From: Onthophagus taurus
Taxonomy: Eukaryota; Arthropoda; Insecta; Coleoptera; Scarabaeidae
Length of the DNA stretch: 64,000 nucleotides
Direction: 5' to 3'
Assembly: GCF_036711975.1 (NCBI RefSeq)
Contig: NC_091972.1
Span: forward strand, 27,533,001 to 27,597,000
The notes beneath the pieces are model-generated. The model ran no database searches. It saw only the letters and a program-made list of their open reading frames with translations, and was not told the DNA's origin. Both the position numbers and the translations under genes were made by a program. This document shows, in pieces, positions 1 to 64,000 of this stretch; the stretch's first letter is position 1; each line of letters opens with the position of its first letter.

Positions 1-312
1 TCGGTTGAACAGGGCTGTTGAACCGGTCGGTTGAACAGGGCTGTTGAACAGGGGTTGAACCGGTCGACCGGTTGAACAGGGGTTGAACCGGTCGGTTGAA
101 CAGGGCTGTTGAACAGGGGTTGAACCGGTCGGTTGAACAGGGATTGAACCGGTTGAACAGGGGTTGAACCGGTTGAACAGGGGTTGAACCGGTTGAACAG
201 GGGTTGAACCGGTTGAACAGGGGTTGAACAGGGGTTGAACCGGTCGGTTGAACAGGGGTTGAACAGGGCTGTTGAACAGGGGTTGAACCGGTCGGTTGAA
301 CAGGGGTTGAAC
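1..312. repeat. GTTGAAC minisatellite
   Basis: The first 312 bases are a tandem array in which the core GTTGAAC recurs every 10 to 13 bases, joined by spacers such as AGGGG, AGGGCT, CGG and CGGTCG. Higher-order units of about 20 bases (GGTTGAACAGGGGTTGAACC) repeat exactly in the middle (about 150-230), which suggests recent homogenisation. The array runs off the window start, so its full length is unknown. It ends abruptly at a run of AAT triplets (about 325-350). Confidence 0.95.
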
Positions 313-502
313 TCAATATCGTGAAATAATATTAATAATAATAATAATACTTACCTTAAAATAGGTTCTCTATTACTGATTGAGGGTAGGAGGAGGAGGA
401 AGAGAAAATCACAAAAAATTAAAGTTAATACATATATTAAAAATTTAAATTAAACATACTCAAAAAATGATACTATTTTCTACTTAACCTACTTAAATAT
501 AT

Positions 503-2099
503 TTAAACCATTACGTTTCCGCAATTTTCATCTTTCATCTTACCTAAAACCGCTTTATTTTGCAAGGGGATGTCAAACCGATTATCGGGACTGTAGTTAG
601 ATGTATCAAATTTATCTAAATTTAATTTATCGTTATACACATCGTCAGATTTAATTAGTACGGTGAAACTGTCGGTATCCATGTAACACAACTGAACGTC
701 CTCGCCGTATTTAGGTTTTAAAAAATCATAATAAAAATCATACATTAATAATTTTGACAGTTCTAAAACTGTAAAACCAACGTATAGAGGCTTATCGTAG
801 GATACATGAAGACGCTCCATTTGAATTGCCGAAAACGTTTCTGTGAATACTTTAACATTTTTAAAATTTAATTTAGCGATTAAACTCCGAGCTCCAAGTC
901 TAGGTCTACCTGCGGTTTTGCCAGACCTGATATCATCCCAACTGGTTACTAAGCGGATGTCAACTCGCTTATCAACATTTTCCATGGTTTTACCGAAAAC
1001 TGCGTTGTTCATTAATTTAAAAAAATCCTTTTCAAAATCATTTTTACCCGATTGGCGTAACTCTGTATTTTTACCGATATATGACTTTTCCCCTTAATTT
1101 GGAAGGGGATTGTTTAAACGATAAAACTCTGTTAACGTTACTTATAATTAATCCGTGCGCAACGGCTTGTTTTAAATTTCTGTAATGAATTACATAATTT
1201 GTCTTATCAAATAAATTTGGAATTAATCGTTTATCGCTCTCGCATTTACAGTTAGGGGGGATTAAATTCTCGGCTAAGAAAGGTAGATCATTATGTAGGT
1301 TGTGCAAGTGTTCGGGATACGCAATATCCACGTCTAAAATATATCCGAAATCGGAATCATCGGGTATATTATTAAAATCTAAATTTTGAATTTCGTTTTC
1401 AGTCAACCATTTAAAGTCGGAAACGGGTAAATATTGAGACATTGCCCACCCATACAAATTGTTAGCGTCTCAATACATTAGAAATTTAGAGGGCGAATTA
1501 GCATCATAATTTTCCATGTATTTATTATTTGCTTTAGCATGACGTAGGGAGCATTGGGAAATGCCCCCACGGATACCTTTTTTAATGAAATGAACTTGAT
1601 CAATATCCGTCAACAATTCCAATTTAATTTTAGTGAATTTCAACATGGCATCCCAAGATAGCCCCGGTGCCGTATAATAATGCGCAGGATCTAAACCGTA
1701 CGTTTTAAAACAAACTTGCCTGAATTTTTCAAATACATCAGCTAATAAAAGAACATCAGTCTTTAAGTACAAGTCGGAATATTGTTTCAAATTTTGACAA
1801 TTAAATTTTTCCCACACACATTGAGCGTGCAAATATTGGTCATCGCTTATATCTTCTAAATTTAATTTGTTGTAAAACATGCTCTTAGGTGGTAGTGATG
1901 TATCATTTAGTTTATCGAAAGAGGTTATATAATTATAGGGAAATATACCCTTTTTCGTTAACAATTTAAAATGTTCCGGGTGTGGAAAGAATTTACGTAT
2001 ATTGTTAAAGTCATATATTTCGAGGTTGCCGGCTAAAGAATCTAATGAAGATGCCATAAATCTAAATGAATCCACAAATCTTAATTTAAAAAAGATATT
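503..2099 (-). pseudogene. Polinton/Maverick protein-primed DNA polymerase B, C-terminal part, broken
   Basis: This is the palm/thumb half of a family B protein-primed DNA polymerase of the Polinton (Maverick) type. Reading on the minus strand, motif A (DANNLYGWAMSQYLP) lies near 1430-1466, the Kx3NxxYG-like helix (KLMNNAVFGKTMENV) near 980-1020 and motif C (YMDTDSF) near 680. An in-frame TGA sits directly before motif A (1467-1469), at a position that is normally a hydrophobic residue. A one-base frameshift near 1085 separates the motif A block from the motif B block. The 3' end stops in an AT-rich stretch about 90 bases before the minisatellite, earlier than the family normally ends. No exonuclease domain is present, so the 5' half is lost. 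The remaining frame is well conserved, so decay is moderate. Confidence 0.9.
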
Positions 2100-2170
2100 T
2101 TAAAGACTATCACGAAGCGATCACGTGATCCGATAGGCGCGGCTGACAATATCATGAGGTGATCACGGGA

Positions 2171-2839
2171 TCAAATAGAAGCTGTTGTAGCGGAGTTTAT
2201 AATTTCCAAGTATTCCATCACATAAAAATTAATTTCCGATAAATTATTTAAACAGAATTCATCATCATCATCATCTTCGTCGTCAACTAGCTGTAGGGAT
2301 TTAATGTATTCCCAAAAATTTAATCCATCCAAAAGGTTCATTTTATAGGTAATTAGCTTCTCCATTGCCAAAATCTTATCGACATCCGTTGAATGAAGTA
2401 AAATCGGTATGAATACGCCACTTTCAGAATCCTCAATCACATACGTTAGATACAGGTAATCTTCATCGTCAAATTCAACCTTTAGATTACCCTCGGCCAA
2501 TGGTAGTGTCTGTGAGGAAACCTTTACATTGAAACGTATCAGTTTAAGGGTAGAAATTAGGTGCTCCCAATCTTGACGTAAAAATGTAATTTGATGTGAC
2601 TGAGATTCCAAACCTTTACATGTTCTTACTACGAACTTTACACAGGTTGTACCCTCTCTAGCGACGCTAATCCCAACTTTAATGTTGAAAGATTCGCTTG
2701 AAAATTGCGTTTCGCCGATAAATTTAGTCTCCTTTTTTATTAGTTTAAGATACCGTTTCCACTGCGTACCGACTGAATTCCAATAATCCAAGTCCGTCTC
2801 TTCGCAGACGTCGCTCACTCCTTCGATGTCCATTTCCAA
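2171..2839 (-). CDS. Hypothetical Polinton-associated protein, 222 aa
   Basis: This is an intact reading frame with a plausible ATG, lying between the polymerase relic and the Polinton integrase. It has no membrane segment, signal peptide or zinc motif that I can see. It is mixed acidic/hydrophobic and has an acidic run (DDEDDDDDE) near residue 198. The spacing to the polymerase frame is about 70 bases and includes the palindrome GATCACGTGATC (about 2119-2130). I do not recognise the fold. Its location, shared strand and similar decay level suggest a Polinton structural or accessory protein, but that is inference from position only. Confidence 0.5.
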   Translation of the reverse strand: MEMDIEGVSDVCEETDLDYWNSVGTQWKRYLKLIKKETKFIGETQFSSESFNIKVGISVAREGTTCVKFVVRTCKGLESQSHQITFLRQDWEHLISTLKLIRFNVKVSSQTLPLAEGNLKVEFDDEDYLYLTYVIEDSESGVFIPILLHSTDVDKILAMEKLITYKMNLLDGLNFWEYIKSLQLVDDEDDDDDEFCLNNLSEINFYVMEYLEIINSATTASI

Positions 2840-3119
2840 TGTAGAACTGAATTTAAATGTATGCAGCGAGTACGTATAATTAATTACCCCCTCCCCATCT
2901 CAATAATTTACGGGAATTGAGGGATTGGTCGAAATTATTGCGGAGAGGAGGGATTTCTACTGGCGTATATATACTAGCGTATATATTAAAATAACTCTCG
3001 CAATGTACATGTTTGCGTGATGGAGGTTAGACAGTGAATGCGTGAAGGATGTATAAGGATTCAAAAATAAATACAATAAATAAAAGTTAATATATGTATT
3101 ATAAAAATTTAACAAATTC

Positions 3120-3638
3120 TTATATAACACGTCTATGTAAATTACATAAAAAATTCTTTAAAATTATGGCGTTATTTTGCGAGCAAACTGCGGGAGCATC
3201 GTTGTGGAACCAGCATGGATTGGAAGTTGCCGTCAATTTAGTATCTTCTTCAACCTCCTTCTCGGAAAACTCCGAGGCAATATCCCTGACCGTTAAATTC
3301 CGATGACATCGGAACCGACAATAGGGTCTGCTTTCCAAAAACTCCCTCTTCTGGCTGCCCTTCACATACACCTCATCATAGAACGACAGTATATCATCCA
3401 GTAAATTTAACCTCATCGACAGATCCATCCATCCTCCAATGTACGATAGTTTATGGTGATTTCGCTCTAAATACCTGGCGGAACGTTGATCTTGAACCGA
3501 TAAGCATCGAAAGGGTCTGTCGGCCTTGAAGTGGAGATGTACGGCGATGATCAGGTCCAGAAGCGTGAATTCTTTAACTATGAATTCAGAGTCAATATAA
3601 AACCCCTGAATATCAACTACCGCTCTACGTGACTCCAT
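3120..3638 (-). CDS. Hypothetical Polinton-associated protein, 172 aa
   Basis: This intact minus-strand frame begins with MESRRAVVDIQGFYIDSEF. The opening pattern, VDIQGF followed by FIVKE, is one I associate with uncharacterised proteins near insect Polintons. The C-terminal third has scattered Cys and His (CRFRCHRN, then CWFHNDAPAVC) that could bind zinc. It starts 15 bases from, and divergent to, the integrase frame on the plus strand, so the two could share a promoter region. The protein may be truncated at its C-terminus, because the last residues (LCNLHRRVI) run into AT-rich sequence. No function is claimed. Confidence 0.45.
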   Translation of the reverse strand: MESRRAVVDIQGFYIDSEFIVKEFTLLDLIIAVHLHFKADRPFRCLSVQDQRSARYLERNHHKLSYIGGWMDLSMRLNLLDDILSFYDEVYVKGSQKREFLESRPYCRFRCHRNLTVRDIASEFSEKEVEEDTKLTATSNPCWFHNDAPAVCSQNNAIILKNFLCNLHRRVI

Positions 3639-3653
3639 AACTCAGACTATGAC

Positions 3654-4444
3654 GTGCGATCGAAATTGATTCAATTAATAACGATTGAGACCTCCCCACT
3701 CAACGGTTTATGGGTATACATAGATTCCTGTATTAGGATACAGTATGACTTCGTGACCGACGGTCGCGTACCTCGAAATCTTCAAACCGACCAGGGCAAA
3801 GAATTCTACAACAGCCACTTTAAGCGGTTAATGTCGGATTTTAAAATTAATCATTTTTCAACGTATAGCGTTATGAGAGCGTCGATGGCTGAACGTGTAA
3901 TTCGAACCGTTAAACAGAGGATATACAAGTTCTTCAGTCTATATGGAAATCATAAATGGGTTGGGTTGGGTTGGGTTGGGTGCACCTATTAAAAGATATA
4001 ACATCTCGATATAACAGTACGAAACATTCGACTACGAAAATGAAGCCATCGGAAATAAATTCGAAATCCGTAGAGAAAACACTTCTCGATACGGTGTACA
4101 ATCATATTAAAATTGCTGGCAGAGGAAAGTTTAGAGTTGGAGATACCGTTCGTATCAGTAAATATAAACATGTGTTTGATAAAGGATATCTACCCAACTG
4201 GACCGCTGAATTGTTTAAAATCGTTAAAGTGAAAATAACAGATCCAATTTCATATTTATTGGAGGACGTGCGTGGCCAGCCGATTAAAGGTGCTTTTTAC
4301 GAATTCGAACTTCAAAGGACCGCTCAACCCAACGTTTACCTCGTTGAAAAGGTGTTGAAAAGGAAGAAGGATAAGTTGTACGTAAAATGGTTGGGATTCG
4401 ATTCATCGCATAATTCTTGGATATCAAATAAAGATATATCATAA
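3654..4444 (+). pseudogene. Polinton integrase with C-terminal chromodomain, frameshifted
   Basis: This is a retroviral-type (rve) integrase of the Polinton class. The second catalytic Asp lies in LQTDQGKEFYN and the Glu in MAERVIRTVKQRIYKFF. The first Asp and the zinc-binding N-terminus are absent, so the gene is 5'-truncated. After a repeat-induced frameshift near 3960-3980 the frame resumes with YNSTKHSTT, an SH3-like DNA-binding part (FRVGDTVRISKYK), and a chromodomain (VYLVEKVLKRKKDKLYVKWLGF...SWIS) that ends at the stop. Polinton integrases typically end in a chromodomain. Its presence beside the polymerase B relic shows both come from one internally deleted element lacking ATPase, protease and capsid genes. 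Confidence 0.88.
3958..3980 (+). repeat. (TTGGG)n microsatellite inside the integrase
   Basis: Four tandem copies of GGGTT/TTGGG interrupt the integrase frame right after the HKW motif. The expansion changes the reading frame, so the two halves of the gene lie in different frames. Repeat slippage is the simplest explanation. Confidence 0.85.
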
Positions 4445-5258
4445 AATTTCTCTATATCGTTGTGAATTATTTTTTAAATAAAATTTAATTTTTAAACATC
4501 TATTTTATGGAATTTTACTCGAGTTTCCTTTTCCTTAAGTAACCACATTTGATAAGGGTTTGCTGCATAAGAACGTTGCAGCCAAGTTCTTTCCTTAGGA
4601 AAACAAACACTTGATAAGGGTATACTGTAAAGGGTATAAAGCCCTATGCAATACCGTTTTACCGCATTTTCTCTTATACAATGTATAATAAAAGAGGTGA
4701 GCTCTAAATTGTTAAAGTTTAGTTTAAGTTTTGAGTTTAAAATTCATATTTTTTTTTTTTCAGTCAAAATAATAATAAAGGAGTTAGCGGGGAGGCTTCT
4801 ACTTCCCCATTTAAAAGTAAGTCTCCCTTCGGGGTTTAATTTCATTGATTTAATTCGTTTCTATCTTTAATTTTAGAAGGTGCCAAAAACGATTTTCGCG
4901 TCGAGGCTGCTACCTCGATACAAGTGTCCGAGGGGTTATACGTCCCTCGGACCAGGATTATTTTATAAAGATATGGAGACGTATGTCTCCATATTATATA
5001 AATTAGAAAGTGTGTTTAATCTTTTTACATTGTTATTATATTTATATTAATTTTCATTTTTTAATTTATTTAGATTAAAATGCCCTGACCTGAATTTAAT
5101 TTGTTTTATTTATCAAATTTCCATACCCTACATATAACATTATTTAAAAATAGTAGTTTCGGTTTACACTAAATCTACAAACATGTTCTTAATGATACTT
5201 TTGTATACTATTATAATATCCTTATTTGAAATGGTTTAATAACGAGCTACTTCTACTA
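4445..5258. other. Non-coding AT-rich stretch with imperfect direct repeats and a hairpin series
   Basis: No gene is visible. Two imperfect direct repeats containing TTCCTTA...TTGATAAGGGT lie near 4550-4580 and 4592-4620. Positions 4789-4994 contain a run of short perfect hairpins, listed separately. The remainder to the Gypsy relic is plain AT-rich DNA. This may be the subterminal part of the Polinton, but no terminal inverted repeat partner is present. Confidence 0.6.
4789..4994. repeat. Cluster of four short hairpins
   Basis: Four inverted repeats follow each other: GGGGAGG/CTTCCCC (4789-4808, 6-nt loop cttcta, one G-T pair), TCGAGG/CCTCGA (4901-4918, 6-nt loop ctgcta), GTCCGAGGG/CCCTCGGAC (4926-4952, 9-nt loop) and ATATGGAGAC/GTCTCCATAT (4971-4994, 4-nt loop). 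The first two have nearly the same loop. A UUCG-type mini-hairpin (about 4824-4832) lies between the first two. Stem sequences differ while pairing is kept. Confidence 0.75.
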
Positions 5259-7799
5259 TTAAGAATTTGTAACCATGCATTTATCAGCTAAAAATCGATG
5301 AATCACTTCAGAACATTCTACTCTTAAATTTAATTTAAAATTTGGGCGCTTCAAGCAGAACGCGCACCACATTAATTCATTCTTAAAGATACTTTTATGT
5401 TCCGTTCTAATGTTCCCTCGATTTTTTTGGTGATTGTATCGAAATCCGTCTTTAGTTTCTAAAACATCCATTTCTATTAGAAGCAAATGCGTTTCAATTT
5501 CTCTTTTATTAATATAGATGTTTAAAATTCTTTTGTTTTCTTTCACTTCTTCTTGTACTTCAGTTGGTTTCTCATGTAGATAGATAAAAAGTTGATTATT
5601 TTTATTGTCTATTGGTTCTTCACTAATTGGAATTGTGTTAATTATTTCGGAATTTTGATTGCTATTTAAACTTTCATTATCATCATCTAAGTTTATTGAT
5701 CCGTTGTTTGCCAAAATACTTTCATTATCAATGTGATTTATTTGGATTCTACTTAGTGCATCTGCATTAACGTTCATTTTACCTTTTTTGTATACGACTT
5801 TGTAGTTAAATTCCTGGAGATAAATCTTCCAACGTTGTAACTTGAGGTTATTGTCTTTTAAATTATGTATCCACAATAGAGGTCGATGGTCGGTTACAAG
5901 AGTGAATTCTGTTCCATAGATATACGGACGGAACTGCTTACAAGCATAAACGACTGACAATAGTTCTTTCTCTACAGTAGAATATTTTAATTCTGTTTTA
6001 GATAGGGTTCTACTTGCGTAAGCTATTGGTTTGTCTTTGCCAATTGTTCCTTGACTCAGCACGGCTCCAATTGCGACGTTGCTTGCATCTGTGGTGATTA
6101 TGAATGGTCTTGTAAAATCAGGATATTGTAAAATGGGATCGTTGCACAATAAATTTTTACACATTTCGAAACAATTTTTATATTTGGATGTGAATTCAAT
6201 TTCTTTATCCTTGGCCAAATATTGTGTTATTGGTTTTAATAATTTCGCATAGTTTTTAATGAATTTTTGATAATATCCCAATAACCCAGTGCATGATTTT
6301 ATTTCACGTTTAGTTCTTGGTAAGGGAAATTTTTGTATTGCTTCGATTTTCGAAGGATCAGGTTTTATTCCTTTTTCGGTTATTAAGTGTCACAAATACT
6401 TGATCTCCTTTTTTAAGAAATCACACTTGTCTAAAGATATCTTAACTCCATTCTGCTTTAGTCTTTCAAATACCTTTTGCAACCGTACTTTGTGTTCTTA
6501 CAATGAGGTACTGAATATAATAATATCGTCAAGATACACGTGACATATATCCTCGGTGAGTCCTCGTAACATACTGTTCATCGTCCTTTGGAAGGTTGAG
6601 GGTGCGTTACTTAACTCAAATGACATTCTCTCGAACTCGTATTGACCTTGATTTGTAATAAACGCAGTTTTATATTTATCTGATTCTTTTAGTTCAATTT
6701 GATGATAGCCACTTGCTAAATCTAAACAGGAAAAATAGTTTGCTCTTCCCAATTTATCTAATATCTCGTTAATATTAGGCAAGGGATACCGATCTTTTAT
6801 TGTTTTATCATTGAGACGTCGATAATCGATTACCATCCTCCATTTAGGAATTCCGGATGCGTCTAATTTCTTTGGTACCAACGCTATTGGACTTGCCCAT
6901 GGGGAACAACTATCTCTGATGATCCCTTGTGATTTTAAATTTTCAATTTGCCTTTTTGTTTCTTTTTGTTGAACATATGGTTGTCGATATGGCTTCTGAT
7001 AAACAGGTACTTCATCTGATAAATTTATTTCGTGTTTTATTTCCGAATGAAATGTTAAAGGAATTCTTTCATCATGTATAATTTCTGGATATTGATGTAA
7101 CAAGTTCTTTATCACCGATTTTTCTTCGTTGTTTAGATGATCTAAACGTAACTTTTTACTAATGTTTTCTCTTTGAATTTTAATTACTTGTTGTTTTGTA
7201 AGTGTTTTGTTTGTTTCATACTGTTTTACGTCAAGTTCTTCAAGTTCGTCAGGATTACAATTTAGTTGTACAGGATATTCGTTAAAGTTTGTTATTTCTA
7301 CTAAACATTCGTAGTTATTAACACTTACTAATGCATTAGGTATTTCTACGTTCTTTATTATTTCGCAATGATGTATTAAAAATTGTCCTTCCTTGTTAGT
7401 TGCAGGTATTTTAACAATTTGTCGTGTTCGTTGGGGTAGATAAATTACAGTTTTATTAAAATAAAATGGTATACTCGAATTTTTAGTTTGTAACGTTTTT
7501 GATTGATAATCTAATTTAGCTCCCATCATTTCTAAATTATCGCTACCTAGGATTCCATCGAATTTTTCAGAAAAATCTATTATATTGAAACAATAATTGT
7601 TTTCGTAATCATTAAAAGTTTTACAGCTGGGTAAATTCAATTTATAACAGTGTTTTGTTAATTCATGCATAGTTTTTACTACATATGGTTCATAATAATG
7701 ATACTCTTGAAAATAACTTTTTGCTAATTTTGAAGATATAGCCGAATGTGTTGCACCAGTATCGATTAAAATTTTGACATTATCTAACTCTGGTAACAT
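5259..7799 (-). pseudogene. Gypsy (17.6/297-like) pol: protease, RT, RNase H; integrase missing
   Basis: This is minus-strand pol of a Ty3/Gypsy element. The aspartic protease motif is ILIDTGATHS, near the start. RT follows with WRMVIDYRRLN, FSCLDLASGYHQI and YLDDIIIF, then RNase H with TTDASNVAIGAVLSQ, ELLSVVYACKQFR and VTDHRPLLW. Two in-frame stops break it: TAA just after the YLDDIII block (6498-6500) and TGA about 100 bases further on, where the family has Gly (YLGHLI). The frame is otherwise maintained across both stops, so these are point mutations. No HHCC or DDE integrase block follows RNase H, and no LTRs are found, so this is a truncated internal fragment. Its 5' side abuts the Penelope-like fragment near 7860. 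Confidence 0.9.
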
Positions 7800-7862
7800 G
7801 ATATAAGGTAATTTTTGAAGAGTTTTGAAAATTTACTTCAACTACGGATTCTGATGTGGTGA

Positions 7863-8169
7863 GGCTGTTATAGGAAAATTTATAGGATCGAATGCGAAGA
7901 TTGTGATCGGTTTTATATAGGACAGACAGGCAGGAACATCCAAACCAGGTTTAAGGAACATCTTAAATGTAATAACTCCGCAATATACCAACACCTAAAA
8001 GAAAATAATCATAAAACCAGTCTCAATTGTACAAAAATACTAAAGAATATTAAAAAATCCAAACTTTTAGATTTATACGAGGAACTTCTACACTGGTAAT
8101 TTAAAAAACAAACTTATTAACAACATAACGGATATCAACAATTTTAGATTCTTTATAAAATACATTTAA
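7863..8169 (+). pseudogene. Penelope-like element GIY-YIG endonuclease, C-terminal fragment
   Basis: Plus-strand translation from 7863 reads a GIY-YIG nuclease core: YRIECEDCDRFYIGQTGR followed by NIQTRFKEHL, with the Tyr, Arg and Glu positions expected for the family. This is the endonuclease that Penelope-like retroelements carry after their reverse transcriptase. The frame runs to a TAA at 8097-8099. The reading then continues in another frame (NKLINNITDINNFRFF) to a stop at 8167-8169, so there is one frameshift near 8090. No reverse transcriptase is present upstream: the sequence before 7860 belongs to the Gypsy relic, so this copy is 5'-truncated, the usual state of such elements. Confidence 0.8.
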
Positions 8170-8442
8170 TTTCTTCGCGCGCAAGTCTATTATTCACAAC
8201 GATAGGTTTTTTATTCTTTGTTAAAAACCTGTATAGCACGAATTATAAACAATAAGATTCGGATACCGTTTTTAAAAAGTTTTATTTCTTGTTGTTTTAA
8301 CTACAATAGTTTCGTACAGACTAAATTAAAAAATGAATAAACGTAAATTGAAACAAATAAAGAAAAATTTAACTAAGCATATAAAAATAATAGTAATCTT
8401 AATTCTAGGAATCGTCGGGTGTCTGTCATTCCGGGAACAATA

Positions 8443-9556
8443 TACCGATTGGTAACTTTAATTTTAGGAGATACACCCAACACGGACGTACGTATAAGTA
8501 TACTTGAATCGCAAGAGTAGTGGATCGGAGAGCAGTCAGTCGTTTGACATCGTTCAATGATAAGAAATATTATAAAAATAATAACTAATATAATAAATGA
8601 AATTCAAATAAGACAAAGCAAATTCTTAATTCTAAAAATAAAAACAATTCGTAAGTAACTGAAATAAACTTTGTAAAACAACAAATAAAACAAAAAACTA
8701 TAAAAATAAAATATTTTTTATATTAGGTGTTCAAATAAACCACCATTCTGTGCTAAACAATAGCCCAATCTATCGTAAAAACACTAAGCCAGCCCAAACA
8801 TTTCATTTTTGGGGATATTGTGTACGAGCCGCATAAACTTTGTGTTCATTGTCACGACTCCAATATCGAGCAACGCTGGGATTATGCCGACCATGCAAAG
8901 GAAATGTAGATTCATCGGTAAATAAAATGTTTTTTATAAAATCAACATTTCCGTTGGCCATTTCCATCATAGTAAAGCAAAATTCCGCCCTTGTAATTCC
9001 TGACTTTTTTGTACCTTGTACGACCTGTACTCGTGTTTCTTTAATGTTTTTAGGACGGCAACATGGCTGATAGCAAACGTCTCCGCAACTTGTCTGCTTG
9101 ACTGATTTTTATCGCGTTCAACATCAGCACATATCATCGTATCACGTAACTCATCTCTTTTACCCCTTCGTAATTTGTGTTTCTGTGGAGACACACATCC
9201 ATGTCGCTCAAAGTTTTTAATAATATTTGAAATTGTTCCGCGACTAGGAATTGATCTGTTTTCATAGGCCACAGGAAACAAATTAATTATTTGGGCTACA
9301 GAATTGCCACCATAAAACCATTTTATAATCTGTACCTTTTCCGCTACAGTAAACATCTTAGTTTTACTTTGCTAGGGTTAACTGCAAAGCGATGCGACCA
9401 ACTTCGCCTCTCAACAATCTATGAACGATTCAATTTGTGCATTACCCCTACGCTTGTTTATCCCCCACTTAACGACACCGAATATACACACACACGTATA
9501 CTTATACGTACGTCCGTGTTGGGTGTATCTCCTAAAATTAAAGTTACCAATCGGTA
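8443..9556 (-). mobile_element. Mariner-like DNA transposon with 61-bp TIRs, internally deleted
   Basis: Terminal inverted repeats of 61 bases, TACCGATTGGTAACTTTAAT... through the palindromic ACGTACGT region to GTATAC, lie at 8443-8503 and 9496-9556 and look identical. Each end is flanked by TA (8441-8442 and 9557-9558), the target site of the IS630/Tc1/mariner superfamily. The interior carries one decayed transposase on the minus strand. It sits inside the 3' region of the Penelope-like fragment, so it inserted later. Confidence 0.88.
8718..9356 (-). pseudogene. Mariner-like transposase (DUF4817-type HTH), frameshifted and deleted
   Basis: The first 129 codons (9356-8970) form a helix-turn-helix DNA-binding region starting MFTVAEKVQIIKWFYGG. 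After a frameshift near 8985 the reading continues as RAEFCFTMMEMANGNVDFIKN and the first catalytic block ILFTDESTFPLHGRHN, then NVWAG with a TGA in place of the preceding codon. The middle catalytic region is deleted. The last 18 codons (RLGYCLAQNGGLFEHLI, stop 8718-8720) match the conserved C-terminus of the same family. The protein cannot be functional, yet both TIRs survive, so the copy could in principle be mobilised in trans. Confidence 0.82.
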
Positions 9557-10019
9557 TAACTCACGCATCCCATTCTTGTTTTTTCTTATTTTTAAGACCA
9601 GTCGTTCTTTAACTGTTGTACTTTCGCGTTTATACTTTTAGATCAACTGACATTCTTTGAACATTTTGTTAGTATTGTTTTTCGTCCTTTTCAAGTAAGT
9701 TACATAAACTCTGTTCATTAAGTTATGTTTTATGTTTTTCAAATTCCCTTGTAGTGGTTCGACCCTTTTGTTTTTCTTAAGGATTTTTACATGTTCTTTG
9801 AGTGACCTTTTCTAATTTACTTCAATGAAATGATTTATATATATATGTATACGATTTCCCGATTACTCATATGTGTACCACGTTGACGGTAACTATTCCG
9901 TTCTTTGTATCAATTTTTTTTACCAACTATTTAATTTTAACTTTAGTTGTACCTGAAGAAGGCTACTTGTTAGCCGAAACATGTTGTACTGAAAAAGATA
10001 AATAAAGAAATCTTTTGGA

Positions 10020-10352
10020 AAATTACTAATCTATCTCTTGTTTTAATAGATAGAATTTTTGGCCAAGAACCTGGATCGTTTGCATCAAAACTTAAAGTAG
10101 ACATTGATAGCATGGATACATTAGAACAGGAAGCTACATTTCTTTCATCTTCAACTGTGTTTGTTCCAGCTTCTGTTTCTTGCGTATCTACTTTTCCTAT
10201 TTGTTCGGATTGCTCTGATGTTAGTGTAGCATCAGTTTGAGTTGAAACTTTTTGTTCTTTTTTTTTGTGAATGTGTTGATTCTGTAAAAAATTTATTTAA
10301 CGAACCAGCCAACGCTTGATCAATTTCTAATTGTCTGGCTTTTCTTTTTTAG
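10020..10352 (-). pseudogene. hAT-type (ZMYM1-like) transposase N-terminal fragment
   Basis: Minus-strand translation gives LSGAQYKKRKARQLEIDQAL then GSLNKFF, the typical N-terminal leader of ZMYM1-like/hAT proteins (SGAQ-x-RKR). A spacer rich in Thr, Glu and Gln follows, then FDANDPGSWPKILSIKTRD, the DPG-x-WP motif that opens the TTF-type zinc finger region. A run of nine T (about 10258-10266) shifts the frame between the two parts. The fragment ends just as the zinc finger would begin, at the border with the Penelope-like sequence. Confidence 0.6.
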
Positions 10353-10360
10353 TACTGAGC

Positions 10361-10962
10361 CCCCGACAAAGTTGTTGGCTTGTTCTTTTCCGACATCTAC
10401 AAAGCCGCAACATGTTATTTAATGGTCGTTAAAACTCGGAACAACTGCATTTACTTGATTCTATTTGACATTTCAAACACGGTTGGAGACAGAGTCGTAG
10501 TACAGTCACGACAAGGATTCGCGAATTTAATGATGCAAATTACTCGATATGATTTAAAAAAGAATAAGAAATAGGCAAATAGCTTACGTTCTATGCTTGA
10601 TCATTAAACTTTTCATATACAAAAATGTTTCACAAAACTGTTTCTTTTATTTAGGTTTTATCTTGTTTACATACATGCATACAATGTGTCAATGTGTGAT
10701 AAAATCATTTTAAATGGTTTATGGAAAAATCCCTGAAACGGGTCTAAAGATCTAAATTTTTTGCAATTTCTTCGTGTAGGAAGAATCCAAGTGCATTCTG
10801 AATCTAGTGCAGTCAATTTTAATATTGGTTGCATAAGAAAATTTAAATCTTCTCCTTCGAAACGACTTTTAATAATGTTTATTAAAAATTGATTTATAGA
10901 ATTATGAGGGTTTACTCTATTATAATAATTATTTAAAAAATGTTTACATAATTCGATAAACA
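10361..10962. other. No clear gene; contains a copy of a dispersed inverted repeat
   Basis: Small open frames on both strands show no family motif. Positions about 10690-10743 carry a sequence (GATAAAATCATTTTAAATGG...ATCCCTGAAACGGG) that reappears inverted at about 15228-15280, on the other side of the Gypsy element. I see nothing else. Confidence 0.6.
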
Positions 10963-11416
10963 TTGGAATCAATGAATTTGACGTCGACCTCAACACACCT
11001 CTCGGAAGTTCAAAAACATCGCACCACAAAAACACCACCACACGACGAACTACTAACAACAATCCAAAATCTGACGTTAACGTGTCAAGCACTAGTGACT
11101 ACCATTACACAACAACAACAACAACAGGACAAAAAATTTGGAAAATCAAATAAATTCTTTGACTACCCAATTTCAAAACATACCAACAAATACGTCGAAG
11201 AATTGTAATTGTAATTGTTTTCACAATTCTCGAGATAGACATCGTTCTTCGTCACGTCACTCGCGGAATAGATCTAATTCTACGAGTTATTCGACTATTT
11301 GTTGGTATCACCGTAAATTTGGAGACAACGCGGTTAAATGTGGAGGAACATATTGCAAATTTTATAATTCCTTCACCGACAAAAACAAAAATTTTCCATC
11401 GACATCAAAAAACTAA
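10963..11416 (+). pseudogene. CsRn1-like Gypsy gag, C-terminal remnant
   Basis: Two overlapping plus-strand frames make up the end of a Gag protein. The first (10963-about 11130) ends in a Gln-rich stretch (QQQQQQ). After a shift the second (11138-11416) reads a heptad-like LENQINSLTTQFQ segment, a basic Arg/Ser-rich stretch and CWYHRKFGDNAVKC...C. This CxxH...C...C pattern is the unusual Gag zinc motif of CsRn1-clade Gypsy elements (Kabuki, Pilgrim) rather than a CCHC knuckle. The N-terminal two thirds of Gag are missing, so the element is 5'-truncated near 10963. Confidence 0.75.
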
Positions 11417-11460
11417 TAAAGGTTTCAAAAGAAAAACAAAATTTTTCCAAATTCAAAATT

Positions 11461-14400
11461 TTGACAAAAAGTCAACCTCAATTTACGGTAAATTCTGTCA
11501 GTTCGCGACTTTTCATTTTTGACAATCAAAATAACCTAAATTTTTTAATTGACACTGGAGCTGACATTTCGGTTCTACCTCACAAATTATATCCGAAACG
11601 TAACCAAGATACCAACTCACACCTTTCTGCCGCTAATGGTACTACAATTACTACATACGGTAAAAAAATGCTTACAATTTCATTAAATCTAAGAAGGAAT
11701 TTCCCATTCGTATTTACTATAGCTAATGTTAGTAAACCAATCATTGGTGCGGATTTCCTTCATGCGTTTGGTATCTTGGTGGATATAAAAAAGAAGCGAT
11801 TGGTAGATTCGAAAACCAATTTGTTTTCAATTGGTTCCATTGTCAAAAATACTATTCCAACTCCCAAAATTTTTTCTTTTGAAACCAAATATACAACACT
11901 CTTAAAAAAATTTCCAAAATTAACGTCTACACCGGACTTTACAAAACCAGTTGGACATAACACTCGACACAGAATTGTTACCAACTCACACTTACCGTTT
12001 TGTCGTCCCCGACGTTTAGACGTGCACAAACACAACATTGCAAAGAAAGAATTCGAACAAATGGTGGCATTAGGAATCTGCCGACCCTCTTCTTCTTCTA
12101 CAGCGTCGCCTCTTCACATGGTTCCTAAGAAAGATTCCAACGATTGGAGACCATGTGGAGACTACCGACAACTCAACAACATCACAGTTCCAGATCGTTA
12201 TCCTCTTCCGCACATTCAAGATTTTAACTTACATTTACACAATTGCAAATTTTTTTCAAAATTAGATCTGGTACGAGCTTATCACCAAATTCCTGTAGAA
12301 GAAGACGATATTCCTAAAACGGCTATCACTACACCGTTTGGTCTGTTCGAATTCACGAGAATGCCTTTCGGTTTACGTAATGCGGCACAAACCTTTCAAA
12401 GATTTATAAACGAAGTTCTATCTGGCTTAGATTTCCTATTCGTATATCTAGATGATATTCTAGTAGCCAGTCGCAATGAAGAAGAACATTATCTTCATTT
12501 ACAACAATTGTTTGAGAGGTTAAGCTCTTGTAATATTAATATACAACCAACAAAATGTGTTTTTGGAGTTACAGATTTAAATTTCCTAAGTCATCAAATT
12601 TCTGCTGAAGGCGTTCGCCCTTCGCAATCTAAGGTTAATGCCATAACTGAATTTCCAAAACCAACCACACTAAAACAATTACAGCGATTCTTAGGAATGA
12701 TAAATTTTTATCACAGATTTTTACCAAACATCTCAAACATTTTAGCTCCTTTACATCATTTATCAAAAACACTTTATTCACAAAAACTTAAATCAATCAC
12801 TTCTTGGACACACCATCACGACATTTCTTTCACTACAGCCAAAGAACTTTTATCAAAATCCGTCACTCTTGCACACCCATCACCACAAGCAACTCTTTCA
12901 CTGACGACTGACGCCTCAAGTAAAGGTATAGGAGCAGTTTTATCACAGACTATAGACAATAAAACACAACCTTTAGCGTTTTTTTCTCAAAAATTATCTT
13001 CAAGCCAAATAAATTATTCAACTTTTGATAGAGAATTGTTAGCAATTTACACTAGTATCAAATTCTTTAAACATTTTTTACATGGACATCAATTTGTAGT
13101 TTACACTGATCACAAACCTCTAATCAACACAATTTTTTCTAACACAGAAAGAACTCCACGTCAGACACGATATCTTACTTACATAACACAATTCACATCA
13201 GATATCAGGTACATTACAGGAGAATCAAACATTGTAGCGGACACGTTGTCCAGAACAAATATTGATTCTCTAAATTCACAGTACCCTGACACACAAACCT
13301 TAAAAAACGCGCAATTTAACGATACAGAATTAACACATTTACTAAACAAACAATACTCAAAGACACAAACTACTAAATATAACCTATCGCAACAAACAAC
13401 ATCACATTCAGATGTAAAGCTTTGGTGCGACATTTCAACAAACAATCCTCGAACATACATACCACAAAAATTTCGTAAAACAATTTTCAACAAATTTCAC
13501 AACTTAACACATCCTGGTATTCGCGCTACTACACACATCATCAAAACACGATTCTTGTGGCCTCACATGACAAAACACATTCAGTTATGGACAAAAACCT
13601 GTTTGCGATGTCAACAAACAAAAGTTCAAAAGTACACAAAATCACCTATTAGTAAAATTCCGATACCAAAATTAAGATTCGATCATATCCACATTGATTT
13701 GGTCGGTCCTCTCACTCCGTCCCTTGGCTGCACATATGTGCTCACCGTAATAGATCGTTTCACGCGTTGGCCAGAAGCTTTTCCTCTCAAAGATATTGGT
13801 TCTTCTTCTATTGCGGATACTTTGTTTCGGCATTATTTCAGCCGATTTGGCATTCCTAGCACTATAACCCATGATCAGGGACGACAATTCGAATCAAAAC
13901 TCTTTTCAAAATTTCACACCCTTCTAGGAACACGTCAAATTCATACATCCACCTTCCATCCCCAAAGCAACGGAATTTTAGAAAGGTTTCACCGTTCTTT
14001 AAAAACAGCCATAACTGCCAGAGGTAACACTACGAGGTGGAACAATGATCTTCCCTTGGTTCTCCTAGGCCTCAGATCATCTCTTAAGGAAGACCTAGGT
14101 TGTTCATCTGCTGAACTTGTATACGGTCAACCACTTAGGCTTCCAGGAGAATTTTTTGTTAATATTCAACACCCTTTGGAATCTGATCCATTGCTATCTA
14201 GTTTACGAGAAACATTCTCTTGTTTGAAACCAGTAAACACAGTTTTTCATTCCAACCAAAAACCATTTATTCATAAAGATTTATTCATTTCAAAATTTGT
14301 TTTTGTCAAAATTAATGGGATTCAAGCCTCTTTAACACCAAGATATGAAGGCCCATTTAAAGTGATAAAAACATTTCCGAAATATTTTGTAATTTTCAAA

Positions 14401-14538
14401 AATAACAAGGAAGTAGCTGTTAACATCAACAACCTTAAACCAGCATTTCTTTTAAAAGAAAATTCAACTTGTCACCACAGCGAGGCAATCAATTCTCATG
14501 ATATAAAAATTCAAAAAAAAGTTACTTTCAATTTTTAA
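11461..14538 (+). CDS. pol: CsRn1-like Gypsy Pol polyprotein, intact 1025 codons
   Basis: This uninterrupted frame encodes protease ([13 protein letters not shown], residues about 29-41), RT ([53 protein letters not shown]), RNase H ([44 protein letters not shown]), then integrase with an HHCC finger ([13 protein letters not shown]...CLRCQQTK), catalytic [15 protein letters not shown] and [10 protein letters not shown], and a short C-terminal domain. It lies in the -1 frame relative to the gag remnant, consistent with frameshift expression. All core catalytic residues are present. The element lacks a 5' LTR and most of gag, so the intact frame reflects recent insertion rather than current autonomy. 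Confidence 0.93.
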
Positions 14539-14597
14539 ATATGATTTATTTTTTCTTTAACCACCATATTCCTCTTTTTATTAATCTTTTTATTATA

Positions 14598-14770
14598 GGA
14601 GGGGAAGTGGCTGTAGCATGCTGTGCACACGACATGTACAAAACAAAGGAGAACGTTACTATATAAAATTATTAATATTATTATCATTCAAAATAATCAA
14701 TCGATTTTATCAGTCCTGTGAATGTAGTTCGTATTATTATTTATTAAAATATTAATTTATATTGTGGATA
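14598..14770 (+). repeat. Polypurine tract and probable 3' LTR of the CsRn1-like Gypsy
   Basis: A purine-rich tract AGGAGGGGAAG (about 14598-14608) is followed by TGTAGCATGCTGTGCACACG (from 14612), which has the look of a CsRn1-type LTR start. The LTR would run to about 14770, where the MITE below begins. No second copy of this sequence occurs upstream of the gag remnant, so the LTR boundaries cannot be proved internally. Confidence 0.55.
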
Positions 14771-14776
14771 CATACA

Positions 14777-14959
14777 TACCGTATTTTCTCGAATCTTATC
14801 CGCACTCGAATCTAATCCGCACCTCGATTTTAAAAATGCAATGATGGTAAAAAAAGTTGGTTTTCCAATGTAATCCACATCCGATTGTAATCCGCATTTG
14901 ATTTTAGAGCATACAAAATTTGTAAAAAGGGTGCGGATTAGATTCGAGAATATACGGTA
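14777..14959. mobile_element. Short MITE, about 180 bp
   Basis: The element starts CCGTATTTTCTCGAATCTTA and ends with the reverse complement of CCGTATATTCTCGAATCTAA, giving TIRs of about 27 bases with two mismatches, flanked by TA. The interior repeats TAATCCGCA/TAATCCACA three times. The TA target suggests a Tc1/mariner/pogo-type driver. It lies at the 3' end of the Gypsy LTR. Confidence 0.8.
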
Positions 14960-16105
14960 TATATCCACAGTACTCCTTTCAATTTTGGAATTATATTTAC
15001 TACGGTTTGAGTTATGGAGGCTCTTGTCCTTATACAAGAGCGAATTGATTTGAATTTTGAGTTGCCATCAATTTTATTGTCCTGGAAATGTGATCCATGG
15101 ACTCTTTGGAATTGGCTGGAAGTCGGCCAATACGGTCTCCAATCTTGTTACAGTTTCATTTCGAGTCTCACGGTTCTTCTACTAATCTTATCATATTAGT
15201 TTCTTAAATGCTATGGGATGCAGCTGCATAATTCCCGTTTCAGGGATTTTTTCATAAACCGTTTATAATGATTTTATCCGCTACTTACGGACACACTGTA
15301 TGTGATTTCATATGTAATTACTTTCATTTGATTTTCTTTCCTTAATCAGTTTATTATGATTTTAATGGATATCTAATTTTTATTAATACACTCGCGGGGT
15401 ATCTTAATTTATTTTTGTTGTTGATTATTAAAGGTCATTAGGTGTTCGTTGGTAAATTTATCGATATTCTTAAGATCCATTAATATTAGGGGTGGGGATG
15501 CGGATATCGGTCGTCCGTACCGCGTTTCCTCTTCCCACCACTTCTTCTTTTGCTATCGAGCCTTAGTGTAGTACGCTTGTTTAATTTTTGGTAAAGTTTG
15601 TTCCGGCTTTCCTGGTTCCGCTTTAATCAACACGTGCAGTCGCATTAAATGAAAAAAGAAGGAACAGGATTTCCAGATAAGGTTTGAATATTTTTGTATA
15701 GAATCTAAATTATTAATAGTTTATTTTCTTGTTTTCGACCTGTTCGCTCGAGTTTTTTTATTATTTTATTTTTTTTGACATTAAAGGAGTGTCTCTTACA
15801 ATATTGACTCAGCCGACTCAATTTTCGTGTTATTGTTTTTTCTTTTCAGGTTATAATTTTGTTTAAATTCTTTTTTTGAGGAGAATTTTTTTGTAGATTT
15901 GTTATACTAATTTTTTTTTGTTTGTTATTATAGACAGTTATTAATTTAACCAGTATAAGACCTTCTGCACACAGAGCTGCTCGTCATAGACGAGTATTAG
16001 ACGCAATTGTAGGAAGACGTACGCTTCAGTGCATCTCACGTGTTTTTAAATAAAAATCAGCATATGGCGACGCAGCGTCGCGACTTCGTCTAAACATGCG
16101 ACTCG
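14960..16105. other. No gene; AT-rich DNA with small palindromes
   Basis: No coding motif is visible. A perfect hairpin GCTCTTGT/ACAAGAGC lies near 15020-15041. Positions about 15228-15280 are the inverted partner of 10690-10743. Two short palindromes, CTCGTC/GACGAG (about 15988-16004) and GCGACGCAGCGTCGC (about 16067-16081), precede the hAT relic. Confidence 0.6.
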
Positions 16106-18131
16106 CAGTGTTGCCAACTTGAGAGATATATCCCGATTCGGGAGATTTTTCAGTATTCCTAGAAACAAAGGGATATTCGTCTATTTTGAGAGATTTTTAA
16201 TTTCTCAAAATTATTATATTATAAAATTTAAATATGTTTTTGTAATTTGACATTTGCACTATCTTCTAATTATAAGACGATCAATATTTAGTAATAGCGC
16301 CATCTATCGTAAACCGTGTAGAGTACCGAGTCGGATTGTCTTTACTGTATAGAGTGTATTGTTTAAAAAAATGGAAGATTCTTCATCAGATACGGAACAT
16401 TTAGAACATCCTCAAAAAAAGTTCCACCAAGAAAAAGGAACGAAAGTTTTCCAGGAATGTTGGTTGCAGGATCCCCATTTTAAAAACTAGTTAACAGCGG
16501 ATAAGAAAAATAAAAATAAATGCAGGTAGTCGCGCTTCCTTTAATCAATAAAATTAAATTAATTATAAAATAATTTATATTTCTGTGTGAACATTATTAA
16601 ATTTTAGATGTTCCGTTTGTAATGTAGAATTGACATGCGGCAAGAGTGAGTTATTAAGGCATTCTAATAGACAAAAACTTCTGAAAATATGTCAGCGGTT
16701 AAAACGACAAAACCATTGGCTAATTATTTTGTTAGTAATGATAAAGATATACATGTTGATAATATTAAAAGAGCTGAAATTAAACTTTCTGTATTTTTCG
16801 CGGAGCACAATGTTGCTACCCAAGTTGTGGATCATTTAGTAGCTCTGTTAAAATGTATCAGGAAGTGCGAAACGATGCGCTGTTTTAGCGGAGTTGCAAG
16901 ATTACTTTAACCAGAGCAAACAAAAAATTTTTAATTAGTAACTACACGTTGGTTGAGTCGGCACGACTGTGTAGTACGAATTTTAAATAATTGGAATGTG
17001 TTAGAACATTTCTTTTTACTAGCAATAACTGAGGATAAATTAAAAAGTGCAGAAACTATCCACAATGACATGAAAAATATGTATTTAAAAGGGTATTTAT
17101 ATTTCATGAAGTATGCTCCAAGTTTTTTAAATTCCCTTAATTCATTATTTCAATCAAATAGTCAGTTCATAAATTACATGGGCACTGTAATACTTTATTT
17201 ATACGACTATGCACTAATTATTTAAAACCGGATGTCAAACTGAACATTTCTTGCCATTAGATAAGATTAAATTAGGTGATGAGTGTGAAAGCTTTATAAA
17301 ATCTTTACCACTGGACGGTCAACAGGAGATTCGAAAAAATGTTTATCATTTTACGTAACCGCCACTACTGAAATTTTAAAACGATTTCCACTTAACACTT
17401 AATAATCACATTTTTAAAGCAATGGAATTTTTAAATCCCCAAGTGGCATTTTCAACTAAGAAGAATTCTGATATTGATATAGTTGGATTGGCTGTTGATT
17501 TTTTTAATTTCATTGCCACTGACATATCAAATGAGTGGCAGAAACTAGCTACTTCATTCGATGAAACTGAAATCGATGTGGCTTCAAATTGGATGAAAAA
17601 AAATTTTAATAACGACCACTTATTTACAAATTTAGGAAAACTTGCCAATATTATTTTAACATTGCCTCATACAAATGCTGAAGCAGAAAGAATTTTTTCC
17701 ATGGTAACAGATATTAAAATGAAAAAAGGAAATAGAACGGGCGAGGAAACATTAAATGCAATGTGCGTTATTCGTAACGCTTTACAACAGAATAATTAAA
17801 CATGCGTTGATTATCCCACCCCAAACGACTTATTACAAAAATATGTATGTATATAAAGAATTTTATAGTTTTAAGGACTGATTAGTACTATCGGAAAACA
17901 TATTTATATGATTTCTAACTTAATATGTTTGATTTTAAATATATTTTTTATTAAGTTTTATATTTTATAGGAGTATTAGTAGTTAAAAACTACTTACTTT
18001 GAAATTTTATGTTAGTCTTTTCTATTTAAAAACAATTTTTAAATTTATTTGTAGTTTTTTTTTTGCTTAATAGATGGGATTTTTAAAGCACTGCGCATGG
18101 GACTTTTTGTTACATTGTGTTGGTACCACTG
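16106..18131 (+). mobile_element. hAT transposon relic with degenerate TIRs
   Basis: The left end begins CAGTGTTGCCAAC (16106-16118), a typical hAT terminus. The right end GTTGGTACCACTG (18119-18131) matches its reverse complement at 11 of 13 bases. CATGCGA occurs next to both ends, in the left flank and at 18132-18138, which is close to but not a clean 8-bp target duplication. The element contains a decayed intron-bearing transposase on the plus strand. Confidence 0.65.
16372..17799 (+). pseudogene. hAT transposase with BED-like finger and dimerisation domain, decayed
   Basis: The frame opens with ATG at 16372 (MEDSSSDTEHLEH) and reads a leader up to KNKNKCR. It has one TAG (in HFKN*LTADKK, where Trp is expected). 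An intron with GT at 16526 and AG at 16617 joins the reading to CSVCNVELTCGKSELLRHSN, a BED-like zinc finger. Frameshifts follow (after 16680 and after 16900), and the catalytic middle is largely deleted, leaving VRILNNWNVLEHFFLLAI. The end (17422-17799) is the hAT dimerisation domain: LANIILTLPHTNAEAERIFS, then NAMCVIRNAL. The intron retains splice consensus although the gene is dead. Confidence 0.8.
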
Positions 18132-18186
18132 CATGCGAGCTGCATTTTGCCCGGTGCGGTACCCAGTATAAATAATAACAGTAAAG

Positions 18187-18330
18187 ATGGATGATGAAAG
18201 TGATCAAATGGTGAAATTTGTTCAATTAATTGAAAATTACCAATGGTTATACAATCATACTTTACTAGAATACTCTAGAAAGGATCGTACCGAAAAAGCT
18301 TAGTCTGCAATAGGCCCAAAATTGAAATAG
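18187..18330 (+). pseudogene. MADF-domain fragment, PIF/Harbinger-associated type
   Basis: ATG at 18187 opens MDDESDQMVKFVQLIENYQ then WLYNHTLLEYSRKDRTEKA, the first half of a MADF (Myb/SANT-like) DNA-binding domain as found in PIF/Harbinger partner proteins and their host relatives. A TAG at 18301-18303 replaces the Trp expected before SAIG, and a second TAG follows at 18328. The second half of the domain is absent. Confidence 0.6.
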
Positions 18331-18775
18331 ACAGAAAATTTCAAAATTGTTTAATATATTACTTCAATTCGATAAAAATTCGGGCGATATTCTTCTAGAA
18401 AAAAGGCTTAGGTTATATTTTTGAACGCGCATTTTTTGAGATAAAATTGAAATGTACAGGTATCCCAAAATTGAGATACCATGCTTAAGTTGACATTTTT
18501 AAATAGGAACCCCATCATTTTTTTGTTGCATTTATGGATTCTACGTAAAATTCAGAGTATTTTTCATGTTACACGTAATTCAGCTGTCTTCGAAAAAAAT
18601 GGCAATTAAAAAAGAACTGCTATTTTATTTCGGATAAATAAAATTTTTGGAAATTTTCAATTACTAAAAGTAAGTGGTAACTACTGCGAATGGAACTAAG
18701 ATGCATACTGCCAGAGTACATACATTATGTATAGATTAAAATTATGTTAGAATTCTTTTTCGTTATACCATTATT
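18331..18775. other. No gene; H1 3' flank
   Basis: AT-rich sequence without reading frames of interest. The H1 transcript should end shortly after its stem-loop, and an A-rich segment (GAAAAAGAA on the minus strand, about 18754-18762) downstream of it could serve as the U7-binding histone downstream element. Confidence 0.45.
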
Positions 18776-18791
18776 GGCCCTGAGAAGGGCC
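18776..18791 (-). terminator. Histone H1 3' stem-loop
   Basis: On the minus strand this reads GGCCCTTCTCAGGGCC, a perfect 6-bp stem with a 4-base loop, the 3'-end signal of replication-dependent histone mRNAs bound by SLBP. It lies about 50 bases after the H1 stop. The H2A stem-loop (27662-27677) has the same sequence. Confidence 0.96.
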
Positions 18792-18841
18792 TTTGTGTGG
18801 CGGCTTGTGAGAAAGCCCTTAATTGTAATAAATTGCAGAGC

Positions 18842-19627
18842 TCATTTTTTTTTTGGTAAACCTCTCTTTTTCGTGGACGACGATTTCAATTGTGCAGCAC
18901 CACCAGCGACTTTCTTGGCGGTTTTGGGTTTCGGCGCTTTCGGCTTTTTCGTTGGTCCCTTGGTAACTTTTTTAGCTTTTGATGGTGCTTTTCTAACCGT
19001 GGTGGTTTTTTTGACTGCGGCAGTAGTAGAGCTGGTTACTTTCTTTTCTCCGACCGTTGGCGACTTTTTGGCTTTTACTGCAGCCTTCTTTTTGCTTTCA
19101 ACAACAGGGGAACCGGACACCGGCGTTGTTTTTGCCTTCGCAGGTGAGGAGGATTTCTTCGTAGAGGCAGCTCGAGCTTTGGCCCTTTTAGATACGGCGG
19201 CGGCAGGTTTCTTTTTAAGGGAGGAAGTCGTTACTCTGCCTGACTTTTTTGCAGAGGCCGATGCCAGTTTAAACGATCCTGACGCACCTTTACCTTTAGT
19301 TTGGACAATACCGCCTGCAGCGATGGCGGTCTTCAGGAATTTCTTAATAAACGGAGCCATCTTCTCAGCGTCAACTTTGTAATTAGAAGTCATGTACTTT
19401 TTAATAGCTTGAAGCGACGAACCGTTGCGTTCCTTAAGGGTCTTAATCGCGTTATTCACCATTTCGGATGTGGGTGGATGGGTGGCTTTTGATCGTTGGC
19501 TTTTCTTTTTCTTCGTCGACGAATCGGAGGAGGAACCACCGCCGGCAGCTTTGTTTTTTACGGGTGAAGTGTTTTCCGTTTCGGAAGATACGGGGGTTTG
19601 CTGTTCCGTTTGTTGTACATCCGTCAT
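18842..19627 (-). CDS. H1: Linker histone H1
   Basis: H1 binds linker DNA at the nucleosome entry/exit and compacts chromatin in the nucleus. The protein has the three-part H1 build: an acidic/Ser-Thr N-tail, a winged-helix globular domain of about 70 residues starting [20 protein letters not shown] and ending [10 protein letters not shown], and a long Lys/Ala/Pro-rich C-tail. I chose the ATG at 19625-19627 ([10 protein letters not shown]) rather than one seven codons upstream, because insect H1 proteins usually start with a short acidic leader. That gives 261 residues, normal for insects. It is transcribed away from H3, as in the Drosophila repeat. The 4.7 kb separating it from the H3 stop is filled with mobile-element relics and a decayed H1 copy. 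Confidence 0.97.
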
Positions 19628-19648
19628 TGTAGCGGCAGTTTGTAACAA

Positions 19649-20680
19649 AAATATTTTTTACAAAAACTCACGTGCACGAATGTCAACTTCGTACAAGTTA
19701 TTCACAAACATTTTCCTCAGAAAATTGAACCCAACGTTGAATGTACATACCGAAGCCGAAAACCCGTCCAAAGTCGATTTTCCTCCGTTCGCACTGCTGG
19801 CATCACAACGGCGGTCTCGTGTTCGCAACTTTCTAGAAAAAGGAACCCGCTTGTGTTGGCGTCGCGACGTAAATATTCCCGTTAGGTATTTCAGTATAGT
19901 GGAAGAAGTTAACTCGTCGTCTACGTAAAAATTTTACTTGTGGGGGTACGATTTCGTTGTGTAGCGACGGTTGAAAGTATAAGATGTCATTGACGTGACC
20001 GTCGTCGTAAACTTTAGCGTCGTCGAATTTCGCGCGTATGTAAAAACGGACTGAATTTTCAATGAGAATAGCTTTCTTAAACGTTTTAAAACCACGAGGT
20101 GTGTAAATTTTATCAATATGTCTAAGCTTTTATCCTTAAAACGAGGACGATGCGATCGGCAATTCCACATTGGTCGCGAGTTTTCTCGTTGTTTCGAACA
20201 TTATTGCCGACGTCGAGGACGCGAGAAAAGTGGTATATTGCGGCTCTAATTTAGGGATTACGTTTTCGTGTAAGCGTCGTATCATGCAAATACCTTCACG
20301 TGAGTGAAAAGTGAAATATTCGAGTGTTATATTCACACCGCCAATGTCGGTCGTTACGCATTTACTCAAGTCATTCATTCATTGCTATTAGTTTTTAGGT
20401 TCATATGGTCAATATGATACCAATTATGTATATCAAATCTAATTTCTATTATTCTATACTTAATAGTATAATATATGCATATATTTTTCCTTTCACACAC
20501 TTTATCATATCTAAGTGTTGTGTAAACTTATTTAGACCTGGTTAATGTTGTTAAGTGTTGTGTTTTATATTGATTATGTTTTAGCTTATTGACGAAACTT
20601 GTTTTGACCGTTATTAAATAATATTATTTTAATTCAATGGATTATTTGGAGTTTCCCTTTAGAGAAGAATGTCACAAAAC
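19649..20680. other. H1 upstream region; no other gene seen
   Basis: This should hold the H1 promoter, but I could not identify a convincing TATA box within 150 bases of the start. Small frames on both strands show no family motif. The stretch 20390-20680 is simple AT-rich DNA. Confidence 0.5.
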
Positions 20681-21520
20681 ATGAAGCAGATACTGCGACA
20701 TGAGATTTATCCCGCAAAAATGTTTTGAATACGTTTTAAAATCAACGTATTTAGGTTAATTAGGTAACAATAGCGATTAAACATGAAGGCAACTTATACT
20801 CAAATAATTGTTGTAAATGATGATAATGGTCTTCTTCATTGCGACTTGCTAGTCTTGCTACGAGAGTATCGTCTAGATATAAAAAAGGAAATTTAAGCCA
20901 GAAAGAACTTCGTTTATAAATCGTTGGAAGGTTTGTGCAGCGTTGCGTATTCTTAAGGTGGTAAATGAGAGTACTCTTCGGCTGGAGTCCGATCGAAAAC
21001 TACGTAGAAAGGAACGACCGTTAGTACAGTCGTTACAATGTGGAAGCTTTCGGAAATAACTATATTCCTACTGCAGGGAAAACAATTTAAATGACAAGGT
21101 TAAGCCTGGCTGGTTGGTCTTCTGGCATTAACACAACAAACTAACAAAATCCATATTAAAGTTATTGAAATTGAATTAATGAACAGAAAGACCACGTTAA
21201 AAGTTAAAAACCTGAAGTAGGTCGATTTTCCCAAGAGTTTTCTACAGTTCCTACATTGTAACAACTCGACCCCCCCGACGGTATCCCTTTCTACCCTCTT
21301 TCAAATGGGTTCAATTGTTAGAGACAAGGTTAACACCACGTTAGTCAAGCACACGTCAAGAATGGCATGAAAAGCGTTATTTCCTTGCCGCTTTAATTGA
21401 TTATTTGAAGCAAATACTGCGACAGGAACAAAAACAAAAATGTTTTGAATACGGTTTGAAATCGACATAGGTCATTTAAGTAATAATATCGATTATACAT
21501 AAAGGCAACTTGGTTTATAC
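20680..21520. repeat. Imperfect direct repeat of about 110 bp, two copies
   Basis: A segment at about 20683-20800 (AGCAGATACTGCGACA...ATGTTTTGAATACG...GAAGGCAACTT) recurs at about 21408-21515 in the same direction with scattered differences. Between them lies a Gypsy RT relic. The arrangement resembles remains of a duplicated or LTR-flanked unit, but no LTR-type ends are visible. Confidence 0.6.
20785..21000 (-). pseudogene. Gypsy RT fragment (CsRn1-like)
   Basis: Minus-strand translation, with two frame changes, gives [19 protein letters not shown] followed by YLDDTLVA and SRNEEDHYHHLQQLFE. This closely matches the RT segment of the intact Gypsy pol at about 12370-12515. Only about 65 codons remain, so it is a short relic of the same element family. 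Confidence 0.75.
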
Positions 21521-21729
21521 AAAGTTTTTGTAGTGAAATTTAAATGCGGTCACTAAAAACTCTGAAGAATTCTACTTAGAAAACCAAATCGGAGGATTAC
21601 TTACCAATTATTATTTCTGTCTTGGAAATATATCAAACCTTCCTAAAACATGAGAGCAAATTTAAGTACAATGGAAATAATCAATTATAATTACTATCGC
21701 AATAGTTGTTTTTCAGAAAATAATCTCTT
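21001..21729. other. No gene; repeat-derived AT-rich DNA
   Basis: Beyond the second direct repeat copy (about 21408-21515), I find no coding or structural signal here. Confidence 0.5.
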
Positions 21730-21745
21730 GGTTCTGCAAAGAACT
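21730..21745 (-). terminator. Decayed histone stem-loop
   Basis: On the minus strand AGTTCTTTGCAGAACC resembles the histone 3' stem-loop GGTTCTTTTCAGAACC with three changes. The bases on its H3-gene side (GATCTTATTGAGGAGG on the plus strand) resemble those beside the functional H3 stem-loop (GGTCTTGTTGGGAAGG at 24334-24349), which supports descent from an H3-type 3' end. Confidence 0.6.
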
Positions 21746-21889
21746 GATCTTATTGAGGAGGAGGCCTTTCGGTATGCGGCTACTCCTCCACCCAACTACC
21801 GAATCCAACCCACCAAAAACTAGCACTACTCCCCTACATAATCGAACACAGCTCCTGCCGCTAACCAGTTCCAATCATTCATATGGATT

Positions 21890-22310
21890 TATGGCTGTTA
21901 TCCATAATCCTATTCAATTCTCCTTTACCTTCTGTCTCTGTCTTCTCCTCCCTTTCGGACACTCCTGCAAGATATGCTGCAGGGTGTCCTCACTCACCTC
22001 ACACAGACACATCCCGTTCATATCCCTCTCAAAGATACATTGAATGGACCATGCTCCGTCATCAGCGGAATGCCCTTACCGAACATGGCCACACTCTACA
22101 CTTACTCCCTTGACTCTTACCGTCTTACCCGCTCTCCTCATCCCTACATCATCTCTAAACTCTCATCCCAATTCCACTATCTTACCCATTTTCTTCGCCC
22201 TCTTAAATACTTTCACAACATCATTCACCTCCACACTTCTTCTTTTACTCATTATCAACCACTCTACCGCTGTCATATTGTCGTTACACACCATTAAAGG
22301 CCAAAGCTAC
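21890..22310 (-). pseudogene. LINE ORF2 C-terminal fragment
   Basis: Minus-strand translation contains CLCEVSEDTLQHILQECPKG, a C-terminal Cys/His motif like those ending many non-LTR ORF2 proteins (C-x-C...H-x4-C). Upstream on the same strand VCNDNMTAVEWLIMSKRR could be part of an RNase H or linker region. Several stops interrupt it. The plus strand of this stretch is strikingly G-poor. The clade is uncertain. Confidence 0.5.
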
Positions 22311-22674
22311 GGAGCTGTTAACGAAAAAGGCGAAGATTCAGAAGTCGAAACCACCGACATCAGAAATGGTTAACGGCGCTATTAAGAATCTAGGTGAGCG
22401 CGGCGGTTCTATCAAAAAGTACACCGTTTATTAAGAAAATTCTTCAACGCTGCCATTGTTTGGGGTGCTCTTATCCAAACCAAGAGCAAGGGAGCGTGGG
22501 CGACATTATGACCGGCGAAATCCTCCGCGAAAAGAGCACAACAGCCAAGGCGAAAATGACTCCGATTGACGAAAGAAACGAGACGAACCCCCCTGTTACG
22601 TCACCCAAAGCAACATCAAAAGCGCAAAAGACCACCAAAAGTCTTTCAATGTGTGCAAAGATAGTTTACCAGTG
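22309..22674 (+). pseudogene. Histone H1 pseudogene
   Basis: Plus-strand translation gives [20 protein letters not shown] followed by IKNLGERGGSIKKY, which aligns with the start of the globular domain of the functional H1 ([21 protein letters not shown]...IKKY). A deletion removes the central helix. After a frame change the second half reads KFFNAAIVWGALIQTKSKGA, matching [21 protein letters not shown] Lys/Pro/Thr-rich tail follows (PPVTSPKATSKAQKTTKS). At least two frameshifts and a deletion make it non-functional. It is on the opposite strand to the functional H1 and lacks a stem-loop at its own 3' end. Confidence 0.85.
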
Positions 22675-22686
22675 ATGTGGCGCTGT

Positions 22687-22850
22687 AACGCTAAGGCATG
22701 GGTAACTCGCGATGTGTTGTCGTTCTCGATAACCCATCGGCACATTCACCAGATTTAGGAGCAGAAGTTGGATGGATTACGATGACATATCTGCCACCTA
22801 AGACCACCTCCCTTATACAACCCACGGATTAATTGGTGATAGCCAATTTC
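22687..22850 (+). pseudogene. Tigger/pogo-type transposase fragment
   Basis: The reading starts NAKAWVTRDV and, after a deletion and frame change, continues VLDNPSAHSPDL...LPPKTTSLIQPTD (22722-22829). This contains the second catalytic Asp (DN-x-SAH) and the conserved LPP-x-TTSLIQP block of DDE_1 (pogo/Tigger/jerky) transposases. A TAA replaces the Gln that normally follows PTD. It directly follows the H1 pseudogene. Confidence 0.82.
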
Positions 22851-22951
22851 AAAAAATCTACTATAGTATTTATAATATATAGAAATATATTTATATACAG
22901 AGTGGCCCATTGAAAACGAGCTGAAGGCCTGAAACACGTCAAGTTTGTTTC

Positions 22952-23666
22952 TCAGGAGGGCCACTTTTGAAGCAAAATTATTCCCCAAACTTTACCCTCC
23001 GAAGCGGGGTGTCGGGGAACATTATAAAGCAACCAGAAGCGCACGATTTCTGCCGTGTCCTTGGGATTATTGTCTTGTTAAAAAGTAAATGATCTCGCTA
23101 TCCAAAAATTTCTAGCACTTTCTAATCAATTATTTTTTAAATATCAAGGTAATATCGTTTATCCATGATACCATTTATAAATGTCGTATTGCCTGCACGA
23201 GCAGCTGACATATATGTACACCCACAACATAGCACTACCACCTCTATATTTTACTGTTGGGCACAAATTTTCTCGTTTTGAATGCTTCGTTACGTTTTCG
23301 CCAAATTTTGGTGCGCGAATCACAATTAAATAAATCAATTTTTTCAAGTTTCATCACTAAAAATCACGTAACAACTTAAGGCATGGTGTGTGACACGGGC
23401 GACTGACACCGGCAGATTTTCACGTGCCCGTGTCTGATACGGGCGCTCTTGTTATATCTAAAAAAGTCGATGATTTAAATAAATAAGGCATGCCTTAAGT
23501 GGTTAATTTCCAAAATTCATCGTCTTTAGAAATGTGTAATGTACTGCACTGACGAACGAGCTTTTTTTACAATTTGGCTAATTTCACCTAGTGATATCCT
23601 ATCTTTTCATAAACTAACAATCAAATCTCGAATCCTTTGTGAAATTTGGCGGTTTCTTATACTCAT
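22952..23666 (-). pseudogene. Tc1-like transposase relic with a small internal insertion
   Basis: The minus-strand ATG at 23664-23666 opens MSIRNRQISQRIRDLIVSL, then SLGEISQIVKKARSSVQYI, the paired-like HTH of Tc1 transposases. The frame is interrupted by an insertion at 23374-23500. It continues as KRNEAFKRENLCPTVKYRGG and, after more shifts, QDNNPKDTAEIVRFWLLYNV, holding the second catalytic Asp, to a TGA at 22952-22954. The first Asp region and the final Glu block are missing or degraded. Confidence 0.82.
23374..23500. mobile_element. Short inverted-repeat insertion, about 127 bp
   Basis: CTTAAGGCAT at the left and ATGCCTTAAG at the right form a perfect 10-bp inverted repeat. Inside, GACACGGGC and GCCCGTGTC can pair. 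The segment interrupts the Tc1-like transposase between its HTH and catalytic parts. It may be a tiny MITE or foldback. Confidence 0.55.
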
Positions 23667-24317
23667 TTTTAATAAATATCCAAACATTGAATGGCACTAA
23701 TACGAGATCAAACTACAGTAGTCTGTTTGCAAGAACATACGCGTCTAGGGAATTAAGACAGTTTAAGAATGGAATTAAGAATCTAAGGTAGTCGGTGTGT
23801 GTAAAATTTACGTCTTTTCTTGTATTTACTTTTTTTATAAATCCCAAAAACGTTCAATTTGGAAATAAATGTTACAGTTCGGATTCCTTATATTTCTTTA
23901 TCAATCCCAACAAGTTTTTGATTACCTTAAAGAAGATACACCTTCATCTTCTTTAACTTTTATTGTACAAGTTTTAAAATTTAATTCGTACGGAAGCTTT
24001 CGTTGTGATCATCAATATTTGAATGCATATGGAAGCAAATTAAGTTTAAATTATTTAAACATCATAATCTTTTTTTTAATTACTAAAATCTTATATGAAA
24101 TAATTGAATTTATTTTATATAAATTAAAAAAGAACTTAATTTTTTTTTGATTAAATCACATCTTAAGTTCACATTGAAAATTTTACACGCTATTACGTTT
24201 AGAAATTAGAAAATGCACATTATCCGAAGTCCATACTGAAAGAGCATTTTTGCTTTCATAATAAACACCGATTGAAGGGAAGCAAAACGAAAATTCTTTT
24301 TCATAAAACAAGTGATT
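23667..24317. other. No gene seen
   Basis: AT-rich sequence between the Tc1-like relic and the H3 3' end. A 93-codon frame near 23869-24150 is rich in Phe, Leu, Ile and Lys, as expected of translated AT-rich DNA, and shows no family motif. Confidence 0.5.
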
Positions 24318-24333
24318 GGTTCTGAAAAGAACC
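24318..24333 (-). terminator. Histone H3 3' stem-loop
   Basis: The minus strand reads GGTTCTTTTCAGAACC, a canonical histone 3' stem-loop (6-bp stem, TTTC loop), 36 bases after the H3 stop. Confidence 0.97.
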
Positions 24334-24368
24334 GGTCTTGTTGGGAAGGTTTGGTTGATTGATGCAAA

Positions 24369-25340
<972 letters not shown>

Positions 25341-25405
25341 GAAATTTAAATTATGTACCTATTTTAATTTTGACGACGACTGTTCTGTATTCAACACGAC
25401 CACCC

Positions 25406-25421
25406 GGTTCTTTTCAGAACC
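25406..25421 (+). terminator. Histone H4 3' stem-loop
   Basis: GGTTCTTTTCAGAACC, 65 bases after the H4 stop, is identical to the H3 and H2B stem-loops. Confidence 0.97.
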
Positions 25422-26220
25422 ACTATATTTATGAAAGTTAAGGAATATTTTCACATACAATCCGGACAATTACATACATACGTAATATGTATGTATGTAT
25501 ATTAGGTTCGTTCCAACCACGCTTTAGACTTTTGACGGTCACAAGCCTGCACAGTTAAAAAGTGCGCTGCTGCCTTAAAAAGGATGATCCGCGACGTTTT
25601 GTCAAGCGTTCCAACCACAGAATATTATGTTATTCTGTGGTTCTAACGACCGTCGGTCGGACAAGTTCGTGTACCTGGTCCCGACCAAGAACGGTTCACG
25701 TCCTTTGGCGCTTGCACATATTTCATTTCCAATTGTGCAGCCTGTCTGTTATAGTTTCTGATATTTCTGGTGGTTTTTATGACTCTCAGAAACAGTAGTG
25801 GCACTAATTATCACCCCGAAAAAGTACCTCGACGTGATTTATGATAGGCCCTCCTACGAACTATGTAGGTCCAGGGGGCCGCACTTCTTTTTTTATTTTA
25901 TTTGAAATTCAACAAAATAATGTAGTAAAGAATATAAATTTACTTATACTTGACTGATTTAAAAAAAAAATTAATAATTGTTAATTGTTTAGACTTTAAG
26001 AATATAAATTTGAAATAAAAAAAAAAGAATTTACGCCTTAAAAAAAAGAAAAAGCACTTAAACAGTATTTAGAGTACCAAATTATTGTTTACATTCGAAT
26101 AATACACAATTTGAGTACCTCTTCCCATGGTACTGGGAAGAGGAAAACTTTGAAGATGGGGAATTTCCAAAAATGGATAATAGTTTTTAAAATAAAAAAA
26201 GATATCGTCATTGTACTGTT
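25422..26220. other. Non-coding; perfect palindromes
   Basis: No gene is visible. ACATACATAC/GTATGTATGT forms a palindrome near 25479-25505. A perfect 12-bp stem AACCACAGAATA/TATTCTGTGGTT with a 6-base loop lies at 25613-25642. The last 250 bases are A-rich and lead into the Tigger-like relic. Confidence 0.6.
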
Positions 26221-26824
26221 TCATGTGAATATTTAGCTGACCAGGCTAAGGTGTTTTACCGGAAACATTATGGAAAGGATGATTTTCGTGCTAGTAGAGG
26301 TTGGATGGCAAAATTTAGAAAAAGATATAGCCTGAGAAATTTTAAAATTACTGGCGAGAAGCTTTCTAACAATTTTCAAGCAATTGCACCTTTAAAAAAA
26401 AATTGGCTCTACACATTAGAAAAGAATACTTATGCCCTAATCAAATATGTATATAACGCAGACGAGTCAGCTTTATTTTATAAGCTTCTTCCAGATAGAA
26501 CTTTGGTGGGATTCCACGAAAAACAGCACCAATGCCAACACAGAAGGAGACCGTAAATTAAAATTGCACGTTATTGGTAAAGCTAAGAATCCACGTGCCT
26601 TCAAAAACAAAGAAATACCAGTCATCTACAGATCAACTTCAAACGCGTGGATGACCTCGATACTTTTTAAGGAGTGGTTCACGAAATGTTTTGTGCCAGA
26701 GGTGAGAAAATATTCTCAAGAGAATAACTTACCTGGAAAAGCGTTGTTATTAATCGATAATGCGCCAAGTCATGCTTTAGAAACCCAGTTAGTTAGTGAC
26801 GATGGATTAAAACGCAAAGAATAA
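26221..26824 (+). pseudogene. Tigger/jerky-type (DDE_1) transposase relic
   Basis: The reading begins with part of a CENP-B/Tc5-type helix-turn-helix (YLADQAKVFYRKHYGKDDF, then SRGWMAKFRKRYSL). It continues to the first catalytic block NADESALFYKLLPDRTL near 26457-26508. After a frameshift at about 26515 it resumes with KLKLHVIGKAKNPRAFKN, the DDE_1 core VIGKAKNPR, a Trp-rich linker (NAWMTSILFKEWFTKCFVPE) and the second Asp in LLLIDNAPSHA. It stops at 26824 before the third Asp. The N-terminal first HTH is missing. It is related to the fragment at 22687-22850. Confidence 0.85.
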
Positions 26825-26959
26825 AAAAGGTATAATTCAAGAATCGTCGATGAGAAATCACTCAAATAAGCCGTTACAAATTAAAAAAAAGTACGGCAAG
26901 GTATAAAACTTACCGAAAAATAACTTTAACCCACCGGTAATATCAATCCTATCCTTTTC

Positions 26960-27370
26960 TATTTTCACAGCCGATATACCAACATAACATTAATCCGATA
27001 AAATGTATGAAAGAATTAACAATTTGTTAACGCATATTTTCGGGTGAAATACCCTTGTTTCTTAGGTTTTCGACGCACAACGACTAAAATGTCGTTGTTT
27101 ACCATCTACCTGAAAAAGTCGGGTTGGAGGGACCGTCGAAAAAAAAAAAAAAACTTTAACATTCAGATCCACACGAGCAAGCAGGTAGATGGTAAATAAA
27201 GACGTTTTAGTTATTGTAACCAAAAGAACAAGGGTATTTCACACGAAAATATGCGTTATAGTATCAACAAGTTTCATTTTTACTTATTGGTTTTATTGGT
27301 GTTGTGTGCGGGATGTGGCAAAAACAATTAATAGGACCAGTGCTAACCGTGGTGCTGTGAAAATACATCG
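26960..27370. mobile_element. Foldback element between H4 and H2A
   Basis: An imperfect inverted repeat has arms at about 27029-27113 and 27180-27263, sharing AACGCATATTTTCG, TGAAATACCCTTGTT and TTTACCATCTACCTG in opposite orientations. Weaker similarity continues outward (TATTTTCACAGC near 26961, inverted near 27354). The loop contains a run of 15 A. No coding sequence is present. It is probably a non-autonomous DNA transposon. Confidence 0.7.
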
Positions 27371-27661
27371 TTATCATTGTTGATGACGTCACATGGAAAC
27401 TTTAAAAATCGAAAGTTATTTTTTACTTTAAGGTAAGTTTTTCACTTTTCGTTGATTTTTTAGCGACACGATGATTTTTATAAAATTCAACAAAAAATGT
27501 GATTCGTATTAATACCTTGATATTACAGGTCATGTTTAAAATATACATACATACATACATACGTATACGTATGCTACTTGAAAGAATATGTATAAAAAAG
27601 AAAATGATACATTTACACAACCGCAGACATCGATAGTTCATTATTCGACTATATTTTTTGT
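27371..27661. other. No gene; short spacer with an ATAC tract
   Basis: Spacer between the foldback element and the H2A 3' end. It includes a CATA microsatellite near 27541-27573. Confidence 0.6.
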
Positions 27662-27677
27662 GGCCCTGAGAAGGGCC
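27662..27677 (-). terminator. Histone H2A 3' stem-loop
   Basis: The minus strand reads GGCCCTTCTCAGGGCC, 36 bases after the H2A stop, the same variant as the H1 stem-loop. Confidence 0.97.
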
Positions 27678-27713
27678 GTTTTGTTAATATGGTGTGACCA
27701 AGTTGTAATTAAA

Positions 27714-28382
<669 letters not shown>

Positions 28383-28754
28383 ATGCCACCGAAAACTAGT
28401 GGGAAAGCAGCCAAAAAGGCGGGTAAAGCGCAGAAAAATATATCGAAAACCGATAAGAAGAAGAAACGCAAGAGGAAGGAAAGCTACGCTATTTATATTT
28501 ACAAGGTATTGAAACAAGTTCATCCTGATACCGGTATTTCGAGCAAAGCTATGAGTATAATGAACAGTTTTGTGAACGATATCTTCGAGAGGATAGCCGC
28601 TGAAGCATCCCGTTTGGCTCATTACAACAAAAGATCAACGATCACCAGTCGAGAAATCCAGACTGCCGTCAGACTTCTGTTACCTGGAGAATTGGCGAAG
28701 CACGCTGTAAGCGAAGGCACCAAGGCTGTTACTAAGTACACAAGTTCCAAATAA
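28383..28754 (+). CDS. H2B: Core histone H2B
   Basis: The 123-codon product starts [20 protein letters not shown] and ends [16 protein letters not shown]. It contains the [20 protein letters not shown] basic-to-fold junction and the ubiquitylation-site Lys in AVTKYTSSK. Length and sequence are those of insect H2B. It is divergently paired with H2A, and its stem-loop follows 42 bases after the stop. The next feature is a LINE insertion only 54 bases beyond the stem-loop, so the 3' processing signals lie very close to the insertion. Confidence 0.99.
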
Positions 28755-28795
28755 ATGGCGAAATAAACATCCCCCCTCCCTACCAAACAACGACC

Positions 28796-28811
28796 GGTTC
28801 TTTTCAGAACC
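28796..28811 (+). terminator. Histone H2B 3' stem-loop
   Basis: GGTTCTTTTCAGAACC, 42 bases after the H2B stop. A purine-rich stretch (AATAAAGAATA, about 28828-28838) lies downstream, where the U7-pairing element is expected. Confidence 0.97.
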
Positions 28812-28956
28812 AAAAATTAGTATCTGAATAAAGAATATTATCGCAATTTACAATATTTTTAAGTATGTATGTATGGATTGGGGAGTGCATGCAAAACCGC
28901 ACGCCACACTTAGGCCCCATTGGGCCCCTTGTGCATCCTCCCATTACACACTCTGG

Positions 28957-31900
28957 TCACATCAACCAGCCTAAGGATTTACCAAAGGCTAGGACGGCTC
29001 CTAGAGGTGCATTCCTGATGTCATCTGTGGTCGGCCATTCCTCCCCGAAGGTCCTCATTCTGAGGTCGGTCAGAGAGGGGCAGTCACACAAGATGTGTTT
29101 AACCGTCTCGTCATCCTGTTCACAGGCTCGACAGAGAGGGGAGTCAGCAAGCTTCATGTTTTGAAGGTGCTTGTTTACCTTACAGTGTCCCGTGAGGAGA
29201 CCTGTGGCAGTGCGAAGGGCACTTTTACCGAGCCCTACGAAGAACTGGGCTGTTGCGGCTGAAGGATATTTTAACAATTCCTTGGCGAGATGACAGCCCG
29301 GGGTACGGTCCCACCCGTTTAAAAATTTTTTGTGGGTAATGCGCTTGATTAACTCGATGTGAGTAGCTAAAGAGGGGGTAATTATCGGCTCGGGTGCACA
29401 GGGCGCTCTACCGGCAGCACGTTTGGCAAGCCTGTCAGCGTGGTTGTTACCCTTGGAGCCGGAATGCCCCTTAACCCACTGGATTCTGACACGATTGTAT
29501 TTCGCGGCCTCCTCCAGTGCTTTGTGACAATCCATTACTACTGCAGACGTTATAATAACTCTGCTTAGAGCTAAAAGAGATTGTTTACTGTCTGTGAAAA
29601 TAGTGAAGCACTTACCCCGCTTGTTGGATTCAACAATGCAGTCGGCAGCAAGTTTAATAGCAGTTAGTTCCGCTTGTATGACGGTGGTGCTAGACCCTAA
29701 AGGTTCCGAGAGGCGAATCGGGGGATCGTGAGAGAATACCCCGGCGCCTGCACCATTTCGTCCTTTTGAACCATCAGTGTAGATCTTAAAAGTTCTTCGT
29801 TCATCTACTACTGTGGGACTGACGTGGGTGAGGTACTTCTTTGAGAAAACATATTTTGCTGGTCTGTGATCAGTCTTACACTCGAGTAGGGGTGTGTCTA
29901 ACACTGCTTCCCTCCAGAGTGTTGAACTGCTGCCAGCGTCCTCATCCTTCATAGTTCCTACTGATTGTAGTCTTTTCATGGTTACCAACGCCACTTCCTG
30001 AATATGTAGGTTGAGTGGTGGTAAATTTAACATGATTTCCATGGCCGCGGTGGGGGTTGATCGCAGCGCACCTGTAACATATAGACACGCGAGTCTCTGT
30101 ATTCTATTAAGTGCAGTGGTGGCGGTAGACCTAGAAGTTCTAGTCCACCATACCACCGCACCGTACGTTAGCATTGGTCGAACAACGGCGGTGTAAATCC
30201 ACAGGGCTATCTTGGGAGACAGACCCCAAGTCCTCCCGACAGCCCTCCGGCACTGGCCGAAGGCGACACAAGCTTTATTAACTCTATTGTCTAGGTGGGA
30301 TTTCCACGTTAGTTTACTGTCTATTATTAAGCCCAAGTACTTAACTTCAGTAGACAGTTTAAGTGGAGTTTTAGCGAGCGTTGGCAATCTAGGATTGCCA
30401 ATGTTGCGCTTGCGTGTAAAAAGAACCATTTCTGTCTTCTTGGGATTGACGGAAAGGCATTGTTTATTACACCAGTTCTCAATTAGATTGAGTGCTTCCT
30501 GCATCCTATCGAGGAGTACGTTAGCGTACTTGCCTCTAATGAGGATTGTCAGGTCATCTGCGTAGCCAACGGTTTTAAAACCGGCTAGTTTTAGGCGTTT
30601 CATGAGGCTATCGAGGGTGAGATTCCACAAAAGTGGAGAAAGTACCCCCCCTTGCGGACAGCCTCTAGTAACAGCCCCTTGAAGAGTGGCTTGGCCAGCT
30701 CTTAGTTTGACGACCCTTTGTCTTAGAGTGCTCTCAATCCAGCCGCACAGGGCCAGAGGAACGTTATGCTCTAGCAAGGCGTCGTTAATTCCGGAGAAGG
30801 TAGTTTTATCAAAAGCTCCTTCCACGTCAATAAAAACCCCGAGGGCGGACTCTTTGTGGTCCAGCGCACCACCGACGAAACTGATCACTGAGTGAAGAGC
30901 CGTCAGCGTGGACTTTCCCTGGGTGTAAGCATGTTGATTAGAGTCTAGTGGCCTGCTGCGCAGACAAGAGTCTCTAATGTAACGATCGCAAAGCCTCTCC
31001 AACGTTTTCAATAGAAAGGAGGAGAGGCTAATTGGTCTATAGGACTTCGGAAGGAAGTAATCTTGCTTACCCGGTTTAGGTATAAAGTTGACCGTGACTT
31101 CACGCCAACCTCCCGGTACATAGCGGAACGCCAGGCATCCCTGGAAAATACTCTTCAGGTGCGGTAGCAGGTCATCCAGTCCCCATTGTAAGAGGGCCGG
31201 TGATATCCCGTCCGGTCCTGGAGTTTTGAACGGCGAGAACGTATTCACAGCCCACCGTATTTTCTCCTTCTTGCAGATGACTTTGGCCAGAAGCCATTCA
31301 TCAGCGGTAGGTACGTGAATTTTCTCTTGTTGGACATCGTTAAAGTTGTCCGAACCTGAGAAATGAACAGTCATTAAAAGCTGTAAACTGTCTTGAAGGT
31401 TGTCGGTATAAGAACCGTCTTCCTTCTTTAGTATGCCAATACGTTGAACAGGGCTCGAAGCAAGCACCTTTTTTAGGCGGGAGACCTCTGCAGAGGAAGT
31501 AATTTCCTCGCAAAAGTTCTTCCATGCTTCTCGCTTTTTTCGACGAATGGTTTTTTTAAAAGCTGACAGCTTCCTCTTGTAGAGGTGCCAGTCAGAGTCG
31601 ATCCTGGAGTCCTTAGCTTTGTTGAAGGCAGTCCGCACCTCTCGTTTCAGTGAGGCAAGCTCGGGGCACCACCAGATGGTAGCGCGCCCAGATACCTGCT
31701 CCCTACGGAGGGGACAAGCCTTTTTATAGGCAAGGATCAAGGAATTGTGTAGAGACTTTGAATAGTTCTCTAGCTCGCAGCTGTCCACTGGTTTTCGTCG
31801 ACCGAGTCTAGTCAATAACCCAGATAGTGTAGACCTGAACTTATCCACGTCCGTCCTTCTGGGATTGCGACTCAGTTTGTTTACGATCTTAGTGTTTCCA

Positions 31901-32604
31901 AGATCAAAAGTAATCCACCTGTGGTCCGACATTGAAACAACGTCGGAAACCCTCCAGTTGTGGATTGATTGTGAAATATTAAAGGAGGCTAGAGTGATAT
32001 CAATTACCGACTGACCTTTCGCAGTTACAAAGGTCGGTTCAGTGCCTCGGTTTAGTATGTCTAAATTACTGCAATAAATAAAGTCTAAGAGGGCCTTACC
32101 TCTAGTGTTGTCATTCGCACTACCCCAAGCCGTTGAGTGAGCGTTTGAATCGCAGCCGATGACAAGATTCCATTTACCTACCCTAGCGGCTTCAACCAGT
32201 CGCACCAATCCTTCGGATGGTGGCAGGTCCTCAATGGGGAGATAAACAGATGTCAGCAGAATGTCTGTTTCCTTCCGGTTGACAGTAGAACGTATCCTAA
32301 CGGTCGTCGCATCTGTGTCCGTGAATTGGGGCATCAGATAGCTCCGCACATGTTTAGGTACGTAAATGGCGGTTCGAATCTTCCCTTCCCTGGGGCAGCT
32401 GAAAATAGAACCGCTTAAACCACTGAGTCCGCAGACCCTGGATTTATTAACCCAGGGTTCTTGGATCAGTGCGATAACGTTACTCATCATATCGAGGTGA
32501 CGACAAAGGGTGGCAGTTGCAACCCTGCTATGATGCAGGTTGCACTGAACCACCGTCAGATCGTCCCCCTCCTCTGGTACATCACCTCTGCGTAGTCCCA
32601 TCAT
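28957..32604 (-). CDS. LINE ORF2: endonuclease, reverse transcriptase, RNase H, CCHC
   Basis: The 1215-codon protein holds an apurinic-type endonuclease (VVQCNLHHSRVAT, LIQEPWVNK, GCDSNAHSTAWG, SDHRWITFDL; residues about 15-235). RT follows with YRPISLSSFLLKTLERL, FIDVEGAFD and the catalytic GYADDLTIL (Tyr681), then RNase H with IYTDGSKGRNGAGAGVF (Asp944), IQAELTAIKLA, FTDSKQSL and NNHADRLAKRAA. A C-terminal CRACEQDDETVKHILCDC motif sits near residue 1160. A combined APE endonuclease and RNase H is typical of the I/LOA group. The start overlaps the ORF1 stop as ATGA, which suggests translation by termination-reinitiation. No stop or frameshift is seen. Confidence 0.94.
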   Translation of the reverse strand: MMGLRRGDVPEEGDDLTVVQCNLHHSRVATATLCRHLDMMSNVIALIQEPWVNKSRVCGLSGLSGSIFSCPREGKIRTAIYVPKHVRSYLMPQFTDTDATTVRIRSTVNRKETDILLTSVYLPIEDLPPSEGLVRLVEAARVGKWNLVIGCDSNAHSTAWGSANDNTRGKALLDFIYCSNLDILNRGTEPTFVTAKGQSVIDITLASFNISQSIHNWRVSDVVSMSDHRWITFDLGNTKIVNKLSRNPRRTDVDKFRSTLSGLLTRLGRRKPVDSCELENYSKSLHNSLILAYKKACPLRREQVSGRATIWWCPELASLKREVRTAFNKAKDSRIDSDWHLYKRKLSAFKKTIRRKKREAWKNFCEEITSSAEVSRLKKVLASSPVQRIGILKKEDGSYTDNLQDSLQLLMTVHFSGSDNFNDVQQEKIHVPTADEWLLAKVICKKEKIRWAVNTFSPFKTPGPDGISPALLQWGLDDLLPHLKSIFQGCLAFRYVPGGWREVTVNFIPKPGKQDYFLPKSYRPISLSSFLLKTLERLCDRYIRDSCLRSRPLDSNQHAYTQGKSTLTALHSVISFVGGALDHKESALGVFIDVEGAFDKTTFSGINDALLEHNVPLALCGWIESTLRQRVVKLRAGQATLQGAVTRGCPQGGVLSPLLWNLTLDSLMKRLKLAGFKTVGYADDLTILIRGKYANVLLDRMQEALNLIENWCNKQCLSVNPKKTEMVLFTRKRNIGNPRLPTLAKTPLKLSTEVKYLGLIIDSKLTWKSHLDNRVNKACVAFGQCRRAVGRTWGLSPKIALWIYTAVVRPMLTYGAVVWWTRTSRSTATTALNRIQRLACLYVTGALRSTPTAAMEIMLNLPPLNLHIQEVALVTMKRLQSVGTMKDEDAGSSSTLWREAVLDTPLLECKTDHRPAKYVFSKKYLTHVSPTVVDERRTFKIYTDGSKGRNGAGAGVFSHDPPIRLSEPLGSSTTVIQAELTAIKLAADCIVESNKRGKCFTIFTDSKQSLLALSRVIITSAVVMDCHKALEEAAKYNRVRIQWVKGHSGSKGNNHADRLAKRAAGRAPCAPEPIITPSLATHIELIKRITHKKFLNGWDRTPGCHLAKELLKYPSAATAQFFVGLGKSALRTATGLLTGHCKVNKHLQNMKLADSPLCRACEQDDETVKHILCDCPSLTDLRMRTFGEEWPTTDDIRNAPLGAVLAFGKSLGWLM

Positions 32605-33953
32605 TTTGGCGTCGAGGTGTCAATATCAGCGACCATGTCTGCAGGTGGCGAATCCAAAATGGACTCATCAGCCACCTCAGAGAGGGCTAGAGAGCCTGGC
32701 GTTGAAGGTGCCAAGTTGACGATTGTGACGTCGTCTTCCTTGGCGGACGGTGCCTCAGCGGCATCCATTTCCTCCACAGCTTTTTGGGTCCCAGTTGTGA
32801 CTGGGTCTTCAGCTACCGGGTCCTTGAGTCTACTGACTTTGGCCGTGAGCGTATTAAAGAGGTAGCATATTCTACCTTTGTTTTCCCTCAACCAATCGGC
32901 GTCCCTTTGACCAACTCCAAAGACGAGGAGTCGACCTTCACGGTCCTCTCTCACCTCGAAGCGGAAAAGGCACCAATTACGGATGTCGAGGTGCTTATTC
33001 TGTCCAATCAGGATAGCTAGGGTACGTTCTTTACCCTTGACTTCAACTCCATTGTCCGGGATCCAGAGTTGGACTCTGGATAAGGCCGGAAGTTCGGAGT
33101 CTTTTACCACGCTCAACCTTACCCCTTCAAGGGGTGGGAGCGAGTTAACCTCCGCCTTTAACCATTCCAACGAATGATCATTATTACAGGCGATCTTTAG
33201 GACCTGACCTGTATAAGTCATGGCTGAAAAGGTCGGCGTCGGTGCCTCCTCTTCAGGTTTATCAATGTTGATGCAGATGTCTCGAGCGAGCGCCTGCACC
33301 AAATTGTCTTTTATGGTATCAGCTTCCTCTTCGGTAAGTTTACCGACTTGGTTGAGGCCGTTGATAATCGCGACTTTAAGATGCCCTAGAAGCGCATCCT
33401 TATAGTCGGTCGTCTTGCGAGCCGCTTTCCCCTGGGGCTTGTCCTGCCTCGGCCTCTTCGTCACCTTCATAGAAGGTTCAGAAGAGTTGGCGGATCTCAG
33501 CCTTTTGGGACCCGCACCAGCCTCACCCCGGGTTCGGGCGTCGACCTGTCCTCTCGACTGCGGCGGCCGCGCCCTTGAGTCGCCCTGTCCGCTGGATTGC
33601 GGCGGTCGTACTCTTTTCGGGACAGCCACGCCACTAGTCGATTGCGGCGGTCGCGCTCTCGACCCGTCGTGGGTTTTCGGCCGTGCTCGGCCGCTTTCGC
33701 GTCTGGAGCCGCTGTGGGTGGGGGCCGTACCGGCCTCCTCTTCCCTAGCGAACCTCCGACTCATTGTCTCTCTAGTCTCTGCGCCGCGAGACCGATGGCG
33801 CGGACCGCGATGGCGGCGGTTACGACGGCGGACCTCGGTGAAGTCCTGCGCGTCGTCCGACCTTGCCGGCGGCGGCGGCTCATCGGCCCCTGAGGGCGTA
33901 CCACTAGCGAGTGGGGTAGGATTTTTGCTCTTAGAAGAGCTCATTGTGCCCAA
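32601..33953 (-). CDS. LINE ORF1 nucleic-acid-binding protein
   Basis: The 450-codon ORF1 begins with a Ser/Pro-rich and then strongly basic region (RRRNRRHRGPRHRSRG). It contains a small internal repeat SRARPPQS/RVRPPQS in three to four copies (about residues 95-135). The C-terminal half (AMTYTGQVLKIACNNDHSLE, then SRVQLWIPD) resembles the DUF4780 domain found in ORF1 of insect LINEs. No CCHC knuckle is visible. It is expected to coat element RNA in the ribonucleoprotein particle. Its TGA overlaps the ORF2 ATG. Another ATG three codons downstream is a possible alternative start. Confidence 0.88.
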   Translation of the reverse strand: MGTMSSSKSKNPTPLASGTPSGADEPPPPARSDDAQDFTEVRRRNRRHRGPRHRSRGAETRETMSRRFAREEEAGTAPTHSGSRRESGRARPKTHDGSRARPPQSTSGVAVPKRVRPPQSSGQGDSRARPPQSRGQVDARTRGEAGAGPKRLRSANSSEPSMKVTKRPRQDKPQGKAARKTTDYKDALLGHLKVAIINGLNQVGKLTEEEADTIKDNLVQALARDICINIDKPEEEAPTPTFSAMTYTGQVLKIACNNDHSLEWLKAEVNSLPPLEGVRLSVVKDSELPALSRVQLWIPDNGVEVKGKERTLAILIGQNKHLDIRNWCLFRFEVREDREGRLLVFGVGQRDADWLRENKGRICYLFNTLTAKVSRLKDPVAEDPVTTGTQKAVEEMDAAEAPSAKEDDVTIVNLAPSTPGSLALSEVADESILDSPPADMVADIDTSTPK

Positions 33954-34400
33954 TTGGGTATTTAACCTTTATAAAAAGAAACCGGGGTCAGCTTGACGAG
34001 ATGTCAAGCGACGCACGCGGTTAAGTTTTTAGGTTATGTCACTCGGTAGTTAGAAAAATTTATTATTTATTTTTAAGTTAACCCGGCGACAGTGTGGTGG
34101 GTTTTTTGCATACAACCTTTGTGGTGGGGTATGACATACACTAAAATAAATTGACAGAATAAATAAAAATTCTGGTTTTTGTGTATATTTTAAGTAACTT
34201 TTATTCACTGTAGTATATCTTGATAAGGATATATATTTTCAGTTCATAGTGACTAGTTGTCAAAAAATAACGCAGTAAATCATTGACTATTAATTTTTGT
34301 AACTAAAAGAAACTTATTGTTAGCTAAAGAAATATTGATAAGTAGTTAAAAAGAAAGATGAAATATTGGAAAATAGAAAGCAGAAACTGATTTCCTTTAT

Positions 34401-35322
34401 TCATGCCCGAGCAGTCATACAGTCATCACACGATACCACAGAATGTTCTAAACAAACAGCTTTTTTACACTTTGCACATCTATAAAATGTTTTTCTGTCA
34501 CTTTTCCTAGGATAAAATTCGCATCTTCTAGATAGTTTATGTCGTTTCCCCGGTGGTTCATAAACGTTCATTTCGTCTACTGGCCTGGGGAGTAGCAATT
34601 CACGTGGGAGCCTTTTATGCAGAGCTCTGATTGCTTTGTGCTCCGTCAACAGTTGTATGGCCAATGTTTTCCATCTTTTACTATTGCGAGGTACATCGTA
34701 GCTCGCCGACAGCTCATCAACGACATCTACGCCACCTTTTGTAGCATTATAAAACGAAACTACTTCCGGTTTTCTTTTATCCCCAGTAGTTTCATCAATA
34801 TCTGGAGTATGGTGTAAAGTAGACATAAGAAGTACAACTTTACCTTTTTGGAAACTAAAGTGATACCTTTTTGAAAATCAAATTTGCTGGAATGGTCTGG
34901 TCTGTTTTTCACTACTTGAAAATGAAGCTCTCGGGTATTTGCCGTTTGTTCTTCCTAACCGTCCCGACGGGTGTAATTCTGTGTTGTCTCAGCAGTGTTA
35001 GCATCAGATCATAATTGCTGAACCAATTATCAAACGTTACATTTCGTTTTGTGCCGGAAATTGGAGCTATAAGTCTAAGAACCACATCGTTTGGCTTATT
35101 GCTCAACTTGAATGGACCATCAGGTTGCAGTCCCACGTACAATTCTAAGTTGGGAACAAAGTATGATTTTGCATCTACAAGTGTAAATATTTTCAAACCA
35201 TAACGTGCTGGCTTTTTGGGCATGTATTGACGAAAAGCACAGCGACCCCTGAATGCTTCTAACTTTTCATCAATGGTGAGATATTCGCTTGGAGTAAACG
35301 AATCCTGGCATTTCCCTACCAA
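34401..35322 (-). pseudogene. piggyBac transposase, C-terminal part (copy B)
   Basis: Minus-strand pieces read CQDSFTPSEYLTIDEKLEAF, then KSYFVPNLELYVGLQPDGPF, VTFDNWFSNYDLMLTLL and, after frameshifts near 34910 and 34850, VVSFYNATKGGVDVVDELSA. The Cys-rich C-terminal finger is CEFYPRKSDRKTFYRCAKCKKAVC...C-x2-C. The DDD region around NVTFDNWF and VDVVDE is recognisable. The first 55 residues repeat those at the end of the upstream piece (36660-36825) with few differences, so the two parts overlap instead of abutting. Confidence 0.88.
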
Positions 35323-35329
35323 GTGGAAA

Positions 35330-35812
35330 TGCTCGGACGTTGTCGTGTTACCGAAACCCGGGGCGAACCTAACGTTCCCGCAAAGCTACAGGCCCATCAG
35401 TTTGCTTTCTTGTCTCGGCAAGGTATGCGAGAGGATCGTCCAGACGAGGCTACAAAGATCAATTCAAGATCTTAAGCTCGTTCAGGACGAACAGTTTGGT
35501 TCCTGACCCAAACATTCCACCGTACACCAGGTATTGCGACTTGTCGAATACATAACCGAAGGCTTCAATCGAAAGCAAAGCACTTGTGCGGCGCTTTTCG
35601 ATGTTGCCCAGGCGTTCGACAAAGTATGGCATGAAGGACTTTTGTTCAAAATGCTAGAAGCGGGCGTGCCCCTGGCGTTGGTTCAATTGATTGCGTCCTA
35701 TCTTGGCGGTGGGAAGGCGCGCATCAAATTGAACGGTACGCGTTCGACAGAGCGAATCCTAACTGCTGGCGTCCCTCAGGGGTCGTTGCTTTCACCGATC
35801 CTTCTTAAGTAA
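35330..35812 (+). pseudogene. Jockey-clade LINE RT fragment inside piggyBac
   Basis: The plus-strand reading KWKCSDVVVLPKPG, SYRPISLLSCLGKVCERIV, an in-frame TGA at 35504-35506 where the family has a basic or aromatic residue before PKHST, then CAALFDVAQAFDKVWHEGLL and GVPQGSLLSPILL covers RT blocks 1 to 4. It ends exactly at PQGSLLSPIL, before the catalytic FADD. Both borders are abrupt, with no poly(A) or TSD seen. Confidence 0.85.
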
Positions 35813-36658
35813 TCCTTCTTCTATTGACAGTTCTTCCCTCTTTTCGAAAAAAGAATGTAAATCAGTTGGAATCTCTTTCTTTTCTGGCCAATGTTGGTAA
35901 ACAAATCTAGATATTTTCTCAAATGTAGCATCCTTACTAGTGTCATCTTTTAATTTCCGCTTTTTCACAGCAAGATGTCGTAGTCTTAATCGTAATAGAC
36001 GACCTCGTTTTGGCCCACCTATATTTTCTATTTCAGAAGGTTCGTCATTATTAGTAGGTAGACGTGATAAAACATCTGTGGGTGCGTTGTCTTTTCCTTT
36101 CTGGTAAATGATTGAGTAATCGTAACTGTTCAAAATAATCGCCCATCGTAAAAGTCGGTTACTCGCTATTTTCGGTGTTTGACGATTTTCACCAAAAATC
36201 CTTTCAAGCGGTCTATGATCAGTGAATATTGAAAACTTACGACCATAGATATACTGGTGAAATGTTGTGACGGCGAAAATAATCGCCAATGCCTCTTTGT
36301 CTATCGTAGCATATCTTTTTTCAACATCTGTAAATTTTCTTAACGCATATGCAATTGGACGTAATTTTCTATCAGGGCATTCATGAAAAAGAACCGCACC
36401 TGCTCCTCTGTCACTCGCATCGCTCGTGATTATTATTCGCCATTGAGGGTTATAATGAATAAGAGTATCGGATGAAGACAGAATTAATTTTAAATCTTCA
36501 AAAACTTTTTTGTTCTCTTTAGACCAAATCCAATGTTGTCCTTTTTTTAAAAGTTCATATAGAGGTGTACATCTAACATAAAGATTTGGAATAAACTTTC
36601 CATAATATGAAATAGCTCCTAGAAACGATCGAAGTTCTGTCGTATTTGTCGTATAAAT
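35813..36658 (-). pseudogene. Gypsy RT thumb/RNase H fragment fused to piggyBac
   Basis: Minus-strand reading TTELRSFLGAISYYGKFIPN, then WSKENKKVFEDLK, RNase H blocks SDASDRGAGAVLFHE, KEALAIIFAVTTFHQYIYG, FTDHRPLERIF and NAPTDVLSRLP, then the start of the integrase linker. The reading frame is open and continuous with piggyBac transposase residues upstream (36943-36659), which creates a 383-codon chimeric frame. No LTR is present. Confidence 0.85.
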
Positions 36659-37500
36659 AAAGTATGATTTTGCATCTACAAGTGCAAATATTTTCAAACC
36701 ATAACGTCGTGCTGGCTTTTTGGGCATATATTGACGAAAAGCACAGCGACCCCTGAATACTTCTAACTTTTCGTCAATGGTGAGATATTCGCTTGGAGTA
36801 AACGAATCCTGGCTATTCTCAACGAATTTCTCAAATAATGCCCTCACTGCTGTCATCTTGTCAATATTTTTCCTTTCCGCACGATTATTTATGTTGTCAA
36901 AGCGTAAGCAAGACAGCACGAAAATGAACCGTTGCAAAGACATTGTTTCTCTGAATTAACTTATCCCAGCTCCATCTGTCGACCAAAGCTCCTCAAGGTT
37001 TAGCCCAGAACTTTTGAAAACTACTGCCAGATAGAGAAGTTCGAATAAAGCTCTTATTTCTGTTGCATTCGTATCCCGTACAACGTATTGATGATTTTCA
37101 TCGTAGCAAACAGATTTCTGTCGTATTTTTATATTGGTGCACATCACAATATCGTCCACCATATCAGAAATTATAAACTGATTGAAACATTCAATTGGTG
37201 TTTTAGCATTCTTGGTTGTACTTTTTATGCCTGGTAGGTGTGTGATTATATTCTCTGTACGCGTGCGAACATTCTTGGGAAAATCTTGTGAAGCCCATGT
37301 TGTACCATCCTTGCCTAAATATTTTCGACAGATTTTTGGTATTTCACTTTCAGTTACTTCTTCGCATCCTCCTCACCATCAGAGTTATGATTACTGTCAC
37401 ATACAAAATCAGATTCGTCTTCACTTTCGGAGCCAATGGGATTTTCGGCTTCTTCAACCTCTTCCCAGAGAGCTAATAATCGTGCCTATTCTTGTTCATA
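36659..37500 (-). pseudogene. piggyBac transposase, N-terminal part (copy A)
   Basis: Minus-strand reading contains KYLGKDGTTWASQDFPKNVR, then TKNAKTPIECFNQFISDMV-like sequence, TNATEIRALFELLYLAVVFK, a stop/frame break near 36956, and LQRFIFVLSCLRFDN...IDKMTAVRALFEKFVENSQDSF up to DAKSYF. An acidic N-terminus (ESEDESDFVCD-like) is readable near 37400. It lacks everything after DAKSYF, where the Gypsy fragment starts. Confidence 0.85.
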
Positions 37501-39165
37501 ATGGCCTGCCATAAAACTGAAGGCGAAAACAAATTACTTGTGAAATGTTATATCGACATTTGTATTCAGAGTCTGTATAGATTTTAGCAGAAAAATGTTA
37601 ACCGTGTCGAAGCTGCAGTCAGTCATTTTCCACTTCTGTTTATGCAAATTTGTCAAATACTGTAGTGTTTTGATTGATTACATATTATATATTGGGGTTT
37701 CTTTAGCTATGAGACTCTTGTTAAACTCAGGGTTTCGGGCAAGTTCAGGTTCAAAAAAAAAATAATAAGGTTCGACAAAAAATTCTTTTAATTAAACAAA
37801 CAAAATTAACACGTTTTATGGATAACGAAAATAAAATTGTTTTTCTAAATTTACTTTATCAACAATGCCTATTGACTAGAGGTAACTTTTAAATAAAATA
37901 GAAAACTGCGATAATCGACTGAAACATCGATCTGAGAGAGAACACGTTTATTCTTTCGAGAGAGAGAGAGAGAGAGAGAGCAGGATAAAAACTCGTTATA
38001 TCCGTTCTTAGAAATAACAAATGGCTGACGCCTTAAATCGAAATCAAACTCGTTGGAAAAATAGTGTTAAATAAAAGAAAGTTATACAAGACAAACTGAA
38101 AAATCTTTACCCACAAGTAAATATTGATAAAATTATAAGGAAACTCTTGTGAGGTGTCTTTTGAGTTTGATTCGTTGATTTTCCTTTTGTAGGTTATGTT
38201 AAATAAGAAAAATAAATTATCATCCAACTCACTGCGAAAAAGAAAGGATTGGAATTCAATGTGGTATCAGGATAATGGATTGTTTCTTGGTTTCGGAGCA
38301 CGAACTAGTTTTCTGGATTGGTTACAGGATTCCTCGTAGTTTCCGGTCTCTCTTACGGATTATACGGGATTGTCTACAGGATTCTTCTGATGGAAAATTG
38401 GACTGCTGTTCTTCGGATGATCTCGAAGACGTTTCAGGAGTTCTCGGAATAAGTTGTAGGTTGATTCTTTTTTTATATCGTTGGTTAAATTGGCTTTATA
38501 AAATTATTTTAATTTTAAAGGTTATCTCTCTCGGAGATTAAAAATTTTTTTTTTCTGACGACGTGGATTCGACGCTGGTCAGACGACGACTCTCTCGCTG
38601 CCTGTTCGCGATTTCTTTATATACCCCGGCACTCCAACTGTTTCTTCCTCGTTTCTGATTGGTTCTTAGGTTCGCGCCTTTTTCAAAATTCAAAATTCTT
38701 GCATCGAAACTAGCGTCATCTCTCGTATTTTTTCGGAACTAACCTTCAAAATTAAATTTTTTTCCGTTGATTTCTCCCTTATTCCTTTATTAATCGTAAT
38801 AAAACTTCATATTCAACGTTGTCTTTTCTTGTTTTCAGACATACATTGGAGTACACGCCAAATTTCATCAATGAGCAAAGTTAGAAAAATTCAATTTTAA
38901 ATCAAGGATTTCCTCCTCAAAATAACGTTAAAACATCAAAGGATGGATGAAAAATGTGCTTTAGGAGCTGGACTATATTAATTGATACTTTTGGAAGCAA
39001 ACTAAACGGTTTTAGATAAGATTTCCACCAACAAAAAATCTCTCTGTCAAAATTTCTAGGTTATGTTCTCTCGGTGAACTAAACGATGGTTAATTTTATC
39101 ACAATACATAAGTAAAAGAAAATAAATAAACATCACAATATATATTGATAAACACTTACCTGTGC
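37501..39165. other. piggyBac interior, non-coding; (GA)n tract
   Basis: Apart from a (GA)n microsatellite at about 37956-37981, I see no gene. Positions about 38270-38650 are GC-richer, with repeated GATT/GGATT words and a TATATA followed by CCCCGGCACTCC (about 38616-38636) that could be an LTR-type promoter, but no partner copy exists in the window. Confidence 0.45.
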
Positions 39166-39344
39166 GGTGGGGTATCGAGTAAGATATTGCCTACTACAGA
39201 TGCTTTAAGCTATTAAAGGAAGGTATTGAGTTCCCTGGTGGAACATTTACACATCGAATTGAATGGCGCGCATTTTAAGACGTCTGGGGTATATGATACC
39301 CCAACACACTGTCGCCGGGTTAATAGTAGGTAATATAAGTGCGA

Positions 39345-39655
39345 TCCATGTAAGTTGTCAAGATCCTTCCTACGATGACTCTTCCGTCTGGGGTTACGCC
39401 GCGCACTCGCACGTGCAAAAACTCCAACTTGTTTAGAACAAGGTCCTAAGGGTGGCATTTGATGCACCTTGGTTTGTCAGTAATGTGACACTGCACAATG
39501 ATTCCCAGATGGCGACCATCGAGGAATTCATTCGTAACAAGGCCAGTACCGAGTTTACGCGGCTCGAAAACCACCCCAATCCCCTCCTAGCGGGATTAAC
39601 GGATTACAACGTTGAACACCTTCGCCCTAAACGGCCAAGGCTGCTTCTCGTCTGA
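39345..39655 (+). pseudogene. Jockey-clade ORF2 C-terminal fragment
   Basis: Reading SVWGYAAHSHVQKLQLV, a TAG where Gln is expected, NKVLRVAFDAPWFVSNVTLH and FTRLENHPNPLLAGL is the conserved tail of Jockey-type ORF2, and ends at a TGA. It lies just outside the right TTAA of the piggyBac. It may come from the same family as the RT fragment at 35330-35812, but the two do not form one contiguous copy. Confidence 0.82.
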
Positions 39656-39779
39656 CGATCCAGGAATCCGACTGTCCTTCCCAATTCCACTTTCGATATC
39701 ACTAAATTAGTGAATACAAAGTAACATATGTATGTATTTTCCGTTAGTTTTAGGTCCGATGAAAAGGGCCACGTTTACC

Positions 39780-40875
39780 GTTCAAGATCTTTGATTTGTT
39801 TGTTAATATCCTCCCAATAAAGGTTGATAATATAAGTACGAAGGCTTTCACGGCCGGTGTTAATTAAACTAAAACTAGAACTAACACTAGACCTACTAGT
39901 CTTTTGAAAAAATGCTTGACGAAATGCCATGTTGCAACCTTCTTCAGAAACAAGTTCGAAGCGAAACACTTCGAACTTGTTCTGAAGTGTTTTTCTTAAA
40001 TTTAAGTTAAGAAAACAAAATTTTCAGTGGATGATCACTCTACTACGTACATAGATATGCTAAAATAGCCCACCCAAAAATTCCAGAATGTCGAACTAAT
40101 AACTTAGCAAAAATTCACCCATGCTTCTTCTCTTTACGAAGTCTGGTGATAAAGAGGAAGACCTCCCGCTAAAATTTTTCCAAAACCGGAATTAAAAAAA
40201 AGTTCATGAATGACATAATATAATAATATTCCCTAAATTATTTCCTAATAAATTTACTTTACAAAACTAAAGATTGAAGAAGAAAAAAATAACAATTAAA
40301 CTTTAAAATTTGAATCAACACGAAAAATTAAACTAATTAATAAAAATAAGTAAATGTGGTAACGACGGTAATGTACAGATGGGGATTGTTTCAGATTCCG
40401 TTGCTGTAACAAAAAAATAAATAGAAAATTACCCTAAATAAAAAAAAATAAACCAACAAGATTAGTCGCTTGCAGAACGGAATAATTGTTTAAAATTTCT
40501 GCCAATTTTTCCAGAAATCTTCAACCATTCTTCTTAAAAGGTACAATTAGAAAATGACCTGGAGTTAAAACATCGTAATAGTAGACCCTACTAATCGGAA
40601 ACGGCACACATTAAGAACAGCATAAAAGAAAGAGAATAAATTAAGAATAAAAATTAACCTAACATTAAACTAAAATTAGAACTAACACTAGAAACTTCAC
40701 AACTTCACGGGTTTCGCCGTGCGTCTTTTAATAAAAGGTTTGACGTTTCGGATGCCATGTTGCAACCTTCTTCAGAAACTGGTTCGAAGTGACTTCACTT
40801 AGTTAGTTCTAGTTTTAGTTCTAATTTTAGTTTAATTCACACCGGCCGTGAAAGCCTTCGTACTTATATTAACCT
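39780..40875. repeat. Penelope-like terminal repeats in inverted arrangement
   Basis: GTACGAAGGCTTTCACGGCC followed by repeated AACTAAAACTAGAACTAA words lies at about 39836-39896. The same block occurs inverted at about 40803-40866, and the ACTAAAATTAGAACTAACAC part recurs directly at about 40670-40692. Two copies of CTTCTTCAG with ATGCCATGTTGCAACC (about 39926-39948 and 40755-40778) match the CTGAAGAAGG motif of Penelope-like ends, cf. 9953. No protein domain is present. This looks like flanking repeats of a Penelope-like element that lost its coding part. Confidence 0.55.
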
Positions 40876-41500
40876 AACATTTATTCTAAAAGATACGTTT
40901 TGGTACAAAACAACATTAAAGAAACATTTCATTTCAAAAACCTTCACTCTGATATTGCCTTGTTTTAAAATAAATAAAATATTGTTTTTAAACATATTTT
41001 GTAACATTGAACGGAAACGAAAATCTAATATCTACTATAAACTACATAAATTAAAAACAAAACAACATTCTATTACGTTTCTCTTAATCACCTTAGTTTC
41101 TATTAAATAATTTTAATTAAAATTTAATTATTTATTTATGTTATATATTTATTCTCTTATTGTTTTGTATGTTTCTAGCAACGGAATTCGAGATTCCTAC
41201 TCCTTTCACTTTCCCTATTCGTTACGAGAGGTCGCGGATGATCGGCTAAAGTTTAGATTCCTTCTTGATATATTTCACTCACATCGTTTTGGTCAATTTT
41301 ACGACAATTTGGGGGTTTTTAAAATTTTTGGGTCGGTTGTTGAACGCGATGTTCTTTGACTTATTGAATAAGAACCATATTCATTTTGTTATCTCTATCC
41401 ATTTTATCCAACCCCAAAAACTCAAACGTCCATAAGTCCCTACAGATTGGGTACGTTCCTAAACACTCCCCCGCAATTTTGGTATTAAAGTTAAACTACA
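40876..41500. other. No gene seen
   Basis: Mostly AT-rich. Positions about 41170-41460 are less AT-rich, with no motif that I recognise; they may be LTR sequence of the Copia relic that follows. Confidence 0.45.
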
Positions 41501-41695
41501 ATTATTTTAAACGTATTCCCGTCTTAAAGTATTCTAATCTGTCTTAACCTTTAGTCACAACCTTTGTTAGTACATCTGGAAAATTTTCATTTGTAGTATA
41601 TTCCAACTTTGATTGTCTGTTAACAATACACTTCATTTAACTTTTGTAAGATTCCCTTCAAATACACTATCGCTCGTGCTGCTCTTGCTGCAGCT
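41500..41695 (-). pseudogene. Copia RNase H C-terminal relic
   Basis: Minus-strand reading contains ARAAIVYLKGILQKLNEVY and YTTNENFPDVLTKVVTK, which resemble the end of the Copia RNase H domain (the DNQSA-to-ADILTK region). Stops interrupt it. The fragment is short, so the call is tentative. Confidence 0.45.
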
Positions 41696-42004
41696 ATACA
41701 GTATGTCCCCGGATCGAGTTACAAAGAGGAAAAAAAAATATATTACTGCTTTTTCAAACTTATCGCAGCATAAATAATGCGTCGGATATGCTCAAACCAC
41801 TAAATCGCACGAACTTTATATTCTAACTATAGAAGTTTTTTATTCCCATTTTTGTGTAAAAAATTATACTTTTCCTAAATTAAAAATTTTTCAAGTTCAA
41901 TTTACAATATGTAACCATAGAAACCAATAAAATAAAATAAAAGTTACAACTTATGTTAGTGAAAAATATACGGACAAATCAAATTAAAATATGGTCAATT
42001 GCAT
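41696..42004. other. AT-rich DNA with a GTCCCCGG end motif
   Basis: No gene. TATACAGTATGTCCCCGGAT (41695-41714) resembles TACAATGTGTCCCCGGATTG at 57988-58007, suggesting that both are ends of the same unrecognised repeat family. Confidence 0.45.
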
Positions 42005-42140
42005 AATAGTATATTAAAAAACAAGTTTCGTAAGACACGTTTGAAGTGCACGAATTCAAATTGAAAAACGAGTGGCGAAGCCACGAGTTTTTTAATGAAT
42101 GAGTGCTTTAAGTCTTATGAAACGTGTTTTTTATGCTATT
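42005..42140. mobile_element. Small palindromic foldback, about 130 bp
   Basis: Arms starting AAAAAACA-x-GTTTC at 42016 and ending GAAACGTGTTTTTTATGC near 42133 are inverted copies of each other. The centre is CGAGTGGCGAAGCCACGAG, a perfect hairpin. A related GCCACTCGC...GCTCGTG word occurs inside the foldback at 57600-57640. Confidence 0.7.
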
Positions 42141-42624
42141 TTTTGTAATTCTCGTTTCTATCCTTTTTTTTTCTCAAAAATAAAATAAATTTTGACAAAG
42201 TAGGAAAATAGGTATGTAGCAGTTGGTAACACCGTAACACTTGAAAATAGAAATTTGAATTGACAATTAGAAACTGTCAAAACACAAAATGTATTCACCT
42301 GACAAACATGTTTCATGTACACCTCCCAAAATAAGAGAAATTGCTCAGAGTTCAATGTCCTCATCATTGTGGACCTTCTATTCGATGCTAAGAACGTATT
42401 TAAACATCCATGGACAAACATTGTCACATTGACAACTAGAAAAATTAATGACCCAATGTCACCAACATGAACTGGTTCCATAAAATGTTACTAAAATCTC
42501 ATTACAGCATCGGATGCTGTAAGGAGTCTCATTACAGCACCCGTTTGAGTACTGTTATAGCTTTCATTACCGTCGCGAATTACAAAAAATATTTTACATG
42601 TAAATTTATGAGAATTTATGAAAA
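42141..42624. other. No recognised gene
   Basis: A 107-codon minus-strand frame (42158-42481) shows no family motif and ends in translated homopolymer. Two copies of CTCATTACAGCA (42499 and 42529) flank a short segment. Confidence 0.45.
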
Positions 42625-43184
42625 TCACACTATGTTATTCCTCCCAATTCGGCACACATTTGAAGACGACTTCTAAATTCTTTATAAGAAGTACGAATTT
42701 CCGCCAGTGGTAGAGATTCTATCGCTTTAATTATTCTTAGTTTTAATAGTTCTGCATCATCTTGTTATGGTTCACTGTAAACAAATTGTTTCAATCGTCC
42801 CTAAAAATAAAAATCCATAATTGTAAGATCAGGACTACGTGCTGGCCATCAAATAGGACCATTTAAAAAAATTTAACCATTTGGCACAATGTGTGAATGG
42901 TAAGCTGGGCAACTGTCTTGCTGAAAGTACATTGACCGTATAAAATTTAAAGGTAATTGGATTTACATCGCTCCTATAACGACAATGCTGGGAAGAAACA
43001 ATGTCATTTGTTGAAAAGCTATCTGAAAAGCAGCGTCTTCCTCATTTAGTCTCTTTGTCTGTCTCTTTATGGATAAAACAGAACCCGTTTCCAAATTTTT
43101 TTTCATCAGTTTGCGAACCCCACATGAGATATTCTTGTGTCCGGATATTTTTGCTGGAATTTTTGTATAACTACACGAAAACAT
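42625..43184 (-). pseudogene. Mariner-like transposase relic (DUF4817-type family)
   Basis: The N-terminal part (43184-42963) contains VRKLMKKNLETGSVLSIKRQ, a spacer typical of this HTH family. It is followed, with the first catalytic block missing, by FQQDSCPAYHSHIV (second Asp), then ARSPDLTIMDFYF-like sequence (third acidic region), and SLPLAEIRTSYKEF-like residues with frame breaks. It belongs to the same broad group as the element at 8443-9556, which retains the opposite part of the protein. Confidence 0.65.
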
Positions 43185-43197
43185 GATTCACTAGTAC

Positions 43198-43985
43198 TGT
43201 AACAAACCGCATTTTGGGATTCGAAAGCGATTAAAAAAAAATAATAAAACGCAATACAGGCAGAACTTTGTAATTTAATTACGAAGTTGCGTCTTGAGAA
43301 CCGAGGGTCCAGACTAAATACTACGTAGGCGGTTCTGGCAGGAATGTGCCGAGGTGGCAGTTAGAGTAGATGGAGCAGGGGAGAAATGAAGAAAAAATCG
43401 GGGAGTCGGTTACGGGATTGGAACAGAAAAGCATCGGGCGAAACCGGGAAATTAAAGTTTTTGTTGTGTTTTTAAATTCGAGTCGTGCGATTTGAACTTA
43501 TAGCAATTTAGTTATAAAATTCGTTGAATTGGATTCTCTTTCTTCGATGAATATTTTACTTTAACAAACGGGTAAGCGTTATTAAAATCTTAAACTTCCG
43601 ATTTCTCATTGAACCTGCTAACCACCTCGGCAAATTTCGTAATGATGTTGTTGAATAGCTTATGTCATGTAATTTTTACTTTTTAAAACCTTTGTCAGTT
43701 GTTTTTTTTTATATATAATATAATACGTTCTTGTTCAAAAATAAAGCAAACTTATTCTTTAGCAGTGAAATTTCGTTTTCTTTCAATCTATTTTTATTCT
43801 TAATTTCAAATTACTGCCGTTTGCTTTCAAGTGAACGAATGCAGTGTGCCAAACCCTAACTCAGTCATTGCTAGCTATCAAGAAAACGGTAGTGCGTGGA
43901 CAGTTGGGTACGCGAGCCGCTCCGTGGACCTAGCTAGGAAACCCACTACGGGAAACGAGAAGTTCTCGAGAGCTAGTTTGTGACA
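43198..43985 (+). repeat. 5' LTR of the macro-domain Gypsy
   Basis: It starts TGTAACAAACCGC and ends CTAGTTTGTGACA. It includes an A/T-rich TATATATAAT stretch (about 43711-43720) and AATAAAG (43740-43746), candidate promoter and polyadenylation signals. GTAC precedes it. Confidence 0.95.
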
Positions 43986-43988
43986 AAC

Positions 43989-44006
43989 TGGTGTCAGGTG
44001 TGGGGT
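43989..44006 (+). other. Primer binding site
   Basis: TGGTGTCAGGTGTGGGGT begins three bases after the 5' LTR. TGGTGTCAG is complementary to a tRNA ending CTGACACCA, as in some tRNA-Leu species. The exact tRNA was not checked. Confidence 0.6.
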
Positions 44007-44233
44007 TGGCACAATTTGATGTAAAAGTAGAAATAAAATCTAATTGTTATTTTTTTATTTTGTTTTTGTTACTATTTCCTGTTTCAAAATTTAAAGATTT
44101 CGAGTTAATTTTCTTTAATGTTTTGTCAATCATTCTTTTGTTTGTACGTATAAAGTAATAAATTTTGTCGTGCAGGGGTTAGTAGGTGAATATTTTGTGA
44201 CTATCATTAAAAATAATAAAAATCTTAATCACT

Positions 44234-45349
44234 ATGAACGCCGATGATAACGTAGCAGAAATTCCGGGCGAAGCTGAAGGTTCTATTCTAACAACACCAA
44301 TGATGGTTACACCGATTTCTTTAGGAATGTTAGCAGGAACGGTAGAATCTTTTTCAGGTCGAGAAAATGTTAAACTGTATTTTGAAAGGTTAGAGCAACG
44401 TGCGATCTTAGATAATTGGAATGAAACACAAATGCTTCATATTGTTAGGTATCGATTGAGTGGAGAGGCTTATAAATTTTATAAGGCGGAAACAAACTTA
44501 CAGAGTAATCAGGTCACATATGTAGAATTACGGGAAAAATTAATTAAAAAGTTTACCCCGCGAAAATTACCGGGAGAAGCACTAGGGAAATTAATGCGCG
44601 CGTTCCAAAAACACGATGAATCCGTGTCGTCTTACGTAACCAGTATAAAGTCTATCGCGAATGAGATTATCGAGGAGGACAAAGCGAAAGTAACAGCAGC
44701 AGAATTACCGGGAGTTATTATAAAAATTAATGAATTAGCACTAAGTCAATTTAAAGTGGGAATGAAACGTGAATTAAGTCAAATGGTAGGAACGTTACTT
44801 ATGCGTGAAACGGATTTAACTCTAGATAAAGCGGAAGAGATCGCATCATTTGAAGAATTAAATCAGGCTACAAACCGAAATCGTCCAAATCGAATTAATA
44901 TAGGAGCGGTGGATACGACTACTAGATTATGTTACAGATGCGGAAAGTCAGGTCATTTTGCGAAATTTTGTAATGCACAGACAACCGTGTTTAATTGTTA
45001 TAATTGCGGAAAACCCGGTCATATTAGTAAACAATGTAGGTTACCTTCAAATAAAATGCAACCGAACTACGACCAAAGGCGTGACCTCCCACGCCGTGTT
45101 AGTTTTCAAGAGGGTCATTCATCCGATAAGGTAAACAACCGCGACCGAAGAAATTTTTATTACCAACAGCGAGATTATCAAAACGAACCGCGACGTAATG
45201 TAAACGATAACAATTATACGGGCCGACAATCGCCCCCGCAGGTTACTAGATCACCGCAAATTCCCGCAAATAACAGGTACAATGAGACGAACTCTTTAAA
45301 CGCATATCGTCCTGCGGTGAATACCCGAACCGCAGGAGACTCGAATTAA
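44234..45349 (+). CDS. gag: Gag of the macro-domain Gypsy
   Basis: The 371-codon capsid precursor forms the retrotransposon particle. The capsid-like middle (SFSGRENVKLYFERLEQRA, LSGEAYKFYKA, LREKLIKKFTPRKLPGEAL, VSSYVTSIKSIA) is a retrotransposon Gag domain. Two CCHC knuckles bind RNA: CYRCGKSGHFAKFC (from about residue 233) and CYNCGKPGHISKQC about nine residues later. The basic tail is rich in Arg, Asn and Gln. The start is the first ATG after the leader. The gag end overlaps the upstream extension of the protease frame, which is in the -1 frame, so -1 frameshifting is a likely route to Gag-Pro. Confidence 0.95.
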   Translation: MNADDNVAEIPGEAEGSILTTPMMVTPISLGMLAGTVESFSGRENVKLYFERLEQRAILDNWNETQMLHIVRYRLSGEAYKFYKAETNLQSNQVTYVELREKLIKKFTPRKLPGEALGKLMRAFQKHDESVSSYVTSIKSIANEIIEEDKAKVTAAELPGVIIKINELALSQFKVGMKRELSQMVGTLLMRETDLTLDKAEEIASFEELNQATNRNRPNRINIGAVDTTTRLCYRCGKSGHFAKFCNAQTTVFNCYNCGKPGHISKQCRLPSNKMQPNYDQRRDLPRRVSFQEGHSSDKVNNRDRRNFYYQQRDYQNEPRRNVNDNNYTGRQSPPQVTRSPQIPANNRYNETNSLNAYRPAVNTRTAGDSN

Positions 45350-45417
45350 AGGGTTACGATAGGTCAATAAAGTCTGTCGAAAATTATGACCCAACTGTAA
45401 ATAAGATTATACCGCAT

Positions 45418-46221
45418 ATGAGACTCATTTTTGAAACACCTTTTTCTATTAAATTGTTCAATAAAAACAAACCAATAACGATGTTAGTAGACACCGGTTC
45501 TCCTGTTACGATAATTAAACATTCTTGTGTAATTTCGGAAGCAATTAAACCTATGTCAGGAGATTTTAGTATTTCGGGAATAACGGGACACGGAATTGAC
45601 ATGCTAGGTACGACTGAGTTAAATTTTTCATTGGGGAATGAATCGAATTTAGGAGATTTCTCGTGCTATGTATGTTTGGACAATTTGCCTTTAACCACAG
45701 ATGGAGTATTGGGACGCGATTTTATGGAATTTCACAATGTAATTATTGATTTTAGTAAAGGTAGCCTAAATGTAGGAGGTATTGATGTTAGATTTTCAAG
45801 TATCATGAACGTCAATTTGGGGTCGCAGCGTATTGTGTCTACAGATTCCCTTGAATGTAGAGAATCCACCACATCAGGTTTGGGTGTAGGTCAGGTAGAT
45901 AATTTGGAACTCGCGAATGATTATGTATCAGAATTATCAACGGAAATAAATTTAATCGAACCGCAAGTAACGAGGACGGAGTATCTAATAAAGAAACGTG
46001 AAGTCGAAGAAAAGTACGTAACCGAGGAGACGAATCAACGAACGAGGTTTATGCCACTCGAGGTAAATGTTTTGGTAGAAGAGTTTGGGGAGTTAAGTTC
46101 AGATAGCAACGATGACTATGAAACCGGGTATCGCCGAATGATCGATGTAAATGTGGACAGGGATTGTCACGATAAAAGAATAGAAGAAGAAGAAAAAAAA
46201 AATAGAGAAATTAAAGACTAA
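45418..46221 (+). CDS. pro: Retropepsin frame of the macro-domain Gypsy
   Basis: The frame encodes an aspartic protease with the active site MLVDTGSPVTII (Asp25 from the first ATG) and the second conserved block GVLGRDFME. A polar, acidic linker follows and ends EEEEKKNREIKD. Retropepsin cuts Gag-Pol within the particle. The frame is open upstream of the ATG at 45418 and overlaps the end of gag, so a frameshift product may start earlier. It ends at 46221, just past a run of ten A (46193-46202), and pol lies in the +1 frame. The A run is a possible slippage site joining Pro to Pol. Confidence 0.88.
   Translation: MRLIFETPFSIKLFNKNKPITMLVDTGSPVTIIKHSCVISEAIKPMSGDFSISGITGHGIDMLGTTELNFSLGNESNLGDFSCYVCLDNLPLTTDGVLGRDFMEFHNVIIDFSKGSLNVGGIDVRFSSIMNVNLGSQRIVSTDSLECRESTTSGLGVGQVDNLELANDYVSELSTEINLIEPQVTRTEYLIKKREVEEKYVTEETNQRTRFMPLEVNVLVEEFGELSSDSNDDYETGYRRMIDVNVDRDCHDKRIEEEEKKNREIKD
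46193..46202 (+). promoter_or_regulatory. Candidate slippery A10 run between protease and pol frames
   Basis: Ten consecutive A lie in the only stretch where the protease frame and the upstream-open pol frame overlap. Slippage on A runs can change the reading frame. This is inference from position. Confidence 0.4.
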
Positions 46222-46285
46222 AGAAAGTCATAGGGAGAGCCGAGAAGGCGAAATTCAAGAAGACCCCAGCGGAAGTAGTGGATTA

Positions 46286-49200
46286 GTGACGCAGAAGTCA
46301 CGAATTGTTGCAGAAAATAATGAGTTAAGGGAATGCGAAAATGAAGAAGAAATTAAGGATGAAACTAATATGAAAGATACGAAAGAAAACGAAATAAACA
46401 ATGATAAAAACTGTCAATGTAATCCTGTTATCACCGTTGAAGAAGATATCGTTGAACCGTTTACAGAGAAGGTGTTAGCGGTTGACGTGCGTAATAATAA
46501 TAAAAAGAACGACATTGTAATTGAATCAAGTAAAACGCCCTTTCATCCAAATATATTAATAGGAAGATGTGCTGTTCCAAGAGGGGAAAAACCACGAGTA
46601 TTGGTTGCAAACATAGGAGAAGAATCAATAACGATCCCAAAGCATACAGAGATAGCTAGAGCGTATAGTTGTATAATACCGAATAAGAAGGTTAATCCAG
46701 AAGTAAAAAGCGAGATGGTTGCAATGATAAGAGAAAACGGAGAGACATCAACATTTTTGGAATCGATCTCATTGGCTCATCTATCAGAAACAGACAAAGA
46801 GAAAGTTGAAAAATTGTTATTGGATTATCGAGATATTTTCGACAATGGTGACGAAAGGTTTACGAAAACTCACAAGGTCAAACATCAAATTATTACTGAG
46901 AATGTACCACCAATTAGTAAACGTCCATATAGAGTATCAGTTCATCAACGAGAGTTCTTACAGGAAGAAATAGATAAGCTGTTAAAGAAAAATATTATTA
47001 AACCATCTCATTCACCCTGGTCGGCGCCGGTTGTAATCGTTAACCGGCAGATGTCAGACGGATCGATAAAACCCCGAGTATGTATAGATTACCGAGGACT
47101 CAACGCGGTAACTAAGAAAGATGTGTACCCGTTGCCGAATCTGCAAGAGACAGTAGATGTGTTAGGGAAGACTAATCTGTTTAGCGTGTTTGATGTAGCG
47201 TCGGCGTACCATCAAATAGAAGTGGAGAAGAATGACCGAGAAAAAACAGCTTTCTCCACGCCGTTCGGGCACTATGAGAGCAACCGAATGATGTTTGGGC
47301 TAGTAAATGCCCCCGCGACGTTTCAGCGCTTCATGAATTTTACATTTTCGGGATTGTTAGGTACTCATTGCCTCGTCTATTTAGATGATATAATAATTTT
47401 CAATGGAACGGGTGTCGACGATCATTTGAACAAACTACAAACTATTTTTGATAGAATCCGAGATGCAGGACTAAAACTTAAGATGGAGAAAAGCCAGATC
47501 GCGGTCCCAAAGGTGTCTTATCTTGGTCACATAATATCTGCCCAAGGCGTTCAACCGGATCCGGGAAAAATCAACTCGATACAGAATTTCCCCGTTCCAA
47601 AAAACGTTAGGAATTGTAGAGAATTTTTAGGGCTGGTGGGATGGTATAGGAAATTTATACCGGACTTTACCCGATTAGCGGCCCCAATTACGAAGTTAAC
47701 GCGCAAAGATGTCGCGTTTAAATTCGAAAAAGAGCAATTGGAAGCGGTGGAAAGCTTAAAGGCCGCGATAACATCAGAATCGGTATTAATTTTCCCAGAT
47801 TTCAATGAGCCTTTCATCTTGGCTACAGACGCGAGTAACACAGGATTAGGTGCTATACTTAGCCAGGTGAGAGAGGGAAATGAACGCCCTGTGGCTTTCG
47901 CTAGTAGAGGACTAAAGAAGGCTGAGCTAAACTATTCGACTACCGAAAAAGAGTGTCTTGCTGTCATATTTGGGATAAAGCAATTTCGGTGCTACTTATA
48001 TGGACGCCGTTTCACTATCATAACAGACCACAGACCATTGAAATGGTTGATGAATATCAAAGACCCGAGCTCGAGACTAGCACGATGGGCTTTAATGCTA
48101 ATGGAGTATGACTTCGAGATTATCCACAGACCGGGCCGAAAGCATGGAAACGTGGATGCTCTCAGCCGAAACAGTATAGTTTCCCTAATCCGAAAGGATG
48201 AGAAAGATAAGTTATGCATTAATGAAGTAGAGGGAAATTTGTTTGATGCTCCCCAAGGTTGGGTATTAGCTCATTGCGTTTCGGCGGATTTTGCGATGGG
48301 AGCTGGTATTGCAAAGGAATTTAAAAAGCGATTTGGCTCCGTTGAAAAATTAAGATCCGAGGAGAAAGGAGTTGGTGACATAGTACCGCAAATAGCGGAG
48401 AAACGAAAAATATACCATTTAATTTCAAAGGACGAATACTACCATAAACCAACGTACCACATGTTGAGACAGTGTCTAGAAACGTTACGGGAGGAAATGA
48501 ATAAATCTGGGGAGAGATATTTGGCAATACCCAGAATAGGATGTGGTCTCGATAAACTAAAGTGGAGCCTAGTTAAAGAAGAATTAAGAGAATGTTTTGA
48601 GGGAACGAATACCATGATAATGGTATATAAATTACCTTTCGTTAAAAATAAAACACTATGTAAAATACAGGAAAATATAGCAACGCCAGTTTGGGATAAA
48701 AATGTTATTTTGAAAGAACAAGATAAGGACGAGTTTTGCATTGAAATACGGGATTCGCTTTCATCAAACAAAGATCTTAGGGATAGTTATTTCATAGATA
48801 ATGATAAGCTCTTATTTAAAACTGATGAGTTAGGAAAAGAAGTACTAGTGTTGCCGAAATCATTTGTGCAGAAGGCTTTGCATGATTACCACGATTTACC
48901 ATTTGCAGGTCATGGCGGTCAAGCGAAAACATTAGCTTTACTTAAGGATAGGGTATTTTGGCCGTCTATGACACGTGATGTTAAAAAGTATTGTTCGAAT
49001 TGTGAGTCATGCAATAGACGTAAAACTTCCCCCCATATGTCTAGAGCACCCTTGCAAAAATTTACAACTGTTCGAAAGCCATTCGAAAGAAGTTCAATGG
49101 ACATAGTGGGTCCGTTACCAACAACATACAAAGGAAACAAGTATATACTTACGTTCCAGGACTATTTCACCAAATATTTAGAGGCAGTAGCCTTACCTGA

Positions 49201-50365
49201 TCAGAAGGCTGATACTGTGGCTCGAGCTTTTGTAACGCAAATAGTAAGTCGCCACGGTACTCCTCTGCAGTTGCTCACCGATCAGGGTACAAATTTTGTG
49301 TCGTCACTCATGAAGGAAATTTGTAAGCTATTAAATATCGACAAAATACAAACCACACCGTATCATCCCGAGTGCAATGGTCTTATCGAGAGAAGTCATC
49401 GGGTGATCAAGGACGTACTATCTCACTATGTTAAAAAGGACCAAAGAACCTGGGATGAATGGCTACCCTATGTTCTTCTGGCGTACAGATCAACGGTGCA
49501 TAGTAGTACGGGCTATACCCCCCACTTTTTGTTATACGGCAGGGAAATGGAATTACCAGTGGATGTTTTTCTCCGACCCTCCAGGTGTAAGTACGACTGT
49601 GATGAGAACTATGTGACGGAATTGGCAGCGCGAATGAACCACGTGTATGAGACGGTTTTTGAAAGTTTGCAGCTTGCCGCTCGAAGACAGGCTGAGTATT
49701 ATAATAAAAGAAGTAAGCACAGAGATTTTTACGTAGGAGAGTTGGTACTCTTAAAAGACACATCTATAAAACCAGGTCTAAATAGAAAATTAGCCCAACC
49801 TTGGATAGGACCGTACATGATTACAAAAATTAAAGGACCAGAGAACTACGAAATTACATCAGTAAACGGAAAGCTAAAATCTATTGTACATAGTAATAGA
49901 TTGAAATCATTTCGAACTAATAAAGACTCAACCCCGAAAGAGTGTAAAAGCCTAGATTCGAATGTACACCTCGAAGAAATAAACGAAGACCGGTATGTTG
50001 ATCCACATATGCCGATAATCAGTTTACATACACCGGATCTGACTTTTCGAAAAAATACAGGAGTAACAGATTTACTAAATGAGACCCCCTGCCCAAAAAT
50101 TAATATATGTCCGAGACGATTAATTCTAGAAGAGAGTGATGATACTAGTACAGCAGAAAATCTGGAAGGGAAAAATGAATGTATGAGTAAGGAGTTGTTG
50201 GAGTCAATAGCTGAACCTTCTGAAAACCCTTCAGAAATAGAAAGAGAACGTGAGGACGATAGCATTATTATTAAGGCACCAGAATTAATAGATGAACCCC
50301 TTGAAGAACCGTTGGCAATACGACGGGAGAGGAGAGCCATAAAACTTCCAGCTAGGTATAGGTAA
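46286..50365 (+). CDS. pol: Pol polyprotein with macro domain: RT, RNase H, macro, integrase
   Basis: The 1359-codon open frame has a spacer domain, then RT (RVCIDYRGLNAVT, FSVFDVASAYHQIEV, YLDDIII at Tyr365), RNase H (ATDASNTGLGAIL with Asp515, KECLAVIFGIKQF, ITDHRPLKW, NVDALSR), a macro domain (residues about 645-783, listed separately) and integrase. The integrase has an HHCC finger from His866 (CSNCESCNRRK), catalytic Asp939 (SMDIVGPL), Asp999 (LLTDQGTNF) and Glu1035 (GLIERSHRVIK), and a C-terminal GPY-type module (QPWIGPYMITKIKGPENYEI). A long acidic tail ends in RRERRAIKLPARYR. The frame is open before 46286 (which is a GTG), so translation probably enters by frameshift. No disabling change is seen. 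Confidence 0.95.
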   Translation: MTQKSRIVAENNELRECENEEEIKDETNMKDTKENEINNDKNCQCNPVITVEEDIVEPFTEKVLAVDVRNNNKKNDIVIESSKTPFHPNILIGRCAVPRGEKPRVLVANIGEESITIPKHTEIARAYSCIIPNKKVNPEVKSEMVAMIRENGETSTFLESISLAHLSETDKEKVEKLLLDYRDIFDNGDERFTKTHKVKHQIITENVPPISKRPYRVSVHQREFLQEEIDKLLKKNIIKPSHSPWSAPVVIVNRQMSDGSIKPRVCIDYRGLNAVTKKDVYPLPNLQETVDVLGKTNLFSVFDVASAYHQIEVEKNDREKTAFSTPFGHYESNRMMFGLVNAPATFQRFMNFTFSGLLGTHCLVYLDDIIIFNGTGVDDHLNKLQTIFDRIRDAGLKLKMEKSQIAVPKVSYLGHIISAQGVQPDPGKINSIQNFPVPKNVRNCREFLGLVGWYRKFIPDFTRLAAPITKLTRKDVAFKFEKEQLEAVESLKAAITSESVLIFPDFNEPFILATDASNTGLGAILSQVREGNERPVAFASRGLKKAELNYSTTEKECLAVIFGIKQFRCYLYGRRFTIITDHRPLKWLMNIKDPSSRLARWALMLMEYDFEIIHRPGRKHGNVDALSRNSIVSLIRKDEKDKLCINEVEGNLFDAPQGWVLAHCVSADFAMGAGIAKEFKKRFGSVEKLRSEEKGVGDIVPQIAEKRKIYHLISKDEYYHKPTYHMLRQCLETLREEMNKSGERYLAIPRIGCGLDKLKWSLVKEELRECFEGTNTMIMVYKLPFVKNKTLCKIQENIATPVWDKNVILKEQDKDEFCIEIRDSLSSNKDLRDSYFIDNDKLLFKTDELGKEVLVLPKSFVQKALHDYHDLPFAGHGGQAKTLALLKDRVFWPSMTRDVKKYCSNCESCNRRKTSPHMSRAPLQKFTTVRKPFERSSMDIVGPLPTTYKGNKYILTFQDYFTKYLEAVALPDQKADTVARAFVTQIVSRHGTPLQLLTDQGTNFVSSLMKEICKLLNIDKIQTTPYHPECNGLIERSHRVIKDVLSHYVKKDQRTWDEWLPYVLLAYRSTVHSSTGYTPHFLLYGREMELPVDVFLRPSRCKYDCDENYVTELAARMNHVYETVFESLQLAARRQAEYYNKRSKHRDFYVGELVLLKDTSIKPGLNRKLAQPWIGPYMITKIKGPENYEITSVNGKLKSIVHSNRLKSFRTNKDSTPKECKSLDSNVHLEEINEDRYVDPHMPIISLHTPDLTFRKNTGVTDLLNETPCPKINICPRRLILEESDDTSTAENLEGKNECMSKELLESIAEPSENPSEIEREREDDSIIIKAPELIDEPLEEPLAIRRERRAIKLPARYR
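48218..48634 (+). other. TARG1/OARD1-like macro domain inside Gypsy Pol
   Basis: About 139 residues between RNase H and integrase form a complete macro domain. The opening GNLFDAPQGWVLAHCVSADF, then AMGAGIAKEFKKRFG, is the ADP-ribose-binding first loop. LISKDEYYHKPTYHMLRQCL and YLAIPRIGCGLDKLKW supply the later binding loops. These blocks are diagnostic of the ALC1-like branch that includes human TARG1 (OARD1/C6orf130), which removes ADP-ribose from Glu/Asp. In TARG1, catalysis uses a Lys (Lys84) and an Asp (Asp125); the equivalents here appear to be Lys715 (in LISKDE) and Asp756 (in GCGLDK). Frame and length are intact. The activity is inferred and was not tested. Confidence 0.92.
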
Positions 50366-50856
50366 AGTATAAGGTATACAGGTAAAAAAAAAAAAGAAAA
50401 AAATAAATAAATAACTAATAAATAAATAAAAATATTAATATTAAAATAAGTAAATTAATAAGTTAAATACTAAAATTAAAAAGAAAATAAATTTATTTAT
50501 TTTTTTTTTAAATAATAAGAAAAATATATAATTAATAGCTTTTATTATTGTCTATTTTGTTGTTGATTACTAAACACCGGAAAATCGGATTTTTGTTTTT
50601 GTTTGTTTCAGCGCTCTTAACTACTTTATTGGCGATTGGAGCCTACATAAATATAGGATTAACAATTTATTATCGCATACGATTGTAGCGCCCGTAGTGT
50701 TAATATTAGTCTCATATCGCTAAAAAAAAAAAAAAGTTGGAGATTGTTCACAAATAAGGTCCAATTATGTAGAAAACATGTTACAAGTGCAAATAGTCCA
50801 AAGAGCCCGGATTCACCGACAAATCGTATATAGAAACACATAAAAATCGCTTATTA
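50366..50856. other. A-rich spacer after pol
   Basis: Positions 50380-50530 are a low-complexity A/T-rich tract (AAATAAATAA words). No gene was identified before the envelope-like remnant. Confidence 0.6.
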
Positions 50857-51699
50857 TTGGCCCCGTTATCACCAACCACCGTTAGTTTGCTCGCTAAGAA
50901 TGAAACGAGTTATGTCGGCCGTGCAATCGGAGAAGTCCTGTACATATTGAAATGTGTACCAAAGAGAGTGCAAGTAAGAAAAACGTATACTTGTTACCAT
51001 GAACTTCCTGTCTCTGATACGGATAACCGGTCCTATTTTGAGTCGCCAATGACACATGTACTCCTGGACTATGCAGACCAGGTTGACCGCAACCTCATTA
51101 GTTCACCAATGTATCAGATTGAAAAGCCCTGGGTAGCCTTAACTCCACTGCAGGTATCCCAGACACCACCTGATGGACTTCTACCTTATGAAGATTCAGA
51201 AATCAAAATTTAGTACCATTATGAATTTGGGAGTGGCCGAAATTTATAACAACGAAGACGTCAGACAAGCACAAGAACTAGTACAAGTCGGCTTGGAACG
51301 ATCAGCTATAAACAATGTCATTATTAGAAAAATCCAGGGAAAGAAGACAGAAAAATAAGGACTGGATTCAACTATTTCATGCGGAAGAGTTGCGTAAATT
51401 TGCTAAGAGCACGTTATCGCACGAGTGATTGTTTTATTGTGTTTCGTAAAGGGACTCGCTAGCGTGATATTGAATGGCTACGCAATATTTAAAACCTTGG
51501 GATGAGGTATCGTCATCTTGGCCAGTTGTGGAAAAATTTTACGATGTGGCTTTTTAATCAGAGAAGGGGTGAGGATCTTGCTTCGCCAGAAACTCCGACT
51601 AACATAGTTCCTGAGGCAACCAATTCCACAAGCCCTGAAGTGATGGTTTCAAATATATATTCTGAGGTACCGACCTCTCCAAGTTGGATGCGGAAATAA
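50857..51699 (+). pseudogene. Envelope-like remnant
   Basis: Three successive plus-strand reading segments (50857-51213, 51173-51358 and 51502-51699) lie in different frames where env would be. The first contains Cys-Tyr and Pro/Trp-rich spacing (ILKCVPKRV, TCYHELPVSD, WVALTPLQV) resembling insect envelope-like proteins found in some LTR elements. The second resembles a downstream heptad-type region. No signal peptide or transmembrane segment remains recognisable, and the segments are broken by frame changes and stops. I read it as a decayed env acquired by this lineage. A spliced arrangement cannot be excluded. Confidence 0.45.
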
Positions 51700-52374
51700 A
51701 TGGTAACCAAGATTCAGAAAACTTCGTCTGTTACAGATCCTATTAAACCAAGAATACTTACTCCGAAATTGTCCTTCATTCAAAAAAATCCTGAAATATA
51801 CGATTCCTATCATTTGTAAATAATCATTAAATAAAAAAAAAAAAAAAAAAAAAAACATTCTAAATAAATCAACAATGTCTTATCGTCGACACATAAATGG
51901 AGCCAGCTGAGAACATGTTTATTTTCCACCGAACAAATGTAGTAGCACCCGTCAGGTCGCCCCGAGATGTGATGACAGCTTCTCTACTTCGACTACTTGA
52001 CTGTGCGTGCGTGGTAGTTCTTAAACGTTTTGGTGTGAAGGACTATGTTACAACTTTTAAAATAATTTTTAATAAATTAAGTTTAAAATCGGTGAAAGAC
52101 TCTTAAGAAAGTGACTAAAATGCATATGAAAAAAAAAAAAAAAAAAATTGACTTTTTGTTTCAAAAGAATATCATTAAAAATGTGTTTTCGTAATTAAAA
52201 TTATGTGAAAATTGGACTCTATGTTACTGAGAAGTGTTTAGATGTAGACTTTTTGTAACGATTGAGATTGTTGATTCTTAAGATTTCAAGTAGATATCGG
52301 AAATACTAGAATGCGGTTTGTATTGTTCATTTTGGTATCATAAATAAGGCTCTTAGGGGAGCCTTCTTTTAAAA
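51700..52374. other. Non-coding 3' region of the Gypsy element
   Basis: Contains two long A runs (about 51833-51855 and 52129-52147) and otherwise AT-rich sequence up to the polypurine tract. No gene is seen. Confidence 0.6.
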
Positions 52375-52386
52375 AGGTGGGAGGGA
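52375..52386 (+). other. Polypurine tract
   Basis: AGGTGGGAGGGA directly precedes the 3' LTR (52387), the position where plus-strand DNA synthesis is primed. Confidence 0.85.
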
Positions 52387-53174
52387 TGTAACAAACCGCA
52401 TTTTGGGATTCGAAAGCGATTAAAAAAAAATAATAAAACGCAATACAGGCAGAACTTTGTAATTTAATTACGAAGTTGCGTCTTGAGAACCGAGGGTCCA
52501 GACTAAATACTACGTAGGCGGTTCTGGCAGGAATGTGCCGAGGTGGCAGTTAGAGTAGATGGAGCAGGGGAGAAATGAAGAAAAAATCGGGGAGTCGGTT
52601 ACGGGATTGGAACAGAAAAGCATCGGGCGAAACCGGGAAATTAAAGTTTTTGTTGTGTTTTTAAATTCGAGTCGTGCGATTTGAACTTATAGCAATTTAG
52701 TTATAAAATTCGTTGAATTGGATTCTCTTTCTTCGATGAATATTTTACTTTAACAAACGGGTAAGCGTTATTAAAATCTTAAACTTCCGATTTCTCATTG
52801 AACCTGCTAACCACCTCGGCAAATTTCGTAATGATGTTGTTGAATAGCTTATGTCATGTAATTTTTACTTTTTAAAACCTTTGTCAGTTGTTTTTTTTTA
52901 TATATAATATAATACGTTCTTGTTCAAAAATAAAGCAAACTTATTCTTTAGCAGTGAAATTTCGTTTTCTTTCAATCTATTTTTATTCTTAATTTCAAAT
53001 TACTGCCGTTTGCTTTCAAGTGAACGAATGCAGTGTGCCAAACCCTAACTCAGTCATTGCTAGCTATCAAGAAAACGGTAGTGCGTGGACAGTTGGGTAC
53101 GCGAGCCGCTCCGTGGACCTAGCTAGGAAACCCACTACGGGAAACGAGAAGTTCTCGAGAGCTAGTTTGTGACA
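52387..53174 (+). repeat. 3' LTR of the macro-domain Gypsy
   Basis: The 788-bp copy is equal in length to the 5' LTR, with no difference that I could find by eye. It is followed by GTAC (53175-53178). Confidence 0.95.
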
Positions 53175-53178
53175 GTAC

Positions 53179-53443
53179 CATAGCACAGTACTAAATAAAT
53201 TCTCTCTTTCACGGTTAGCATCGCATAAAAAGACTTAATCTCACCAACATAAGTTGTAACTTTTGTAACTTTGACATTTTGTACCGCTTCATCTTTACTT
53301 TTCAATAAGAATATAATTCCAAAATGAGAATAATCATCTAAAATTATTTGAAAATATTGATACCCTTCTTTAGTAATTGGGTTTATTGATTCAGTTTTTA
53401 ATCGAGAAACTTTACTGGGATGTAGTACTTGCCAAAATAACAC
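53179..53443 (-). pseudogene. Copia integrase fragment
   Basis: Minus-strand reading HPSKVSRLKTESINPITKEGYQYFQIILDDYSHF is the catalytic-core start of a Ty1/Copia integrase (GG-x-YF-x-x-x-DD-x-S). It is followed by FLLKSKDEAVQNV and then loses the family pattern. It sits directly at the right target site of the Gypsy element. Confidence 0.7.
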
Positions 53444-53789
53444 AAGTTTTTAGCTATGAGCGATCAAAAAAAAATTTACATTTCATTTTTTATTTCGGCT
53501 AAAAGTAAACCGTAGAATTTGAAATTTTGTATGTATTTACTACTGGTTAAGACCTTATTTTCAAGCATACCTTGAGCTTCGCTAGCGCCCTCTAAGGGGA
53601 TGAAATTCACTACCTCTTTGATTCTTTTATAACAACTTTTTAACGCCATTGAATGTTAACATAAAAAAATATGGGTTGAAAAGTTCATTCTTTAGTGGTT
53701 CTTTTTCGTCTCTTTAGTTTTTTCCTTAAAGATGTTTTTCCCTATGATAATTCCTATAAAAAATAATGTATTAAATAATTTAGTTATCT
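53444..53789. other. No gene seen
   Basis: AT-rich spacer between the Copia and LINE relics without recognisable motifs. Confidence 0.5.
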
Positions 53790-54782
53790 TGACAAAGGCC
53801 TGACTTGGAAATCACACATTAGTTGCAACAATTGTACTCATCCAGTGTCGGAAGACAATTCAATGTGGGATCTACACGTCTGTACTAAGATGGTAGCTCA
53901 CGGAGCCATAGTTTGGTGCTCAGCAACGAGTGGCCTGCTTGTTAATCACGGGTGTCATGAGATCGACATCCACCATCGCGCTGGAGACTATGCTGAACGT
54001 GCTGCCCCTAGATATTTTTATCAAGGAGGTGGCCGCGGTGGCGGATAATAAGCAGGTTGTAAAAATGGGAAAAGTCTGGAGCGAACTCTGGAGTGAGGCT
54101 GTTTGTAAACAACCCTTCCTTGAAGCTCGCGCAGACTACATCACACCTACTTTCTTAAACAGACCACACTTTGGCATTGAAACGATACCCCGGAGTAACT
54201 TAAGCACGGGCAAATCGCTGACCATCTACACTGATGGATCAAAGAAGGCTGGAGACTCCGGCGCCGGAATTTTCTCGCACGATCTCCAGCTACACCTATC
54301 CACTTCGCAAGGGTCCTACTGCACGACTGCTCAGACCGAAATAACTGCTATAAATATAGCAACCAATGTGATTATCGACACCAAAACAGTTGGCAGAAAC
54401 GTTGTAATCTGCACAGATAGCAAACAGGCTATGCTGGAGGTTGGTAGGCATCGAACTACATCATCGTTTGCGAAGTCCTGTCGGCAATCACTTGAAGAGG
54501 CTAACGTTTATAACAATGTTACGATAAAGTGGCGGAAAGGATATACCGGAAATAAGGGACACGATCATGCGGACAGGTTGGCGAAACGGGCGGCTAAGAA
54601 GTCACCGGTCTCCCCTGAACCGTTTGTACCTCTGACTTTCAATACAGCATCAAATATGGGATGAGACTGCAGTAGATGTTTTTGCAAAGAAAACTCTGCT
54701 CTACCCTGACCGGAAGAGATCTACTCAGTTCCTGAGAAAATCAAAAAGTGACTTGAGGCTCCTCACCCACTTCCTGTCCGGA
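53790..54782 (+). pseudogene. LOA/I-like LINE ORF2 fragment (RNase H region), part 1
   Basis: The reading begins LDKGLTWKSHI and, with frameshifts, continues as TGVMRSTSTIALETMLNVLP and an RNase H domain with IYTDGSKKAGDSGAGIF, AQTEITAINIATNVI, CTDSKQAM and GHDHADRLAKRAA. After another shift it reads LRLLTHFLSGHC. The blocks align in order with the same region of the intact LINE ORF2 at 28957-32604, but with many differences, so it is an older, related family. It is split at GHC by the transposon at 54791. Confidence 0.88.
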
Positions 54783-54809
54783 CACTGCAGCGAGGGGTAA
54801 ACCGCTAGT

Positions 54810-54960
54810 TCAAATTTTGTACACCTACTTCCCCTTTGACAAATAATTCCTTATACTTCCTACTTATATTCCTAGTATTTTCCTGTACTTCCGTGTATTT
54901 CCTCACAATTCCTTATACTTCCCCGTAATTCCTCTTACATACTCGTACCTCGTCTCCCTT
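54810..54960. repeat. Subterminal repeat array, left
   Basis: About ten irregular copies of a 10-15-base word (ACTTCC, AATTCC, CTTCCCCGTAATTCC). It has the same orientation as the array at the other end, and both share TTTTGTACACCTACTTCCCC. Confidence 0.75.
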
Positions 54961-55098
54961 CGGACGGCATATCCACGTGTGTATTTAAGTAAAACACCCA
55001 AATAAAAGTCAATAAAAATTAACATATATTCTTTGGCAAATAAAAACATTGAGTTTTTCTATATAAAAACAGAAAATAATAATACTGACAAAACAGTA

Positions 55099-56490
55099 TT
55101 AAAGTTTTTTATAATTTTGTTTGAAAGCTTTGTATAATTTCTTTATTTCTACATCATCATGTCTGCTAATTTGAAATATTACCGTTACCAAGTAAAGTTT
55201 GTTTAGTACAGAAAAAAAGTCTGTTATAAACAGTTGATTATTGTCAATATTGTCTCTTTTGCGTTTAGATCTTTCACTTCTTCCGTACTTTTCTAATTTC
55301 CATTTTGAAGAGCTAGTCTGGGGAGAATTATTACGAGTAACAATTTTTCGTGTAGGAACTCGTGTAAGGGTGTCAGTCGAGATTTCGGTCTTTGTTGGAG
55401 TTACACACTCGGTTACGCCGACTGATACTTCTGAGGAAACATTTTCTTTATCGGTTTCCGAGGCGGTTTCATTAAAGTAAATATTTTCAATACTCTTCAG
55501 ACATTCATGATGAGATGTGTCAATACGGTCAACAGGTGTTACGGAAATATTTTCTAGTATAATAATCTTTTGTGAATTATTTTCAACTGAAGAACTTGCA
55601 CGTGAAGAACACGGATTTGGGTTCAACGTAAAATAATCAGTAATTGATGTTTCCCTGCGTTTACTTTCAACAATAGTTGCCGGCGCATTAATTTGATCGT
55701 TCGTATGCGCAGTAATATGTTTACTTAAAAAATGTTTATGAATATTAGCATATATCCATCTTGGTTGACAAGTGTCTTTTTTGGACACCTTTTGGATTTT
55801 GCAACTTTGACCACAAAAGCAAGTCACAGTGCAAGAAAAATGTTTATCTAATCCTTTTTGAATTTTTAGGCTTATACCATTACATTTTGATTCAAATATT
55901 AACCATTGTTCCTGACTAACTTTTGTTTTAAGCTAGCACTTTAGAGCTTTTAATATAACGCACTTTTCTGTTTCCTGATCTGTAGCTGCAGTCTCACTTA
56001 ATGGTTGTGCTGAGGGGGGTGGTAATGTCTGCTCAGAAATGTTTTCAGTTATGTCGGTTTGCGTAGACTGAGTCGATATTTTTCTCTCGTATTTGGATTT
56101 ATAAAATTTGGAAATTAAAACTATTTGTTTTTTCGTGCCAGATAGCAATTTAAATTGCTGCGGATTATTTTTAAAAATCCCGTAAAACAAATTTTTTTCT
56201 TCCAAAGTTAGTAATTCATGGTAGTCATTTCTAATAAATGCTTCTATTTTTTCTAGATCATTTTCGTCAATCGTACCATGCAGCACCTCATTATCAAATC
56301 CGCTAATAGTAAGAATTTCCTTAACATTTTCATTTAATTGAAATTGTAGAAAATTTTCGGCCTCTTGAAAACAGCGATAGCGATTTGCCGTCATCCTGGC
56401 GCCTAATACAAAACAATTTACGAGCGAATTTAGTACCATTGACTCTTCACGATATGTTAATATAAATTTAAATTTTAATATGATACTCAT
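55099..56490 (-). pseudogene. Uncharacterised transposon protein, one internal stop
   Basis: A single minus-strand frame of about 463 codons is interrupted only by a TAG (55933-55935). The first 185 codons are mostly helical and polar (YREESMVLNSLVNCFVLGAR, FYGIFKNNPQQFKLLSGTKK). After the stop comes a Cys/His-rich region (CNGISLKIQKGLDKHFSC, then CFCGQSC...IHKHFLSKH) that could be a zinc finger. A Ser/Thr-rich stretch and a basic segment (KYGRSERSKRKRD) follow. I recognise no transposase DDE core. It may be a DNA-binding protein or the terminal part of an unfamiliar transposase. Confidence 0.6.
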
Positions 56491-56639
56491 TCAATCTTAC
56501 CTTTGAATGAAAACGATGCTTTTACCAGTAACAATTCACACACCCTTTATGAAACAGAAACTGCGCACCTAATACTAGATCTAGCTTGTTTATGGAACAT
56601 CGTAACTTCGATCGTTAGATATCGTGTTTAATCGTGTTC

Positions 56640-56836
56640 GATCGTGTTCAATATATCCCCAAATTTCCCTAAATAATTTCCCGTACTTCCCCAAACTTCC
56701 TCGATAATTCCCCGTAATTCCTTGTACTTCCCCGTAATTACTCGCATCTCCCCATAATTCCCCAGACTTCCCCGTAATTCGTCGAACTTCCCCATAATTC
56801 CTCCGCATTTCCCCTATTTTGTACACCTACTTCCCC
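56640..56836. repeat. Subterminal repeat array, right
   Basis: About fifteen copies of words such as CTTCCCCGTAATTCC and CTTCCCCATAATTCC in tandem, running up to the right TIR. The orientation equals that of the left array, so it does not mirror it. Confidence 0.8.
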
Positions 56837-56860
56837 AGCGGTTTACCCCTCGCACTGCAG

Positions 56861-56945
56861 GTTACGCAAGCACGTCAAGTTTACCGTTCTATTAACGTTC
56901 ATTAAAAACTTGGGCTGGTTTGGACTTGGTGGGATAGAGCCATTG
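56861..56945 (+). pseudogene. LINE ORF2 fragment, part 2
   Basis: Directly after the transposon, reading through one TSD copy gives GHC followed by RLRKHVKF, then TFIKNLGWF. These correspond to GHCKVNKHLQN and the C-terminal LAFGKSLGWLM of the intact LINE ORF2. The intervening Cys/His motif is deleted. Confidence 0.7.
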
Positions 56946-57059
56946 GAGATGAAAAATGGCAAGAGTATATAAGATAGCATTAAAGCCTTTCCAGTACTAC
57001 TTATGCTTTTTCCCGTATCTTCTTAAGATGTACACAAAAATTAAAACCCAACACTTAAA

Positions 57060-57980
57060 TTAACAATAGTATATTATTATATGTGAGTAGAAATTTTGAC
57101 CACGACTATTGAAATTAATTCCATAAATTTATTTGTCCACGACTACCTTATAATATATACCTTATGAATGAGTTTTCTAAAACAAAATGGTAGTCATTTT
57201 TCACGGAGTGAATAATAGCGGTGAATAATAATCATTATTCACGGGTAGCCATCTTGACCAGACTAATAATAATTATTTAAAACGTTAAAAGTTCAAAAAA
57301 CGTCAATTTAATTCAATTTTTTAGGAGTTCCTAAATGTTTGACATTAAAAAAACCTAAACAAATTCCTTTTTTTGTATGATTTAAGCATAAATGAATTAA
57401 TTTTCGTAAAGAAAACGACGTTTTATAAAACTGACACTTAATTTTGACAAATTGTTGTGAAGTTGGTTACAGTTAGTAACATTGAATTTGTGTCACATTG
57501 ACGTTTAACCTTTATTCAAAAATTTATTTAAAAAATAAATTTATGGAATCAATTTCAATAGTCGTGGACAAAGAATAGTATTCTACTCGCATATAATGAG
57601 CTATTATTCACGCAGGTTAATTACGCCACTCGCTACGCTCGTGACATAAACTTAACCTTCGTGAATAATAGCCCTCATTATATGCTCATATAATAATATA
57701 CTAACATACTAAAATAACATAATAACATACTAAATGAAATATCAATTTTATAAAACGTTTTTTTACGAAAATTAATTAATTTATGCTTAAATCATACGAA
57801 AAAAAGAATTTGTTTAGGTTCTTTTAATGTCAAACCTTTAGAAACTCCTAAAAAATTGAATTAAATTGACGTTTTTTTGAAATTTTAATATATGATAATG
57901 ATTGAATAATGATTATTCACCGCTATTATTCACTCTGTGAAAAATGACTACCATTTTGTTTTAGAAAACTCAGTTATAAG
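57060..57980. mobile_element. Nested foldback elements
   Basis: Arm 57170-57450 (AAAATGGTAGTCATTTTTCA, GAATAATAGCGGTGAATAAT, ATTTTTTAGGAGTTCCTAAA, GTATGATTTAAGCATAAATG) is repeated inverted at about 57690-57975. A second inverted pair, containing CAATAGTCGTGG with ATAAATTTATGGAAT, lies at about 57078-57150 and 57530-57600, so one foldback overlaps another. The middle holds GCCACTCGC...GCGTGAC-like words. No coding sequence. Confidence 0.8.
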
Positions 57981-58400
57981 ATATATATACAATGTGTCCC
58001 CGGATTGTGTACCCGTAACCCGAAAGGTATAATTGACAACAAATTTTTGAATTCAAATTCCATCTTTTGCAATTAAAGTCTGGATGTCATAAAACGAAAT
58101 ATAACCAAGTTTTACGTCAAATTTCCTCAAAGTACCACAGATAACGCAAGAAGTTTGTTAACCGTTGCAGGTAAAGTGGTCTTTCTGAGCAATGTACAAC
58201 AAAAGTTGATTAAGATAAAATGTTTGTTATGTTAAATTATAGCGATATGCAGAATTTTATTAATTTAGCATATAAAAGAAAAATGAGTTTTTTCTTGAAA
58301 ATTTTTTTCTAATATTCCGTTTTATAATAAATACAAATGACCTAAGTGAACTAACAATTATCATTTGATAGCTTAGCTTTAGCCTATTGTCAAATATTAA
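57981..58400. other. No gene; carries a GTGTCCCCGG terminal motif
   Basis: TACAATGTGTCCCCGGATTG (57988-58007) starts this stretch; compare 41695-41714. The rest is AT-rich without frames of note. Confidence 0.45.
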
Positions 58401-58409
58401 TTGGCCATG

Positions 58410-58855
58410 TTTACATTACAACATAAAATATTTATAGTGCAGTGCTATGGATTGGCCTCGTATTCCAACTCGTTAACAACCACTTCTTCCTTATACTCTT
58501 TCAACTGTCTTAATGGCGTAAAAATTTCATTTTCCGTGGGAGGATGGAATTTTGTTAAAGCCGCTAATTTCGCTCCTTTCGGTAATTGGGCGTTATCGTT
58601 CCATGGACCATTTAAATCGGACTCATTTAAACTCGGTTATGCATTGAACTGTAGCTGAATTTTATCATTCGTGTTTTCAAATAATTTTTGATAAAGTTTA
58701 ATCATTTGGTACAATTTATCGTGTAAGCTTGCGTTAAGCTTACGCCGCGCGCCGTTATAAGAAGGCAGTATTTCATCAAGGATTTCAACGACCGATACCG
58801 GGTTATAAGTGATTTCTTTGGAATCAACTCTTGGTTTTAATGATGTTCCAGTCAT
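58410..58855 (-). pseudogene. Unrecognised minus-strand coding relic
   Basis: A frame opening MTGTSLKPRVDSKEITYNPV runs 72 codons to a TAA (58637-58639). It then stays open in the same frame (PSLNESDLNGPWNDNAQLPK, FTPLRQLKEYKEEVVVNELE) to a TAG near 58453. The composition is far more protein-like than the surrounding AT-rich DNA, so it is probably real coding sequence with one nonsense mutation. I cannot name the family; it may be a host retrocopy or a transposon gene. Confidence 0.4.
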
Positions 58856-58859
58856 TTTA

Positions 58860-59170
58860 ATGATAACCGCATGGGCAAAACAATATTTTAAATAATCTTG
58901 AATTAATTAATTTCAAGTAAAACACTTAGTTAATGGAAAATAAATGCGATAATTTATCATATCAATTAATATTCCTTCAACATGAACGTTGATTTTTCTC
59001 CGGGAAAGCATAAAACACCATTCTTGTTATACATTATGAGGAATAGTTTGGATCTGAGTTCTCCATGAAAGAATAGGAAATAGTCAGTATCTATGAAAAC
59101 AATTAAAATTGATTTGTTAGTAAAAAAATAAAATTAAAATTACCGTTCCGTCTTAAGATTATCTCGGAAC
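58860..59170. other. No gene seen
   Basis: AT-rich spacer with no recognisable motif. Confidence 0.5.
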
Positions 59171-59172
59171 TA

Positions 59173-60271
59173 CACAGGAAAAAATATAGAGTAAAAATCA
59201 ACTCTAAAACATGGTTCAGATCGGTCCAATTTATTTAGAGTTATTTTTTTTGCACTATATAGTGTAGATGAATAGATTAAAAATTTACACTAAATAGTGA
59301 GAAGATGGTGTTTATTAAATAGTGTAAAATCGTTACTCTACAACAGTGTATGATATGTAATCTAATTAGATGTTGTCGTGACTCTAATTAGATACATTTC
59401 TAATCTAATCAGTGTAAAATTAGCACTGTAAATTATTAAAGATTCGTTCTAATTTTACTCTATTAAGTGACAAAATATCACTAAATAGTGTGTATCTTTC
59501 ACTTATTAGTGTTAATTTTTAATAGGAAGTATAGAATATTTTTAGGAAGGTTTTAGGTTTGTAATAAAAATCAAAATTATAAAATATTTGTTTTTATTTT
59601 TACTTGTAATAACTTAAATTTTAAAAAATTAAATTCTGTTTATATACATATGTATATATTTTAAAGTTTCCACCGAGTCACCATCAAAACTGCATCTAAT
59701 GAGTCTTCTATAAGTTTCCTATATGTATAGTTGCACCAAGTTGCACATACTTACCAATCTTCACAAGGAACTTGTATGTAAAATCTTCCGGAAGTTCCAC
59801 TAATTTCACATCATGAATGTTTTATTTTGGCAAACATAATTAAAATAAAAATAATCGTTTTTTCTTTCTATATCGCGTAAATCAGGTCTCGAGACGCTAT
59901 CGAGTTCCGACTCGTTTAGCAGATGACCGTTAAATTTTAGCTGTATCACACCACATGTTGATCACGTGGTACCGACGAGTAACCCCGAGCAAAATAGTGC
60001 GGTGCCTACGAAGTACCCGAAGGAAAAGCACACGTCTAGTGTAAAATTTAATGTTTTATATATTACATAACTTCACTAACATAAGTAAAAAAGAACTCTC
60101 CTTTAGAGAACTGTAAAAACTACTCTATTAAGTGAATAATATATGAACTCTATATTAATTTTAAATATAGTGTACATTAGAGTTATTTTTACCATGTGAT
60201 ATTACAATTTTTACTCTAATTCTTTTTACCAACTACTCTAAAATTTTTACACGACACGATTTTTTCCTGTG
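59173..60271. mobile_element. 1.1-kb TIR element rich in AGTGTAAA words
   Basis: The ends CACAGGAAAAAAT (59173-59185) and its inverse (60259-60271) are flanked by TA. The first 360 and last 170 bases are packed with variants of TAGTGTAAA, ACTCTAAA and ATTAGAGT, which look like repeated protein-binding sites. The centre (59640-60050) is less repetitive. On the minus strand a short frame there reads KLVELPEDFTYKFLVKIG and is followed by GTAAGT, possibly an exon end. No transposase is found. Confidence 0.75.
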
Positions 60272-60512
60272 TATCAACTTCATTCAATGTATTTCGCTCA
60301 TCTTTTAACATCTTTGTTAATGATAACGTTATTTTATCGGTCTAAAGAAAAAATGAACTAAACAATTAATGATGATTCGTAGAAGGAGAAAGTTGTGCTA
60401 AAGAAAGTTTATTAATCAAGAGATGCTTCACGCAGCCTTGTTTTTTAATTTAATATTTTTAATTAGGTACAACTTTTTGAGACGATCATGTTCTCCGAGG
60501 AAGTTACATATA
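60272..60512. other. Spacer between two TIR elements
   Basis: No gene or repeat recognised. Confidence 0.5.
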
Positions 60513-63491
60513 TACAGGCAGGGTGTTTCGGTGACTCGGGGAATAAATTTAGCCACATATACCAGAATGAAAATGATGACGATTCATGTAAAAAAAATTA
60601 GTAAAAGTCTTCAAATTTCAAAGCTACAGGCTATCAAAGTTAGGAAATTTTAACACATTATGACGCCAAATGCGTTAAAAGATTTTAAATCAAAACAAAA
60701 AAAAAAATAACGAAATTTTCAACAAGGACAAAACTAGTTTTATCACCCTGAGATGTACGCGAGTCCTCGACCGGCTCAGTGAAGAAGGGAGGGGTATTTA
60801 TATGGCGCCACACAGTTAACCCCGCGTACAACACGAACTGTGACATGAGATGATGGAGTATGGTGATATAAACAACTAACACAACAAAACATAAACGCTC
60901 AACAAAATAGGTTTTGAGTTGCAGACAAAATTTATTAAAAAAAAAACTCCCGTAAATAACAGGTAAGTAAAAAAAATAAACTAATAACAAAACTATAAAA
61001 CGGTAAACTTTTAGGTTCAAACAACAAAAAAAAACTATATTGATGTTTGCGAGCTTTAAAAAAAATGAAAGTCAAAACTAAAAGGAAATTTAAATCAAAA
61101 TACCAAAAAAATGAAAAATTAACCCGCGTCTGACTCCGTATGGTTGAGCTCAACGTGAAATCAAAAATTATAAAAAAAAACATCAACGCTAAAAATAGAA
61201 TTAAAAAAAAACTCGCCAAACAAGGATTTACAAAAAAAATTGAAATGATATTATAAAAAAAAAATTAAAAAGGTTTAATGTTCCAATGATTAATTAATTT
61301 AAAGATTTTCTTAAGGAAAATCAAATAAAAAAAATATATATAAGATACAAATTCTTCAATGACCAAAATAATAGTATGTTGTTCTATCTGACCTTTACTC
61401 CAAGTCTTGATCACCGGCCCGATTCGAAATAAATCCTCAGCAACAAATTCTGATGACTCAGGAAAGGTAAGGTAATATTCTTTGTTTTGTTCCAAAAAAA
61501 TAATTAAAATCCTTAGGATGTAATGGAAATTATACCCTTGGACAATGGTTCCAAAATACCAACAAAAAAAGTTGTTCCAATAAGAGATGCCAAAAGTTGC
61601 TCCCCTCAATAAAAACCTGGATATAGAAATTTAAAAAAATGAAACGTGGAAATATTAGATTTAAGAATTTTTGTTTGTAGGATAGTTTTTCTTTTTAAGT
61701 AGTTAGTAATTTTTTTTTAAGTAGTTAGAAAATTTTTTTTTAAAGTAGTTAGATTTTTTTTTGAAAAATAGATTTAGTAGATTGTTAGTTTAAGAATCAA
61801 AAGAAAAATATAAAAGGGTGAACGAATATGCCAAAAACTAATTAATAAAGACCTTACAAAAATGCTTACCTCTGATGTTCGAGGTTTAACCAGAGGACAG
61901 AAGAAAATGCAATGAAATACGTTGCAATCCGGAATCTCCGTACAATTTGGTAAAAGAAAAACACTTTTCCAAAACTTTATTTCGAGTGATGAATCCCACA
62001 AATATGGATTAGAAACAAAATTTTACACCAAAACCAAAAATGGCGAACCAACCAAAATTTCTTTAACACTCGAAAGCACATATTGCTCTGGTAATATAGT
62101 AAGAAAGAGAGAGATCAAGAAGAAAGTTGAACGGTCTTTTATACCCAAAAATCGAAAATATCAAAAAAAAATTACGTCTGCGCAAGATAGAACATGAATT
62201 TACGACACCCTCTCAAAAGCAAAAAGGAGAATTTTAAAGTGATAGGAGTTAAAAAGAAAAAAAAAGGAATACTCAGAATATGTTGCTGAAAGAGAATATA
62301 ATAAAATGTTATAAACAAACAAAATGTAAACAAAGTAAATAAAAATAATAAATATGTTTCCGAATGTATGCAACTCATAACCCATTACACATAAACAAGT
62401 CACCCACACATAACATAAAAATTTCGGAATGTAACAACATTTTTCCAAATATCTTAAACACTATTTACAGTAAAGCGCTGAAATTTGGTACAGTATAAAT
62501 CAATGTCATGTAAAATTTGTGAAGCAATTTATGAGTTGGATCCGTCCACTGGAACAATGCTATACAGACTGTTCCTAAAGTTTGTTTGCCCAGAACTTTT
62601 TTATTCTGTCATAACCCTACATTTATTTTTGCAGTTTCTAATAGTAAATTTAGTTTAGAAACGTTTATTACTCTTAGATAATATTGATAAAAATCACCAT
62701 TTCTGTGTTAAATGCAAAAGTGTTCTGTTCCGGTTTCAATAGTAGCACTAAAACAAAAGAAATCTAAGTTTTTGAACATTTCCTTTAGTATTTTTTATTA
62801 CTTATCTTGTTATTTTATGTACTTTTTTTATTATTCTTGTTAGTGTTGTCGTTTTTTTGTTTATTTTTTGTTGATTTTTAATTTATTGTTTTTGGATTCT
62901 TTTATTAAACCAACTAAAAGAAATTAAAAATGTGATTTATCTAAATCTACACTTGGACATGTTGCATACATAATAGTTATGACAGCTGAGTTCGATTTTC
63001 ACTTCTCATTGCCAATTCAGATTCAGATTTATTTATTTATTTTTTTTAGTGTTATTGAATTCGGAGCCTAACATTTTTGCATTTAATACGAAAACCGTGG
63101 TTTTTATCAATATTCTCTACGAGTGATAAAAGTTTCTAAACTAAATTTACTATTAGAAACTGCAAAAATAAATGTAGGGTTATGATAGAATAAAAAAGTT
63201 CTGAGCGAATAAACTTTAGGAACAGCTTGTATAGCATTGTTCCCGAGTACCGATCCAACTCACAAATTGCCTAATGATTTTCTGTGATATTAGTTGTTAC
63301 ACTGTACCAAATTTCAACGCTTTACCATAAATAATGTTTAAGATATTTAGAAAAACGTGTTAAAATTTCCTAACTTTGATAGTCTGTATCTTTGAGGACT
63401 TTTACTAATTCTTTTTTACATGAATTATCATCCTTTTCACTCTACTATATGTGGTTACATTTGTTCCCCCAGTCACCGAAACACCCCTGTA
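60513..63491. mobile_element. Foldback transposon with about 430-bp TIRs, left arm split by an insertion
   Basis: The ends TACAGG...GGTGTTTCGGTGACT (from 60513) and the inverse (to 63491) are flanked by TA. The right arm spans about 63060-63491. Its inverted partner is in two pieces, 60513-60659 and 62437-62730, separated by a 1.78-kb insertion. Without the insertion the element is about 1.2 kb and mostly TIR. It has no coding region. Confidence 0.85.
60660..62436 (-). mobile_element. 1.78-kb insertion with LTR-like properties
   Basis: It is flanked by a 4-5-bp direct repeat ACATT (60655-60659 and 62437-62441); removing one copy restores the foldback arm. On the minus strand it begins TGTTACATTCCG, contains GGGTATAAAAGACC (about 62137-62150) and AATAAAG (about 61977), a possible donor AGGTAAGC, and ends near GGCGTCAT. 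This resembles a long solo LTR, though the CA end is not exact. Three tandem AAGTAGTTAG-T(n) units lie at about 61697-61770. No protein was recognised. Confidence 0.6.
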
Positions 63492-63827
63492 TAATGTTAC
63501 TGCTGTGCAATGGCCTGATAGTGAAAAACTTCTCCCAAAACAATTGTTATGTGCTGTGTGCTTAGCTTCAGTAGTAACAAATTGGAAAGGAAAAAAAGCC
63601 AGCAGATTAGAATTTTTATATAAACTTTATGCATTGCTTTTTTTTGTTTTTATTTAAGAATGTATTAGTTTTTAGTTACCAGATTTTGATTTTCATTTCT
63701 CTTTTGATTTAAATTATTGATTGATATAAAAAAATTACTTGTTTGAAAATTCTAGAGGCGAGAAAACATTATAGAAATTGCATACTGAAAATTAAAAATT
63801 TAAAAAAAAATTATATTTAATACATAC
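63492..63827. other. No confirmed gene
   Basis: A plus-strand frame (KLLPKQLLCAVCLASVVTNW within 63500-63657) has unusually protein-like composition but no known family pattern. The remainder is AT-rich. Confidence 0.4.
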
Positions 63828-63921
63828 CACTTGATAATAAACAAGACTGAATAAAAATCCTTTCTTCACTGCATTGGAGATGTCCAGAAATACATGTAGT
63901 ACGGTTTCATCACTTGATCTA
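63828..63921 (-). CDS. Possible internal exon of a host gene
   Basis: On the minus strand a 94-base segment lies between a pyrimidine-rich acceptor (TTTGTTATTTTAG) and a good donor (CAAGTG followed by GTATGT). Its open frame reads RSSDETVLHVFLDISNAVKK, then GFLFSLVYYQV. The composition is more protein-like than the flanks. No family was recognised and no second exon is in the window, so this stays tentative. Confidence 0.3.
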
Positions 63922-64000
63922 CTAAAATAACAAAAACATTCATAAAATATATTTATAATTAAACGTGATGATAAAAACTTGGAATATTGCAATCTTACTC

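What the first reader, a model, noticed from the sequence alone, without database searches (positions are those of the whole stretch)
48218..48634. A TARG1-like macro domain embedded in an intact Gypsy Pol
Between RNase H and integrase, the 1359-codon Pol contains a complete macro domain with GNLF, AHCVSADF-x-MGAGIA, HKPTY and RIGCGLD-x-L-x-W, the pattern of TARG1/OARD1 glutamate-ADP-ribose hydrolases. The candidate catalytic Lys715 and Asp756 are present, the frame is unbroken and the LTRs look identical, so selection has probably kept the domain. I know of no described Gypsy lineage with this arrangement. Hypothesis: the element reverses host PARP ADP-ribosylation of its own proteins or integration complex, as viral macro domains counter PARP-based defence, or it acts on ADP-ribosylated DNA ends during integration.
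Basis: partly seen in the sequence, partly recalled or inferred. Interest (0 to 1): 0.93.

Follow-up and report, generated by a model that had tools for sequence, protein, structure and literature searches.

The report
ADP-ribose eraser domain in Gypsy retrotransposons
A family of virus-like jumping genes has built into its own replication protein a copy of the cell's TARG1 enzyme, which removes ADP-ribose tags, and related jumping genes in an aphid carry it too, which suggests a so far undescribed way of undoing a host modification.

Summary
Pol residues 645-783 (48218-48634) are a TARG1-type macro domain: human TARG1 is the best PDB match by sequence (8.9e-34) and by predicted fold (TM 0.96). 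Lys715 and Asp756 align with Lys84 and Asp125.

It is no private insertion. The same genome holds 22 full-length copies at 98-100% and divergent families at 38-67%. Eleven of 17 related public Gypsy proteins, one from a named aphid, have it between RNase H and integrase; others have it behind protease or behind integrase. Both catalytic residues are kept in 18 of 18 chosen divergent domains of 46% mean identity; one further copy, L046, lost the Asp. dN/dS resembles that of integrase. Other Gypsy families here carry a degenerate TARG1 relative at the same place.

Most likely it is an active mono-ADP-ribosyl hydrolase travelling in cis with RT and integrase, cleaning the element's proteins or cDNA. 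Activity is inferred, not tested. Eight literature searches in an open-access library found no description; a review mentions macro proteins in fish retroviruses.

The parts
43198..43985 (+). 5' LTR, 788 bp, TGTAAC...TGTGACA
   Evidence: 788/788 identical to 3' LTR
52387..53174 (+). 3' LTR, 788 bp; GTAC on both outer sides (43194-43197, 53175-53178) = 4-bp target-site duplication
44234..45349 (+). gag ORF, 371 aa, CCHC knuckles
45418..46221 (+). protease ORF, 267 aa; in a different frame from pol in this copy
46286..50365 (+). pol ORF, 1359 aa, unbroken
47069..47536 (+). reverse transcriptase core (RVT_1, two adjoining matches)
47798..48109 (+). RNase H (RT_RNaseH, 2e-42)
48218..48634 (+). TARG1-type macro domain, pol 645-783
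48428..48430 (+). codon of Lys715, aligned with catalytic Lys84 of human TARG1
48551..48553 (+). codon of Asp756, aligned with Asp125 of human TARG1
48854..49030 (+). integrase zinc-binding domain H2C2
49076..49369 (+). integrase core (rve)
49808..49906 (+). Integrase p58 C-terminal domain
50663..51355 (+). remnants of an env-like gene (Monjiviricetes_fusion, PF24664): three pieces in two frames, one over the curated cut-off, two below it

Best explanation
A TARG1-type macro domain was captured into the Pol polyprotein of Ty3/Gypsy elements and kept as an enzyme. Shown: fold, TARG1 relationship, catalytic pair, in-frame fusion, purifying selection across families, presence in several lineages and more than one host. 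Inferred: it is an active mono-ADP-ribosyl hydrolase. As a part of Pol it would be packaged with RT, RNase H and integrase (general knowledge of LTR elements) and act in cis, removing ADP-ribose that host PARPs put on the element's replication complex. The substrate is either Glu/Asp on Gag/Pol or attached host proteins, or the cDNA itself. Human TARG1 does both (PMC8501950, passages; PMC11102865, abstract and introduction: PARP1 modifies single-stranded DNA at unligated Okazaki fragments and overhangs of telomeres and TARG1 removes it), and reverse-transcription cDNA with gaps and ends would be a similar substrate. I rate protein and DNA substrates about equally. In related families the domain has lost its catalytic loops and probably remains as a folded spacer or binding module.
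For: Sequence and fold match to TARG1. Lys and Asp in 21 of 21 scored window-family copies (the 22nd, L028, has a stop and was not scored); in 15 scored divergent copies of the same genome Lys 15 and Asp 14 (frameshifted or partial copies not scored); in 17 public Gypsy proteins Lys 17, Asp 16 of the 16 that reach it. In 18 divergent element domains that I chose only 13 columns are invariant, both catalytic ones included (L046 with Asn not in the set). dN/dS by GY+F3X4 on the same four elements: macro 0.029, integrase 0.027, RNase H 0.013. The fusion is with Pol or Gag-Pro in each arrangement seen: RH-macro-IN, PR-macro-RT, Gag-PR-macro, IN-macro. The host has its own TARG1-like gene with a predicted intron and no RNase H or integrase match in the 3.6 kb fetched, and PARP catalytic domains (5 matches).
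Against: No activity was measured. Within the window family the few differences are 4 nonsynonymous to 1 synonymous in macro, against 0:5 in RNase H and 2:4 in integrase, which by itself shows no recent constraint. Macro dN is about twice that of integrase (0.215 v 0.096; 0.489 v 0.211), and with larger sets dN/dS is 0.061 for macro (7 elements) v 0.036 for integrase (6). Synonymous sites are saturated between families. Families with degenerate domains show that catalysis is dispensable for some relatives: Lys is replaced in 4 of 5 scored, while the Asp column still reads Asp in 5 of 5, so that column alone proves little there. One otherwise normal copy (L046) has Asn for Asp.
Confidence: 0.6

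Rival explanations
1. A reader or tether: the domain binds ADP-ribose at PARP-marked DNA breaks or chromatin and steers integration, as chromodomains do in chromoviruses (recalled); hydrolysis is incidental.
For: Between RNase H and integrase in the window family and behind integrase in P0138; degenerate descendants without the Lys persist in the same place.
Against: Both catalytic residues are among only 13 invariant columns of 18 chosen domains, which binding alone would not need; in the L040 family the domain sits before RT, far from integrase.
Confidence: 0.15
2. Structural passenger: a captured module tolerated as a spacer, its motifs retained by common origin, with decay already complete in several lineages.
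For: Degenerate TARG1 relatives at the same place: 5 of 6 spacers tested alone with shuffled controls (hhalign 86.8-99.1% for L058, L067, L065, L078, L073); 4N:1S within the family.
Against: dN/dS near that of integrase; the catalytic pair intact in 18 of 18 chosen domains of 46% mean identity is not expected of a passenger.
Confidence: 0.15
3. Trans-acting counter-defence: the domain is released by the element's protease and strips ADP-ribose from host antiviral or stress proteins, as coronavirus and alphavirus macro domains are thought to do (recalled).
For: Several positions inside polyproteins fit a module cut out by protease; the host has PARP-type domains; macro evolves about twice as fast as integrase.
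Against: No cleavage sites were looked for or identified; no antiviral PARP was shown in this host; the positions seen keep it beside virion enzymes rather than in a separate ORF.
Confidence: 0.1

Closest known systems
TARG1/OARD1 (C6orf130) macro-domain hydrolase
   Same: Fold (TM 0.96), 45% identity, Lys84/Asp125 pair, GAGIA and GCGLD loops
   Different: Free-standing cellular protein; here an intron-less module inside Pol. Activity not shown
Ty3/Gypsy (Metaviridae) retroelements
   Same: LTRs, 4-bp duplication, Gag, protease, RT-RNase H-integrase order
   Different: Extra domain between RNase H and integrase; relatives carry it before RT or behind integrase
Fish endogenous retroviruses with macro-domain ORFs (Basta et al. 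2009 as cited in PMC4977317; one passage seen, original not read)
   Same: Retroelements that carry a macro domain
   Different: Ray-finned-fish epsilon-like retroviruses with additional ORFs according to the passage, not Gypsy Pol fusions; type of macro domain not stated there
Macro domains of alphaviruses and coronaviruses
   Same: Viral macro domains; structural matches (3gqo, 3gpg, 3ejg)
   Different: Much weaker match (15-18% identity) and RNA-virus proteins
DarG (DarTG antitoxin) macro domain
   Same: Next best fold after TARG1 (5m3e, TM 0.88, 26% identity); reverses thymidine-linked ADP-ribose on DNA (PMC8501950, passages)
   Different: Bacterial antitoxin

Membership tests
TARG1-type macro domain | Best match to TARG1 by sequence and fold over the whole domain | tested here: met
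   phmmer 8.9e-34 over 3-139; Foldseek TM 0.96 to 4j5s
TARG1-type macro domain | Catalytic Lys84 and Asp125 | tested here: met
   Lys715 and Asp756 align; Lys84 catalytic per PMC8501950, role of Asp125 recalled
TARG1-type macro domain | Hydrolysis of Glu/Asp-linked or DNA-linked ADP-ribose | not testable with these tools
   needs the purified protein
Ty3/Gypsy retroelement | RT-RNase H before integrase, LTRs, target-site duplication | tested here: met
Autonomous Gypsy copy (window copy only) | Unbroken coding capacity | tested here: not met
   protease and pol in different frames, env-like gene in pieces; other copies have a longer open frame
PARP counter-defence as in RNA viruses | Reversal of host ADP-ribosylation that restricts the element | not testable with these tools
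   only host PARP domains were found
Chance insertion in one copy | Absent from, or out of frame in, relatives | tested here: not met
   in frame in other copies, divergent families and public Gypsy proteins

The most novel reading that the evidence does not exclude
A large supergroup of arthropod Gypsy elements descends from ancestors that captured a TARG1 enzyme in Pol, the RNase H-integrase spacer of many present families is its degenerate remnant, and the active versions are the first retroelement enzymes that erase ADP-ribose from the element's own cDNA, revealing ADP-ribosylation of reverse-transcription DNA as a host barrier.
Probability: 0.22. Interest if true: 0.93.

Novelty: new variant of a known kind. 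Interest (0 to 1): 0.8.

Why it matters
If active, this is an ADP-ribosyl hydrolase fused to a retroelement's replication enzymes and repeatedly kept, moved or recaptured. It would imply that ADP-ribosylation by host PARPs touches LTR-element replication in animals, and it makes that directly testable, since apparently active and naturally degenerate versions exist side by side in one genome. It also gives an origin for part of the spacer between RNase H and integrase in several Gypsy families.

Tried and rejected
Rejected: chance insertion. Rejected: that any macro-bearing contig would show such neighbours. Of 37 macro-bearing IMG/VR loci (flanks at most 2-2.5 kb), 0 match the RNase H or integrase queries (one search was the same check with an overwritten query file and is void).

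Not decided: one capture or several. The AU test rejects none of these at 5%: all 18 element domains monophyletic (p 0.168), without P0138 (0.091), the 15 without P0138/P0002/P0005 (0.30; my printed label says 16), these plus P0138 (0.278), host TARG1 inside the 15 (0.0502). Constrained trees used a fast search. P0138 groups with the host TARG1 (92), so a separate capture is likely there.

Not supported: spacers of L074 and L075 (E 0.24, 0.13) and the short linkers of L077 and L079 (0.49, 0.25) as TARG1 relatives, and L076 alone (0.083, no better than its shuffles). In all 5 of 10 spacers are clear relatives. Probabilities printed lost their first digit and its shuffles are not used; one search repeats six of the ten with 50 shuffles each (lowest shuffled E 0.0058).

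IQ-TREE omega was missed by parsing; only one search gives it. The 'neutral' fit failed and is not used. YN00 failed for most pairs; NG86 dS was undefined for many. Viral contigs gave no related retroelement. The host species was not established. A second structure job was not used.

Full report
Observation. It lies inside an unbroken 1359-codon pol ORF, 46286-50365. Pfam, run on pieces, gives gag knuckles, protease, RVT_1, RNase H, Macro, Integrase_H2C2, rve and p58_C in this order. Pfam's generic Macro model scores it modestly (25.7 bits, cut-off 22), but the specific match is strong: five distinct PDB sequences of human TARG1/C6orf130 at about 1e-33, then 5m31 at 6e-7, which is a DarG macro domain. 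An AlphaFold2 model on 78 aligned sequences (P0001 and 77 of the 120 listed hits) has pLDDT 93.8 and pTM 0.87 and matches TARG1 with ADP-ribose (4j5s) at TM 0.96, rmsd 1.0, 45% identity; DarG is next. Counting along the printed alignment, Lys715 pairs with Lys84 and Asp756 with Asp125. That Lys84 is catalytic is stated in PMC8501950 (passages seen); the role of Asp125 is recalled.

The element. LTRs of 788 bp are identical and flanked by GTAC, so the insertion is probably recent. The pol ORF is whole, but protease lies in another frame. In 17 of 22 near-identical copies the open frame around the macro domain is 1692 codons (one of these, L028, with a stop inside); in this copy it is 1393. Of nine ORF pieces searched between pol and the 3' LTR, three, in two frames, match the Monjiviricetes fusion glycoprotein model: 7.6e-27 (94 bits, cut-off 27), and 1.7e-4 and 0.0042 below the cut-off; model positions 45-345 are unmatched: an env-like gene, broken in this copy.

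Not one copy. A protein search of the window's genome (290.8 Mb, unnamed) gave 73 matches: 22 full-length at 98-100%, one at 67%, groups near 49-50%, 45-46% and 38-42%, fragments, and a weak group near 20%. Of 43 loci checked with RNase H, macro and integrase queries, two (L069, L070, brought in by Pfam Macro) matched none of the three and several matched macro alone (L038, L050, L051, L055). RNase H-macro-integrase in that order is seen in L008, L028 (window family), L032-L037, L042-L048 (some with frame changes or partial matches) and in the degenerate group. L030 shows macro and integrase, with no RNase H match upstream. L039, L040, L041, L054 and L056 have macro about 1.0-1.1 kb upstream of RNase H. 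The single-frame reading of L040 shows protease-macro-RT-RNase H, and L079 shows an ordinary short linker without macro before its integrase.

Other hosts. A search of the protein collection with the window's macro stretch gave six hits: P0006, a Gypsy pol; P0002-P0005, Gag-protease proteins with macro behind protease (87 member sequences in one cluster); and P0007, not a retroelement by its Pfam domain and sequence. A second search from P0006 gave 12 further Gypsy proteins. Of these 17 Gypsy proteins, 11 have RNase H-macro-integrase, one (P0138) has macro behind integrase, four are Gag-protease-macro without RNase H or integrase in the protein, and one (P0139) ends inside the macro domain. 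P0130 and P0139 are named Uroleucon formosanum, an aphid. P0134 bears a source name that lists 'Integrase, catalytic core, Macro domain, Retropepsins' and an organism cut off at 'Cin', probably Cinara, also an aphid (recalled). So the arrangement already sits in databases. Pfam's Macro model alone misses some: P0137 and P0138 score below its cut-off, while a profile of element and TARG1 domains gives them 180 and 163 bits.

Selection. Lys and Asp: 21 of 21 scored window-family copies (L028, with a stop, left out); of 15 scored divergent copies Lys 15, Asp 14 (L046 has Asn); in five scored degenerate copies Lys in 1 and the Asp column in 5. Of 17 public Gypsy proteins Lys 17, Asp 16, the last being truncated. 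In 18 divergent element domains that I chose (mean identity 46%, range 27-86%; L046, P0133 and P0139 not among them) 13 columns are invariant, both catalytic ones included. Codon-model dN/dS on the same four elements is 0.013 for RNase H, 0.029 for macro and 0.027 for integrase; with seven elements macro gives 0.061, with six integrase gives 0.036. Synonymous sites are saturated, so the comparison counts more than the values. Against this: inside the window family variants are 4N:1S for macro (21 copies), 0N:5S for RNase H (22), 2N:4S for integrase (21), and macro dN is about twice that of integrase.

Degenerate relatives. L058, L059, L061, L063, L064, L065-L067 and, less clearly, L073 and L078 carry between RNase H and integrase a stretch that keeps the second half of the fold but not the AHCVS, GAGIA or GCGLD loops. 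Taken one by one against a TARG1 profile, five of six give 86.8-99.1% (E 4e-6 to 4e-19), while the lowest of 50 shuffles each is E 0.0058; L076 fails. L074 and L075 fail.

History. A tree of RNase H plus integrase (25 rows; L042, L058, L061, L067 lacked one segment and were left out) puts window, L032, L046 and the PR-macro-RT family L040 together (97). The aphid-type elements fall with the degenerate families in a clade (99) that also holds L074, L075 and P0137. The macro tree (51 rows) supports the aphid-type domains plus P0137 and L042 (94) and puts P0138 with the host TARG1 (92), but its deep nodes are weak and the AU test rejects no monophyly hypothesis. The junctions differ: about 72-79 residues separate macro from the integrase query start in the window clade, about 7 in the degenerate families (computed by hand), 10-20 in ten of the eleven public RH-macro-IN proteins and about 150 in P0137. 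This suggests separate insertions or loss of a linker. I leave open how many captures there were.

Mechanism. Human TARG1 removes ADP-ribose from Glu/Asp and from DNA: it reverses thymidine-linked ADP-ribose (PMC8501950, passages), and at telomeres PARP1 modifies single-stranded DNA at unligated Okazaki fragments and overhangs while TARG1 removes it (PMC11102865, abstract and introduction). A TARG1 domain inside Pol would ride with RT, RNase H and integrase on the cDNA. Hence the reading that it cleans the element's own proteins or DNA in cis. The host has its own TARG1-like gene, with one predicted intron inside the domain, and PARP-type domains (5 matches). All of this step is inference; no substrate has been shown.

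Known work. Eight searches of an open-access full-text library for macro domains with retroelement terms (two searches listed only 15 of 192 and 10 of 43 papers) showed no description of a macro domain in Gypsy Pol; two more were for mechanism. I judged by listings, apart from the papers named. One review mentions macro proteins in fish retroviruses (PMC4977317, one passage). Subscription papers and preprints were not searched.

Noticed in passing
window 50663-51355: Env-like gene related to Monjiviricetes (negative-strand RNA virus) fusion glycoproteins between pol and the 3' LTR, in pieces in this copy.
   Followed up: partly
L058, L059, L061, L063-L067, L073, L078 (between RNase H and integrase): Degenerate TARG1-like domains without catalytic loops in other Gypsy families of the same genome.
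   Followed up: yes
L051:1511-1965: Host TARG1-like gene with a predicted short GT-AG intron inside the macro domain.
   Followed up: partly
P0138 994-1132: A third arrangement, macro behind integrase at the C-terminus, whose macro groups with the host TARG1.
   Followed up: partly
window 11461-14535 (+) and 5259-7796 (-): Two more Gypsy pols in the window, the first a 1025-aa ORF without a macro match, the second in pieces.
   Followed up: no
window 28960-33953 (-): Non-LTR-type retroelement ORF with endonuclease, RT and RNase H, next to a DUF4780 ORF.
   Followed up: no
window 35795-36943 (-): One ORF that joins a DDE_Tnp_1_7 transposase fragment to an RT_RNaseH domain.
   Followed up: no
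L080-L114: TARG1-like macro domains in 35 IMG/VR loci without Gypsy RNase H or integrase matches in reach.
   Followed up: no
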